In this document: piece after piece, positions 1 through 64,000 of the stretch
Position numbering within the stretch: the stretch's first letter is position 1
Layout of the letters: the number at the start of each line of letters is the position of its first letter
DNA from: Petrosia ficiformis
Taxonomy: Eukaryota; Porifera; Demospongiae; Haplosclerida; Petrosiidae
Direction: 5' to 3'
Assembly: GCA_947044365.1 (NCBI GenBank)
Contig: OX345636.1
Location: 26,215,466 to 26,279,465, forward strand
DNA: 64,000 bases
Translations under genes and position numbers: made by a program
The notes under the pieces: generated by a model
What the model was told of the DNA's origin: nothing
Databases searched by the model: none
What the model saw: the letters and a program-made list of their open reading frames with translations, nothing else

Positions 1-111
1 CCAGATTCATGAAAGAATCTATTTTTTTTTCTTCTTCCTCATCTATCTGTCGATGTTCAATAAGAACTTCTTGGCGGTCTTCACTTCGTAATAAATGTTG
101 AGATGTTGATT
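1..111 (-). CDS. Possible internal exon of an unknown gene, cut by the window edge
   Basis: Read on the minus strand, a splice acceptor (TGTTCCAG) is followed by an open frame to the window edge with no stop. The peptide is charged and ends in an acidic-basic stretch (DEEEEKKIDSFMNL). No family is recognised. The acceptor and the low-complexity acidic run are the only support, so this could be chance. Confidence 0.3.
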
Positions 112-449
112 CTGGAACAGTTTAATTGTCATCACAGTGTAAGATGAGTCTACGTTGTTGCTAACGAGTACCGTGTTTGTTCCGTGTAATTGTTTGTGTC
201 ATTTTCTCCGTGGACTACTGGCGCCTCCAAGCGCTTTGAACGCTCTAGAAAGAGAAAGGAAGCAGCGAGAACCTTGCAAAGTGTCGCAAATGAAAGACCA
301 GTAATCTTACTTCAACTATTTAAGGATAACTGAAATTCGACAAAGGTTAGCCGTAATATATATTTTCACTCATATTTGAAAATTAATAATTGCGACAGAA
401 GCCCTATTTTCTCACATCCGGTCACATATATATTATTATAATATGTATA
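112..449. other. No gene; fragment of a repeat terminus
   Basis: Nothing convincing is coded here. The sequence near 400-432 (a CTATTTTCTCACA run, then CGGTCACATATATAT) resembles the terminus of the miniature elements at 15.45, 16.6 and 27-30 kb, so an old copy of that family probably abuts the pogo element. Confidence 0.4.
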
Positions 450-872
450 TATAGTAAGGTCACGTAATTTCGGACGCTTTTTGCAATACCGTCTACAAGA
501 ATTAATATTCACTCTGTATTAGAAGTTTTTTAAAATTATTTGTTCATTATTTGGTACCTGCACAATCAGTAAAGTCCGCTCTTCCTATTAGTATGAAAAA
601 TGAGAAGTACGAACTTGCGTTCAAGTTATAGGTGGCGATAAAGAAGACCTGTCAAAAGCACCTAAAACCAGACTAGGTGCTGTAATCTCAGACGTTCGTG
701 CACGGTGACTTTTACGGAAGAATACTATTTATGCACGGAACACGTGGCAATAGAGGAGAGCAACATGTGAGTTTCTTTAGTGTTTTTCTTTCTATGAAAG
801 TGTTATAAATGTGTATATAATAATAATAATAATAGATATATATATATAGATTTGAATTTACATACGTGTGGA

Positions 873-2939
873 TTATTTCCACAAGTCACAGATGTAGGTG
901 TAACTCGACAAGTCCTGCGATGTTTTGTCAGCCAGTCCCACACAATGTGAGTGAAACCATCCATCACACACACTGCAATCTAGCCACAATTCCTCTTCTT
1001 CTGTTTCCTGTTTCCATCCCTCTGTGCATACTCCACAAATTTCAACATCGTCATTAGTAATTTTTATCTTCTTTTCTCTGCTACTCTTTCGTGTCGTACT
1101 TTCCTGATTTTTCCTTTTTCGATTTTTTTTAACTTCTTGCTCTCTCTTTTTCTCCTCTTGTTTCTCTAATCGTAATCTTCTTTTTTCTACCTTTTCATCT
1201 TCCTTTCTTTTCTTTTCATCTATATATTCTTTCTGTCTTTGTAGGGCTTCGTTGGCTGTTAGTGATTCTCCAAATGAAGCAACTCGTCGACCTCTTCCTG
1301 CTCTGTTGATTGGTGATTTTGATTTTAGAAATTCTAAAAAGAAATCTCTTAGACCTGGATTTGAAGTTAGTGAGCTTGTAGCTTTGGATGTTGAGGGTTG
1401 GGTTGTTATGGTTGGATGAGTTAGTAAAGTAGGTGTGGTTGGACTGATTGATGTAGGTGGAGTCGAGATGGTTTGACAACTGATCGAGGTTGAGATGGTT
1501 GGACAACTGATTGATGTAGGTGGGGTTGAGATGGTTGGACAACTGATTGATGTAGGTGGGGTTGAGATGGTTTGACAACTGATCGAGGTTGAGATGGTTG
1601 GACAACTGATTGATGTAGGTGGGGTTGAGATGGTCGGACAACTGATTGATGTAGGTGGGGTTGAGATGGTCGGACAACTGATTGATGTAGGTGGGGTTGA
1701 GATGATCGGACAATCGATCGATGTAGGTGGTATTGAGTTAATTTGATGAGTGGTCAAGGTAGATGAGGTTGAAATGATTTGACAAGTGGATGGGGTTGTG
1801 TGATCGATCGATGTCGGTGGGGTTGAGATGATGGTTTGATGAGTGGTCAAAGTAGATGGGGTTGTACATCCAATCAATGTAGGTTGTGTTGAGATGGTTG
1901 GAGGAATGATTGTAGTAGGTATAGGTGAGGTTGGGCAAATGGAATTAGGTATGTATGATATGATGTTTTCTTCCAGGATGTCACTTAGGTCATTTCCCAG
2001 TATATCAATCAAGGATGATGCCATATCATCAACATCATCAACATTATCAACATTATCCAAGTCATCAACAGTTGTGTCAGTGGTTAATGGATGTGATGGT
2101 GCAAGCGAAGTAATAGGGATCACATCCCTTGAAAAAGGAATGATGCCTGTTTTCTTGAAGCCATTGATGGCAGTAGTTGGTTTGAAGGTTTTCCAGGTTT
2201 TAGCAATTAAAGTTGGAAAGTCCCTTTTTGTGATATAGCGTCTCTGTGATAAAAAGAGGTTATGGGCTTCTTTATCATAAGCCTCTTTAAGCGGTTTAAA
2301 AACTGAAACGTCTAATGGCTGTAGTAGGTGAGTTGAGTGAGCTGGTAGTTTTGCAATTTCGATATTATTTTCTACAGCTAACTTGAGAACTTCGTACTGG
2401 ATATGACTTTTGTGCCCATCTATGATTAATAGTACTGGTCTTTCATCTGGTAATGAAGGAATAAATAGATTTTTCATCCAGTCTAAAAATTTTATTTCAG
2501 TCATCCAGCCTCTATCGGAAACAGCGAATCTCGTTCCTATTGGACCACCCTGAGTATTGTCAAACATCAGTCGTTGGCCGGTATACAATACGTATGGAGG
2601 CAGTAGCTTACCATCTCCAGATATGCATCCTTGCACAGTTATATTCTCTTTACCTGTCCCTCCAACAACATATTGAGGTGCTTTTGCTCCCTTTCTAGCA
2701 ATGATTTTTTGGGGTCTCCCACACAGGCAGAAACTAGTCTCGTCTGCATTAAAAATTCGCTCTGGATGATCTTCCAGACCTGTTTTTTCTAACAGGGGTT
2801 TTAAAATTGAAAAAAACCAATGATCAATTACATCGGGTGAGCCTGCCTTTGCCCTTGCAATTTGCAGTGATTGAGGCTTCCTCATAGCAATTTGTGGGTT
2901 TCTTTTCAAAAACCCACTCCACCATCTCCTTCCTGGCAC
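873..2939 (-). CDS. pogo-type transposase, DDE domain with C-terminal PHD-like finger
   Basis: 688 residues counted from a GTG; the frame is open back to a stop at 2975. It would cut and paste the host element in the nucleus. The DDE_1 fold shows three catalytic aspartates: D66 in NADETSF, D174 in IIDGHKSH and D210 in LLQPLDVSVF, a spacing normal for pogo. Residues about 300-560 are Ser/Thr/Pro-rich and include a 12-residue coding minisatellite. A basic stretch follows (about 590-640, rich in K/R/E). The C-terminus is a PHD-like zinc finger (CGVC, CSVC, HSHC), but the last cysteine pair is incomplete, since the chain ends YICDLWK. The psq DNA-binding half is a separate ORF at 2969-3253, one frame off. 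All three catalytic residues survive, so decay is slight. Confidence 0.9.
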   Translation of the reverse strand: MPGRRWWSGFLKRNPQIAMRKPQSLQIARAKAGSPDVIDHWFFSILKPLLEKTGLEDHPERIFNADETSFCLCGRPQKIIARKGAKAPQYVVGGTGKENITVQGCISGDGKLLPPYVLYTGQRLMFDNTQGGPIGTRFAVSDRGWMTEIKFLDWMKNLFIPSLPDERPVLLIIDGHKSHIQYEVLKLAVENNIEIAKLPAHSTHLLQPLDVSVFKPLKEAYDKEAHNLFLSQRRYITKRDFPTLIAKTWKTFKPTTAINGFKKTGIIPFSRDVIPITSLAPSHPLTTDTTVDDLDNVDNVDDVDDMASSLIDILGNDLSDILEENIISYIPNSICPTSPIPTTIIPPTISTQPTLIGCTTPSTLTTHQTIISTPPTSIDHTTPSTCQIISTSSTLTTHQINSIPPTSIDCPIISTPPTSISCPTISTPPTSISCPTISTPPTSISCPTISTSISCQTISTPPTSISCPTISTPPTSISCPTISTSISCQTISTPPTSISPTTPTLLTHPTITTQPSTSKATSSLTSNPGLRDFFLEFLKSKSPINRAGRGRRVASFGESLTANEALQRQKEYIDEKKRKEDEKVEKRRLRLEKQEEKKREQEVKKNRKRKNQESTTRKSSREKKIKITNDDVEICGVCTEGWKQETEEEELWLDCSVCDGWFHSHCVGLADKTSQDLSSYTYICDLWK
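1440..1735 (-). repeat. Coding minisatellite, about 36-bp unit, in the pogo transposase
   Basis: About eight imperfect copies of a unit containing GTTGAGATGGTTGGACAACT. On the minus strand they encode repeats of the type PTISTPPTSISC. Some units are shortened by 15 bp (SISCQTIST), always by a multiple of three, so the transposase frame stays open. The ORFs seen on other frames here are repeat shadows. Confidence 0.9.
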
Positions 2940-2968
2940 ACCATTTGGGAAGATACTGGCTTTTTTTT

Positions 2969-3253
2969 TTATTTACAGTAGTCTGCTACTATACTGATTA
3001 CTTCTTTCTTCCCAATCCCATACCCCCACTCTGAAAATATAATGCACGCTTCTACAATTTCATTTTCTTCTGCTACAGACAATCTAATCGGCCTTCCTAC
3101 ATTTCCACTCATCACCTTATTTGTTAATCTGTCATTCAAGGTTTGCCTAGGTATTTTATATATCTTTGCTGCTCTATATTGTGTCATTTTCCCGGATTGT
3201 ACCTCATCAATAGCAGCCTTCATTTCTTCTTCGGTCCATCTCTTAGATGCCAT
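2969..3253 (-). CDS. pogo-type transposase, N-terminal psq helix-turn-helix half
   Basis: 94 residues from ATG, beginning MASKRWTEEEMKAAIDEV. The segment GKMTQYRAAKIYKIPRQTL is a pipsqueak-type helix-turn-helix, the family's DNA-binding module. It is followed by VGRPIRLSVAEENEIVEA, the usual start of the second (CENP-B-like) binding domain. It ends at TAA (2971-2969) inside an A-rich run (10 consecutive A on the coding strand, 2970-2961). The DDE half continues one frame away. In intact relatives these two parts form one protein, so this is a frameshift within a homopolymer. A real mutation, length polymorphism or assembly error are all possible. Confidence 0.88.
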   Translation of the reverse strand: MASKRWTEEEMKAAIDEVQSGKMTQYRAAKIYKIPRQTLNDRLTNKVMSGNVGRPIRLSVAEENEIVEACIIFSEWGYGIGKKEVISIVADYCK

Positions 3254-3654
3254 CTTGTTTCACTTTCTATGTATATCTATATATAATTATATATTATAAT
3301 GTATTTGGAGATTGTTTTCACACTGATAATAAGTAAAAAAAAATTACAACAAGGTAATTTAATTATATAATTTACTTACCTATCTCTTTGCCAGCAAAGT
3401 TAACCGTTAGCGACTGTTTTGTTTTTGAGCGCGGGATTGGAGTAACCCCCTCATATAATACATCATCTTGTAGCCAAAAGACCCTATTTTCATGTAATCT
3501 GGGTCTTGGATTGTTCAAACGAAAGGTTCTGGAGTTACGAGGTAATGTGTGGGAGTGTTTGTGGCACGTAAATCCGGACGCTTTTTGAATTTAATGTATA
3601 ATAGTATACATGTCTGGGATTACGTGACGTCTGGAATTACGTGATCTTACTATA

Positions 3655-5150
3655 TAGCATAAATATGAAAATGAATTTAAAATGTTTTAAAGTATATATA
3701 CTTACGAAAGAAATTGATCTCTCAATTTGTTCAATTTTATTTAATATTTCTTGAGCATTATTTCTTCCTTGCAAATTTTTTCATTATCCATTATTAATCG
3801 AATAAATGTTATCAAGTAATGCATAACTAACTAAAATAAACCAAACCTATAAACCAAATGTTGCGTCTATGACTTTGTAATTTTTAACTGTCACAAAAGT
3901 GAGTAATAATTTATCAATAAGAATTGTTGTTCTAAGAGAAAGACGTGAATTACAAAGTTAAGAACATAGACAACATAAAAGAATATTAAATAGAGATAGA
4001 CAAAAACGAGGGCGTAACAAAATAAAAACTGACAACCAGCATTTTTCACTTTCCTCATTAGCCTTATTCATAGAATTTAGCATTTTAAAAAGTAATTAGT
4101 GTTTAAAATTCATTTTGGTTTTTGCAGTATAGAAACCACAAGGGATATAAACATTGTTATAGAACTACCCCCACTCAACATTAAAGACTGAGCTGGCATG
4201 CAGTGTTGATACTTAGTAGACAATGGGAATCATACTATGCTTGGTTTCATAGGTTGATGAAGAATGAAGTCTAACTGAAACATTTACAAAGCCATGAAGC
4301 ATTTATTCATTCATCTTCGATAATCAAGTATGCTGAAGCTTGTCAATCTAAATCAAAGGACTTAAAGAATGCACTGAGATCTGGCGTAGAAGATGAAGGT
4401 TAGTATGGCTAATAATTTTCAAGGCATTTCGTAATGATTTGCAAACACAGATAAAGTGCTCATAGTTAGTTGAGTTCATATTCGTTATAAAAACATGAAA
4501 GTAATCATCATTAGGGTTTAGGGTCAAGGGGGCTGTGTTAGGGTTTAGGGACAAAACATCTTCTGTGACTGACAATACCTCACTCAAAACTAATAGTTGT
4601 TTTCCTAACTGAAAAAGGTGAGAAAATAAAAATTGCAATGACATCGCAGACATCGCTTGACAACATCAAAAAGTGTAGGATATGTTAGTGGGTTCTAGAA
4701 AGCATGGCTTAATATGATGTCAGAACAGTTCACCGTAAATACAGGTGAAGCACAGAGCAGAGTGAGAGAAAAAATAAATGTGAAGAATACTGTGTGTGTG
4801 ATAATGTCAGACTTACCAGATGAACCCTCAATGTTGTAGTCACAAACACATTTTCCATTGCATAAGGAGAGACGATATACACCTCATACCTTGTGAATAG
4901 CTGATCAAAAGCTTTAAGTTGCTGGAACTATACGACAACAGTACCTTCAGTCGCAGGAGAATAAAGATGGGCATTGTCACATGCGTAGCACTGCCAGCAG
5001 AAATTTGAATTCTGAGAAAAGATAATATCATCAAGCAATAATAGGTGTCTACTGATGGACAAAAACAGTGCAGAAAATACGTTGAAGCCATTCTTGACAG
5101 CTTGACACAAAACGGAAGAACCCCTCCACACAACAGGAAACATGGACACA
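3655..5150. other. Gene-poor stretch with telomere-like repeats
   Basis: AT-rich and without a supported gene. At 4511-4556 there are four TTTAGGG/TTAGGG-like units in two pairs (TTAGGGTTTAGGGTCAAGG and GTGTTAGGGTTTAGGGACAA), reminiscent of an interstitial telomeric motif. The short ORFs have no recognisable domain. Confidence 0.5.
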
Positions 5151-5333
5151 ACTGGTACTGATATTGAGCAGGCTAACATCCTAGAAATTCAAGGCCAATT
5201 CGCTTCAGGAAGACCAAAGCCTTGCAGTTGAATTCATTCCAAAGCCTTGCAGTTGAATTCATTTTGGACTCAGAGACTGTCACACATTCGTCTCCCATCC
5301 AAAAACATCCACCTGCACCACACATTGTGATCT

Positions 5334-6376
5334 GTGATCAGCGAAGATGACGGAAGTCACACTGCGTTTAATGATGAAGAAGTAGTCCCTTGGTTTTCTG
5401 ATGTATGTAGAATCTCCAATTACACAAGCATCTACAAAAAGCAGCATGAAATTGATGGAATGGAAATTTTTTATGCAGCTCCTTTCAATCACGAGAGGAA
5501 AGAAAAGGCTCTTAGTAGTATAACGTTAAACAAAACCAAAGAACTGTTACTCTGTGAGATTTGAATTTCTTTAGAATTTTTGAAGCCTGTTGCATAACCC
5601 CACATTAATATCCTTCTTTCTCTATTCCTTTCCAAAGATTGTTTTGAGTACTGCAGAAGAACAGAGGAAACTTTACAACTTGGCCTCGTTCTGGACAAAG
5701 CCTTGCAAGACAAATTCCTGCTATTCATGAGAGAGGAAAAAAAACTCCACTCCAGGAACACTGTGTTGTTACTGTCAGGCACTCGTACAGGCAGTAAAAT
5801 ATCTCGACAAAGATGAGAAAACAACACAGTTACAAAATCTCCACAGTTGCATCAGTGTCTTCCTGGAAGGAACTAAAATAAAAGCCAAAGGATGTTGGCT
5901 ATTGTGGTAAGTTTTTTTAGTCTGACAATCAGACCTCTGACGGGGCAATTCAGATACATGTATTGTTATACAGTCATTCTGTTTTCATGTAGGAAGGAAG
6001 TTTTGGACGTCCTCGCACAGTTGAACAATGACTACGACTCATCCACTGATTGGGAGAGGATGAAACTTTGCCAAGCACTTCTTGTTGTGTTAGTACTAGT
6101 ACAAGGTCATTCCTCCAGGACGTGGAAAGGAATACAGGGAATTGCACTTCAAAATTGAAGGAAGAGGAAAATAACGGGACCTTACGAAAGCAGATCGTAC
6201 AAAAACATTATGCACTTTTCACCTTATGAGAGGGAGGCCATAATGTACGTTACCGATCACTCAACTAGACCACAAATGATCTCTTGTCCTGATGACAGCT
6301 ACTTCATGAACATCCTGTCAGACTACCTCTTATGTTATCGCAACAAGATACCAAACAGTCGAAATCAACCATTCTC
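5334..6376 (+). pseudogene. Decayed coding remnant, 5' part
   Basis: Open segments in all three plus-strand frames follow each other with composition like real protein: DGSHTAFNDEEVVPWFSD near 5344, then EYCRRTEETLQLGLVLDKAL near 5650, ALVQAVKYLDKDEKTTQL near 5773, and KEVLDVLAQLNNDYDSSTDW at 5997. At 6182-6371 comes an open run with SPYEREAIMYVTDHSTRPQM. No family is recognised. The frame changes and the shared strand suggest one old gene or element ORF that also includes the pieces downstream to 8.94 kb. Confidence 0.4.
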
Positions 6377-6501
6377 TTTCTGGTGAGTTCCATGCACGCA
6401 TCAAAAAACATGCACGTACATGTGTGTCGGTCAACTATTTGTCTGATTTGTCGTGACTGACACTCTCTCTAAACATTCTGGACGATATCAGCAGTATATC
6501 T

Positions 6502-6924
6502 ATGATAAGAGGAATACATGATGTTACATCTATGGCTGGTGGTGGACGACATAGTGCTTGCTGGACTTGTTTTGAAGCAAAGTGGACACATGGTTTCACT
6601 CTTTCGTTCCAAAGAAATTCTTCAAAAGCTGAGTGGATGTCAGTGAGAACCAACAAGCTAATGTCGTCATTCCAGGAGAAAGTGTTGCCATGCTGGCCAG
6701 TGATTGAGATAAACGCCACAACTAAAACCGCATTATTAAACAAATTAGTGGAGACGTTTCCTGGATACTGTTGTCTCAAGATTGGTTCAAAAAGGTGGGA
6801 AGAAAAACTCTCTTGTTTGATTACAGGTATTGACGTTGTGTACTCACGTGAGCACAGGGCATATGAACTCAGGACTCCTGGACGATATCACCCAATTACA
6901 AATACTCCAGTGAACCTGCATTAA
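6502..6924 (+). pseudogene. Decayed coding remnant, middle part
   Basis: 140 codons open, containing GGRHSACWTCFEAKWTHGF and EINATTKTALLNKLVETFPG. It may be an exon or a frame-intact patch of the same dead gene as its neighbours. No domain is recognised. After it, 6925-7110 is simple AT-rich DNA. Confidence 0.35.
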
Positions 6925-7114
6925 ATGTAACATATATTAATGCTAAATAATTATTTTAATCTTGGTTTTCATATCATTATTATAACTATGATCACAATAA
7001 TGACAATTAAAATATAAAATGTTATATATTATATATATAATTGTCATCACTATAACAATTATTTTATTATCGTAATTATTATATAAGTTATATAATTATG
7101 CATACAACATTATT

Positions 7115-8280
7115 ACTTACAAGACAATTCAGACAACTCGTGATGCTGCATCTCTCATCTACACTGAGTCTAAATTTCACTCAGTGCATGTTGTAGGGTT
7201 TCCCCTACAGACAACGCAGACAGAACTCCTGGATGAAGCTGAATGTAGCATAGAGCATGTGATGTGTTAAATTCTAGGCCCAACATACTTTTTCTATGAC
7301 ATGGAAACGAGCATGGAGAGGAGCTTCAAGCGTGTTATTGAAGGTAAATGTATATATAAATTATATATAAAACGGTTACTTATAATACAGAATGACAATT
7401 ATAGATAATTATCGTAGCTAAGTAAAATTGTATATCTCATGTCACAATCCATCATTCAATTTTCATTTGTCATTCGTTCTTTTCCCCAGAATATCCACAA
7501 CGGATACCTCTGTCCCATGCTGAAGCATAGATGGGACCAAACTGGTGTACTCCGGTACTGCACCAAAGAGACATGCCAGTATGGTAATGTAGCCATGTGT
7601 GTGGCATTAATGAAGTACAAAAACACTAGGAAGTCTTCGCTTCATGAATGTCTATTGTGTCCTCCCACCACCAAGCTTGCCAAAGGTGTTTGTGGTAGTA
7701 GTCCAGCTAGTGCCATTGTAAAAGATCTGGTAGATCTGTGCAGGCTTGGCACACAGAGTGACCGAATGTACCTGTGTCTTGATATGGAGTTTGTAATAGA
7801 TGGTGGAAATGATGCTCTCATTGCCATCTGGGGACTCTGGGTTTATTGTGACAGACAAATTTGCAGATCTACAAAAGTATAGCCAATATGGCAGTACAGT
7901 GTGTTTCACAAATGATGTTTTTGAAATGTGGATTCCCTTTCGTGAAGCATATCATGATGCTGTTGAAATATCCCATAAATTTGTGGTGTCACAGCATGCT
8001 TCACGTAGGTACCCAATTAGTCATGACCTCAGCAGCGTAGGACACTGGAGTGCAATGGCTACACTCTACTCAGCTAAAAAGGTGGACGACAAAAGTATTC
8101 ATCTACCTGCTGGTCGTCTGATTTTTACCATATTTGTCCAAGGAGAGAATGATCTGTGGGAGCCTTTAGCCTTGCAGGTTATCAGAAATCGTGTCCTTGA
8201 CAGAAGGACGCAAGGAAGCAGCAAGTGAGTACAAAGATGCTGAGGTGTTTGCAGAAAAAAATGGGAAAGGCTTTTAATAT
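7115..8280 (+). pseudogene. Decayed coding remnant, third part, with frameshifts
   Basis: Three linked pieces. 7115-7344 reads TTRDAASLIYTESKFHSVHV and, after an in-frame stop, ILGPTYFFYDMETSMERSF; it ends at a possible donor (GAAG/GTAAAT). 7490-7800 holds a cysteine-rich segment (CTKETCQYGNVAMC ... CLLCPPTT). 7800-8225 continues in another frame with DVFEMWIPFREAYHDAVEIS and SSVGHWSAMATLYSAKKVDD. The reading then passes into EGRKEAASEYKDAEVFAEK (8201 on), which is in frame with the SET-like piece apart from one stop at about 8275. The family is not recognised. Confidence 0.45.
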
Positions 8281-8937
8281 AATGGCATTCCAAAACACCT
8301 CCTTGAGTTTACTGATGAGCCTATAAATGACAAGGGAGAAACAGAAATGTGTACGTTTACCCGATGCCCAAAAGCTAATCATGCTACAAAATGTAGTTTT
8401 GCTGACTGTATGCCATGGAAACTTCGTAATTTACATTTGGATTTTAATCGGAAAGAACTGATCGTCTGTGATAAAAACCAGCAATTGCATGTGACTAGCT
8501 CTAAAGCGAACATTCACCAGTCCATGGTGTTTGTGGGTGAAAGAACCATTCCTCATGCAGGATGTGGTCTTTTTTTAAGACCACACAGTACTGAAATGTA
8601 CTTCAGAGCTGGTGATACTCTCTGCTTGTATAGATATTTCCAATCAAGATTACGTAATAGATGTAGGTGACTCAAGGTTTGCAGATGCAAGCAGAATTTT
8701 GGTTGGTTTGTTAAGGTGGTTCACTTGAAGGGCTTAAAAAGGTTAGCAGCCAACTTTGCCCTGTGACATTTTCGACTCGATTTTGCTGAGAAAGTTGTTG
8801 AAAGTTTGCAGTGTTGTGTTTTCAAAGAAGAGAAATACAGTTAGCATAAATGTGAAGGACGAAGTCCTCCGCTGTAACACTAACAACACTGCAAAAGAGC
8901 TTTTTGTTAACTATGGTCTGCTTAGTTACTGGATGAA
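8281..8937 (+). pseudogene. SET-like domain remnant (C-terminal end of the decayed gene)
   Basis: After a short Cys/His-rich lead (CTFTRCPKANHATKC) the frame reads VGERTIPHAGCGLFLRPHS, matching the opening of a SET methyltransferase domain (I-x-x-x-G-x-G-L-F), then FRAGDTLCLY. A frameshift near 8633 leads to NQDYVIDVGDSRFADASRI. At about 8899-8934 another frame reads AKELFVNYGLLSYW, which fits the end of a SET domain (E-L-x-x-x-Y-G-x-x-Y-W). The central segment carrying the usual RFxNH motif is not clear. At least two frame changes make this a pseudogene. SET proteins transfer methyl groups to lysine; no activity is expected here. Confidence 0.5.
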
Positions 8938-8939
8938 AT

Positions 8940-9800
8940 ATATATCACAGAGAGTGACAGTGCTTCAATAGATCAGTAGAGTAAACGAATTGTCCCAGCT
9001 TGTGAGATTCAATGTTGCCACTAATAAACGTAGTGGTGATTTGGACCTTAACCACGCTTATAGTGATGCTCAGTGTTCTCCGTGTTGATACATGTTTAAG
9101 GTGTCTGCCCTGTGCAATGTACATGAATTCACTCCCAGACCAATTCATACTGGGAAGCATGGTATTGTGCATACCTGTTTCCCGCTTTCAATTTCTTTCC
9201 AAACTGGAAACATGATACCTCTCCCATCTGGTCAGTGGTTCCTCACTTTTTTGGCCTACGTAAGGGATGCCTCCTTGTGGTGTAGGCTGGTAACTTCTAC
9301 TTGTAATGTAAAAGGCTAAAGGTCCCTTGAAGATTTCTAAAAGAAACATAGCACTAATACTTAGACTATAATGGACTTCAAAGTACTTCGATGTACTTAT
9401 AGGATTTAAGTACCAAAGTACTTGGCCCATGCCTGGATATAACCCCATAACTATCTATATATTATTACTAGGGAGATATCCTATACAAAATGAATGATAA
9501 ATTGAACTTGCCATAGCATGCACATATTAGGAAGGTAAGCAAACAAATCTTGTTCTGAAATAGTCTCAAGCATAAAAAGAATGTGACATAAGGTATAGAG
9601 TATTTCTTTATGGAATCTGTAGGAATACATGTAGTTAATAATTAGACTATACAGATAGACATAAGCACTTATGGTGTCTTAAATGCCCTATTGTGAATTA
9701 GCCCTAACTCTACCTAGATAGCTAATTTAGTTGCCTCCTATTCAAAATTACTGAATATTGAGAGTTGAAAATGTAAGTTGCATTATCATTATCTCTTTCT
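8940..9800. other. No supported gene
   Basis: Contains short open frames without recognisable domains and a repeat-like stretch near 9360-9430 (AAGTACTT words in both orientations). The remainder is AT-rich spacer. Confidence 0.4.
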
Positions 9801-9811
9801 TATTCATGCAG

Positions 9812-9928
9812 ATTGTATAGATAAAGATGATGATGACCTTGGAATTATTATCCTGTTCAATTCAGATACAGACATACACAACTGCCTGGGATATCCAGCT
9901 GTTGCTGCCATTCAAAACCTACAACAAG
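9812..9928 (+). CDS. Probable exon, unknown protein
   Basis: 117 nt between a good acceptor (TTCATGCAG) and a good donor (AAG/GTATGA). The phase-consistent frame reads DCIDKDDDDLGIIILFNSD and continues GYPAVAAIQNLQQ. It may belong to the same plus-strand gene as the exon at 10793, but the intervening 860 bp show no further exon. No family recognised. Confidence 0.4.
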
Positions 9929-10792
9929 GTATGAAGGAAAAGTTTATTTGCTTCATTATTATTAACCCTTGCCAGTGTACTCAGAATGGAGGGTTACTGT
10001 TGTTAAGTTTTCTGTCTGTGTGTGTCTTTTAGGACAAACTAACACCATTAGGAGGTAGAATGAGCTACTAGTAGACTTCAAATTATATACAGATCAAACA
10101 AAGGTTCTAAAACCTTTTGGTTACAAAGTTATGGCAGTGTATTATTTTAACTCACAACTGCCATTTCTTGATCTTCAGAAATTTGTGATAGAAACAACTA
10201 GATGTACATAGATGGAAACACAACTCTTGTTTGAAGGCTATCGCCAATAAATCAGAGCCTGAAATTCAAGTACAATTCATGTAGTAGTTGCTACTCGAGA
10301 ACTAGCTCTAAGCATCTGCCATGATAGTCAGTTTCTAGCTCCACCTAAGTAATTTCGTGCACACCACAAAAATTTAGTAATTGTAGAGTTGTAACCAAAT
10401 CACAGAAGAACTGCAGGGGACTACAATAATAATCATTTGTTTGTATTGTCTGATTTTTATAATTTCTGTGTAAGTAGTTCATGCTCATGTGCATTATACA
10501 ATCAGGTAACTAGTGTATCCAAATTGTGATTGGATCTATACTAGAGCTGGCCGGTGTACCAGTATTTAGTTGTATTTTGTTGTAAATTCTATAGCCCAAC
10601 AACTTACATGGGATTCTGAGCATGTGAATAAAACTGCACCCTCATATTTTTATTACTGAATAATTATGCCTAACACATACAAAGCTCTGTAGTCTGTTGC
10701 AGTTCAGTTTATATTACAGCTGAAAAAATTAATTGATGAGTTGGCAATCAAGTGGTTTACTAACACTATTGCTGTTACTTCTATACATGTAG
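9929..10792. other. Spacer between exon-like pieces
   Basis: AT-rich, no open frame with protein-like composition and no repeat recognised. Possibly a long intron. Confidence 0.35.
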
Positions 10793-11067
10793 GTGCAAAT
10801 CCAGCTGCATCAGCCCGCAATGTTAAAAAATGGGTACGTGGCATAGTTGTTGAACGTGCTGGACTTGAATGTGAAGTTAAAGGAACTGACGATGTAATAG
10901 TACCAGGATTATATCAGAAATTACTGCTACAACACCACGCAGAAATTGAAAGAGTTTTCTCATCTTTTAGGCAATGGGGATACGAATGTGAGCAAGGTGG
11001 TACTTTTGTTGGGCAAATACTTTGCAATTACCTAACTGTCCCTGAAAAAACCACACTTATGGATTAA
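10793..11067 (+). CDS. Probable exon, unknown protein, running into a miniature element
   Basis: Acceptor ATGTAG, then an open frame beginning ANPAASARNVKKWVRGIV and containing VIVPGLYQKLLLQHHAEIER and FSSFRQWGYECEQGGTFVGQ. The frame ends (TTLMD stop) inside the left arm of the inverted repeat that starts at 11056, so the last codons come from inserted DNA and the original 3' end is lost or spliced. No family recognised. Confidence 0.4.
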
Positions 11068-11338
11068 AATACAATTTGGAAATACAACTGAAAATAGGCA
11101 GTTATGAGATACATTAATGGTGGCCATTGTATTGCTTTTCACCTTTCCATTGTCAGTGAGGTTGGGCACCTCTGTTTTGCTAGCCACTGCTAAAGCGAAA
11201 AAACAGTTTGAAAAGATCTCAAAATGGAAAATTAATGACTTCGATGGTATACTTGCTTCATGAGGATGTCTGATTTCCATTCTAGATCTAATTTGATGCT
11301 GTATTCATGTAAAACAACAAATAATTTTAATCCATAAG
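11056..11338. mobile_element. Miniature inverted-repeat element, about 283 bp
   Basis: Perfect 15-bp inverted arms CTTATGGATTAAAAT (11056-11070) and ATTTTAATCCATAAG (11324-11338). The interior shares word patterns with the elements at 27.2, 29.0 and 29.6 kb (AAAATAGGCAGTTATG, GCTAGCCACTGCTAAA). It looks like an older, diverged member of that family. Confidence 0.65.
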
Positions 11339-12348
11339 CCAGCTGGCTGTGAATTTTAAGCATAAACTCAGTCAGTGGACACCTCAGCTGTAAAGGCAAC
11401 TTCTATAGGCATAAAATGACAGCTTTAGATGCAAAGAAGTGTAAATTAATCACCCCAGCTGTTTGACATGTGAATCCCATGGAAATGCATTCATTAGAGC
11501 CAGTCAGGCAGGTTAGTTATTGTAATGCCTTATGAACATAACATGTCTATTTTTGAGCCTTACAATTTAAGTGAACAGGAAGGGATGCTAAAATGTCAAT
11601 ATCAATCTCTTGCAAAAAATTGCATCAAAAATACATCATTTAGCATAAGCTCTACGCACACAATTCCTTACCTTCGAGTAAAAAAAAAATTCTTGTCATT
11701 TTATTTTCACGCATGCACTGTCATACACTGCCTAACCGTTGTGGCAAACCTCGTGTTTATTAGTCTCTCTACTAAGTTGATAACTTGTACAACCAAGGTA
11801 AGTAATAATTGGTGTAAATTAGCTAACTTGACCTTAATATTATTTGCTAATAATTTGGCTTGGACAGTGCTTGTATATATCTATTAACCTGTATGTTGTT
11901 AGGGGTATAATCACAGAGTTGATTTAAAACCCATAATTGTAAATCTTGTCTGTGAGTTTAGTACAACACTTTCACTGAAGACACAATGACCACAGCATTA
12001 CATGCAGATATAGAACAAAAAGGAGAAAAAAGTGATGCTAGTTCCAGTCATTCCTCTTCCTCTGAAAAAAGTGAGGACCTTGTATTATTATTGAGGTTTC
12101 ATTAGTGAAAAATGTGTACTTTCTTTTTACCATTAGAACTTACTATTTGAGGGAAAATTGAACTTGGAAGGACATTCCACAACCTGATTCATCCCCCGAC
12201 AACAAAAGCTCAAATTAGAAGGTAATATAAAACCAAGCCAAATTATTAGCAGTGATCATTTGTTTAAAGCTTGCTAAATATATATGTATGTATATATATA
12301 TATATACAATTTATACATATTAATAGAAAAGGTTATGTCTTGCCAGGA
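11339..12348. other. No firm gene; one exon-like scrap
   Basis: At 12006-12068, after ACATTACATGCAG, there is a short serine-rich open run (DIEQKGEKSDASSSSHSSSS) ending at GTGAGG. This could be an exon. The rest is AT-rich without recognisable content; 12284-12310 is a TA-rich simple repeat. Confidence 0.3.
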
Positions 12349-12428
12349 GTGCTATATCAGGTTTATAATCACCAAGCAGGAGGGCCACAGACCTCAAGGC
12401 CAAGGTGATTATAAGCCTGATATAGCAC
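12349..12428. repeat. Long hairpin, 25-bp arms
   Basis: Arms GTGCTATATCAGGTTTATAA... (12349-12373) and ...TTATAAGCCTGATATAGCAC (12404-12428) pair over 25 bp with one mismatch around a 30-nt loop. Flanks pair weakly for another 10-15 bp. A related half-arm (GGTGATTATAAATGTGATAT) lies at about 40755, so this is probably a miniature element rather than a unique structure. Confidence 0.75.
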
Positions 12429-12707
12429 AAGGGGGCATGACAGCCATGACTTCAAAGTCATGTTTGTACAGCTGAAACTACAAACTACACAATGCACAAG
12501 TCAAACCACCATGGATGTAGCACATTATTAATTTTGTTATGTTGTACAATATTAGTGAGTTCAATACAAAGGTGTTGACAAACCACAGTGCACATATCAG
12601 ACATCAAAGGGTTTAGGTTTAGGTTTATTTATTAATGGACCAAATCAGCTAAGAGCTGCTTTTAAATGGTACATATGACACATATAGATATTACAATACA
12701 TAGAAAA

Positions 12708-12770
12708 AAAAGAAACTTTTTTTTTTGTTTTTTTTTTTGTTTTTTTTTTGTTTTTTTGTTTTTTTTTGTT
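12708..12770 (-). repeat. A-rich block (A with scattered C) in the LINE 3' UTR
   Basis: On the minus strand, runs of 7-12 A separated by single C. It lies about 100 bp before the element's end, so it is internal to the 3' UTR and not the terminal tail. ORFs across it are low-complexity artefacts. Confidence 0.8.
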
Positions 12771-12833
12771 ATAAATATACAAATAAGGAAACAAAGAATT
12801 AAAAATATATATATGTACAATCCACATACAATT

Positions 12834-13592
12834 TCAAGACAATACAAGAAACTCTTTACATTTAGTCTTAAATGTTGTTAGATTACATGCAGACCTTACA
12901 TGATCTGGTAGTGAGTTCCATATGAGAACACCCTGATAAGCAAACGATCGTTTCAGGATGTTTGTTCTTGGACGATGAACATATAGTCCACGGCAGTTCC
13001 TTGTTTCGTGTTGATGTATTCGGCTGGTTGATACAAATATTTCACTGAGGTAAGAAGGGGGGTAACCTCTAACACATTTATAAACCCAGATAGCCAAATG
13101 ATAATCTCTCCTCTCACCCAGGGTTGTCCACCCCAGTTGCCTTCTCAACTGTGTGGCTGATGACCTGTAAGGTGCCCCTAAGACAGCTCTTGCAGCATTA
13201 TTGTGGACCACTTCCAATTTATTAGATGCAGACTTTGTACATCCATGCCATACAACATCACAATAATCCAAGGCTGGTAGGACCACTCCTCTGTAAAGTT
13301 TGTCAATAGTCTCTAAAGGCACCATATGGCTAAGTCTTCTTAACATTTTTACTGTTTTACTAGTCTTTTGTCTTAACTGAAGAAGATAGTCATTCCAGGA
13401 GAGGTGACTATCAAGTAGCACACCAAGGTATTGCACATAATTTACCTGCTGTAGAAGTTTACCCTCAAAGACAATATTTAGCTTTGGTGATTGTGAGAGT
13501 GCTGGTCTACTACCAAACAAAATAACTTTAGTTTTAACTGAATTCAGGTGGAGCTTTTGTTCGGTTGTTCGGTCAACCACTTGGCAATACAA
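12834..13592 (-). pseudogene. LINE reverse transcriptase, thumb and C-terminal part
   Basis: Continues the polymerase after a frameshift. The thumb begins KLHLNSVKTKVILFGSR and shows NYVQYLGVLLDSHLSWNDYL, typical of CR1/Jockey LINEs. Then come YRGVVLPALDYCDVVWHGC and the conserved tail RSFAYQGVLIWNSLPDHVR. The upstream join carries an 8-bp tandem duplication at 13558-13573 that breaks the frame. Confidence 0.85.
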
Positions 13593-14641
13593 TGGAAGTC
13601 ATTACTGAGCCTGTCCTCAATTTCTGGAAGAGATTTGGAGGCAGTATGCATGGCTGTATCATCTGCAAACTGATTTATTTCACAATTGCAGGCTTGCTTA
13701 GGGAGATCCCGCACATACACAGAAAACAGTAGTGGACCTAAAATTGATCCTTGGGGTACTCCACAGGTAACTAATTTAGGTTTTGACATTTTATTTTGGA
13801 ATCGTACAGATTGGACTCTGCCATCTAAATAATTCTGAAACCAAAGCAAAGCTTGAGTATTCACACCAACATCTGCCAAGTGTTCCAACATAATAGAATG
13901 ATTTACAGTATCAAAAGCCTTGCGAAGGTCCAAGAACAATGCACCAACATAGCATCCATTGTCAATTGCCTTCATCCAGTTGGTTGTAGTTTTCAATAGT
14001 AAAGAGGCGGTGGAGTAACCACTTCGAAAGCCTGACTGTTGAGGAGGCAAAAAATTGTTTAATTCTAGATAGTCCAATAGTTGATTGTGAACGATCCGCT
14101 CTAGAATTTTGCTTAAAACAGGGAGGGTAGAATTAGGTCTATAATTGTTCATTAGAGTTGCATCATCACCCTTGTACACTGGTATAACTCTTGCTTGTTT
14201 CCATTGTTGTGGTACTTCACCAGATACTATGGAATGGTTAATAATATTTGCGATACTTGGAGCTATAACCCGAGATGCTTCTTTTATTAGTAGAGCTGGA
14301 ATATTGTCAAATCCCATAGCCTTTTTACTATGGAGAGCTTGAAGATGATGGAAGACTGTATTAACAGATACACATTGAAGACTAAATATCTTGCCTACAC
14401 TGGCATTGGTTGCCAACAGAGGTTGATATTCAGTTGCCAGACCTTGATTGAGTGAAGAACCAACATTCACAAAGTAATCATTAAATGCATTAGCAACAAC
14501 AGTTGGATCAGAAGTTAGCTGTCCATTTATCTGCAATGCTGGTGTTTTTTTGACAATTTGATGGTAGTAGTTGCTTAACATTGTTCCAAAAGGTCTGTGG
14601 TGTAGGAGATTTGTCAGGTAGGAGGTAGTAAAAATACTCAC
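13544..14641 (-). pseudogene. LINE reverse transcriptase, fingers and palm
   Basis: Copies element RNA into DNA at the target site. Visible blocks include KQARVIPVYKGDDATLMNNY, SGFRSGYSTASLLLKTT, ALFLDLRKAFDTVNH (first catalytic Asp), CGVPQGSILGPLLFSVYV and the catalytic box NQFADDTAMH. The real protein continues from the endonuclease frame (a shift near 14560) into this one, and into the 12834-13592 frame after the 8-bp duplication. Catalytic aspartates are intact, but the ORF is broken. Confidence 0.88.
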
Positions 14642-15452
14642 GCTTTGCCTTCCTTAGCTCACTAGTGAGATGATTTCGCAAGCATTTGTACAACTTGAAA
14701 TATATTTCTTTCTTTTGTTTACTTGCAGTACGGCGAATGAGGTCTCTCTGACGCATAAGCTCTTTTATTTCCAAATTCATCCACGGAACCTGTCTTTTCT
14801 TACATTTCTTAGTTCTAATCGGGGCATGTTCATTTGCAATCTCCATGAATAGTGTATACCAAGCATAGTAACAGTCATTAATATCATTGAATATTTCACA
14901 TATTGACCAAGGAACCTGTGATAGATCTCGGCAAAAACTGTCAGAATTAAAGTTTCTCATATCACAATAGGTACTAAACCTAGGAGAGAGCTTTAATGTA
15001 GACTTACGAACACAATACACTGCATGATGAGCGCTCATTGAATGAATTAGGACACCAGAATCACAAACAACCTCCTTGTTAGTGGTAATCACAATGTCTA
15101 ATAGTGATTCTGAATGTGAAGTGACTCTGGTCGGAGTATGAATCAGTTGATCCATGTGGTAAGATTCACAGAGAGCAGACAGGCTGTCGTCCTTACCCGG
15201 AAGCAGATTGAAGTTAAGATCGCCCATAAGGATTAATTCCAGCTTACTATCAAGACACCTTGCCAGCATGTCTGATAGGGTTGTTAGGGTCACATGGTTA
15301 GCCTCTCTAGGAGGAATATAAACGCATGTAATTAGAAATGGTTTTCGATTTGGGATCTGAATTTCAGCTACAATGTGTTCTAAATCATTATGTTCTAGGT
15401 CAAACCGACGAAACATACTAATTCCATCTGCATAGTAAATATATATATCAGG
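14508..15452 (-). pseudogene. LINE apurinic-type endonuclease, N-terminally truncated
   Basis: Nicks target DNA for target-primed reverse transcription. Visible are IYYADGISMFRRFDLEHNDL, LITCVYIPPREANHV, the catalytic block LELILMGDLNFNLL and SHSESLLDIVITT. The conserved HH region is present as HSMSAHHAVYCV. The first part of the domain (the NxRS and ETW blocks) is missing because the element ends at 15452. Confidence 0.85.
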
Positions 15453-16616
15453 ATATGTGACCGCGAATGAGAAAACGTGTCTTGTGCGACTTTTATTGAT
15501 ATTGAGATATTAGCCAAAATAGATGGCATAGCTAACACTTGTCGAAATCGAGATTTCGCTTGCTTTATGATTATAGGTGACTTACTCATCCTCTGAGTTG
15601 ATCTAAAGTCCTCTGGAGTACTTCGCTATACTGCAAATACTCGTTTTATCACAGAGAACGTCAGCCATTGCTATAAACACGAAGCACAAACAACGAAATG
15701 TAACGCGGACGCTAACGGGAAATTCCATAGCAACGCATAGCAACGAATTTTATTTCAACAAAGAAAAGGCTCTTACTCAAGCTATGAACTCAACTAGGGT
15801 ACTTCTAACTGCTGGAGGTCAAGATGGTAAATGTCTAATCGTGCTACCATATCTGTGTGAAGAGTGAGTAACATTATCAATGTTTATGATCATTAAAAAA
15901 TAAATAACATTTTATAATGTTTTATAACAGATTTTGATGTTCAGTGATGATGTAGAAAGACTCGGTGATGTTGAGAACTTGTGATAAGGAGCTTGAACCT
16001 GTTGAAAATACATGTATTAATAATTTTTTAAAACTTTAGTTAAAAGAATATAAACAAAAGGAAACAACTCAAATAACTAAAACCAACTGAGTTAGCATAA
16101 CTACACGCATACAAGATAAAACTGTTACAGTTAATAACATCCCAGTTTCATGTCAAGTACAACAAATGCATTCCAAGAAGGTAAACAATAAATTTTATCT
16201 ACAATAATCATACTCACAATTTATGAGATTTCCTCCATCAATTTGGGCCTTGGATTGCAGAACAAGACACTCTAAACTAAGGGTGAACTTTACCATTCCA
16301 AATGAATGACAATATTGGCTATTAACAGTAAAAAAACAGGCATTTACAAACCTCCAAAAGCTTGTTTCTCTCTCACATGCTTGCGTAAACGGATAGTTTA
16401 CGGGAAAACGTGAAAAATTTTATAAATGGCTTTTCTAGCATTTTAATTTTAATTGCTGTCAAAGCTTTGAGGGAGTGTAACTCAGCAACGGAACATCAGA
16501 TTGCAAAATCGAAACCATCAGGAAGTAGCTTGAAACATGGAGAATCCGCTGATAGCAAAAACTCAATTTTGAATTTTAGTCCCACAAGACACGTTTTCTC
16601 ATTCTCGGTCACATAT
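15453..16616. mobile_element. Inverted pair of terminal repeats, possible 1.16-kb element
   Basis: ATATGTGACCGCGAATGAGA (15453 on) and its near reverse complement ending TCTCATTCTCGGTCACATAT (16616) match over about 40 bp with few differences. The outer 10 bp also match the termini of the miniature family at 27-30 kb (TATGTGACCG). The interior has no transposase. It does contain an exon-like piece at 15755-15866 (MNSTRVLLTAGGQDGKCLIV) followed by GTGAGTAA. Either this is one non-autonomous element with captured sequence or two separate ends. Confidence 0.5.
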
Positions 16617-16742
16617 ATATGCACAGCAGATGAGGTGCTATATATATCATATATAGCACTACAAAAACCTATATATATATATATATATAGATAAATAGAA
16701 GATAGATAAATACTTGTATATATGTATTTTTGTACTTCACAG

Positions 16743-18846
16743 TTATTGAAGCACAAGAAAAGTGTTTATTTTCTAAATTTCTTAAATGGATCGACGAAGT
16801 AACATTCATTTCCAGAGAAGCTGACAATATATGTGCTGCATTTGCGGTTGAGATATTGATGGAATCTGAACTTATTGATAATATAACACACTGGCCTAAA
16901 GGATCAACAGATATTTGTACTAATTGCAAAGTTGATCACACACTAAAACAGGATTTACAGAAAGTAGCATGGAAATCACTACAAGTGCAACCACCCGCTA
17001 ATGTGGTAAGAGTAGTCCTTACTTCTAAATATTGTATGTTTATCTTGTGTAGCCTTTTAGAGTAAAAGAAATCGTTACTACAGCCCATAGTGCAATGCAA
17101 CAAAGATGGGGAGATGGATGCAGCAAAGAATACATAAGAACTCTGCTCCAAGCAGTCAGACAGAATTTCATGTGTATTGAACACAGTCATTTCTTGAAAT
17201 GTGGGTTGCATTTTCTATGCAGGTCATAAGACATGCAATTAAAAATAATTGTATCTGTTATGTTTAGATTAAATCCAGCCAAACCAGATACTCCTGGTGG
17301 AGCTTTTATTGAAATGGCAATATGGAGGAAGTTTGTTCCACAAACTACGGAAGAAGATACAATTGGAGTATTAATTGTATTCTTAAGGTAGATAATTATT
17401 TCCCACAAGGGAAGGCACTTTTGGTTTGATATCACAATTCTGTGATGTTATAACCTTGCACAATTGATTTTGATGGGCGATATAATCATTTTCAATGAGT
17501 TAATCACATGATTGGCTGAGTGCATGTATATATCTTTTCTGACTCCTGAACATAGAAAAAATGTTGATTAATGTTTATCAGTATATTTTTCCAACCCTTG
17601 TTAGCTTAGGTTAGAGTTGGGCAATAATTGTATCGCAATTGTATCGCAATTGTATCGCATGATTTTGGTCTGTCAAGCAAAAGCAAAATATCGTTTTGCT
17701 AATATTTATAATAATTTATTATATGTAGTTGAAAAATAAAAATACTATAACAATTAGTCTTGAATCTCAAAAGGATCATCTTTTAATTAAATAATAGGTG
17801 TTTTTGCTATGAAAGACAGTGTGAATAGTTAACTGCATTATTGTAATAATTACAACTAATTGCAGAATGTAATTTATCACCCAACACTAAAATAAGCCAC
17901 ACCAACAATTCACAGATACTGATAACTAAATTTGCAACAGAATTAGATCTCAATTTAATAATCACAAGGTGGCCAAATCAAATGGTTGCATTATGTTGCA
18001 ATCAGTCATAATCCAGCTTATTCCCTCCTACACAACAAAAATGATTTATTTGTTAGTACAGTTGCAAGGAATAGTAGAAATTGAAATTCAGGTCATGTAG
18101 GGGTGTCATGTATCCTCTCTAATCAATATCTAAAGTAGAATATTTTAATTAAATTGGAACCTTCTTTGTAAATCTAATACGAGATATTAGGAATGATAAT
18201 TAATTATATTTGGTACATATATCTTTTACATATCTTACAAAGTAGCTATGCTTTTAGATGTATACATGCATGTGTGGTAAATTATGACTCTACATAATCC
18301 TGTGGGAAGCTAATTATGCTAATAAATTTTCTTTACAAAAGTATGTTTTTTAATTGAGGTTGGGAGGATGGATCAAACAATATCAATATAAAAATTATGA
18401 TTTTGTGAAATCATTACATTTCTGGTTACTATAGGGTAAACCAGATGTATGCCTCATGTTGGAGAGGAGCACTTCTGTAACCGTAGTCACAACAGAGGTA
18501 TGTTTATATAGTCTATATGTAATTTGTGATGAATGTTTATTGTTACTTCTATTAGGAAAAAAATGAGCAACTTAGTGGTTTTAATAATATATCAGAACAA
18601 AAAATTGACCGTACTTCTCTTGGACAATTAATGTTCTATTTAGCTTGTCATGCTATGCAAAATGCCACAACATCAGTTGTATTCGATGAGCTAGGCATTT
18701 ACACTGAAGCTTTCAAAGTATGTGCAGTATTTAAGATGTTTCATAATTCATAATTGTCATCACAGGCGGCCCTTCTATGCTGGTGCCATATCACTGAAGC
18801 ACCTAAGGGCTATTTCTTTTCAAAAAAGGGCATCAAAAAACTTTAA
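16743..18846 (+). CDS. Multi-exon gene of unknown function
   Basis: Likely exons are 16743-17005 (IEAQEKCLFSKFLKWIDEV ... LQVQPPANV), 17053-17220 (PFRVKEIVTTAHSAMQQRW), 17266-17389 (LNPAKPDTPGGAFIEMAIW), 18435-18497 (GKPDVCLMLERSTSVTVVTT), 18556-18717 (SLGQLMFYLACHAMQNATTS) and 18766-18846 (AALLCWCHITEAPKGYFFSK, stop). The last three are all phase 0 and join without a stop across introns of 58 and 48 nt, which is strong evidence for a real gene. The donor after exon 2 is weak and a 1-kb AT-rich stretch separates exons 3 and 4, so another exon may be missed. The 5' end is not visible. No domain is recognised. Confidence 0.55.
17400..18430. other. Intron or spacer with a hAT-like terminus
   Basis: AT-rich. 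At 17612-17660 the sequence TTAGAGTTGGGCAATAATTG followed by three ATTGTATCGC units looks like one end of a hAT-type non-autonomous element. No matching second end was found. Confidence 0.4.
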
Positions 18847-18925
18847 AAAATAAAGGGCCACGTCATTCAAATAAGAGTTGCTGGGCTAAACGAAGGTGGT
18901 TTAGACTTGTTGACATCGACGGGAA

Positions 18926-19440
18926 TATATCAGTTAATGAAAGTAGTAGTTGGGTTTATCAACAATGGAATGGACTGATTTGTCAACCAGTACTATTGAT
19001 CTTGTACAAATTTAATTTTTTCCCATCATTTGTGAACCATCTTGTACTTTAATTTTTTCTCATCATGATTTGTGTACCAGTAATATTGATCTTATAAAGT
19101 ATGTAATATTGATCTTGTACATTTGATTGATTTCAGTCGTGTACCAGCTATTGCTGGATTCATTTGGATATTCGATCGTAACCACCCTTGTTAGTATATA
19201 TCAGCTAATGAAAGTAGCAGCTGGGTTTGTCAACAATGGAATGGACTGATTTGTCAACCAGTACTATTGATCTTGTACAGATTTAATTTTTTCCCATCAT
19301 TTGTGAACCATCTTGTACTTTTAATTTTTTCTCATGATTTGTGTACCAGTAATATTGATCTTGTACATTTAATTGATTTCAGTCGTGTACCAGCTATTGC
19401 TGGATTCATTTGGAAATTCAGTCGTAACCACTCTTGTTAG
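18926..19440. repeat. Direct tandem duplication, unit about 245-270 bp
   Basis: The segment starting TATATCAGTTAATGAAAGTA (about 18926) is repeated from about 19196 (TATATCAGCTAATGAAAGTA) to 19440, with small deletions in the second copy. Each copy holds an open run GLICQPVLLILY and ends CACYCTTGTTAG. Just before copy one, 18850-18925 also reads as protein (GPRHSNKSCWAKRRWFRLVD). Confidence 0.85.
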
Positions 19441-22440
19441 CTTTACCCAGACTGCACCACGTGGAAGTCAGAGTGTATAGCAGTCCGTATGTTGGTCCAG
19501 AAGCTTGAAACACACTAAATATATGTGAGCTCTGTTGCTTCGAAAGACCTTTGATGTATTCCAAACAAGTCTGATAAAATAAACAATTAAATGATGTTTG
19601 CATACAGATTTGCTTGAATTGAAATTACCTATACAATGTACATAGTACAATGAATACACAATTACTTATTAAAAGGATGGCTTGTATGTAAACAAGGGTT
19701 AATGAACTACACTTGACATGTGGCATTCCCTTTGTCACTTATCTTTCTCCTAAGAGGGCACTCTTTAAGTGACTGGTACGCAGATGTTTATTAGAACCAC
19801 ACTTACAGGTTTTCTTACTTGTTACAACAGAAACATCATCAGGTCCAGTAACAGTTGTTATTAGATGACTGTTACCTTCATCATCATCTGCTTCAACATC
19901 TAGTTCATCATCTCCATATCCATGACTTGTCTCTTGTTCCTGTATCCATTGCTTCCTTAGTTCTTGTTCTATTTCTCTCTTTCTCTCTTTCTTTTCAGTC
20001 CAATCCTTTTTCTTTTAAATTCATCAGTTTTAATTTTTTCTAGCTTTTTTACCCTTTCATCATTTGCCTTTCTCTTTCTAAGAGCATCTTCCATTCCATC
20101 AAACAAAGGTAACTTAAGTCGGCGGAACAAATCCAATAACTAATGATACTGTACCCCCCTCTTATCTGTTAACCATGTCATGTTACTTTGACACAAACCC
20201 AAGTTTGTTGATGATATGTAATGTAATCTATGTAAATAAAGATTCTTTCTCCTAAATCTAACCAATACATTATGTGAGGCTTCAGGAAGGTTTGAATGTC
20301 CCCTCCCTAGTACAGGATGTATTAATTCATGAGCACGAGAAGCACGTTCAACACACTCAATCTCGTAGGCTAAGGAATGAAGTGGACAAGTGAGGGGATT
20401 TTTGGTAGAATATAAATTACCATCACATGTCACTTCATCATCTTCATCACATTGCTTACATACACATGTTTTTAGACTATGAAAATCACAACTTCCACCC
20501 CCACACTGATGGATATTACATGGTATTTTCCTAAGTTACATAATTTCTTTTCAAAGGAATCTGGATCCTTACCTGAATGAACAAGGCAACAGAAGAAATT
20601 AATGCGTGCTTGCTTAATGAATTTATCTGATAAACAACCACACTTCTTTTTGTGTTTACCACCTGCACAACAACATTCAACTGTCTCAACATCTGGAAAT
20701 TTTACTTGATGTTTTTTCTGATATTGCTTAGTAAATGTTTTTATAGCAGCCATCTTTTTAATTTATTAATGTGGGGCCGAGCAACATGTCCACCACAAAG
20801 CATAACACGTGTTGTTGTTTCATCAGGATAGTATACACATAAAGAGTTAGCAGAAGAGGAATCACCATCTTGCTAATGTACTTCTATATGCATATTATCA
20901 TCTCTTGCTAAACCAAATGCAATTTCAGCAGCATGACCTTCAGCTGCTTTTGCTGTACCTTCAAATAAATCATCATCAATCACATCATCATTACCTCACA
21001 TACATAAATGCACAACGTAAAAAAGTGAATTGTTACGTAATGTGAAGGTGTGATTCTGACTACAAAAACCTCTAGTAAGCCATGTACCATCCCCTGTTGT
21101 TACTGCACGATGATTCTACCTAAATTATCTGATCCTAACTTATACATATCTTCCCTAGCTTCATCACACATTTCCTGTGTCATATCTAATACACATGGAT
21201 ACACAAGCTTTATCATATCATAAAATGATTTACATGTAACAGCTGAAACGCCTAAAAATTGTCGAAGAGTGCAATAATATTGCATATGTGTACAACCACA
21301 TGCATAAAATGCTACTTGTAAAGCTAGTCCAACCATTGTAAGACATGATGACTCAACTAATGGAGAACTGTCAAATGTTAGGCTTCTCATTTTACAACCG
21401 TTACATGCAATTACTATTTTGATAGCCCCACCCAGTCCTTCAGATATTGCTCTAATTGGAACAAAGGTACCATTACACCCTGGAGTTCGACATGCCATAT
21501 TCTCATTCATCTGATCTATGAAAGAAGCTACTTGTGAAGTAAGGCATACAAACATACCCATCTCTAAATTAACAGACTCTACCCGAGAAAGACGCAACCT
21601 CTTCTCTGGAGTTGGTAGATAGTCTGAACTACTACTAGGACTAACATATTCATCTTCACTTACCACTGTGCTGGGTGATGGAACTCCAGTCTGGAAATAC
21701 TCCACTACATCTGGTAGTTGTGAGGTAGATTCTGTTTCAACAGGATTAATATCTGGGATCCTTCTCTCCTCCTGTGGCTGTCCAATTTTTCTCCTCAAGT
21801 TCATCATCTTCATCATCTTCATCCTTTTCTTTGATAAGTATCTGACACTATCTCTCTTAGTTTTTTTGTATCCATTTTCAAATAAATAGGTATGTGATTA
21901 ATTACGCATGCGTATTATATCAGATTCAAAGTCAATGGTACATCGTATCATATATTTCGAAGCATGTGCGCATGGGCACATGCTTCGATTCACGTCAACT
22001 ATAACGAAGCTTTTTTCACCAATGAAGCATATTCCTTACCCAATTGGACAGCCCACTCGTAATAACTTCTAAATAATGCACACTTCTGTCGTGGATTTTT
22101 TTTTCTCTTACCAGAAAAGTACTTTCAATTTCAGTGTAGGATATAATGATCAATAATAAAATATATATGAGAGAAAAAGAAATTTCACCACACCAGATGT
22201 TTATATCTGGAATAGAACTATAAATTTGAACACAAAAAACAAATGTTAATTCTTTTCTTGTGGTGAAATTTTCCATTGAATCTGCAAAGAAATATTGACG
22301 TTGAACTGAATATTTCTATATCTGAAAGTAGCAAACATCTCAAATTGCATATTTGTAATTAGTAGGTGTACTGCTTTAACAAAATGCTATAAAACATTGA
22401 TTATCAATCACAAAATTTTATCCTCTCTTCCTACCTTAAA
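19431..22440 (-). mobile_element. 'Mutator-like transposase domain' element, copy 1
   Basis: Shares long stretches of coding and non-coding sequence with 57605-61905, so it is a dispersed repeat of about 3 kb. Common sequence starts near CACTCTTGTTAG at the left and stops near CTTCCTACCTTAA at the right. A TTAA sits at the right edge in both copies, but no clear terminal inverted repeat was found. The non-coding part upstream of the ORF (21890-22440) is also conserved. Confidence 0.75.
19739..21875 (-). pseudogene. Mutator-like domain protein, copy 1, several frameshifts
   Basis: A likely start ATG is at 21875 (MDTKKLRE). The main N-terminal frame (21822-21100) includes DINPVETESTSQLPDVVEYF, an acidic Ser/Pro region, CRTPGCNGTFVPI, and a domain with VAFYACGCTHMQYYCTLRQF. 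After a shift near 21110 the protein continues TTGDGTWLTRGF, EGTAKAAEGHAAEIAFGLAR, MLCGGHVA, the cysteine cluster ECCCAGGKHKKKCGCLSDKF and CNLGKYHV. Then it runs TCPLHSLAYEIECVERASRA to WLTDKRGVQYH. A highly charged coiled-coil-like tail and a CKCGSNKHLRTSH motif end it at 19739. This matches proteins annotated with a Mutator-like transposase domain in invertebrates. At least four frame changes or stops make it inactive. Confidence 0.75.
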
Positions 22441-23370
22441 ACAGTCTAAAACTTCACTCTTTTTAACTGCTCCAACTTTCACATAAGGGTGTTTTACTTC
22501 AGGTACTCCAACATATGGGTCGTGTAAAAGAAACAAATCACGTAAACTCTCAGGTTCGTTTTCATACATTAGCGACTTATAAAAAATATTAATGAAAATT
22601 GTGAGAGAGAGAGAAAGAGAAAGACTATGATACGCGCGCATACATGACAAAATTAGGAAACAAATTTAAAAAGAAAAAAATTATATCACAAATAACTAAC
22701 CAAAAAAATGAATTGAACTCCCAACTGAGTAAAAGCAAGTGTAATCCAACTACCAAAATCTAAATGAGAGTGAGAGGGCGATCATTTGCATACACAAGCA
22801 AATTAGGAACAAAGAAATCGCACACTGTACAAACGAGTAACTTACTAACCAACTCAAACCCAAGTTGCCAACTTTGATCTTACTAATAGTAAAAGTGGAG
22901 TTGCAGCATTTTATGGGGTTCAAGGTCAATTGTCACGTTCTGGTGACGTCAGACGTCATGTACATCTAAATTGTTCATAGTTTTGGGTTTCAGTTTCACT
23001 TTAGAATGTAGCAATAGCTCCATTACAAGCATCATTTGCTCATGGGATTCATTTTTAATGTCATATAAGCAGATGTTTCCAATTTGTGACAGGTTACAAG
23101 TTATCTGGTACTGCATGATTACATGGTCTTAAAATGTATGATTATGATTATATTGCAATCTTACTTCTGTATTTACGCTCATAATCACATGCTGAAATGA
23201 TAGTAATTCCAGCATGTGATTATGAGTATAAATATAACATAATATGTTTTAACATTCTTTGTGTGTAATACAATCTGTGTGTTAGCATAAACAATATAAA
23301 ACAGTACCAGCCATACAAACTAAGCCCTGGTGTGAAGTGGAAGAATATAAACTAATTAATTATAAAATAA
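22440..23370. other. Non-coding stretch
   Basis: AT-rich, including a GA-rich simple repeat near 22600 (GAGAGAGAGAAAGAG). 22920-22965 has GTGACGTCAGACGTCA, a CRE-like palindromic word that also resembles the GACGTC motifs of the TTAA element at 60.07 kb. No gene seen. Confidence 0.4.
23178..23226. repeat. Perfect 17-bp hairpin
   Basis: CTCATAATCACATGCTG (23178-23194) and CAGCATGTGATTATGAG (23210-23226) are exact reverse complements around a 15-nt loop. Its function is unknown. It may be a folded relic of a miniature element. Confidence 0.85.
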
Positions 23371-23371
23371 A

Positions 23372-23424
23372 TGGACAATCTGAATACAGACTGTTTCGAC
23401 CTATTGGGTCTCATCAGCACAGTG
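23372..23424 (-). ncRNA. Hammerhead ribozyme core (type I), weak stem I
   Basis: Read on the minus strand: CUGAUGA, stem II GACC/GGUC closed by loop CAAUA, then GAAA. Stem III is CAGUCUG/CAGAUUG (7 bp including one G-U) with loop UAUU, plus the A-U pair, and the cleavage triplet is GUC. All invariant core bases are present. Stem I is poor: only about three pairs form between ...GUG and CAU.... Cleavage would fall between 23373 (C) and 23372. It is closely related to the ribozyme at 44846 (same loop, same stem II). Such ribozymes are known in Penelope-like elements and metazoan retrozymes. Confidence 0.72.
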
Positions 23425-24271
23425 TATCCTGAATGTTATGTTAATAATCAAACCAAAGATCTTTAGAAATTTCACACATATTAATTTGTTCCTTTTTCAT
23501 TCTGCTATTGATTGGTACAGCAGTGTTTGCACAGATAATTTCTGGTGATGCAGTAATTATAGAGTCTTAGTCAAAATAATTGGAGTTGGACACACAGACA
23601 ACATGAACAATTGTGTCAGACTCAAAGGGTACACTAGAACAATGAATACACTATGTCTTCAATAAACATAGGAGTAGAGGCTGTGTATCAAGGTTGACAA
23701 GTACAAAATGTATATAGTCACCATACAGTACAGTAATTACTTTGGCAGTTTTTTTTTTTTGATCACACTAAAATAGTTCAACAGTAGTTTTGACAGCAAT
23801 CGATGTACTTCTGGATTCAAGTAGTGAGACAATAATTACTGTACTATACTAACAGTAGAACTAGGGTAATTACTGTTAGTGTATGGTGTCTTTTTATTGA
23901 CATATACCTTCACAGAATCTAATAATTATTGAAGTGTGTTATACACAGTACTGCTTATCACTTACTGTTGTGCTACAGCACATGGTTAACAAGTGTATAT
24001 AGAGAAAAAAAACATCCCTATGATTGCTTTACAAATTTAAGTAAAGATAAACATATCTCTATGACTGCTTTGTGGTGTCCAGCATTCGGTAATCATGGCT
24101 GACTACAGCATGAAAGACAACAGCTTATTATTTTGATTATCTACTCTCCTGACCTTTCAAAGGACCTTGTAGAACTTTAGGAATATATTTCAGGCAGAAT
24201 AGCTAGCTATTAGTTCCAGTTTCTACATAAGCTACACAGATTTCTTTCTGCTGCTGTGTAGAGCTTGATCA
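23425..24271. other. Non-coding stretch upstream of the hAT element
   Basis: AT-rich, with a short internal duplication near 24020-24075 (TAAAGATAAACATATCTCTA after a CATCCCTATGATTGCTTT unit). No gene recognised. Confidence 0.4.
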
Positions 24272-24279
24272 ATGATCGC
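24272..24279 (+). repeat. hAT target-site duplication, left copy
   Basis: ATGATCGC, identical to 26598-26605. Eight base pairs is the diagnostic length for hAT elements. Confidence 0.93.
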
Positions 24280-26597
24280 TAGTGGTGGGCGATACGATAC
24301 CAAAGTACTCAGATCGTCGATACCAAGTGTTCGATACCAGGAATCGATACCAAATTACAGAATCGAGTAGCAAGACCACGCCTACAAATGACGTTATTCC
24401 CGCCCACAAATAATTAATATTCATAAATTCATTAATAATAATTAATTTATTAACTATTATTAACTATTATATAACTGATTTATTGATTTAAAAAAAAAAA
24501 TTAAAAAATAGTTCATTGTAGCAGCTGTAACAACAGCCACTTACTGGCACTTAGCAGTAAAAACTACAATGTCTAAAGTGGTGTATGGGACTATTTCAAG
24601 AAAGATAGTGAGTATGCATATTGTTTAGTGGAAAGGTGCAAAGCCAAAGTCAAGCATTGTGGTAACACTAGCAATCCACTAAAGCATTTAGAATCATGCC
24701 ATGAAGAGGAATACAAGAAGTGTGTATCTGAAAGACCAACTAAGAAGGCACGATCTACTCAAGCTTTGTCCACCTCAACTCAATTGACTCTCACTGAAAG
24801 TATTGCATCAACACGAAAATATCATAGGGATTCAAACAGATGTAAAAAGCTAGATGATGCTCTTGTGGGAATGATCGTCACTGACTTGCAGCCTATTTCT
24901 ATTGTGGAAGACACTGGATTTCTTAGATACACATCTCTCCTTGATCCACGATATGAGGTGCCAAGCAGAAGAACCACTTCAAGGAGACTTCTACCTGAAA
25001 AATATGAAGTAGTAAAAAAAGCTTTGAAACAGAAATTGCAGAAATTATCTCCAATATCTCTTACAACCGACATATGGAGTTCTCGTCAGGCTTTTTCATA
25101 TTGCTGCCTAACAGCTCATGCCATCTCAGAGCAGTGGACACTGGAAAGCTATGTCCTTGAAACCTTCAACTTCAACACAGACCACACAGCTCAACACATA
25201 CAATCAGAACTGACGAGAGTCATTAATGAGTGGGGCTCGCCTACCATCACCTGTTGTGTGACAGACAATGCCTCAAATATGCTTGCTGGTATAGCAGAAG
25301 CTGGATGGAATCACTTACCATGCTTCGCCCATACACTGAACCTTGTAGTTCAGGATTCCCTTAAGTTGGATCCAACAATGTCAGAACTACAAATCAAGTG
25401 TAAAGACATCGTTTCACACTTTCACAGAAGCACGAAATCATCGGAAAAGCTTCGGAGTGTCCAGGAACAGCTCAAAATGCCTCAGTTAAAGTTGGTTCAA
25501 GATGTAGTGACCAGGTGGAATTCTACATATTTGATGCTTGAAAGAATTGCCTCCCAACATGAAGCTATTACCACAACTCTTTGCCTTTTAGATAAGGCAC
25601 AAATGTGCCTTTCCACAGATGAAAAAGATGTCATCTTACAATCACTTACTCTACTTCAACCATTCCTTCAAGCTACAGAGAACATAAGTGGGGAAAAGTA
25701 CGTCTCCATATCGATGATAATACCACTAACACGACTTCTCCTGCGTTCATGCAGTGCTGGTCCAAATATACCACTTTGCCAAAACTTGATCCAGGAATTA
25801 AACAAGCGATTTAGTCGAATCGAACAAAGATATACAATGGCAGTTGCCACTCTCTTGGACCCTCGATTTAAAAAGATAGCATTTGCTGATACCTCTGCTG
25901 TAGATCAAGCTGTTAGAAGGTTACAGGGAGAAGTGAAAGCTATGATTGATGATGAAGCCCGCCAAGCACCATGGAATCCCGATCTTCAGCAGAGTAACAA
26001 TGATCAACCAACAGTGGCAGGGTTATGGGTTGCATTTGATGAAAAAGTAGCAGAAGCAACTTCCCACCGATCTGGAGGTACCGATGCATTTATTGAGGTG
26101 AAACGATACTTTGAAGAGCGAAATATTGACCGAAAAGAGGATCCTCTTCAATGGTGGAAGGAAAACGGGGCTCGGTTTCCTCACTTAATGATAATGGCAA
26201 AGAAGTATTTGGCAATTCCAGGGTCATCTGTGCCCTCAGAACGTCTTTTTTCCAAGGCAGGGGAATTGATTTCTGAAAAGAGAAGTCAACTAAAACCAAA
26301 AAATGTAGACACTATACTATTCTTAAACAAAAATCTAAACACAGACTAAAAACTGACCTATTTCAGTATTTGTACTTAGCTATGTTGCTCACTATTATTA
26401 TTTTCATTATTATCTAGTCATACACAATACTTATGCAAACTTATCTCATCCTGTTGTTCCATCCATCCAGAAAAGTTATGCGCATGTGCAGTTGGCACTT
26501 TCCAAGTACTCATTCCAGTACTCGATACCACCGATACCGAATTCAAATCTACTTGGTATCGGTATCGAAATGAAATATCTGGTATCGCCCACCACTA
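24280..26597 (+). mobile_element. hAT DNA transposon, 2318 bp, both ends intact
   Basis: Terminal inverted repeats TAGTGGTGGGCGATAC (24280-24295) and GTATCGCCCACCACTA (26582-26597) are perfect over 16 bp and carry the hAT consensus (GTGGTGGGC). CGATACC words recur just inside both ends (24299-24350 and 26525-26570), as expected for subterminal transposase-binding sites. An exact 8-bp duplication flanks it. One transposase ORF fills the interior. Exact TSD and TIRs with a 570-codon open frame point to a fairly recent insertion. Confidence 0.95.
24577..26349 (+). CDS. hAT transposase with BED zinc finger
   Basis: The frame is open from just after a TAA at 24574 to the stop at 26349. It begins with a BED finger: VWDYFKKDSEYAYC, CKAKVKHCGNTSNPLKHLES, then H (C-x2-C...H-x3/5-H/C pattern). 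No in-frame ATG precedes the finger. The first ATG after the left terminus region (24569) is one base out of frame, so the start was lost by an indel or lies in an upstream exon. Numbered from the GTG at 24628, catalytic aspartates appear in LTTDIWSS (D148) and CCVTDNASNM (D213). The insertion-domain motif CFAHTLNLVV, VTRWNSTYLM and LLDPRFKK follow. The C-terminal hATC dimerisation domain (SSVPSERLFSKAGELIS) is complete. Confidence 0.92.
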   Translation, partial: SGVWDYFKKDSEYAYCLVERCKAKVKHCGNTSNPLKHLESCHEEEYKKCVSERPTKKARSTQALSTSTQLTLTESIASTRKYHRDSNRCKKLDDALVGMIVTDLQPISIVEDTGFLRYTSLLDPRYEVPSRRTTSRRLLPEKYEVVKKALKQKLQKLSPISLTTDIWSSRQAFSYCCLTAHAISEQWTLESYVLETFNFNTDHTAQHIQSELTRVINEWGSPTITCCVTDNASNMLAGIAEAGWNHLPCFAHTLNLVVQDSLKLDPTMSELQIKCKDIVSHFHRSTKSSEKLRSVQEQLKMPQLKLVQDVVTRWNSTYLMLERIASQHEAITTTLCLLDKAQMCLSTDEKDVILQSLTLLQPFLQATENISGEKYVSISMIIPLTRLLLRSCSAGPNIPLCQNLIQELNKRFSRIEQRYTMAVATLLDPRFKKIAFADTSAVDQAVRRLQGEVKAMIDDEARQAPWNPDLQQSNNDQPTVAGLWVAFDEKVAEATSHRSGGTDAFIEVKRYFEERNIDRKEDPLQWWKENGARFPHLMIMAKKYLAIPGSSVPSERLFSKAGELISEKRSQLKPKNVDTILFLNKNLNTD

Positions 26598-26605
26598 ATG
26601 ATCGC
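26598..26605 (+). repeat. hAT target-site duplication, right copy
   Basis: ATGATCGC directly after the right terminus, identical to the left copy. Confidence 0.93.
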
Positions 26606-27224
26606 GCGTTCTTTTACGCGCCACGCCCATTAATTGACCAAGCCCCCGGGAATGATGTAACTTCCTTAACTACGTATACAACGCATACTCGCGTAAGTGG
26701 ACACAAGAAAATATATATATATATATATATAAACATACATCGAACCCGTGGGAAAGCAATCATAGGGATGGCCCTGCGGGCCATAAAAAACCAGAGGCTA
26801 TCACTAGATATGAAAAGGTATCGTCTCCATCTATATATTACAACAGAATTAGTTAATCACTTACAATTGAAATGTATGGTGGCCATCACTACATAAAGAG
26901 TACTACCATACCTCTCTGATAACATTCTTTTAGGTTATGATAACATAACAATGTGGTAGCATTAGAGACATAATAATAATAATAAATAATAATAACTGGG
27001 TACAGTGTGTATGAAGAATTATGTATCTAATGAAAACAAAAATCTTCACCTACTTTCTGTTATAAACATGTTTATAATGGAAAGTACAAAGCTAATGTCC
27101 ATTAGCAACACATCACTTATTTGTTCATTATAGATGTTATATGACATTAGTCTTCAAGACTATGTATGTTGTTACTCATAAAATAAAATAATATCCATAT
27201 AGGTGTACGAAGTTACGTTAGACA
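26606..27224. other. Non-coding stretch
   Basis: Starts with a GC-richer patch (26606-26650) and then AT-rich DNA with a TA tract (26710-26730) and AAT repeats (26970-26990). No gene recognised. Confidence 0.4.
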
Positions 27225-27595
27225 TACGTGACCGGCTCTGTGAAAACCAGTCTTATGGATCAAGATTTCAAAAAATGATTTTCGTCTTAACTGAATAGAG
27301 CATTAAATTAGCTCTAGAATGATATACTATACATCCCAATCATGTGCGAGCGATTAAACCATGGGAGTCACAAATACTTTATTTGAAATAGAGAAAAACA
27401 CCATTAAAATTAATGATAAGCTGTGGCTAGCGAAGTAAAGAGAGGTCTCCAAGACTTGCTAAAGGTATCAGAAGAAAGGTAAGACATTATGTAATAAAAC
27501 AGTAATCGCCCAAATAATCAGAACTGTCTATTTTCGATCATATCTCCAAATTATATTTTGATCCATAAAACTGGTTTTCGCAAGCCAGTCACATA
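27225..27595 (+). mobile_element. Miniature element, family 'GTGACCG', copy A
   Basis: Ends TACGTGACCGGCTCTGTGAA and CGCAAGCCAGTCACATA are an imperfect inverted pair. The interior matches copies B and C over most of its length (CACAAATACTTTATTTG, CAGAACTGTCTATTTTCGAT, ATATCTCCAAATTATATTTT). It has no coding capacity. Confidence 0.8.
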
Positions 27596-28882
27596 TAGGC
27601 ATTGTTATATTAGGGTTATATGTATATATGTGAGTAGGTTATGTCATGAGTCATGTTCATAATAAGGACATTTTCTATTTTCCATGCCCCATATATAATA
27701 TATACTTATAATGTTAAATATATAAATATATATTTATATTTAAACTGTTACTCTATTGGCACATTGATCAAAAATTTAGCATTTCACTACTGGGGTGAAC
27801 ACACTTTAATTAATAGTACAACTACAAACATGACTTTGAAGTCATTAGGTTAGGGTGATTTTATTGAGTTAAACACATAAACGTACTGTCAGATGATTAA
27901 AATTATTGTTTAACACATTTATATCCCAAAAAAATCTATTCATTAATTTCAGATGACATTTTAAGTAATACTAGTCTGACTCCATTAGCAAGACAGGAAC
28001 CAAATAATTAACATAACTACTTATGTTAATTATTTGTTGGCAGTGAATCTGGCTTAGAGTGACCTTTATCTAAGTGTTTACTAATTATCCAATGTAGTGT
28101 AATCAATTAAATTGAGATTGATAACTAGTCACCTGATTATGTTTACATCATAAGTTGTGAAAATGTAACTAGAAATGTCTTTTTATATAATTATGTCATA
28201 AACAATGCTATGGGAGGAAATTATTATCTACATGTATATCTGTACCATGTACATGCATGCATACGTTTCATCATAATGTTAATATACAGTGTAAATAAGG
28301 GCTCAATTTTCAGTTTCTGTACACACTATCAAACAACTTTAGTATCATAAATTAGCACTCTAGTACATTTGCACACAGATAGTGGCTATATATGAAATTA
28401 AATAAACACTAAAGAAATATCATGTATTATAAAAGGGCATACATACAAACTACAATCAAACTCTGATAGTACGTACATACATACCCCTAAGGGAAGCAAA
28501 AATCAGTACTTATTTTGCAAGGTACTTATTAACAAAGCTCTTATAGTAAGTACTATCCCTATAATGTACAATGTAATTTACAATCAACACTCTAGTGAAT
28601 GAATTATAAGTCTATCATCGTGTCTTGTAGATGAGAACAGCAGACAATCAAGACTCAACAATTTACTTTTACTGTATGTTCATTCGTCTGATACAGATAG
28701 CTTTGATCTTAAGGATATTGCTCGACAGTTTATATCCGTTAATGATCGTAGACTTCATAATTTTGGTAAAATATAAAAATTGAACTTTGTGAACTTTTCG
28801 TAAATTATATTCTTCAGTCACATAATTCAAAAAAATAATTATGGTCATTATTGCGACTGATTAATTGCTTAAACACCCGAAT
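27596..28882. other. Non-coding stretch with a perfect hairpin
   Basis: AT-rich spacer. It contains the 16-bp hairpin at 28001-28036, listed separately, and nothing else recognisable. Confidence 0.4.
28001..28036. repeat. Perfect 16-bp hairpin with 4-nt loop
   Basis: CAAATAATTAACATAA, loop CTAC, TTATGTTAATTATTTG. The arms are exact complements. Confidence 0.85.
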
Positions 28883-29481
28883 TAGGGATGGGCGATTATG
28901 AAAATATGAGTTAACGATTATTGTCTGTGCAAGTATCACAATTATTGCGATTATTGGCTACCTTACATATGTGACCGTCTACGCGAAAACCAGGCTTTTG
29001 TGACAAAATTTCAAAACTGATTTTTTGTCTTGCCTGAATAGAGCATTAATTTAGGTGTAGAATGATATATTATACATCCCGATCATGTAAAAGATAAAGC
29101 TACAATGACCGAGTTAACCATGGCAGTCACAAATACTTTATTTGGAGAAAAACACAATTAAATTAATTTTTAACCATTAAAATTAATCATTAGCAATTTA
29201 TTTAGCAGTGGCTAGCAAAGCACAGAGAGGTGTCTAAGACTTGCAATAGGTATCAGAAGACAGGTAAAACATTGGTGAAGCTTTTTATGTAATAAAATAG
29301 TGATCGCCCAAATAATTCAGAACTGTCTACTTTCGATCATATCTCCAAATTATATTTTGTCACTAATACCTGGTTTTCGCGTACACGGTCACATATATAT
29401 GTAGATTTCATTAACAATCGTGTTGTAAAACTGATGTAGACGATATGATTATCACGATAATCAAAATATTGCCCATCCCCT
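28883..29481. mobile_element. hAT-like miniature element interrupted by copy B
   Basis: The left end TAGGGATGGGCGATTATGAA and the right end ...AAAATATTGCCCATCCCCT form an inverted pair with the hAT-type GATGGGC core, and both ends carry ATTATC/GATAAT words. The 'GTGACCG' element (28968-29395) sits inside it, so the hAT-like element is the older of the two. No 8-bp target duplication was recognised. Confidence 0.6.
28968..29395 (+). mobile_element. Miniature element, family 'GTGACCG', copy B
   Basis: Termini TATGTGACCGTCTACGCGAA and TTCGCGTACACGGTCACATA match as inverted repeats of about 27 bp. It has the same orientation as copy A, about 430 bp, and no ORF. Confidence 0.85.
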
Positions 29482-29561
29482 CAGCCCCCCAATTTTCGAT
29501 TGCTTCCTACACCACTGGAACTTGTGTTTCATTATATGTAACATAATTTGTGTATAAATAA

Positions 29562-29990
29562 TATGTGACTGAATTTGCGAAAATCAGGCTTATGGGATAA
29601 TTATTAATTTTGAGATACGAGTGAAAATAGACAGTTATGGCTTACTCGTGTGATCACTGTTTTACTACATAAAAAGCTTCATTAAGATCTTACCTATTCA
29701 CTCATACCTTCATAGAAGTTTGGAGACATCTCTGTGCTTCGCTAGCCACTCCTAAAAAAGTTTTTAGTCATTACGTTCTATGATTAAATAATTGATTTAA
29801 TTGCGTTTTGCTCAAAATGAAGGATTTGTGACTACAACGGTTTAATCCCCCGTTGTAGCTTTGTCTTTTGCATGATTGGGATGTATCATATATCATTCTA
29901 GAGCTAAATGAATACTCTATTCAGGTAATACAAAAAGTCAATTTTCAAATTTTATCCCATAAGCCTGATTTTCGCAAATTCGGTCACATA
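29562..29990 (-). mobile_element. Miniature element, family 'GTGACCG', copy C (inverted)
   Basis: Termini TATGTGACTGAATTTGCGAA and TTCGCAAATTCGGTCACATA. The interior is the reverse complement of copies A and B (for example GTGATCACTGTTTTACTACA). A, B and C within 2.8 kb show a local cluster. Confidence 0.85.
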
Positions 29991-29997
29991 TATTAGA

Positions 29998-30430
29998 TGC
30001 GGTTATGGGGTTAAAAAAGCAAGCGTTTTTGTTTATATCACCAAATTTAATTATTTGAAAATGTGTGGGCAGAGAGTCTAATAACTCACATTTACAGCTT
30101 CTATAACTCTCAAATTTTATAAGACTCAGAATTCTCTATCTTGTTGTGCTGCAGAGAAGAGGCATTAAGAAATCCATAGATGTAAAATTTATTCTTCATC
30201 ATCACCAGGAAGACTAGTAAGGCGAGTGCTTCAAGTCTATAGGTAACGCCCACTTCTATACTCACCTGTATAAGTTCCACATTTATAAACAAGACTGAGT
30301 TTTAACTTACTTTGTCAGAAGACCTTCTTAGAAAGCCATAGATACCAAAATCACACTTCGTTAGCAACAAGAAAGGTGTGGTATAATTACACAAATACGC
30401 ACTCATGGTAATGCTGTGACACTAGTTGGT
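29998..30430 (-). mobile_element. Degenerate relative of the TTAA miniature element at 60.05 kb
   Basis: In inverted orientation it shares words with 60280-60660: GAAAATGTGTGGGC against GCCCACACATTTTC, and AAGGCGAGTGCTTCAAG and ACCTTCTTAGAAAGCCATAG against the same blocks in the intact copy. The ends are too eroded to define. Confidence 0.5.
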
Positions 30431-30539
30431 GGGAGTCAAAATCATTCAAATTTTACCCTTCGTGCAGGTGCTTCTCTATTGAGAGCATGTGTTATTGTTT
30501 CTGATATATCCTCTCTCGCACGTTATTATAGATTCTACA

Positions 30540-31548
30540 AGATACTTTAGAGGAGTACGATATAATTTGGATACCCAATCAAATCTTCAACATGGATGAG
30601 ACAGGTATGTCTTTCCTCCTCTGGAAACAAAGATCAAGTGACTGTGGTAGTCAAGTACATTCTGCATGCCACCTATGGTGATTTTGGACTGAAAGACACT
30701 GCTCCCTTATCTCACAATTGGTGAGTATGCAAGAACTATATATGGCTTATCCTTGTCAGGATTGAGGATCAACAACTTTTCCACCTTTGGTTTAAGAACC
30801 ATTTCTTGAAATATATTTCTGCATGCAGACTATTGATGGATGGTCACAAATCTCATTACAATCCAGAGACCATTCGCTTAGCCGCTACAGTAGAAATTAT
30901 TTTATTCACCCTTCCACAACCATTGGATAGAAGCTGTTTCGGTTCTCTAAAAACAGCTTGGAGGCTACCCTGTCATAGATTTACAAGTTGTGATGTCATA
31001 AAACACTCATTCCTACCTCTTTTTCATGATGGTTGTTCGACCAGAAACAACATAATGTCTGCTTTTCGAGTGACAGGCATTTATTTGATCCATCTGCTGT
31101 CTTGCCTGATGCTGACCCAAAAGCCAACAGGTTGTTTGAGGAGTCAAGGTTACCATATAAACCCCACCCTGGTATCATAAAAAAAAGAAAGAAGCTTTAC
31201 CGAGAATAATGATTTTGAGCTTTCATATATTGAGAACCTTCATTCTCCACTTTCTTGTTCTCAAGCCTTTAGTCCTTACTCTTCATACCCACCTAGTCAT
31301 TCCTGTTCACCACCACCCAGTGGTATGTTACTTCTTCCACGACACTCTAGCTTAGACAATTTATTAAAATAAACCAAAGGTTTATCCAGAAATGAGAAAG
31401 AGTTCTCAAGTTTGCACTAGTGGTGAAAACTTGCAATTATTGCAACAAAAAGAGAAAGAGAAAGAGAAAGCCAGGCTGAAGGAACTTAAAAAAATTCCAA
31501 GAAAGAAAGGAAGCAGTTATAGACTAATTAATGGTGTAGTAGTCTAAA
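30540..31548 (+). pseudogene. Second pogo/Tigger transposase, dead
   Basis: Fragments of a DDE_1 domain appear in order: NQIFNMDETG (first Asp) near 30579, LLMDGHKSHYNPETIRLA (second Asp) at 30832, LPQPLDRSCFGSLKTAWR (third Asp; a short deletion removes the preceding HTTH region), NIMSAFRVTGIY, then in another frame FDPSAVLPDADPKANRLFEE. A basic tail (KEKEKEKARLKELKKIPRKK) ends near 31548. Several frameshifts and stops are present. It is a different lineage from the 0.45-kb element: no PHD finger is visible. No termini were identified. Confidence 0.7.
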
Positions 31549-32209
31549 CTACTGTAGATGATGAGGATTTAGACTTATATATATTGTTTGAAGCTGAAGA
31601 CATTTTACGCTTTCAGAAGAGATATGAAAATGGGTACGTTTTGTTTCACAATGTTAGGTACAATTATTGGAAAAAGAAGTATCATCTTGGTGGGGTATGT
31701 GGACTGCTTATTATGTATGTTATAGAGTGGTGTCTTCTAAAGTTCAGAGTGTATCAACAAGAGGTAGTGTCTCAAAGTCAAAAGATAGTTGATAGTTCAG
31801 GTAATCAATACCCTAGTCACTGATGTGTGTTATTTATACTAATTTATAGAAGTATAGACTTTTAGAATATATAATGACTAATGACCTGTTGGAATGGGTG
31901 TGGTACTCAGTTTTTGGGTCACCATGGTGCAGTACAACAATGTAGAAAAGTAGGTTTTGAACACTCCAACATGGCAGGCCAAAACGAAGGACCATGCCTA
32001 TTGCATTGTGTCTATAACTGTAGGGACTTGCGTTACAAGCATGAATGTACAATGTATAAACATTGTTACATTACACCTATGTAATGTTTGTATAAAACCT
32101 ATACAACATTCGTGCTTGCAACACTGAGTCCCTCCCTACCTCTATAATTAATTTTGGGTCCTATGTTAGCTTCCCAACCTTGTTCACATGCTTTTTCACA
32201 TTTTGCAAG
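31549..32209. other. No firm gene
   Basis: 31558-31823 holds a short open frame (LFEAEDILRFQKRYENGYVL) that could be a last exon of the dead pogo or a host scrap. The remainder is AT-rich. 32041-32110 contains an inverted pair around AACATTGTTACATTACACCT. Confidence 0.3.
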
Positions 32210-33964
32210 AAGAAATTAAAGCAGTAGCATCTCCAAGAAGTGGTGGTGAGAATATAAAAACTTAAATGTTTGGTATTGTATAATGTCTGAGCAATTTTAA
32301 TATTTCTGAACTTTTATGATACCATAACTACCGCAGGGATACTTCAACCTCAATTTTTGTCAGGATTGCTAGGAACAGATATACATGTAGAATGTAGTAG
32401 AAGCCAATCTGAAAAGACGTTAAAAATTTCACCTTGCCATGGTATTTCACATGGAGTTATATGCTTTATACAACAGATGGGTACACCATACTTTTCTGTG
32501 GTCCCTATACTGCAATCACAGGGTAATAATGTGATAATGAACCATACTGAAACCTAATAACACTGTACTTTATAGACCAAAAATTAAAAATGAGTATTAT
32601 ATACACAGATAGCATCTGAGACATGTGTTATGGAAAGAAGTGGACAATGTGTTTTAGGAAAAGTGAAAGTCATTGATTGGATTGAATGTGAGAGGTGAGG
32701 TGTTTCAGTTGGGCTTATGCTCCCTGTGTGGGTTTAGCAAACAAACTCAATTCTGGGTTTGTCTGTTGCTCCTACATACTCCCTGATCCATACAGACAGT
32801 AAGATATCCAAATGTCTGTGTATGTATAGAATATATCATGTGGTCTTTCAATAGAATATTGAACGTAACTAGATTCAATAGAAACTCTCTTCTTACCTTA
32901 TTTGACATCATAAGTTTGTATCCGAATCGTGAAGTATCAGATGGCATTATTGATTTTGTAGTTAGGTATTACATGTGTTATGTATTGTGCTCTACAAAAT
33001 TGAAGTTTTTTTTTAGACAATTTCTACCACATTCATCAAAAGTATGTGTAATGGAGTCAGCTTTGTACGAATCAATAGCAAGAGCTGTTAACAAATCTGG
33101 GACAGAAAAGACAGAGGCTCTTCTACAGTCCCTGAAAACTGTCACTGGAGGAAGAAATTTGACATCAAAAAAAACAATTTTGTTTCCATGTAGACCAAGG
33201 TATAATTTGTAGTCATGATTAAAAGTAAGTGACATTCCTATTATACTTAGATCTGTTAATCATTGGATTCTTGTGGCTGTGGATCAACATTCAAAAATGT
33301 AATCTAATAATATTTGTTTCAATTCATCAGATGATTTTAGCACTTGCTTTTTCTTGTACTATACAGAATATACATAATGGACTCATTATCTCCAAGCCAA
33401 TTACTACCATATAGCATTGAAGTTGCAAATGATCTACAAGAATTTTTGAATGTTACACTGAACACTGTTCATTTAGCATTCAACCTTTCTCAGTAAGTAA
33501 AACATAATTATTAAATATGGCTTCATCACATTTAATGTGTGAATGAATCATTAAATTTAATGTGTGAAATGAATTGATGTGTGAATGAATCATTAAAAGA
33601 GCATATAATTTGTAGGTCTCAATGCAGATAGGATTGAATTGTGGGGTACAAGTTATAAAGAACATGTCTGTGATTACAGAGGTGAATAATCTCATTACAT
33701 CAGTGAAACAGTATCTTACATATTATATTATAGCTTGGTGAGATTAACTTGGAATTACAGAAAAATTATGATTCTGCATTATTACATGGGGAATTACTTC
33801 TAAAATTTTTGAGCACCAGTAAGATTACTTCTTGTTGTCATCTGTTTATGTTATCACAATTATATAGGAAGTATTCAGCTTCCAGCCGAAAGTCAGTGAG
33901 AATTCGAAAACTACACGAGCATTTATATGAAGTGGCAACCCTGAGTAGTATTCTCAGAGTCTGA
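32210..33964 (+). CDS. Multi-exon gene of unknown function
   Basis: Exon-like segments with good splice sites are 32210-32246; 32337-32522 (FLSGLLGTDIHVECSRSQSE, ISPCHGISHGVICFIQQMG); 32609-32694 (IASETCVMERSGQCVLGKV); about 32842-32965 (TRFNRNSLLTLFDIISLYPN); 33017-33200 (SSKVCVMESALYESIARAVN); 33367-33493 (SLSPSQLLPYSIEVANDLQE); 33616-33681 (LNADRIELWGTSYKEHVCDY); and 33734 to the stop at 33964 (LGEINLELQKNYDSALLHGE). Introns are about 50-150 nt and all boundaries follow GT..AG. No domain is recognised and the 5' end is uncertain. The serial good splice sites make a genuine host gene likelier than a repeat. Confidence 0.5.
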
Positions 33965-33966
33965 CT

Positions 33967-35002
33967 CCATTGTTTTGCATGAGGAGTACCCCATCAGCTA
34001 ATTATTCATTAAAGTGTATGCCATCCCAAAGACTAAATGATCTTTGGTATATTTAGTGAAATCAACATAAAAGTCGGTTTTAGCTAAGGACATTGCAAAC
34101 CTACACATAACTGTGAAATATTGTTGACAGTGTTTTTCAATTGGCAGTTTGGTGGCAAATTACCAATTATTCCCAGAATGTACATACCACATGTTTTCGT
34201 TCATAATTTCTATATTTTACACAACTAGATAGAGGACCTTCTAACAATGTCATAAATACCAAAATCATGGATCGTTAGTGGGAGGAAAGCAGCAAGGCGA
34301 GTGTTTGAAAGTGCAGTGGCCAGTGCCAACATCCACACTTAACGTCTTTGTCAGTTCAATTGCTTATAAATTTGGATTTTTTACACAAGCTTAAAGCACA
34401 TTTAGTAGACTGTCTTGTGTAGAAAACTAGAAATGTGGTTGACAATATCAAAGGGCTTCCAACTGCAAACCTGGGGAGGGGCTGGTTAGCATAGCCAGGT
34501 CAGTCCCATCCATGTATGTATAACTGTAGCATGAAATCACCAAGGGAAAGGAGACGTTCTCATCATGAAAATGTGGATTTAAGGCGTTCTGAGAGCTAGG
34601 CTGTTTCTTGGCGCCTTCATGAAGAGAGTTCTGGTGTTCAACCACTTGGTTTGTTGTATTTTATGTATTTTACAAACTGTCTGTGCATGTAAGCTTAATA
34701 TGTTCACTCTCTAAGCTAATTATACATACTTTTTGTGTGCGAGGCTGATCTGCATATATATGTAAACTATTTACCAATATTGTCTCCCATTGTTCTGTTG
34801 ACTGCTGTAGTTGTTGATAACAAAATATATACAGTAAACTGAATATGGCGTTGCCTTTTGTTCTTTATTGTTAATTGAAGATGTCAGTGTTTGTAGTTCT
34901 GAAATAAATTTATAAATATTCTTTATTATAGTTTATCGTTATTGTAATCAGTACGAGTACATTGCTCCTTACCAAAACCTGTCCCATTCATCATCTTGGG
35001 AG
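33967..35002. other. Non-coding stretch with a repeat scrap
   Basis: 34205-34345 matches, inverted, the TTAA miniature element interior (GAAAGCAGCAAGGCGAGTGT, GTTAGTGGGAGGAAAG). The rest is AT-rich without recognisable genes. Confidence 0.45.
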
Positions 35003-35191
35003 TGTTGGAATGGTACGTTTCTGTAGTATATATATATATCATGTGATAATGTATGAATATCATTTTGTTCATTTCCTGTAACAACCCACAATAACGTGGC
35101 CATACCTTTCTTATATAAGTCGCTGTTTCTAATTATTTTTAGAGAAAAGAATAAAAGTATATTAGTCTGTATGTGGTGTCAATACATTACA
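35003..35191 (+). repeat. Probable 5' LTR of the Gypsy element
   Basis: Starts TGTTGGAATGG and ends CAATACATTACA, so it has TG..CA ends, 189 bp, and a TATATAAG-like box (35113-35121, TTATATAAG). It is followed four bases later by TGGCGACAACGAAGAC, the usual place of a tRNA primer site beginning TGG. No 3' LTR remains for comparison, so the call rests on position and end motifs. Confidence 0.6.
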
Positions 35192-35320
35192 TAATTGGCG
35201 ACAACGAAGACAGGAAACCTATAGGTTGAAGAAAAAAATTTTGTAAGACTAGACGAAAGTAGGAGAAGTCGTACAACTGCAAGAAGTTTTTTTTTTCCCT
35301 CTATATACTATATAGGAGAC

Positions 35321-35842
35321 ATGGCGAAGCATGGATCGGTGGGAGTGTATAATAGCAATGGAGAAGATTGGGTGTCCTACATTGAACGCCTACAGAATTA
35401 CTTTGTGGCGAACGAGGTCACAACAGAAGCAAAGAAGAGAGCTATCCTATTGAGTGTGTGTGGAGCTCAAACATATCAACTGATCAGAAATTTATGCGCC
35501 CCAGTTAAACCAGCAGACAAAGAGTATCTGGATCTGATTAAGTTAGTGAAGGATCACTACAGTCCAAGAAGGTCGGAAAGAGTACAATGATTTAAATTCA
35601 ATATGAGGTCTAGACAGTCACATGAAACAATCGCTACATTTGTAGCAGAACTGGGAAAATTGTCAGAGTTTTGCAACTACGGAGATATGCTGGAAGACAT
35701 GCTACGGGATAGAATTGTCTGTGGAATAAATAATCCAGCCATGCAAAGAAGGTTGCTAGCTGAGTCAGGATTAACACTAAGTAAAGCCTTGGAGATAGCA
35801 CGGAACAGAAACCGGTACTTGTTCAGAGAGTCCAGTCAGTAG
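35321..35842 (+). pseudogene. Gypsy gag (capsid) with one nonsense codon
   Basis: Starts MAKHGSVGVYNSNGEDW. A TGA at 35588-35590 interrupts it (YSPRRSERVQ, stop, FKFNMRSRQSHETIATFV). The frame then continues through AELGKLSEFCNYGDMLEDML to LFRESSQ. A single C-to-T change from CGA would explain the stop. A frameshift near 35835 leads to the zinc-knuckle frame. Confidence 0.85.
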
Positions 35843-36488
35843 GATTTCAGAAAGCCAAGATAAATTTGTGCTATTGTTGTGGTGGATCACACTGGGCATA
35901 TGAGTGTAAATTCAAAGAGGCACAATGTTATATGTGTAAACAGAGGGGCCATATTGCTAAGGCCTGTAGGAGTAGTGGAAAGAAGCCTCCTGATCGAAAT
36001 CAAGGAAAGTCAAGGAGACAAACTCATTTTGTTGAGGAACAAGAGACAAACTCACCACCAAGGGAGTCGTACACATTGTTTACTCTTAGATCGAAAGGAA
36101 GTAAGCCAATTCGAGTATCAGTATTAGTAAATAAGCAGAAGGTTGACATGGAGGTTGACACAGGAGCAGCTAGAACGATAATTAGTGAGCACACATTTAA
36201 TGAAATACAGAAGATGAGGAAGCTGGAGTTGAAGACATCAGATATCATATTGAACTCGTATTCGGGACATGAAATTAAAGTGTTGGGAACGTGTGATGTT
36301 GAGGTTGTGTATCAGGATGTGCAGAAACCACTAACAATATTGGTAGTCGAAGGACAAGGTCCAAGTCTGCTCGGAAGAGACTGGTTGTTAGAGTTGAAGT
36401 TAAATTGGAAAGAAATTCAACAAATACAAGCAACGGAGGTCAGTGTTATTAAAGTACAATAAGCTTTTTGATAGTGAGTTAGGCACCC
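35843..36488 (+). pseudogene. Gypsy nucleocapsid zinc knuckles and aspartic protease
   Basis: Two CCHC-type knuckles (CYCCGGSHWAYEC, CYMCKQRGHIAKAC) are followed by a pepsin-like protease with the active-site block MEVDTGAARTIIS and LLGRDWLLELKLNW at its end. The first knuckle has an extra Cys at its second position but keeps C-x2-C-x4-H-x4-C spacing. Beyond 36462 the frame continues up to the TTAA insertion site at 36489. Confidence 0.85.
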
Positions 36489-36492
36489 TTAA

Positions 36493-37105
36493 CCCTTTGA
36501 ATGCGTTAGTTTATTAATGTTACTATGCACAAAAAGCGGATGGTGTAATAATGACTTATTCATAAGCTTTATTAGCTCTGTATTGTTGTTATGGCTATAA
36601 ATTCTATAAATAAATGAAATCTATTTATAGAACAGGAAGTTTTGATTAAAAAACCACACATTATCATATGGCTTCTTCTCAATTCCTTCGTGATTTTTAC
36701 CATTTTTGTTGTTGCTCGAGATTTGGCTTTTGTATCTACACAGTTGTATGCATGCCCCAAATGAAGTGATTCTATATAAGCTAGATGTCTCCTCCAGCTA
36801 CAGTGTAAGTTATAGCTAGCTATTCCCAGCAGGTAAGTCAGGACAAGCGTTCACTTTCTAGAAAGTTGGGCGTCGACCGTCTCCTTCGTCGAGTCTGTCT
36901 GCTCACAGTCTTTCATGGAAGTTTAAACTTGGTAGGTACTTAATCATAAGCCAGATACAGATGTATGGAAGGTTTGAAATAGTTCTAAGATAGTTTAAGG
37001 GTTGTTAGAAGTCGCTAAAAGTTGCACGCATATATATATATATGCGCACCGCCTTTAATTAAAGGGAAAGCTGCGCATATATATATGCGCATCGCGCTCA
37101 AAGAG
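36493..37105. mobile_element. TTAA-flanked miniature element (piggyBac type) inside the Gypsy element
   Basis: 613 bp between TTAA (36489-36492) and TTAA (37106-37109). Termini CCCTTTGAATGCG and CGCGCTCAAAGAG are an imperfect inverted pair, and TTAACCCTTT is a common start in piggyBac-like elements. A large hairpin of GCGCATATATATA arms lies near the right end (37027-37095). It has no ORF with transposase features. With the insert and one TTAA removed, the Gypsy reading frame runs on without a stop. Confidence 0.82.
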
Positions 37106-37109
37106 TTAA

Positions 37110-37706
37110 AGGGGAAACTGCCAAAATCCATTTAGACCCCCAAGCAAAACCAGTGTTCTGTAGAGCCCGTCCAGTCCCCTATGCCCAGCGTAATAAAGTA
37201 GAGCAAGACTGGAAAAGATGGGAATAGTTGAATTTTCAGAATGGGCTTCACCTATTGTACCTGTGATGAAACAGGATGGTACTATCCGAATTTGGGGTGA
37301 CTACAAGTCAACCATTAATAAAGTAGCCATATTAGACACTTATCCTTTACCCAAAGTAGAGGATTTGTTTGCAACATTATCAGGAGGACAATCTTTTACG
37401 AAATTAGATTTGTCGCATGCTTACCAACAAGTTGAATTAGAGTCTCAGTCCCAGAAATACTTGACGATAAACACCCATAAAGGCCTTTACAAATATAAAA
37501 GATTACCGTTTGGTGTTAATTCAGACCCATCTATATTCCAGCGTTTAATGGAAAACGTGTTGCAGGGCCTACCCCGGGTATGTGTATATATTGATGATAT
37601 CCTAATAACGGGACAGACAGGAGCCGAACACACAAGGAACATTGAATCAGTACTGCAGAGGTTACATTCTGTAGGTATGCGTCTCAAGAAAGAGAAATGT
37701 GTGTAG
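37110..37706 (+). pseudogene. Gypsy reverse transcriptase
   Basis: After the insert come IHLDPQAKPVFCRARPVPYA, a shift or loss near 37215, then EFSEWASPIVPVMKQDGTIR, DYKSTINKVAILDTYPLPKV, the catalytic FTKLDLSHAYQQVELE, and the active box VCVYIDDILITG. The usual RICxDYK motif reads IWGDYK. It ends at a stop after KKEKCV, followed by a short scrambled stretch. Confidence 0.88.
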
Positions 37707-37736
37707 TTACTTTATGACCCAAATATTGAGCATACT

Positions 37737-38460
37737 ATGGAGAAAGTTAGAGCAATTACAGAAGCACCTCACCTAAAGAATGTAGCAGAATTGAGAACCT
37801 TTCTAGGATTAATAAATTATTATGGGAAATTTTTACCTGATCTAGCTACTGTATTAAATCCCTTATATTGTTTATTACACATGAAGGTAAAGTGGAATTG
37901 GAAGGAAGAGCAGGAAAAAGCTTTTCAGGAAGCAAAGGAATTATTAAAATCACCCAGACTATTAACTCATTATGATAGTACTAAAGACCTAATATTAACC
38001 TGTGATGCTTCATCACATGGAGTAGGAGCAATTTTATCTCAGCGAGAGAGAGATGGAACAGAACGACCAATTGTGTACTACTCAAGAACATTATCACCAA
38101 CGGAACAAAGATATTCTCAATTAGACAAGGAAGCTCTCGCAATTGTTGCAGGAGTAAAGAAGTTTCACCAATATTTAGCCGGCAGGAGATTCGAAATTAA
38201 TACAGATCACAAGCCTCTAATATACATCTTTGATCAACATCGGGGTATATCACCTCTAGCATCTGGAGTCTAATTTTAGCAGGATATGATTATACAGTCA
38301 GACACCGTCCGGGAAAGGAAATACCAAATGCTGATACACTTAGCAGATTACCATTATCAGAGAGATTATTGGTTACACCCATCCCAGCAGAATTAATACA
38401 TCTGGTTCAGCATCTTAACTCTACCCCCAGTTACGGTATCAGAAATTAAGTACTATACTA
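37737..38460 (+). pseudogene. Gypsy RT thumb and RNase H
   Basis: Connection segment ELRTFLGLINYYGKFLPDL, then RNase H with TCDASSHGVGAILSQ (first Asp), SQLDKEALAIVAGVKKFHQY (Glu) and EINTDHKPLIYIF (Asp). A small deletion at about 38267, inside the segment after GISPLAS, shifts the frame. The end continues as ILAGYDYTVRHRPGKEIPNA and ADTLSRLPLSERL. Confidence 0.88.
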
Positions 38461-38701
38461 ACAAAGATCCAGTTTTGTCTAGAGTAGCAAGTTTAGTAAG
38501 TCATGGATGGCCAAATGACATGGATACAGAAGAGTTCATACCATATTCGAGAAGGAAGGACGAGCTGAGCATGATGGATGGTTGTGTATTATGGGGACCA
38601 CGGGTTGTTATACCGTTAAATTTACAAGATCAAGTAATCAACGAATTACATGAAAATCACCCTGGAATCGTAAGAATGAAAGCATTGGCTCGTAGTTATC
38701 T
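38461..38701 (+). pseudogene. Gypsy integrase, N-terminal zinc-binding part only
   Basis: Begins YTNKDPVLSRVASLVSHG and ends HENHPGIVRMKALARSYLW. The H-x-x-H of the HHCC module is present (HENHPG). The CxxC half and the whole DDE core are missing because the element is cut at about 38701. Confidence 0.85.
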
Positions 38702-41000
38702 ATGGAGTTTCTAGAAAAACATTTTAGAAGAGAGTTCAAGTTTCAAGCTAACGTTAACCTAGATATCACTTTTCAAAGAATTGACAAAGACTGGGACGAG
38801 TATATAGAAGTTGGAATTGGTTGTAAGCTGGAACATAAAGCAAAACTTAAAGCTGTTGTCACTCCTTTACTGACTTCAACTGAGGTATCAGAGGTAAAAC
38901 AAGTATTCTCATGATAAGCATATTATTTATGTGTATACACACACACGCATATATATATATATATATACTGTATATATATTAGAGCTGGGTGATATTAAAC
39001 TGCTATCATGATCACGATATTAACTTTTAGCGCTATCGCGATAATAACATGTGTTGTTTTGAGAATGTGCAAGGTCATAATACCAGACTACCCCTTATTC
39101 CAGATACTTTTGATCGATTCAATTTAACCTAACAGTAGACTGACAAAAAATATACTTTTTACACATGAAGAGAAAGTTGAAGAGAATTTTTATTTATTCT
39201 AGTATATATATAATTGCATGTAATATATTTTAGTGTTGTGTATACTATCATTTTCTTTTTCAAGATCATACAGATTTAATCACTCCTGTATCTCGTGTAA
39301 AGACTCATCACAAGCTACACATCTCTTCACCTATTACAAACACCCCGACAGGAGATGAAACGAGTTCATTTAATTCTACTTTTTCTGAAGACGAGAGTGA
39401 GTTTTCAAGTGCTCCCAAAAGGTGCAAATTGTCACTAATTTCAGAAAGTCCTTCACAATAGGGAGATGAAGAGAAAACTGGTGATCTTGCAACCCTGTGT
39501 CGGTCAATAAAAAAACAAATTCTGTGAGCATGGATAATCAAGACACTATAGTATCTAAAACAAGCTATCAAAGATTATCAAGACAGAAGATGATAGTATT
39601 CCTTTGCCTCACCCATTTCCTTTACCGAAACATTATCGATCAGAAGTTGAATTAGATTTGAAAAGTGGGAAAATGACAAAAAAACTCAATGTCCTCATTT
39701 TTGTCTGCAGTTGCTTCTGCAATGCTAGTATATAAACGTTATCCAAGTAAAGATGATTACATATCTGTTGCTAGAAGTGTTATTGAGAAATACAGTTTCT
39801 TGTCATCACTGGTGGGAACTCCATATGTGAGTTTATGTTATTTATCAGATATAACTCTTGATATTGATCCATAATGATATTCATGATATGGTTGTATACA
39901 ATGTATATATTTTAGATTTTTGCTGCTAGTAAAAATTCTCTTTATATATATTCTATAGGGTGCTATTGTCACTTCATTGCAAGAATTAAACCAAATGCTT
40001 GTGCTAGCACTAGAAAGTCTCCAAAGAAGAAACACCCGGGAGTCACTTGCACTCCTATACCTTCACCAGGGGAAGTTCAGTGTCATTTCAGAGACATAAT
40101 CTTATGCTAAAAGTTGAATTCAAGGAAAGCCGTAGAAATTCTCAATTGGTTTCCAATTTAATGGAATGAACATTTGCATTGAGACGGAAAGCTATTTTGA
40201 AAGTCTTAAAAGCATTTTCCAACAATTTCCATTTCTAAAAGAAAGTAAACAGGTACATATGTTTATGCTAATATGTATTGAGTCATTCGCTTTACTTTAC
40301 AATGTAGAGGAAACTAGAAAGAAATGGAAGGAAGTTGCCCCATGCATTATTTCCCTGTCACATTTGGAAAGTAGAAACCGCAATGTTCGTTCTGCTCTAG
40401 AAATAATGAAAAACTTTGAAGGTATAATGTATACATTATCTTGACTAACATGGCTACCCCAACTCTTCTGTCTTGGAGTCATGTTAAATTTCAATTGTGG
40501 TTTTTTTAAGGGTATGAAAAGGAATTTTAAGAATTTATATCCTGGTAACACCTTAGTTCAAAGGATTTCACTGTAACTATAATAGTGCTACAGTGCACTC
40601 AGTACATATATATACTTTGTTGTTTGATACATGCACTATTGATCGTTTATTGTTCATTGAACATGTTTTTTTTTAGTCCATCAATCATGTAAACCATATA
40701 GTATAGAAATAAATAACTTGTATCACGACCACTCGTGTGATACCAAATCACTTTGGGCTCGGTGATTATAAATGTGATATAGCACTCTTAGACGTGATGA
40801 AACCTATACATAAATATTTAAAGAGGTACAAATTAATTGAATTCTACTTGTTAGATAATATGGAGTTGTCTGCATTATTGATTCTTCCTGCTCTAGTGCC
40901 GGACAATCGTTCAAAGGTGGATATAAGCAAAGTTGTTTATATCGCTCAGGTAATATTTATGCAGCATATTATAGTTATTATGTAAGAGGAAAATAAAACT
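38702..41000 (+). pseudogene. Decayed SAMD3-like gene (family common in fish and invertebrates)
   Basis: Pieces in order on the plus strand: 38702-38914 (ubiquitin-like or PB1-like start, NLDITFQRIDKDWDEYIEV); 39264-39460 (acidic linker, SFNSTFSEDESEFSSAPKRC); 39575-39825 with HPFPLPKHYRSEVELDLKSG and, after a one-base shift in an A run near 39680, VASAMLVYKRYPSKDDYISV; 39960-40120 in two frames; NSQLVSNLME (stop) TFALRRKAIL near 40136; 40240-40441; and 40745-40950 (YKLIEFYLLDNMELSALLIL). The FPLP..Y..DVE..L and RYPSKDDY..VAR blocks plus LM..TFALRRK are hallmarks of proteins annotated SAMD3-like. Stops and shifts show it is dead. Its 5' end is replaced by the Gypsy breakpoint. Confidence 0.6.
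38940..39060. repeat. TA tract and a hAT-like terminus
   Basis: CA and TA simple repeats (38936-38975) followed by TTAGAGCTGGGTGATATTAA and CGATATTAA/TCGCGATAAT words, resembling one end of a hAT-type non-autonomous element within an intron of the dead gene. The second end was not found. Confidence 0.4.
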
Positions 41001-41240
41001 AACTTCATTGCATGTTTATGATTGTTTAAAAGTTCTCTCACTTTTATTTACATGTAATCGTTAATTATAGTAAAGTATATACTTACAAAAATCATGTAAA
41101 TCAATTTTTTTTCTACATACACCACATTGTGGTGTATAATTATATCTTTTTTTCTCTCTATATTGTTGTGTATCTGTTTTTATCTCCATATATCACATTG
41201 TTGGGTTTGATATAATTATATAATACATTCATGCATAGCA
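41001..41240. other. AT-rich spacer
   Basis: Contains two diverged repeats of an ACACCACATTGTGGTGTATA-like word (41118-41215). No gene. Confidence 0.35.
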
Positions 41241-41700
41241 CACTTCATAGGGTGTGCATATAGAGACAAGGGTTATTCACACTTCAGTTTTTACAGTGTG
41301 GAGAGCCTCCGACTCCCCACCATCTACGCTCCCTCTGAATATTACCGCAACTTCAGCAAGACCAGACCTGGTGCTAGAACTCACTGTCCCTTTTTTTTCA
41401 AAAGAAGCTCCCCAAGCCGCTAAACAAAGGAAATCTAGTAAAGAATCTCATCTCCAACTAATTTCTGACTTAGAAGAAAAAACTTCGATGTTCAATACCA
41501 TACCCTCAAGATCGGTTCCCTAGGCCACTATGAAATATCAGCAGTCATGAGTATTAAGAAAATGTTTAACATCTGCAACAAGTCCTCAAAGAATACTCTT
41601 CTAAAACTCTCTAAAACAGCAATCAGTTGTTCGTATCACATATTCAACTCACGTAATTCAGTAAGCTGGGACTCTAGTAAACCATTCTCTGTTCCATGAC
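41241..41700 (+). pseudogene. C-terminal scrap of a non-LTR reverse transcriptase protein
   Basis: One frame reads RPDLVLELTVPFFSKEAPQA and EESHLQLISDL-like residues. After a shift it reads FDVQYHTLKIGSLGHYEISA and ISCSYHIFNSRNSVSWDSSK. This fits the block (ELTVPW...K..KY..L......G....PVEVG.RG...) found after the RT domain of many invertebrate LINE-encoded proteins. Nothing upstream belongs to it, so it is a 5'-truncated insertion. It is a different family from the LINE at 12.6 kb. Confidence 0.6.
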
Positions 41701-42690
41701 GATAAATACTACCATTGTAAATTGTATGTGCATATTATATAACTATCACTGTTTTACTTTTATTTCCTCATTGCCTTGCCAAACACCTCCATATGGAGGC
41801 CACCTTGTGACTTAACAGAGAAGACTTCGAGATATGAGTTACTCATCGAGTTTTCCGAGCTGTGTTCGTGGCTACCATGTATACCATACTGAGTGGAAAG
41901 CAAGATTAGCCAATATACCATGTGCATTGTTAGTGATTATTAGCCAATATACCATGTACATGACCAATGAGAATGCAATCAATGCATATGGTACATTTTC
42001 CGCTACACACAGTACTATGTTACCGCACCCATTTCCAAATTCTGAAAAAATTTGAAAACAGTCTGTTGTGAACTTTCTTCCAAAAGTTTGAACCACAAAC
42101 TTCCTGTAACTACATGTATATAATAACGGCAGGCACCAGGCAGTTCGGCTCTGTATGATTTGCTGAATTTCCGGCAGTATTATTGTAGCTCTCCCCGTCT
42201 GTTGAGTGTCTGACGGTAGCATACTGAACCTTCTCCTACCCCTTTCTCAGTAGCTCCTTGATATTTGGCCTCCCGGGATTTAGGTTAGTGTCTCGTGTGT
42301 TGATATAGCTACAGTAGATTTGCCTTTGCTTCTAGTTCTGTGTATTATGTATCTCTCTCTGTTCTTACTATAGTTTTTACAAAAATGGCAACAGATAAAC
42401 CAACAGATGAACCAACAGATAAATCAACTGATGAACCAACTGAAGAACCAACTGGTTAGAAACAAAATAAAATTTATATATATATATATATAATTATACT
42501 ATGATTGATTATGTCACCCATTAAAACTACATGTGGTATATATAGTATAACCACCCCCCCTCACCCCCACCCCAAAAAAAAACTACAGATTCCTCAGTAT
42601 ATCAACCCACAGGTGTATATATTCACCACTTTATATACCATGAAACTTAATAAATGAAATGATACTGAGTCAAGGTCACTGTCCTTGTAT
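41701..42690. other. Non-coding stretch
   Basis: 41880-41960 contains two copies of AGCCAATATACCATGT. 42385-42453 has a short repetitive open frame (MATDKPTDEPTDKSTDEPTE) made of a 12-bp unit, ending in GTTAG, possibly a first exon. 42476-42492 is a TA tract. No other gene signal. Confidence 0.4.
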
Positions 42691-42776
42691 GTTAATGTTA
42701 ATTGTACAGCCCTGCATATTCCTAAATAGTATGTTAATATTAATTGTACAGTTCTGCATATTCCTAAATACCATGC
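42691..42776. repeat. Tandem duplication, about 48-bp unit
   Basis: TGTTAATGTTAATTGTACAG...CTGCATATTCCTAAATA occurs twice in a row with four differences. Confidence 0.8.
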
Positions 42777-43462
42777 CTTTCATCAATTCATCTCCACCTC
42801 GTAAAACAAAATTTAGTCCGTTATAAAAAAACACACTATTCAATAACGCAGAGGGGGAATGGGTTCCCATTTCACTTTTCTCCCAGAGAAGAGAATCTTC
42901 CGTGGCTGCAATAATTTCTGATTGCCGCCTCACTGCTTTGATACCTTTGCTGTGCAGTTCACGAAACAAGCGCTCCAGAACCACATGTACTGGGGTCACA
43001 TATTCGAACATGATTGTCAGGAGGACAACTTTCATTTTAAAAAACACTGCAACCCCCCAAATTTTGTGTGATACTTCTTGGTGTATAGAAATCACCGTCG
43101 TCTTTACGGATTTCACTCACAAAAACACACAACCAGTGCGCAAGATTCTCTGGTTCATCTTTCAATATATCCACTGGACATTTTTTCTTGGCAATGGCAT
43201 TATGTTGCTCAATCCACTGCTTGAAAACAGCAACTGCCCAGTTGGTAGCCTTTCTAGTATTTTTGGGTACCATAGGCTTCTTGGCATTTTCTATCTCCTC
43301 TTCATCTACAACAACAATTTTCCAACGTTTTCCCAGTGAAAGGGTTAAGTGCTTTCGTTCCTTACTGATGCTGCTGCTGCTGCTGCTACTACTACTACAG
43401 ATGGCCATTCTGAGTCTCTGACAAATTATCTGGAATGATGACATCATCATTGCATAAACCAT
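42777..43462 (-). pseudogene. Crypton-derived tyrosine-recombinase-like remnant (DUF3504 / KIAA1958 type)
   Basis: Minus strand. An N-terminal SAM-like part starts with a serine run and contains VPKNTRKATNWAVAVFKQWI, ENLAHWLCVFVSEIRKDDGD and YTPRSITQNLGG, the arm-binding-like region seen in KIAA1958, QRICH1 and ZMYM-type proteins derived from Crypton recombinases. A frameshift near 43035 follows. The next part reads RELHSKGIKAVRRQSEIIAA and EDSLLWEKSEMGTHSPSALL, then VFFYNGLNFVLRGGDELMKG, the start of the DUF3504 domain. The catalytic R-H-R-Y end is absent. The poly-Ser run is coded by CAG/GCT repeats (43368-43398). Confidence 0.72.
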
Positions 43463-43619
43463 AGCTTTGAAGTGTATTCACCCCCTAGTGGAAGACCTTG
43501 CCAAGATCATGAATGATATGATACCAAGAATCTCGTGTAGGTACTTGCAAGATTCTTGAACAATAATGAAACAAGAATCTTGCAAGATAGTAGCAAGATT
43601 CTTGAATGTAATCTTTCAA

Positions 43620-43750
43620 GATTAATGCATTTATCTTGGATGTACCATTCAAGATTAATGCAATCATCTTCAATGCACCATTCAAGATTAATGCAATCAT
43701 CTTCAATGTACCATTCAAGATTAATGCATTCATCTTTGATGTACAACTCA
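43620..43750. repeat. 33-bp minisatellite, four copies
   Basis: Units of CATTCAAGATTAATGCAATC plus ATCTTCAATGYAC repeat every 33 bp. An upstream partial set with CAAGATTCTTGAA (43548-43615) may be related. Because the unit is 33 bp, all frames stay open through it, giving spurious ORFs on both strands. Confidence 0.88.
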
Positions 43751-43911
43751 AGCTCAATCATGTTACTTATGTAGTGAGAAATGAAATACTCAGTATAATA
43801 AATAAAATAATTTATATGATATACTATGGTAATCTAATAAAAACGTAATAAAAAATGACAAAATAAAACCTATAACGCATATAATACATGTATGTAATTA
43901 TAATAAATATT

Positions 43912-44260
43912 TTACAGTTTTGTGTCTCTGCACTTTTGGTTGGCCTTTCCCTTGAACTTCTTCACATCCCAGTCAACATTTGAAAATTTCTTCTCCATAC
44001 AAGCTATATTATTTGTAATAGTAATTATTATAAAAAGTTGAAGAATAAAGATTATTACTCACCAAATAATTTGCTGACTCTTTCTGGATCAAGACCATCC
44101 TTTTTACTCTTTTGTTCGTTACGATAAAGTAGAGAAGATGACAGCTCTTCTCTTGTGAATAATGCATCCATCAATTGGAGTCCATAAGCATATACATCAG
44201 TGGCAGGAAGCCTCATTAAGTTGACACCATTATGTACCATACCATCACCATCCTCATCTT
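43912..44260 (-). CDS. 3' end of a BEN-domain gene (two exons)
   Basis: Exon 44063-44260 reads NGVNLMRLPATDVYAYGLQL and LMDALFTREELSSSLLYRNE ... LDPERVSKLFG, the typical BEN-domain helices (R/K-x-L-x-x-A-L-F-T-x-E-E-L). After a 59-nt GT..AG intron (44004-44062), exon 43912-44003 gives CMEKKFSNVDWDVKKFKGKA and a stop after KCRDTKL. The frame is continuous across the junction. BEN domains bind DNA or chromatin proteins. The 5' side ends at a TTAA repeat (44260), so the gene is either truncated or that repeat is intronic. Confidence 0.75.
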
Positions 44261-44450
44261 TAAGTTTGTAGTCTTTTCCGTGGGTGGATGCTACTCCAAT
44301 CAGTTTCTAGTCTTGCAAGCTTCTTGCTGCATACAATCTGGTTCCATTCTGTATTTTTTGGAAGCCACACCCACCCGGGGGTATAATTATTGGGCCTAAA
44401 TGTTTTCACTGATAGTTTATTTACAGAAACAAACCTAAGGGTAGTGGAGG
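44260..44450 (+). mobile_element. 5' part of a TTAA-flanked miniature element (same family as 60726-61321)
   Basis: From TTAA at 44260 the sequence GTTTGTAGTCTTTTCCGTGG through TGTTTTCACTGATAGTTTAT is nearly identical to 60726-60900, and then diverges. Only one end is present. Confidence 0.8.
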
Positions 44451-44511
44451 GGGCGGTGGGTGGTATCAATATTCGTTTCAGCATTAATACAGTATGTCTA
44501 TGTGCATGTAT

Positions 44512-44563
44512 ACATACATGTCTGTTTACTGTATGCATGTATACAGTAAACAGACATGTATGT
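44512..44563. repeat. Perfect 23-bp hairpin
   Basis: Arms 44512-44534 (ACATACATGTCTGTTTACTG...) and 44541-44563 (...CAGTAAACAGACATGTATGT) are exact complements around GCATGT. It lies in a CATA/TGTA-rich microsatellite. Confidence 0.88.
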
Positions 44564-44845
44564 GTATGCATACACATATATACGCACATATGTGTATATT
44601 ACAAAGACATATATGAATGTCTGTATGTGGATATGACGCTGAATGTATGTGTATGTTTATGTTGAGGATCCAACAAATAGTTTTTGTATGTATGTACTAT
44701 GTACATATGAAGTGGAGAAGACAAACTTCAGCTGCTTGTGGTTGTAGTGACCAATATTTTTAAGACTGGTACTAGTATTGAGGTCATGGTACTACATATT
44801 TTTGTAATATTGTGTAATTCTATTACATTATGAATTTGAGATGCA

Positions 44846-44907
44846 CCATGCTGATGAGACCCAATAGGTCGAAACAATCTGATTTGTATATTCAGGTTGT
44901 CCATGGT
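44846..44907 (+). ncRNA. Hammerhead ribozyme, type I, complete fold
   Basis: Stem I ACCAUG/CAUGGU (6 bp), core CUGAUGA (44851-44857), stem II GACC/GGUC with loop CAAUA, core GAAA (44871-44874), stem III CAAUCUGA/UCAGGUUG (8 bp, one G-U) plus the A-U closing pair (A44874-U44900), loop UUUGUAUAU. The cleavage triplet is GUC with the cut after C44901. Every invariant nucleotide of the hammerhead core is present. The RNA would cleave itself and process multimeric or read-through transcripts. In metazoans such ribozymes occur in Penelope-like elements and retrozymes. No PLE ORF lies next to it. Confidence 0.9.
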
Positions 44908-45500
44908 TTGCTCTGAAAATAAAAATCTACTCACTAGCGATGGTTTATTGCTTGTATAATGCTATAATTATAGTAGAACCAATTAATACTCAGATTGTAC
45001 TTGCCAGGTTGCATTACAATTATAATTGTAATTGAGGGTTAATTACAACTATGTAATTGTATGTTATTGTGTAATTGTACTGTAATTAGGAGCATTTGTA
45101 TAGATGCTATTTTAAATCCAACAGATTTTCATTCATTAATCCTAAGTTGATTACTAATACTTTCAATTTAGAATTGTGCTAGCAGTATTGCTGTAATTAT
45201 ACTTTAATTGCATGCAACTGTACATGTAATTGTCACATAATTATAATTCAACAGTGGTTGCCTTTTGTAATTGAACCCAGGCCTGCTTGTAATGATCTAA
45301 TTCTTCTTAACTTGCAACATATTAGAACGAAAAAAAAAAACTACAAGATTTTGTATCATCATATTAATCATTAGAAAGATCATCATATTAGAACGATAAA
45401 AAAAAACAAGACATCATATTAGATTTTGTATCATCATAATTATATTCATTCGAACAAAAAAAACTATCATCATATTTCCCAAAGATTTTGACAACAGGTT
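44908..45500. other. Non-coding stretch rich in TGTAATTG repeats
   Basis: 45000-45260 repeats GTAATTG and its complement many times (GTAATTGTATGTTATTGTGT, TACATGTAATTGTCAC), like a hAT-type non-autonomous element. 45320-45470 has repeated ATCATCATATTAGA units with A runs. No gene. Confidence 0.45.
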
Positions 45501-45508
45501 CTATATAA

Positions 45509-46643
45509 TTATTTGAATTTGCGCCTTTTGCTTTTTGAAGTTCCTTGTATGTTATGAATAGGTAGTCCAAAATGGTCTTCCACTAGTGGATGTTTCATGC
45601 AGTCCCAGTTAACAGTTTTGTTTACGAGTTCGGTAAAATACCTGAGAGCACCATAACTCTCTAGTTTACATTTGATGTTGGAGGGATACTTTTCATAATT
45701 TTTCGGCAGTGGTTTAAGGAACAACCTGCAACAGATATCAAAAAATAAATTGGCTAGAAAGGTAAACATAAATTTTTGCTTTTACCTGTGATTAATTGCC
45801 AACCACAAAAGTGTCATTGCATGTCTTGATAAACCATCTTTGGTGGCTAGTGGTACACGGTTAGATATAAGTAACACATCAAGTTCACATTGGTAGAGAC
45901 ATAATCGAAAACTTATCGATCAATATAGTCGGTGTTATCGGTTCCAAACTTGGATGTAGGTTTTTTTCAGTAAATGCGGAAGTCACACATGTGGCAACTG
46001 TTTGTGGCAAATCTGAAGCTGTAGCACATAATTTCGCCTCAAATAGAGTAGTTGTTCCTTCCCTCTCCTCACTGCCACTGCAATACGAAACAGAAACTTC
46101 TTCCATTTCTGCTGTAGCACTACCATCACTGCTGCCACCATCATCATCATCATTGTCCTTTTTCAAAATAACACTAGCTCCCCTCACTCTTGCATCTGGC
46201 GTCCCATGCCAAGTTTTCACAGTTCCAATCCCAATATTTCCGGTATGGAAACGCCCACTGAAATGATATCTTTTTTCTAGGACCATTTCTTCTTCACACA
46301 GAGGTGCTAATATTTTGGAGCAAATCTCCAGAAAAACCTTCTGTTCGCTTAATGCAGTTCCTTCTTGCCAAGAAGGCCAAGGATGTTGTCGACATTTGCT
46401 AATAAATTTTATTTGTTCACTGTGTTCCGGTTTTGGTGAATATTGAAACAAATCTTTAACTTTCACACCAATCCGAAACAGGTTTTCAAGATCGGTGTAT
46501 GGTTGAAGAGAGAGATTGAGACGTGAAAAAGAGGCTTGCTGGTGAAAGTTTCCCTCAACACGGTAAAATACAAATGCAATATTGGTTTCTAAATGTTCAA
46601 AAGCATAATTCACATTCATTTTCCACTTTTCAAACTGCTCCAT
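45509..46643 (-). CDS. Putative PD-(D/E)XK nuclease-like gene, one frameshift
   Basis: Start ATG at 46643. Exon 1 runs to 45786, a 60-nt intron (45726-45785) follows, and exon 2 ends at 45509. Residues around 140-215 read TVKTWHGTPDARVRGASVIL, an acidic loop, then TTLFEAKLCATASDLPQTVA. The PD and ExK elements, followed by a helix with Q, fit the catalytic core of the restriction-endonuclease-like superfamily. A single extra T in a TTTT run (45908-45911) ends the first frame (DKFSIMSLPM). The other frame continues CELDVLLISNRVPLATKDGL, crosses the splice in phase, and reads LFLKPLPKNYEKYPSNIKCK to the stop after KSKRRKFK. It resembles an uncharacterised family of marine invertebrates; exact identity is not known. 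Confidence 0.6.
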
Positions 46644-46648
46644 TACAA

Positions 46649-48037
46649 CTATAAAAATATTATTAATTGTTTACTGTGTAGAATCACAGGATATCTACGA
46701 GAGTATGCCAATCCACAGTTGTCTTGACGACCACTTAAACGAAGTATGCCGCTTGCATCAATGAATGGGTTGAGAGATCGGAGTATACTACGGGCTGGAA
46801 GTTGCTTCTCGTTTGTAATTGCAAAACACTCATGTTGAGAGTATTTGACCCAGTATGCTTCAGCATCCCATAACTCTTTAGTTGACAATTGACTTGTCAT
46901 GATGTTCTTCTTCTGACAATGGTTGATAAAACGAATGATCCATGCTGTGATCCGTTTTAGGTGGTTAAAATCAGAGTATCGATTTAGCGGAATGATAGGT
47001 GGTTCTGTGTGATCATGCGTGTGATGACACAACTCTTCAGAGCAATCTTCTTCAGGCATTGAGGCACAACTACTATTTCGTCTTGTCCAGTCATCAGGAG
47101 ATACTTTCAGCCAATCTGGGCCTGACCACCACATCTTGTGTCCAATCAGTTCAGACGGGAACATCCCTCTGGATGCGCAGTCAGCAGGATTGTCTACTCC
47201 GTTTACATGACTCCATCTTGCTGATGGGATCAACTCCATTATGAGTGAAATTCTGTTACCAACGAACTGTTTGAATCTTCCTGGATTGCCTTTCAACCAA
47301 TCTAACACGATGGTACTATCAGTCCATGCAAATACTTTACATGTTGTAATGTCCAGGACTCCCTTTACATGATGGAGAACCTTTGCCAGCAGATATGCTC
47401 CACACAATTCCAAGCGTGGAATAGTTAGTCTCTTGATAGGAGCAACTTTGGTCTTCGCCAACACCAAGGATACATGCACTTTGCCTTTAGAGTCAGTCAT
47501 ACGTAGGTATACCACACTTGCATATGCGTTTTCAGAGGCATCACAAAACCCGTGTAGCTGCAGCTCCTTAATTGAAGCATCTTCATGAAAATAATAACGA
47601 CTGATGTGTTTTTTGGACAGAAGCTTCAATTCCATCCTCCATCGTAACCATTCTTCGGCAATGTACTGGGATATGTCCTGATCCCAATCAACTCCTACTT
47701 CCCACACTCTTTGTAACAAAATCTTGGCCTTTACCATTGTAGGTGAAAACCACCCCAAAACATCAAATGTCTTTGCGATATCGGAAACTAATCCTCTCTT
47801 TGTGAGGTTATCAAACGAAGGTGGTTCATTCGTGGTTAACCGAAAATGATCGAGTTTAGAATGCCATTCAACACCCAGGGTCTTCGTATAGCCTTGAGAT
47901 TCGGTGATCGACAAAATACTCCGGGAGTCTTGCAGTTCAGGAGGCAGTGTTTGAATCACTGATGCGGCATTTGAGTTCCATTTTCTCAAAAGGAATCCAC
48001 CCTTAGCAAACAGACCTTGTAACTGTTGCTGCAGCAC
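46649..48037 (-). pseudogene. Pao RT C-terminal part and RNase H
   Basis: 462 codons open. GGFLLRKWNSNAASVIQTLP and LGVEWHSKLDHFRLTTNEPP are the end of the RT palm and thumb. VLGWFSPTMVKAKILLQRVW and LHGFCDASENAYASVVYLRM start the Pao RNase H. TIPRLELCGAYLLAKVL, CKVFAWTDSTIVLDWLKGNP and VDNPADCASRGMFPSELIGH follow. The last residues (ILRLSGRQDN ... PVILHSK) are the lead into the integrase zinc finger, which is cut off. Confidence 0.9.
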
Positions 48038-48640
48038 AATGGCTTCCTCTTTAGAATCAGCACCAATCAGACCATCATAACATAGAATGAGTTGAACACA
48101 GCTTTCACTGCTAAGGGAAATTCAGAGGCATTATCAATCGCATTCCGTCTAACAGCCATGTTTGCTGCAAACGGGGACGCTGAAACTCCAAATGTCACCC
48201 GAGTCATACGGTGGTCTTAAAGAGGTTTGTTAGGATCACTTCTCCAGACGAATCGGTGGAAATCACGGTCAGATTCAGTTAGCTCAACTGCACGATACAA
48301 ACGGATGATTTTGCTGAAGCGTCAAAGACTGCTCTGATCTTGGTAGTTGAACTAGATTCTTTCTGTACAATGTGCATGGGTAGAAAGATAATGCTCGCTC
48401 CAGAAACAAAAATCTTTGGACTGCTTGAGATCGTGACTCCCCAATAGAGGGCATGTTCAACTTTCTTGGCAATGGAACCACAAACCGCCCACTAGAGGAA
48501 CGAAAATGATGAGTTTTAAACTGATTTACTACAGTGCGTTCTTCCATAGACCAGCAAGCGGAGTCAGTTCGAGGGATTTCTTCAATTTCCCAGAATCGCT
48601 TCAACATATCGTCTGGATCGGTGACAGTGTGATGAGAAAC
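48038..48640 (-). pseudogene. Pao RT N-terminal part, internally deleted
   Basis: Begins MLKRFWEIEEIPRTDSACWS (48607) with SGRFVVPLPRKLNMPSIGES and SQAVQRFLFLERAL. Around 48300-48310 the segment after FDASAKSS joins directly to LYRAVELTESDRDFHRFVW, so roughly 50 codons of the fingers/palm are missing compared with complete Pao polymerases. Near 48078 the catalytic YVDD box has lost one base and reads YVMM. Confidence 0.82.
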
Positions 48641-48648
48641 AACATCTG

Positions 48649-49627
48649 TTAGGCCTTCAGTGTCTGCGGCACCAGCAATGACTTGGTTTCAATTGCTACA
48701 GGAGTGTGAGGTGGGCCGACCCGCCGGCCATGTAACAAAACTTCGACGAACACATCAACACCCAGCAATACATCAATCTGACCCGGAATTCCAAACTCTG
48801 GGTCTGCCAGCTCAATGTCAGACAAATGACTCCAACGACAATCAAATGGAACGTGGTAACGAGGTAAGTCACAGGTGACTTTGGGAACAATTACAGCTGT
48901 CACTGTAAATTTCTCATTTGGAGACTGAGTAGGAGAAACCTGGAAACTGGTTGATCGGTGAACTATGGGATAGCCCGCCAACACCCATTATCTTGGCAGT
49001 GTGTCGAGATCGGGGAAGGTACAAACGTTGAGCCAATCGATCAGAAACAAACGATGCTGATGATGCTGAATCAAGCAAAGCTCGGGCGACAACACATGAG
49101 CCACTAGGTGAGTGTATTAGCACACGACAGGTCATCAGTAATGATTGAGATTTGATGCCCATGGTTGCATGATTTGTCACTGGGGTTGAATCCTCCCTCA
49201 GATTGACCTTACTAGGTGTTTCATTGTGTAACAGAGTGTGGTGTTGACTATGGCACTTTCTACAACGATGAACAGATTTGCATTGTCCAACGTAGTGGCA
49301 GGGTCGAAGACAATTAATACAGTGATTATGTGTCCTTAAGGTTGACATCTTCCTGTCATGTGGGAGTTCCTTGAATTTACTACAGGTGAACAATGGATGC
49401 CTTTCCGGCTTACATAATACGCATACTGATGCCTCAGAGATATCAGCATTAGTAGCAAATGATGTTACTGGCTTACTGGAATGAAATTTCCCTTTAATCT
49501 CACCCTTCGTGTGTTTCTTGATGTCTGATGTAGATGTTTCGGATGCTTGTGCCCGGAGGTTTATAAATTCCAACAGATCCTGGTAATTTGTTGTACATTG
49601 GTCGTATCCTGACTGTGTTTTTGCCAT
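48649..49627 (-). pseudogene. Pao zinc knuckles and aspartic protease (DUF1758)
   Basis: Contains CVLCKPERHPLFTCSKF and CINCLRPCHYVGQCKSVHRC (CCHC-like knuckles), then the protease ARALLDSASSASFVSDRLAQ and LPRSRHTAKIMGVGGLSHSS. A frameshift near 48975 leads to TAVIVPKVTCDLPRYHVPFD and the ELADPEFGIPGQIDVLLGVD block that closes the protease region. Confidence 0.87.
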
Positions 49628-50710
49628 TCGAACATAGTTGTTGTGTCTAATTTGAGTTCGACAACAGACATGATGAATGGGCTTGAAGGCTCACAATCCA
49701 TTGCCTTCAATGCTCGAATATGCTGTTGTACCGTACCGTATCATGCAATCTGCGTAGCTCTCTACCATCACCACTCTTGAGAGGTGGAGCTTCCAGGATC
49801 ATACGCACATGTGTTTGGTGAATGAGTCGTGGACGGTCGTATCGGGATTTCAGACATTCAATGGCTTCTGGGTAGCATTCTCCTGATCGAGAAAGCCCTT
49901 CTATTGAACGCTTGGCTGGACCATCTCTCAATGACTGTTGGAGGTAAATGAGCTTTTCAGCATCTCACAAGTTGCTACGATCATGAACAGATATACGGAA
50001 TTGATCCCAGAACGTCTTCCAATTTAAAATGTTTCCATCGAAGCTAGGGACATCCAACTTGGGAAGTTTCACACCTTCACGAGAGGATGAAGTTGACGGT
50101 ACCGTAGAATGAACACGGCATTCTAGAAATCGTTTCACAGTTAACGAACATTCGAAAAGCCTTTTGTCAATTTCAGCTTGCTTACCGGACAGTTCATCAT
50201 CTTCTACTTCATCAATGCTGAACATAGATTTACATATGTCATCAAGTTCATGTTTGAAATTAACCAACTGTTCATCATACAAACGGATCAAACAAATATC
50301 ATCAGCTTCAGATAGTTTATTAACAGCTTCCGCAACGATTTCGAAGCTTTTATGGAGGTGGTCCAGTCTCCTACCAGCTGTTTTTGTCACCGAGTGAGTG
50401 TTCAACCGAGGAGACGTATCAATCAACTGCTCTAGTCGAGTAGACAAATCAAGGACTTCGTCATCATGTTGGTCGAGAACATCCTGTTCACGTTCCAGGT
50501 TGTCTTCCTCTTCGACTAAATCAATGATCGCTGAATGGTGAGTTTTAAAATCTGAATCAAGTGATTCCAGCTTTTTCAACAACTTTTGGGCTAAGTCAGA
50601 TATTCCAGGTTCATCTTTCTTGGCTTCGGCTTCTCTGACTTTAGTAAACCAGACGAGTAACGGAGGCACGTGTCACTCCTCTTCGTCTGAGAGTAGGCAG
50701 ATCTGTCATC
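49628..50710 (-). pseudogene. Pao gag (DUF1759)
   Basis: 50669-49965 reads EAKKDEPGISDLAQKLLKKL (coiled coil) to VKLPKLDVPSFDGNILNWKT and FWDQFRISVHDRSNL, the DUF1759 opening. 49931-49707 continues AKRSIEGLSRSGECYPEAIE and RYDRPRLIHQTHVRMILEAP. Frameshifts lie near 49950 and 49700. The true N-terminus is in another frame upstream (RRRGVTRASVTRLVY near 50690), with one more shift at about 50650. Confidence 0.85.
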
Positions 50711-50772
50711 TATAACGAGCCTAACAAAGTCAATATCAATTTAGTTAAGCAATATAAAATCCAATCAGAAGT

Positions 50773-50790
50773 ATCCGGTTCGGCGGACCA
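50773..50790 (-). other. Candidate Pao primer-binding site and LTR end
   Basis: On the minus strand, TTCCTTCA (LTR-type CA end at 50792) is followed by one T and then TGGTCCGCCGAACCGGAT, which begins with TGG as a tRNA 3' end complement must. Which tRNA would prime cannot be told by eye. The presumed LTR upstream cannot be delimited. Confidence 0.4.
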
Positions 50791-50919
50791 ATGAAGGAAC
50801 AGTTTCCCCCTGGATTCAACAAGATTCAGTTCAACAATGTTTTTTTAGCAAAACTATCACACGTGCAAAACTTAATTAATTATAACTAATGAATAACCAC
50901 ATAATTAAACATGTACATA

Positions 50920-51345
50920 ATTATATCATATATTCCCTTAACTTTACAGACTGGGTAAAGTCTGGAATATATTGGATATTTATTCAGGGTTTGAAAGGAT
51001 ACTTTCAATCTTTCCGGTCAACTCGCTGGTTACCAGCCAGTAGGGTTCTGACGGCACTGAGTGAATATACAATATACCTCACAGTATTATACTTTCCACT
51101 AACATTAGCATGGGCAACAACAATACATAAAGTGCAAGGTTTGACATTAGATGAGATAGTTGTCGATATGAAAGGAGGTCATTTCAGTCCTGGTCAAGCA
51201 TATGTAGCGTGTAGTAGGGTGAAAAACATACAAGGTTTACACATTACCAATTTCAATTTAGCTACTATTAAAAAGAGTGTCAAAATTGAAGAGGAAATGG
51301 AAAGACTTCCTAGTTGTACAATGTGTGCCAACTCCATCATTTATA
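50920..51345 (+). pseudogene. Helitron-type (PIF1-family) helicase, C-terminal fragment
   Basis: Contains [20 protein letters not shown] and [20 protein letters not shown], then GLHITNFN, the terminal motifs of PIF1/Helitron helicases (motif V region with the Q-G-L-T-L core and motif VI with the A-x-S-R-V arginine). Upstream motifs are absent, so it is 5'-truncated. The same frame reads on to [16 protein letters not shown]. Confidence 0.8.
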
Positions 51346-51497
51346 CAATTATCCAACTCTCGACATGTGACTATTTGTTTACTGAATGTTAGATCTGTAA
51401 ATAATAAGTACTCTAGCCACAGCCTATCAACAAATATGACTTACTTCTAATCACAATCCAATCTGATGATATTCCTACCGACAAGGGCTGTGCCCCA
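51346..51497 (+). pseudogene. Endonuclease start fused behind the helicase (Helitron RepHel-EN type)
   Basis: One frame over from the helicase, 51348-51407 reads [17 protein letters not shown], the opening of a LINE-like apurinic endonuclease (L-N-x-R-S-x-x-N-K). A further shift gives YDLLLITIQSDDIPTDKG, where ETWL would be expected after LLIT. It runs into a poly-C tract. Helitrons carrying such an endonuclease after the helicase are known from animals, and this arrangement matches them. Confidence 0.6.
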
Positions 51498-51517
51498 CCC
51501 CCCCCCCCCCCCCCCCC
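51498..51517 (+). repeat. Poly-C run, 20 bp
   Basis: Uninterrupted C homopolymer directly after the endonuclease scrap. Very unusual in AT-rich DNA; a longer one is at 53865. Confidence 0.9.
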
Positions 51518-52921
51518 AGACACCCCCCTGTTTGTCAGGAACAGTGCTGGGTCTATTGGCCCAGCGGAAATGTCAAACAGTGGGATTAATTAAATAACAC
51601 CACACCTATCGTGTCTGAAAGCACAGCCAAAGGATTTGTAGGTCTTGCTATTATCTTGCTAGGAACTAAAATTGTAAGTGATGTTACAATAGTAAATGTT
51701 GCGGATCAAGTTCTGTATAATTGTTATGTTCTGCCTTTTGAAGTACCACACCATTGTTGATAATTGGTGTAAATTAACAATAATAGCTACTAATGTTATA
51801 TAATATATATATATATATATATATAGAACACTAAGCAATAAACGTTATTGGTGTAAATTTGCTAAGTAATTTTTGATGTTGTATATATCCTGCATGAATT
51901 TGCTTGAAAACTATAATACATAATACAGAGTGTGATACCATGGTACGTATGCTATATGTTGTAGGAGTACAGCCAACTTTGTACTCTATCTGTCTTAGGT
52001 TTATATATATATATTTATTGCACCAATAATCGAATTGGTATCGGCCATTATTTTTAGTATCAGTATCGGTTATTTCTGAAAGATGTACCAATAATGTCAT
52101 ATCTTGTGATTATTGCATCATTAATTGCCTTTATGATAATCATAATTATTGAGAAAATGCTCATCTTCATTAAAAGAACCAGAAAGTAAATATAATAACA
52201 AATCGGCATCAGTTATCGGTACATATCTAAAGTATTATCGGTTTATCGGAAATTTCGAATATCGGTAAAATATAGGTCATATCACTAATTTATATATATT
52301 TATTATATTTGTCACTATGTATAAATATATGGTTATGTAATCAAGGGAGGTATTTAGGACTGCCCAGATGTTTTTCAAAATTATTTGATGAGTCATTTAC
52401 ACCTTCAACAAGGTAATTTTGAGCTCCTATGTTTGTAACCTCAGTATGAGTTTAAGCTTAGGAAGGAATGATAAATTGTTACTATCTGAAACTGGATAAT
52501 ACTTAAGTGAATATTTTAATCTGGAAATCATCGTTTTGGAAAAATCGCATCAAAAATATATTGTTTCAATTTAAGCAATATGTATTTATTTCCTTCCCTT
52601 CCAGTTGACAAACACCACCATAATATCATCATGCATGCACAGTTGTCATTATCGTGTCCCTAATGCAATATGACACTCCCATGTAGAGTGCACGTGTACA
52701 TTCACAGAGTCAGGGTTTACTTTTGGGACGAAGTAAGTGATAATTGGTGTAAATTGCCCAAGTAATAATATATTATTATGTTTATAGCTGCTAATCTTTT
52801 AAAGGAGGACATTTGCATATACTGAAGCAACTGATAATGTGTATAAATTGCCTTATGTAGCAATATAACACACACACACACACACACACACACATATTAT
52901 ATATACATAAATATATATATA

Positions 52922-52962
<41 letters not shown>

Positions 52963-53640
52963 TGTATATATCTACATATTGAGGTAGGATGGGATAATAA
53001 ATTTTGAATTTATCTACTGATGTGAAAAAGACTTAATATAATATATATAATATATATATATATTATATTATAATAATTATATATGTTGGGGTAGGATGGG
53101 ATAATTTATGACTATGGTAATCTGGCTTAGCTTTTACTCCAGTTCACAAGTTTCTGCCATTTTCAAACAATTATACTTGCATTAATTTGTTTGTGGTAGC
53201 CATATTTGCATCTAGAGCATGTGGAACTATGGATTCAAAAGAATACCTATATGAGATATAGACGATTATATTTTTACCTATACATATACCTGTGTTCAAC
53301 TGCTTAGTTAATATATGGTATCAATGTTTACCTATAGTGAAGTTGTGCTATAAAATTATAAACTTTTTCTGTAAAGTATCAGTTTTGCTATACTGCTTGC
53401 CTATATGTGTACCTATATTACATACCTATACCTAATTTTGCACCGCCAAACTGCATCTATTGCCAATATTTCCGGCTATATGGTATAGTATGATTAGCCA
53501 TATGCAAAATACAGTGTTAAAATACATCAAAGACGGCAACTACTGCACTTTTCTTATGCAATAACAATTAGTTTTGGCTTTGCTGCCAAACCTTAGCTGT
53601 TATTTTAGCTACTGGAAAATGTTTATTGTTGTTATTATTC
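51518..53640. other. Non-coding, rich in simple repeats
   Basis: Includes TA tracts (51800-51825, 52905-52965, 53038-53080), a CA run (52869-52894), and a repeat with many TATCGG words (52015-52295; for example GGTATCGGCCATTATTTTTA and GTTATCGGTACATATC), probably a non-autonomous DNA element. Two copies of GGGTAGGATGGGATAA-like sequence flank the TA tract (52981, 53088). No gene recognised. Confidence 0.45.
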
Positions 53641-53655
53641 ACAATAGATTTCAAA

Positions 53656-53930
53656 ATGGTTGAATCCAGTTCTAGCTCTGAGTCAAAGTTAGTTACATTT
53701 ATCCTTCAAATCAATTGGATCTCATTACCACTATTTGTAGACTACGAGCCGTAGAAAAAACTTGGAGAATTCCTCGTAAGGTGGTTCTATGTGACTTTTG
53801 CTCTAATTTTTTATTGTGTTTGTAGATTCCTCAAATAGCTCTGAATCGAGCCTGTCGGGCAGTACCCCCCCCCCCCCCCCCCCCCCCCAGAAATGACCAA
53901 AGAGTGAGATTCACTGTAAAATTAATTGAA
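53656..53930 (+). CDS. Possible exons with Ser-rich and poly-Pro peptide
   Basis: MVESSSSSESK (53656-53690) is followed by sequence with splice-like sites. After TTTGTAG at 53820-53826 comes DSSNSSESSLSGSTP and a run of prolines coded by the 24-bp C tract, then RNDQRVRFTVKLIEN. Similar serine-rich leads occur in many genes; nothing else identifies this one. Confidence 0.25.
53865..53888 (+). repeat. Poly-C run, 24 bp
   Basis: Uninterrupted C homopolymer. If translated in the frame above, it codes proline. Confidence 0.9.
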
Positions 53931-54419
53931 AATAGTCTTCAATAGTTAATTCTAATATAGAACTTTGGGTCGTTTCTTCATATAAGGATAGTAGTAACAA
54001 TACTTGTACAAACCACAAATATTATTATGGTTGAGTAAGAACCCTTACAATCTAAACCATGTAGATACTAATATAATTGTTTTACCATACTATAAATATA
54101 TACAACTTGTATGAAGGAGCAACCCTCATTTGTGATTATTTTGTTTATTATTCAAAGCCTACACATGAGCTTAGGTGAGGGAGGGAGGTGGTGTGGGGTG
54201 TGGTAGGGCTAAGGTACTATGAACATAATATGATACCCCAGACAGCAATTTTTGAGTGAAAATCATGCAATACTAATAATGAAAATCAATTTATTTCTTT
54301 AGTAGAAAAAAGTTTGTATATTACACCTAAAGCTTTAAAAGTAGCACAGCAAACACAAGGTAAATTCATTAAGGATTTAGTGTAGATGGTAATGAAATGG
54401 AACTTTCTTTGCAGATTAC
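53931..54419. other. Non-coding stretch
   Basis: AT-rich apart from a G-rich patch (54174-54208, GGTGAGGGAGGGAGGTGGTG). No gene recognised. Confidence 0.4.
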
Positions 54420-54463
54420 ATTTTTCAAGATGGATCCAACATTTCAACTTTAAGTCTTTTTAA

Positions 54464-54690
54464 AGACTGGGTGGAAAGCACCACTTGTATTTTTAGAGTT
54501 GCTGAAGGAGACAGAAAAGGAGGTGACAGCAGAAATAATTGAAACTGGCAACTCAGCACAGTTAAACTGGCCAGAAGGAGAGGCAACACAATGCATTGAT
54601 TGCCAAAACAAATACATTGCATCTCCATTCATTCGTAATATACTAACAGTCTAGTGGCCACTTCTGCAATTGAATCCTGTGCCTCCTGGA
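54464..54690 (+). CDS. Possible exon, unknown protein
   Basis: Open run reading KTGWKAPLVFLELLKETEKE, VTAEIIETGNSAQLNWPEGE and CIDCQNKYIASPFIRNILTV, then a TAG and WPLLQLNPVPPGLV before GTAAGTGG-like sequence. The composition is protein-like, but the in-frame stop suggests a pseudogene. No family recognised. Confidence 0.3.
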
Positions 54691-54719
54691 TTAGTAAGTG
54701 GTGCATATTTATCAAGCAA

Positions 54720-55395
54720 TGCCTTGGTTATATAATACTTACATTGCATTTCTAAGAATATACCCAGAATGAAAATGAGATTTTTCCTCTTTTAAGCTAA
54801 GTTCTGACAATGCATACATACATAATTATAGTACATAGTTTACAAGAAATAAGTGCTGCTTCTAATCTGCTCTAATAAAGATACCTAAATTGTCTGTTCA
54901 GTACTATGCAACCCTCTTGAACACCAAAATGGGGCAAATGAATATTTGGCTATTCATTGGAGCCTTGGTACTCTCTTGTTTTTTCTCACTATAAAAACAT
55001 TGTGTATTATTGACTACACTGTTCTTTTTTTATAGCCAAATGATATACAAGATCTGGCAGTGTGTGCCAGCACACAAAAAAGTAATGTGCTAAATCCCAT
55101 GCACACTAGTGTGCAGTAGTAGCACAAAGTATGCTGTTTTAACTCCAATTAACACTGATGTGCTGTTCAATTCAGTATGATAGCACAGTCAGTGTGTTAA
55201 TAGAATAACAGCTGTTATGATTTCATTAGCACACACAAACCTAGGACACTATATTTAACACATTCACAATAGTCATAACACAGTTGTGCTAGAGCAGTTA
55301 AAGTAGCACAAATGTGCTATCTGAAAACAGCACTAATGTGCTAACTCATAATTATTAATTATTAATAATAAAATTTATCAATAATACATAAATTA
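54720..55395. other. Non-coding with repeated AGCACA/TGTGCT words
   Basis: 55070-55350 repeats GTGCTA, AGCACA and TGTGCT about a dozen times in both orientations (ACTGATGTGCTGTTC, CAGCACTAATGTGCTAAC), suggesting an old inverted or tandem repeat. No gene. Confidence 0.45.
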
Positions 55396-55892
55396 TTATT
55401 CTTTTTTTTTTATATGTAATACTCTTGGTAAAAATAGATGATGGTGTGTTATAATATGTTTACTATTTGTGGGTGTTACAATGTAACATTTAGTGTGTTC
55501 TACAAAAGTTTGTACTTGCAATACTCTTGTAATAAATAGTTTTATGTCCAGATACACATATATACACTCTATCTTGCCAAAATCATACAGTGTACTTTCC
55601 TCTCCAGATCTTTTTATTCTTATCGCCGCATTGTTTGTGTATACTATGCCATGAATTTTTACTGCATTTGGTCTACAAATGAATTTATTATACATGCATA
55701 ATTGACACTTTGCATCACAAAGGTTGTAATTATGTAAGTATACCTTAATACAAGTAATGGTTCAGGTGTCTTATCAAGTCCAACTGCACTGGCTATTTCA
55801 ATGGCTATTTCCCCATCCAGCATGAATTTCTTCATTAGGGAAAGACAGTGGTTTTCTGTGCTGAAGTAAGTATTGCACTTTGTCTCACACAT
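55396..55892 (-). CDS. Possible two-exon fragment, unknown protein
   Basis: The minus-strand exon at 55747-55892 reads ENHCLSLMKKFMLDGEIAIE and GLDKTPEPLLVLR and ends at GTATAC. A second open run (55695-55396) reads PNAVKIHGIVYTNNAAIRIK and EESTLYDFGKIECIYVYLDI. Similar 'variable-start, cover-domain' style sequences are found in many invertebrate gene fragments, but no name can be given. Confidence 0.35.
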
Positions 55893-57029
55893 TTCAATAG
55901 TCTTGTCTTGTCTAAAAAAAGTGAATGGTCGTATGGTGACTTTAAATTAGAGCATGAACTAATATTCTAATATTTGAATGTTTGTTTGAACATCGAATGT
56001 TTGAATGGCAATTTCAAAGCATGTGTCCTTCATATTACGAGGTTCTCTTTGGTATTCTACAGTTTCGGTAGTGTGATAATTGTATATGTTATTTTATTAT
56101 TATTATTAATTTCCTGTAAACCTTACAAGTGTTATGTTACAAATAGTTCAGTCATTTTTAATTATAGTCAGTTGTATGGTCAGTTTCTGTTCAGTTCAGT
56201 TCTGTTCTGTTCTGTAATTCACTTTTACTGTTGATCAATAATAGTTCTGAGATTGTGTGATACTGTTTCGGGTTGCTGTTCAGTTGTTGTTTACAGTATA
56301 ATGCGTGTTCGGTCACAACAGGTAGAGTAAACCATGAACATTTTGCACAAAGAATTTTTTTCACACAAAGTAATTGTAACACGAATTATTTCGGATCTAC
56401 AGTTGAAACACATTTCTGAAATTTTAGTACATATATTTTTGTTCCTATTTATATTAGGGGGAAAATTACCTCTGTCAGGTGTATGCAAAGTCAATAACCC
56501 AGTAAACTTGGATTCATCACTGTTGGGCCAATTATTATTTTATCTACTATGCTATAGTCACAATGAAGTCTCTAAAAGGGCCATTACACAAACTGGCTTT
56601 AGCTTGAAGGACAAAAAGTAAGATATGACAAACATTTGCTTGTTTTAACATTTCAACTCTGTACAGGGATTACTTTGTTCCAGTAAAGTATCAAATGATA
56701 AAATTAAACTTATAGTTGCCAGCCAAGGGATAGATTTATTGTCCTCTAATGGATTGGTTATCTTGTCGAAATACATCTTCAAGTATGTACAGAAGGCAAT
56801 CGAAGAGTAGATTGATTGTGTGATTGCAACTCCTCGTATAGAATGTATGATGTATAGTTATAAAACTGAAAGAAAATGCAATTAAAAATTTTTTAGTTAC
56901 CTGTTAGTATGAATTCTGAATGTATATTGTATATATCTGTCCTGTTCTAGAAGCTAATAAACAATAAGTACATGAGGGAGTCCTTGATTACATGTGTACA
57001 TATACATAATTACCAAACAAGTAGTTTGG
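55893..57029. other. No firm gene
   Basis: Short open frames (for example around 56334-56621, LPLSGVCKVNNPVNLDSSLL) show no recognisable domain. 56185-56215 is a TTCTGTTC-type short repeat. AT-rich. Confidence 0.3.
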
Positions 57030-57345
57030 TAAAAGTCCAGTCTGGAAATACTCCAGTTCATCTGATAGTTGTAAATAATGCACAGCTCTGTTGTGGATTT
57101 TTTTTCAAGAAAAGTACCTTCAGTTTCAGTATTATAATGATAAATAATAACTTGTACATAAAAAAAAAAATTTAACCACAGCAAATGTTTATATCTGAAA
57201 TGAAACTATTGATCAAAAAACGTGTGATGAATTTTTCCTGTGAATCTGCAAGAATGCAGTATACATCTCAAATTATATGTAATTAGTAGGGAATACTTCA
57301 TAGTATCCTAATAAAACTTTGAATATCAATCACAAACCCTCGACA
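57030..57345 (-). mobile_element. Internally deleted scrap of the Mutator-like element
   Basis: AAGTCCAGTCTGGAAATACT matches the coding part for VEYFQTG in both long copies. It joins directly to GTAAATAATGCACAGCTCTG, which belongs to the 5' non-coding part (22068 in copy 1). About 330 bp of intervening sequence are gone. The rest tracks 22080-22400 with decay. Confidence 0.65.
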
Positions 57346-57604
57346 TGATTTGCTGAACTTTTAACTTCATAATATAATTATATCTAAATCTCAAGATATC
57401 AAAAACTGTCGGTAATATATTTTTTCTGGTTATTTCTAACAAGATAGTCTTAACATCCATTGTCCAAACAGTGTCAATGAAAATTGAAAAGATAATAATT
57501 ATAATATTAAAAAAGAAACAGCATGTGTTTTGAAAATTGGAAAAATAATATTTTTATTAAATAAAGCAATTACTGATAAATCACAATTATTTGTGATGAA
57601 AGGT
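57346..57604. other. AT-rich spacer
   Basis: No gene or repeat recognised. Confidence 0.4.
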
Positions 57605-57848
57605 ATAGCACTCTTGTTAGTATGAATGATCCAGACTGCACCACGTGGAGGTCAGAGTGCATAGCAGTCCACATGTTGGTCCAGAAGCTAGAAACATGAC
57701 ATGTACAAGTGAGTTCTGTTGCTTCAAAAGACCTTTGATGTATACATATTTAAAAAAGCAATACATGTAAATAAACTAAAGAAGTGTGTTCAGGTACCTT
57801 CATGTATATGCACATTAAATTATGAATTAACACAATTATTTACTTACA

Positions 57849-60047
57849 TTTGTTAAAAGGACAGTCATGATGGCTTGTACGTAAATGTTCAGTAGAACCA
57901 CACTTACAACTTCGTTTTTCCACATTACTTGTGTCACTAACCTGTTTATCTTTCCAGAGAGGCCAGTCAGAATGGCTTGTACGCAGATGTTTAGTAGAAC
58001 CACACTTACAGGCTTTCTTACTTGTTACAATAGAAGCACCATCAGGTCCAGTGACAGTTATTTGTGACGGCAGATCACTATCAACTTGACCATCATCATG
58101 TTGGGCCTCAAAATCTAATTCATCATCATTACCATATCCATGACTTGTCTCTTGTTCCTGTAACCATTGTTTCTTACCTCTTGTTCTATTTCTCTTTTCC
58201 TTTTCAGTGTAATTAGCTTCTTTTTAAATTCATCAGTTTTGAGTTTCTCCAGCTATTTTGTCCTTTCATCATTTGCCTTCCTAAGAGCTTCCTCCATTCC
58301 ATCAAACAGAGGTAACTTAAGTCTGCAGAACCAATCTAACAACCAATGGTATTGTATCCCTCTCTTACCTGTTAACCATGTCATATTACTCTGACACAAA
58401 CCCAAGTTAGTTGATGTTATGTAAATGTAATCTATGTAAATGAAGACTTTTTGACCTAAATCTAACCAACACATTATGTGAGGCTTCAGGAAGATTTAAA
58501 TGTCCCCTACCCAGTACAGGATGTATTAAATCATGAGCATGAGAAGCACGTTCATGACACTCAATCTCATAGGCTAAGGGCATGAAGTGGACAAGTGAGT
58601 GGACTTTTAGTAGCATATAACTTAATATAAAATGCCAGTTAATCATCTTCATTACATTGTTTAAATGTAAATGTTTTAGGCTATCAAAATCAGAAACTCC
58701 CATCCTCCCACTGATGGATATTACAAGCATGGTACTTACCTAAGTTACATAATTTCTTTTCAAAGGAATAAGGATCCTTACCTGATTGAACAAGGCAGCA
58801 GTAGAAATTAATATGTGCCTGTGTAATGAACTTATCTGATAAACAACCACACCTCTTCTTTTGTCTACCACCTACACAACAACACTCAACTCGCTCAACA
58901 TCTGGAAACTTTTCCCTATGCTTGTTCTTATATCGCCCAGTAAATGTCTTAGTTTCAGCCATCTTTTTAAGTTTATTAATGTGGGCATGAGCAACATGTC
59001 CTCCACAAAGCATAACACGTGTTTTTTTTTCATCAGGATAATAGACACGTAAAGAGTTAGCAGAAGAGGAATCACTATCTTGCCAATGTATTTCTATATG
59101 TACATTATCATCTCTTGCTAAACCAAAGGCTATTTCAGCAGCATGACCTTCAGCTGCTTTAGCTGTACCTTCAAACAACTCATCATCAATTACATTATCA
59201 TTACCTCGCATACATAAATGCACAACCAATAGAAGGGAATTGTTCATGTAATTACATAATGTGAAAGTGTGATTCTGACTAAAGAAACCTCTAGTAAGCC
59301 ATGTACCGTCCCCTGTTGTTACTGCATGATGATAACTACCCAACTGATCTGATCTGATCCGATCCTAACTTATACATATCTTCTCTAGCTTCATCACAAA
59401 TTTCCTGTATCATATCATAAAATGGTTTACATGTAACAGCTGAAACACCTAAAAATTGTCAAAGAGTGCGATAATATTGCATATGTGTGCAACCAAGATG
59501 CATAAAATGCTACTTGTAAAGCCAGTCCAACCATTGTACGACGGGATGAATCAACTAATGGTGAACTATCAAATGTTAGGGTTCTTATTTTACAACCATT
59601 ACATGCAATTACTATTTTTATAGCCCCACCCAGTCCTTCAGATATTGCTCTAATTGTGGAACAAAGGTACCATTACACCCTGGAGTTCGACATACCATAT
59701 TCTGATTCATCTCATCAACAAAAGAAGCTACTTGTGAAGTAAGGCATACAAACATACTCATCCCTAAATTAACAGACTCTACCCAAGCAAGTCGCAATCT
59801 CTTCTCTGGTGTTGGTAGATAGTCTGAACTACTACTAGGACTAACATATTCATCTTCACTTACCAATGTGCTGGGTGATGCAACTCCAGTCTGGAAATAC
59901 TCCACTACATCTGGTAGTTGTGAGGTAGATTCTGTTTCAACGGGATTAATATCTGGGATCCTTCTCTCCTCCTGTAGCTGTCCAGTCTTTCTCCTCAAGT
60001 TCATCATCTTCGTCCTTTTCTTTGATAAATATCTGAACCTATCTCTC
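57849..60047 (-). pseudogene. Mutator-like domain protein, copy 2, frameshifted
   Basis: 60007-59618 encodes the N-terminal part (NLRRKTGQLQEERRIPDINP, SQVASFVDEMNQNMVCRTPG). 59343-58690 encodes the best-preserved core: TTGDGTWLTRGFFSQNHTFT, EGTAKAAEGHAAEIAFGLAR, IEIHWQDSDSSSANSLRVYY, MLCGGHVAHAHINKLKKM, ECCCVGGRQKKRCGCLSDKF and LGKYHACNIHQWEDGSF. 58730-58253 continues with LAYEIECHERASHAHDLIHP. The C-terminus carries two CKCGSTxHLRTSHxDxP motifs (58010-57956 and 57910-57860) against one in copy 1. The paired Cys/His pattern suggests zinc binding. Stops and shifts between pieces make it inactive. Confidence 0.78.
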
Positions 60048-60051
60048 TTAA

Positions 60052-60721
60052 CTCTTTAGCGGCGAATGACGTCTAAAGACCTCATGAACATTAAACCGTT
60101 AAATGCGAATGACGTCTACAGACGTCATGAGCACTAATGATTGTATTTTTGAATTGCTTCAGTATTTTTCAACCAACTTTTTACAGATGACAGTGCACTA
60201 AATGTACTATAAGCAGTGCAAAACTTGAAGCTATACGAGTAACCAATCCAAAGTTATAAGCGATCGAATTGCCAAAGACGCTAAGTGCAGGTGTTGGCAC
60301 TGACCACTGCACTTTCAAACACTCGTCTTGCTACTTTCTTCCAACTAACGAAGCATGTATTTGGTATCTACGACTTTATTAGAAGCTCCTCTGTCTAAGT
60401 ACGCAAGTCATAAGTCTGTGTTGTTTAAAATGTGGAAGTTATACAGGTAAGTAAAGGTGTGGGCGTTGCCCTTTCGACTACTAAATATTCAAGCACTCGC
60501 CTTGCTATCTTCCTCCTAATAGCGAAGCATAAATTTTACATCTATAGCTTTCTCAACAACTCTTCTTTCCAGTAAAGCAAGCTAGAAACTGTAGTTTCAT
60601 AATACGGGGGAGTTATAGTGGTGAAAATCTTAGTTACTATACGCTCCGCCCACACATTTTCCTAGATAATTAATTTCGGAATCTATGAAAAAGGTCCAGT
60701 TTAATTATGGCCGCTAAAGAG
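60052..60721. mobile_element. TTAA-flanked miniature element (piggyBac type), 670 bp
   Basis: Flanked by TTAA at 60048-60051 and 60722-60725. Perfect 12-bp termini CTCTTTAGCGGC and GCCGCTAAAGAG. Contains GAATGACGTCTAAAGACCTC and GAATGACGTCTACAGACGTC near the left end, and two diverged tandem units (60290-60430, 60455-60600; both with CACTCGYCTTGCTA). Related scraps lie at 30.0-30.4 and 34.2-34.35 kb. No ORF. Confidence 0.88.
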
Positions 60722-60725
60722 TTAA

Positions 60726-61321
60726 GGTTGTAGTCTTTTCCGTGGGCGGATGCTACTCCAATCAGTTTCTAGTCTTGCCAGCTTCTTGCTGCATTACAAT
60801 CTGGTTCAATTCTGTATCTTTTGGAAGCCACACCCACCCGGGGGTATAATTATTGGGCCTAAATGTTTTCACTGATAGTTTATTTTCAGAAACAAAGCTA
60901 AATACGGCCCACGGGTGGGAAACAATGGCGGGGTAACTGTAGTTGCTCTCCGAGAAAGATCGGAGTTTGATAGTGTCTAGAAAGGTAAATTTTATGGTTT
61001 CAGTGAAAAGCTACAGAATTCAGCTTTCTTCAGCCTTTTGTAACTATAAAAGTAAAATGAATTTGCAGAAAACGGCTCTATTTGTTTTCTCAAAATGCAT
61101 TGTACTTGATGCACGCCATGATTGGTGGGCGTGGCTTTCTTGGTTTTGTACTTATTACGATGGCACAAATGGACATTTTTCCAACACTCCCACTCTTGTA
61201 GAGAAGTATAAAGATCATGAGAAGATATGAAGGTTGCTATTACACCAGGTTAGAGTCATATTATATAATATTCTATTTTGAAACTGATTGGAGTTGTATC
61301 CGCCCACTCCCTAGTACCACC
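60726..61321. mobile_element. Second TTAA-flanked miniature element, 596 bp
   Basis: Left end GGTTGTAGTCTTTTCCGTGG... and right end ...CGCCCACTCCCTAGTACCACC are inverted repeats. The inner 27 bp (GTGGGCGGATGCTACTCCAA to CAGTTTC) is the best-matched part. It shares the TTAA at 60722 with its neighbour and has its own TTAA at 61322-61325. A partial copy is at 44260. No ORF with known domains. Confidence 0.82.
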
Positions 61322-61905
61322 TTAATCTTTTTTGTATCCATTTTGAAAATAAATCTGTACGCCCATCAATTATGCATACATATTATGTCACATTCGAAGT
61401 CAAACGGTACATTATATGCATATATCTCAAAGCATGTGTGCATGGGGCAAATGCTTCGATTCGCTTCAACTATAACAAAGCTTTTTTCGCCTATGAAACG
61501 TATTCCTTACCCAATTGGACAGCCCACTCATAATAAGTTCTAAATAATGCACAAAACTGCCGTGGATTTTTTTATTCTTTTGGTCTTTCTTACTAGAAAA
61601 GTACTTTCAGATTCATATAATGATGAATAATAAAATATATTTGAGAAAAAAAGAATTTTCACCACAGCAGATGTTTATATCTGGAGTGGAAACTATACAT
61701 TTGAACACAAAAAGCAAATGTTAATTCTTTTCTTGTGGCGAAATTTTCCATTGAATCTGCAAAAAAATATTGACGTTGAACTGAATATTTCTATATCCAA
61801 AAGTAGCAAACATCTCAAATTGCATATTTGTAATTTGTAGGTGTACTACTTTAACAAAATACCTGATTATCATTGACAAAATGTTATCCTCCCTTCCTAC
61901 CTTAA

Positions 61906-63270
61906 CTAAAAAATTGTTAATAAGGAATAACTAGAAGAATGCGAGTCTGATTGAGTGCTACATATATGTGTAGGCCATGCATATCGCATACCGATGGGAA
62001 GCAGGTGTATGGGTGGTGGGCATCCGGCACTGGGCAGCGTGTATTTTTAGCTATAGCTGGGCCCGGCTGCATGTGAAAACTGGATGGTTCATCTGCAAGC
62101 CAATGAGCGTGGTTTCAAAACTACATAATAATTATAATTATCTATGGGGTCTTGACCCTTTCAGTTTTATAAGGTTGTAATTTTACAACATCCTGTTAGA
62201 GAGGAAGTGTATCCAACGTAATAGAATACTGAATTTAAACTGCAATTCATGGGATCTTGGATGTACCACACCCCAAATTACTGCAGATTACGAGAGTTTA
62301 GCAATGTGGTGGCGGCATTCTGTTGTCAAAAATGCCCACGCTTTGTTGGATGTGGTCAGGCGGTGCTTTGATTCAAGTGTCCGCCCTTGGATGTTACTTT
62401 GAAGTTAGCTTAGGGTAAAAGGAGTAAAAGGAGATCAGAATGGCATGTTGATGTATGTGTGACGTATAGACTTGCTTTCTCAAGTAAATTTCTAAATTGG
62501 GATACATGTGTACAGTGTATCTAACGTCTATAAAAATTATATAGTTATTAACATTTATGAAAAGATATGAGCATCTTTCCTGGATTCAAATATGAATAGT
62601 GTACAATTGTACATGTATATACATGTATGTTTGTATGTATGTATGTGTATGTATGTACAGTACATATCAGATGCAGTTTTCAACATTGGTCTGAACCAAT
62701 TAATTGATTAATCGATTTAATTGCACACCCTTAATATAATACCCAATACTAAATAAATACATACATAAATACATACGTACATACGTACGTACATACATGT
62801 GCACAACAAATTGAACATGTGCACTATCTCATCACATGATATTGCATCATAGTTATTATAATATATTTATACACATTACATATTGATTATATTTCCAGTC
62901 TCTACATATGTCCCCCTTTTCAAAGAGCTTGTCCTGAGAGAAAATTAACATCGTGAAGAAAATCCATACCTTTCCGGTGGACAACAGTTTCATATGTAGA
63001 AGTCACAGCTGTTAATGCTATTGATGAGGGCATACCAATGAGACAAAGTAAGTTTATAATTATTATCAGTACATATGCATTCAATCTCTTCAAATAGATT
63101 TCACTGTAACTCAATCAAGAGAAGAAGTATTTGTAAGAGTACCTGCTGTAGTGTTTGAAACTGTAATAAATGAAGTGTTAAAAACTGTAACAGATGAAGT
63201 AAACACTGGTTTGTTTCACAAGTAGTAATCAACATATATAGGATGATTACTGTTTCTTTTAATAAGTAAG
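61906..63270. other. Non-coding stretch
   Basis: 62630-62660 and 62755-62800 are GTAT/CATA tetranucleotide repeats. 62690-62735 has ATTAATTGATTAATCGATTT. The short open frames here are not supported by domain content or splice pattern. Confidence 0.4.
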
Positions 63271-63273
63271 TAC

Positions 63274-63400
63274 CGTATTTTCCTGAGTAGTGGCCAGGTC
63301 TGAATAGAAGCTGGATCTCGTTTTAAGACCGGGTGTTCTCACTTTATTCACTAAATAAAGGCTGGGTCTCGAATTAAAGCCGGGTAGTGCCACGCCCACA
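63274..63400. repeat. Repeat leader with ACCGTATTTTCC start
   Basis: TACCGTATTTTCCTGAGTAG is followed by two diverged units (TCTGAATAGAAGCTGGATCTCG and GGCTGGGTCTCGAATTAAAGC) with a GCCGGG core. This pattern is common at the ends of dispersed repeats in aquatic invertebrates. Its relation to the adjacent Penelope ORF is unclear. Confidence 0.4.
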
Positions 63401-63401
63401 A

Positions 63402-64000
63402 CACGTGGACGTAGGCATATGCTGTAACTGTAATCAGTCAGAGTTTATATACACACCAATGGGTCATGTTATTACTGGCGATCTTAATATTATTAAAAAT
63501 GATGAACTTAGGCAACTAATTAAGAGCCCTTCATATAGAGAAAGAAATAATATAGATTGGAATTTTAATATTAAATTATGTAAAGAAGCTGTTATAAAAT
63601 ACAAAGAAAAGTGGGCTGCTAAAGAAAAAGTAGATAAACGTATATTAAACGAATAGTGAACTATTATAGGAAAGTTCAATACCTTAAAATTAATTGTAGA
63701 AACCGGTATAAAAAAACAGGTTCTTAAAAGCAATAAATGTATGGAATATTTAAACCATTTCATAAAGAATATGTACTTGTTCCGGCAGACAAAGCAACAA
63801 ACAATGTTATCGTAATATGTAAAAAATACTACTTAGAAGTCATTCTTAAGGAACTTGATCGCAATGTCTCTAATACATATACTCACTGTAATATAGATAC
63901 TAATAGAGTATTGTTAATGAACATTTAAATGTAAGTTTATAGTACATATACGGAATATCTCGATACTTGTAGACCAGAACTTTATCTTTGGAAATTTTCG
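63402..64000 (+). pseudogene. Penelope-like element, N-terminal part of the reverse transcriptase ORF, cut by the window edge
   Basis: 63402-63656 reads CNCNQSEFIYTPMGHVITGD, LNIIKNDELRQLIKSPSYRE and LCKEAVIKYKEKWAAKEKVD, which matches the N-terminal domain of Penelope-like RT proteins (HVITGDLNI and the PSYRE block). After a stop and frame change, 63760-63928 reads KEYVLVPADKATNNVIVICK and KYYLEVILKEL, the conserved VPADKA..N block that precedes the RT fingers. The catalytic RT and GIY-YIG domains would lie beyond the window. The frame breaks suggest a dead copy. Confidence 0.78.

Follow-up and report, generated by a model that had tools for sequence, protein, structure and literature searches.

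What kind of element does the hammerhead ribozyme motif on the plus strand of this sponge DNA belong to, and is the motif itself real? The whole stretch of DNA analysed, hereafter the window, comprises 64,000 nucleotides and lies at C1:26215466-26279465 in the genome of Petrosia ficiformis. The genome searched has 191.2 Mb in 29 contigs, and the available text of PMC12648040 describes a published chromosome assembly of this species, odPetFici3.1, with 35 scaffolds.

The window hammerhead and its family

By direct reading, positions 44845-44907 of the plus strand contain a complete type I hammerhead with all core bases and three helices present (Table 1), and the motif is confirmed as real at the level of sequence. 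The original prediction was of a complete plus-strand ribozyme with the core elements CUGAUGA, GAAA and GUC in place and with stems I, II and III of 6, 4 and 9 bp, including the A-U closing pair, all of which agrees with the direct reading. Of the interval then given, 44846 to 44907, the end is correct and the start is one position too late, as the 6-bp stem I begins at 44845. An outer part of stem I, GAG/CUC, lies outside the interval first reported and is separated from the 6-bp stem by an internal loop; most other aligned A copies have GGG/CCC here.

RNAfold returns the expected hammerhead structure for 44845-44907 at -18.7 kcal/mol (z -2.7, with 0 of 200 shuffles reaching it). With the flanks included (44836-44916) the z value is -2.0 and 5 of 200 shuffles are as good. 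A strict hammerhead descriptor picks out a single site in the 64 kb of the window, the present one, and 0 sites in 60 dinucleotide-shuffled windows, in line with the earlier view that a chance origin is very unlikely. The same prediction had named a covariance-model score below threshold as evidence against the motif, and such scores were literally obtained: the window copy has 24.5 of 52 bits for HH9 (RF02275) and 31.2 of 56.3 bits for the RAGATH-1 hammerhead (RF03152), its best Rfam matches, and the best genome copy has 33.4 of 34 bits for Hammerhead_1 (RF00163), just under the cut-off. The Rfam cut-off is a database threshold and not a property of the ribozyme itself. Since conservation across the genome and covariation are independent support for the structure, the low scores are not taken to refute it.

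Table 1. Positions of the ribozyme parts and neighbouring features in the window
Feature	Position	Strand	Basis and remarks
Type A hammerhead ribozyme with extended stem I	44838..44914	+	Direct reading, fold, alignment; family model 111.3 bits (copy is in the training set)
Outer stem I, 5' strand GAG, partner CUC 44911-44913	44838..44840	+	Alignment
Stem I, 5' strand ACCAUG (type B: ACUGUG)	44845..44850	+	Alignment
Core CUGAUGA	44851..44857	+	Direct reading
Stem-loop II GACC-CAAUA-GGUC, 4 bp (44858-44861/44867-44870)	44858..44870	+	Direct reading
Core GAAA, last A pairs with U44900	44871..44874	+	Direct reading
Stem III, 9 bp (44874-44882/44892-44900, including A44874-U44900), 9-nt loop	44874..44900	+	Reading, fold and alignment
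Expected cut between C44901 and C44902	44901..44902	+	From hammerhead anatomy
Stem I, 3' strand CAUGGU (6 bp with ACCAUG)	44902..44907	+	Reading, alignment
Cassette remnant	44464..46670		98% identical to the C1:31.51 Mb copy over 44464-46668
Cassette gene	45785..46643	-	Homologues of about 288 aa, no known domain; frameshifted near 45.91 kb
BEL/Pao-type retrotransposon coding remains, where the cassette B end is expected	46649..50672	-	Pfam hit confined to 46649-48121; remainder assigned from position and sequence
Decayed second hammerhead with a type B 5' strand; core and stem II intact, stem I broken	23343..23442	-	Family covariance model 78.9 bits (in the training set)

The supposition that the hammerhead is part of a repeat proved correct. 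With up to 2 mismatches allowed, its 25-nt core has 261 near-identical copies in the genome and none in the reversed control. Exact 32-mers separate two types, of which type A has 92 sites genome-wide and type B 121 (controls 0), and the window copy is a type A. The difference lies in stem I, which is ACCAUG/CAUGGU in type A and ACUGUG/CACAGU in type B, so that two base pairs are swapped on both sides. No exact match to the core 25-mer was found in viral or prokaryote sequence collections.

For the structural comparison 28 distinct modules were chosen with a search pattern in which the core and most of stem II are fixed and the stem II loop is free. The cores of the other copies are therefore no separate test of the invariant core, since these copies were found through it. 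Alignment of 21 of the 28 modules, with near-duplicates left out, gave 20 distinct rows, in which 97.9% of 429 cells are paired, against 22-43% with slid partners. The six junction-proximal pairs of stem III form in all 20 rows, the outer three not in every row. Two stem I pairs are altered on both sides in 8 of the 20 modules. Double-sided changes occupy 19 cells (reached by 0 of 500 shuffles) and 5 pairs (reached by 7 of 500), the covarying cells not being independent evidence for each copy because few events lie behind them, namely the A/B split and an outer-stem A-U for G-C in the window subfamily. Ten further pair types do not exceed the shuffles, 395 of 500 of which reach that number. 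Stem-loop II, GACC-CAAUA-GGUC, is identical in 28 of 28 distinct modules, including the loop left free by the pattern, and the internal loop of stem I, situated opposite the stem II loop, is almost constant. From this constancy we infer a contact between the two loops.

The alignable part of types A and B spans about 50-146 nt at the ribozyme, as a rule the ribozyme itself and about 30 nt upstream of it. Beyond this module their flanks mostly fail to align, a z value of at least 3.5 against shuffles being obtained for 3 of 25 outer pairs and 0 of 25 inner pairs; the flanks diverge while the ribozyme stays constant. At C1:54140795 and C2:8750731 the 5' strand of stem I has the type B sequence within flanks that are 94% identical to those of an A arm, which suggests end-to-end exchange or repeated compensatory change. 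A 439-bp A unit was rejected as an element in its own right because other A copies align further than its limits, which reflect the breakpoints of the query copy.

Facing pairs and the genes between them

Counts of pairs are confined to chromosome 1 (C1), where the exact A and B lists are both complete. There are 117 exact sites on C1, 34 of type A and 83 of type B. Neighbours less than 16 kb apart number 28, against about 3.4 expected at random, and 26 of them face each other; one is plus-plus, one minus-minus and none back to back (minus-plus). The facing pairs have a variable spacing of 0.6-16 kb, cover 0.25% of C1 and take up 52 of the 117 sites, the remainder being solitary. By type they are 18 AB, 6 BB and 2 AA. 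The BB and AA pairs break a strict A/B rule; one AA pair, of 0.6 kb, is a simple inverted duplication, and some BB pairs may be AB when judged by flank, compare the sites C1:54140795 and C2:8750731.

On other contigs the exact A list shows type A clusters on C3, C6 and C10. The cluster at C6:5.47-6.35 Mb has 24 exact type A sites, 23 of them minus, and that at C10:4.87-5.86 Mb has 16, of which 14 are plus, with a spacing of 5-175 kb within these two. Within 20 kb no B partner was found at one locus of the C6 cluster or at the lone A of C10:4.35 Mb. At two C3 loci (L037; L039/L040) A and B follow one another in direct order at distances of 1.8 and 3.0 kb, an order that could yield a defined RNA released between two cuts.

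The cassettes bordered by facing ribozymes hold different genes. The genome was searched with four gene families, picked as lying inside facing pairs or beside the window copy; the queries were two homologues, P0001 for the window gene and P0014 for the gene of the 28.33-Mb cassette, together with the ORFs from the cassettes at 24.05 Mb and 1.31 Mb. Gene matches were counted on C1 only, because the B list is incomplete on the other contigs. Hits were merged by eye, and loci with a best E of at most 1e-20 were regarded as stronger. There are 26 stronger loci of the four families, 11 within facing pairs and 15 outside, and the 16 weaker loci above the limit all lie outside pairs, giving 11 of 42 inside overall. 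All 11 stronger loci inside pairs have the same polarity, B upstream and A downstream, although these cases are not independent: the families had been picked out of cassettes or the window, 3 are the loci of the queries themselves, 2 share one cassette and several cassettes are mutual copies. Four of the 15 stronger loci outside pairs have a lone ribozyme within 10 kb, which for the window gene is an A on the 3' side and for the other three an upstream B in the same sense. Between the upstream B and the matched part of the gene there are 0.9-6.1 kb, so B need not be within the mature leader.

The four families have no match in common in the genome searches, and a profile comparison of two of them gave no alignment. 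Cargo proteins have no Pfam or NCBIfam match above cut-off, and a Pfam scan of five ORFs (four cassette ORFs and the window ORF) likewise gave no family above cut-off. Searches of PDB sequences and PDB folds returned nothing above cut-off, with no fold match at E <= 0.001, and the predicted cargo structure is a low-confidence model (pLDDT 63). A P-D...E-x-K-like pattern was seen by eye in several cargo genes, in the family of the window gene as G-T-P-D...E-x-K. The cargo genes are not called nucleases, because the motif is seen by eye only, the model has pLDDT 63 and no solved fold is matched at E 0.001.

The window retains the A end and the frameshifted gene of such a cassette. The gene adjoins the ribozyme at 0.9 kb and is delimited by the minus-strand ORF 45885-46670 together with its homologues (13 proteins). 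The copy sits in a larger duplicated unit; the cassette remnant is broken off at 44464, to the left of which the relatives share further sequence, and at 46670. Neither the family covariance model nor alignment to intact relatives shows a B partner for this cassette. The model detects only two sites in the 64-kb window, the copies at 44838 and 23343, 21 kb apart. No terminal repeats were found for the BEL/Pao remains.

Other repeats and mobile-element remains are present in the window. At 44492-44583 there are inverted arms of 46 nt, 78% complementary, in a TG/CA-rich repeat with sub-threshold microRNA matches on both strands. To the left of the break at 44464, adjacent minus-strand ORFs at 42676-43477 have DUF3504 and QRICH1 domains, which we take to be remains of a Crypton-like tyrosine recombinase. 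The mobile-element coding remains at 873-3259, 24577-26346, 35225-38714 and 12834-15509 include a DDE_1 transposase with a PHD finger and, judged from sequence alone, hAT-like, Gypsy-like and LINE-like ORFs.

Explanations for the arrangement

The structure of the ribozymes, their covariation and copy number, the facing arrangement and the gene polarity are established at the level of sequence. The reading preferred here, held with about even confidence, is that the window motif is the ribozyme at the A end of a decayed gene cassette of the kind bordered by ribozymes, which face inward and would cut RNA entering from either side. The better preserved cassettes have type B upstream of a small gene and in the same sense, and type A downstream and antisense to the gene. 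Among the copies compared, little is common to both cassette ends beyond the ribozyme module of about 110 nt.

Hammerheads cut RNA solely in the sense orientation. As both ribozymes face inward, a transcript arriving from the left would reach A and one from the right would reach B, and the ribozyme first met would cut at the border. RNA leaving the cassette would read the antisense copy of a ribozyme, which should be inert. A cut at B would detach the RNA of the gene from upstream read-through or a leader, and a cut at A would detach antisense RNA arriving from the 3' side. Both cleavage within the cell and its purpose we infer from this geometry and from what is known of the motif's chemistry. 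It is conceivable, if doubtful, that the cassettes make up a new class of element, modules with inward-facing hammerhead borders at which any transcript coming from outside would be cut. The ribozymes would then serve mobile genes, which may encode nucleases, as insulators or end-definers at the RNA level.

The alternative that survives best, though unlikely, sees in the ribozymes regulatory elements of a gene family that expands without being mobile, with B in the 5' region and A, in antisense, in the 3' region, the genes having spread through segmental and tandem duplications. This would fit the larger duplicated units in which cassettes sit, the units common to copies exceeding the cassettes in size, as well as the A clusters on contigs 3, 6 and 10 and the failure to find ends or target duplications at the boundaries inspected. 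However, four gene families with no genome match in common have the same kind of borders, and a single duplicating family is therefore not a simple explanation.

A cut-and-paste DNA transposon is improbable. The ribozymes would then belong to its subterminal inverted repeats and would split the ends in read-through RNA, preventing a dsRNA hairpin from feeding small-RNA silencing. The inward orientation at both ends, the variable length of 0.6-16 kb and the fixed polarity agree with this, as do some short inverted repeats outside the ribozymes. In the seven cassettes examined the ribozyme module itself is an inverted repeat, which measures 74-114 nt in the six cassettes in which it came within the blast limits, and the other inverted repeats across the cassettes measure 62-118 nt and differ between them. 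Those of the 28.33-Mb locus are of 118 nt (87%) and 73 nt, that of the 1.31-Mb locus is of 103 nt (78%), and those of the 31.51-Mb and 6.13-Mb loci are of 72 and 62 nt. The outer repeats thus vary between cassettes, which speaks against transposon ends, and the longest are dispersed repeats: the 118-nt repeat recurs elsewhere, and the 103-nt repeat also occurs beside two B copies on contig 3 and in two relatives. None of them is called an end, though some may be. Nor was a transposase seen, no cargo ORF scanned having a Pfam family above cut-off, and no target duplication was visible by eye at the shared boundaries of several copies.

The original prediction had favoured a solo Penelope terminal repeat or a retrozyme making small circular RNA. 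For an RNA circle the same strand has to be cut twice, and ribozymes that face each other do not provide this. Most classical type I animal hammerheads do sit in retrozymes, according to the available text of PMC7229834, and A and B occur in direct order at the two contig-3 loci. Nevertheless, of the 28 pairs of close neighbours on C1 26 are facing, the two window copies are 21 kb apart, direct tandem units of 150-450 bp are absent from the window and from 200 kb of other loci, and stem III is long, not minimal. On arrangement both origins were rejected, Penelope coding sequence having been covered by the Pfam scan of five ORFs, and as sources of small RNA circles they are very improbable. It had also been stated that no Penelope coding sequence lies beside the ribozyme; this holds in so far as the gene 0.9 kb away is not a recognised Penelope gene, but coding sequence does adjoin (46643-45785). 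Chance resemblance, for which the sub-threshold Rfam scores might be cited, was rejected and is practically out of the question in view of the 261 genomic copies (control 0) and the absence of sites from 60 shuffled windows.

Comparison with known systems

HH9, one of the best Rfam matches, is an intronic amniote motif. The sponge family is large, with many copies in facing pairs round genes, unlike HH9 and the RAGATH-1 hammerhead. Crinkler-type nuclease effectors are carried by transposons, and the cargo genes share with them a P-D...E-x-K-like pattern by eye; as there are no Pfam, NCBIfam or fold matches, this is a resemblance only, and the same applies to PD-(D/E)XK nucleases, for which the comparison is one of a motif seen by eye with a model of pLDDT 63 and no PDB fold match at E <= 0.001. 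A literature search for a link between Crinkler and hammerheads found none.

In the accessible parts of PMC7229834, PMC6155905 and PMC6431247, animal hammerheads are described in tandem retrozymes, in Penelope-type retroelements or singly in introns and UTRs, the intronic ones occurring in amniotes (PMC6155905). The metazoan non-LTR retrozymes are similar to the sponge family in their type I hammerhead, low GC setting and constant loop II possibly contacting stem I, as far as the available text of PMC7229834 describes them. They consist of units of 150-450 bp in direct tandem that give circles (PMC7229834, same text), whereas the sponge copies are spaced, and those that lie close are turned towards each other with genes between them. 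Hammerheads within large composite elements are also a feature of Penelope-like elements and rotifer Terminons (PMC6431247, available part). Their hammerhead is minimal with a very short stem III, in contrast to the 9 bp of the window copy, and the five ORFs scanned here, four from cassettes and one from the window, have no Pfam family above cut-off.

Neither hammerheads in sponge genomes nor facing, gene-flanking pairs were found in the literature searched by title and beginning of the abstract, subscription papers and supplements aside, a search that does not establish absence in print. The kind of ribozyme is already known, and its paired, gene-bordering arrangement is unlike the settings in the literature surveyed, in the parts available. 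If the cuts occur, the ribozymes would be gene borders, a role not met in that same literature. The facing pairs surround different genes with a fixed polarity, and the question can be tested in a single sponge with a published chromosome assembly.
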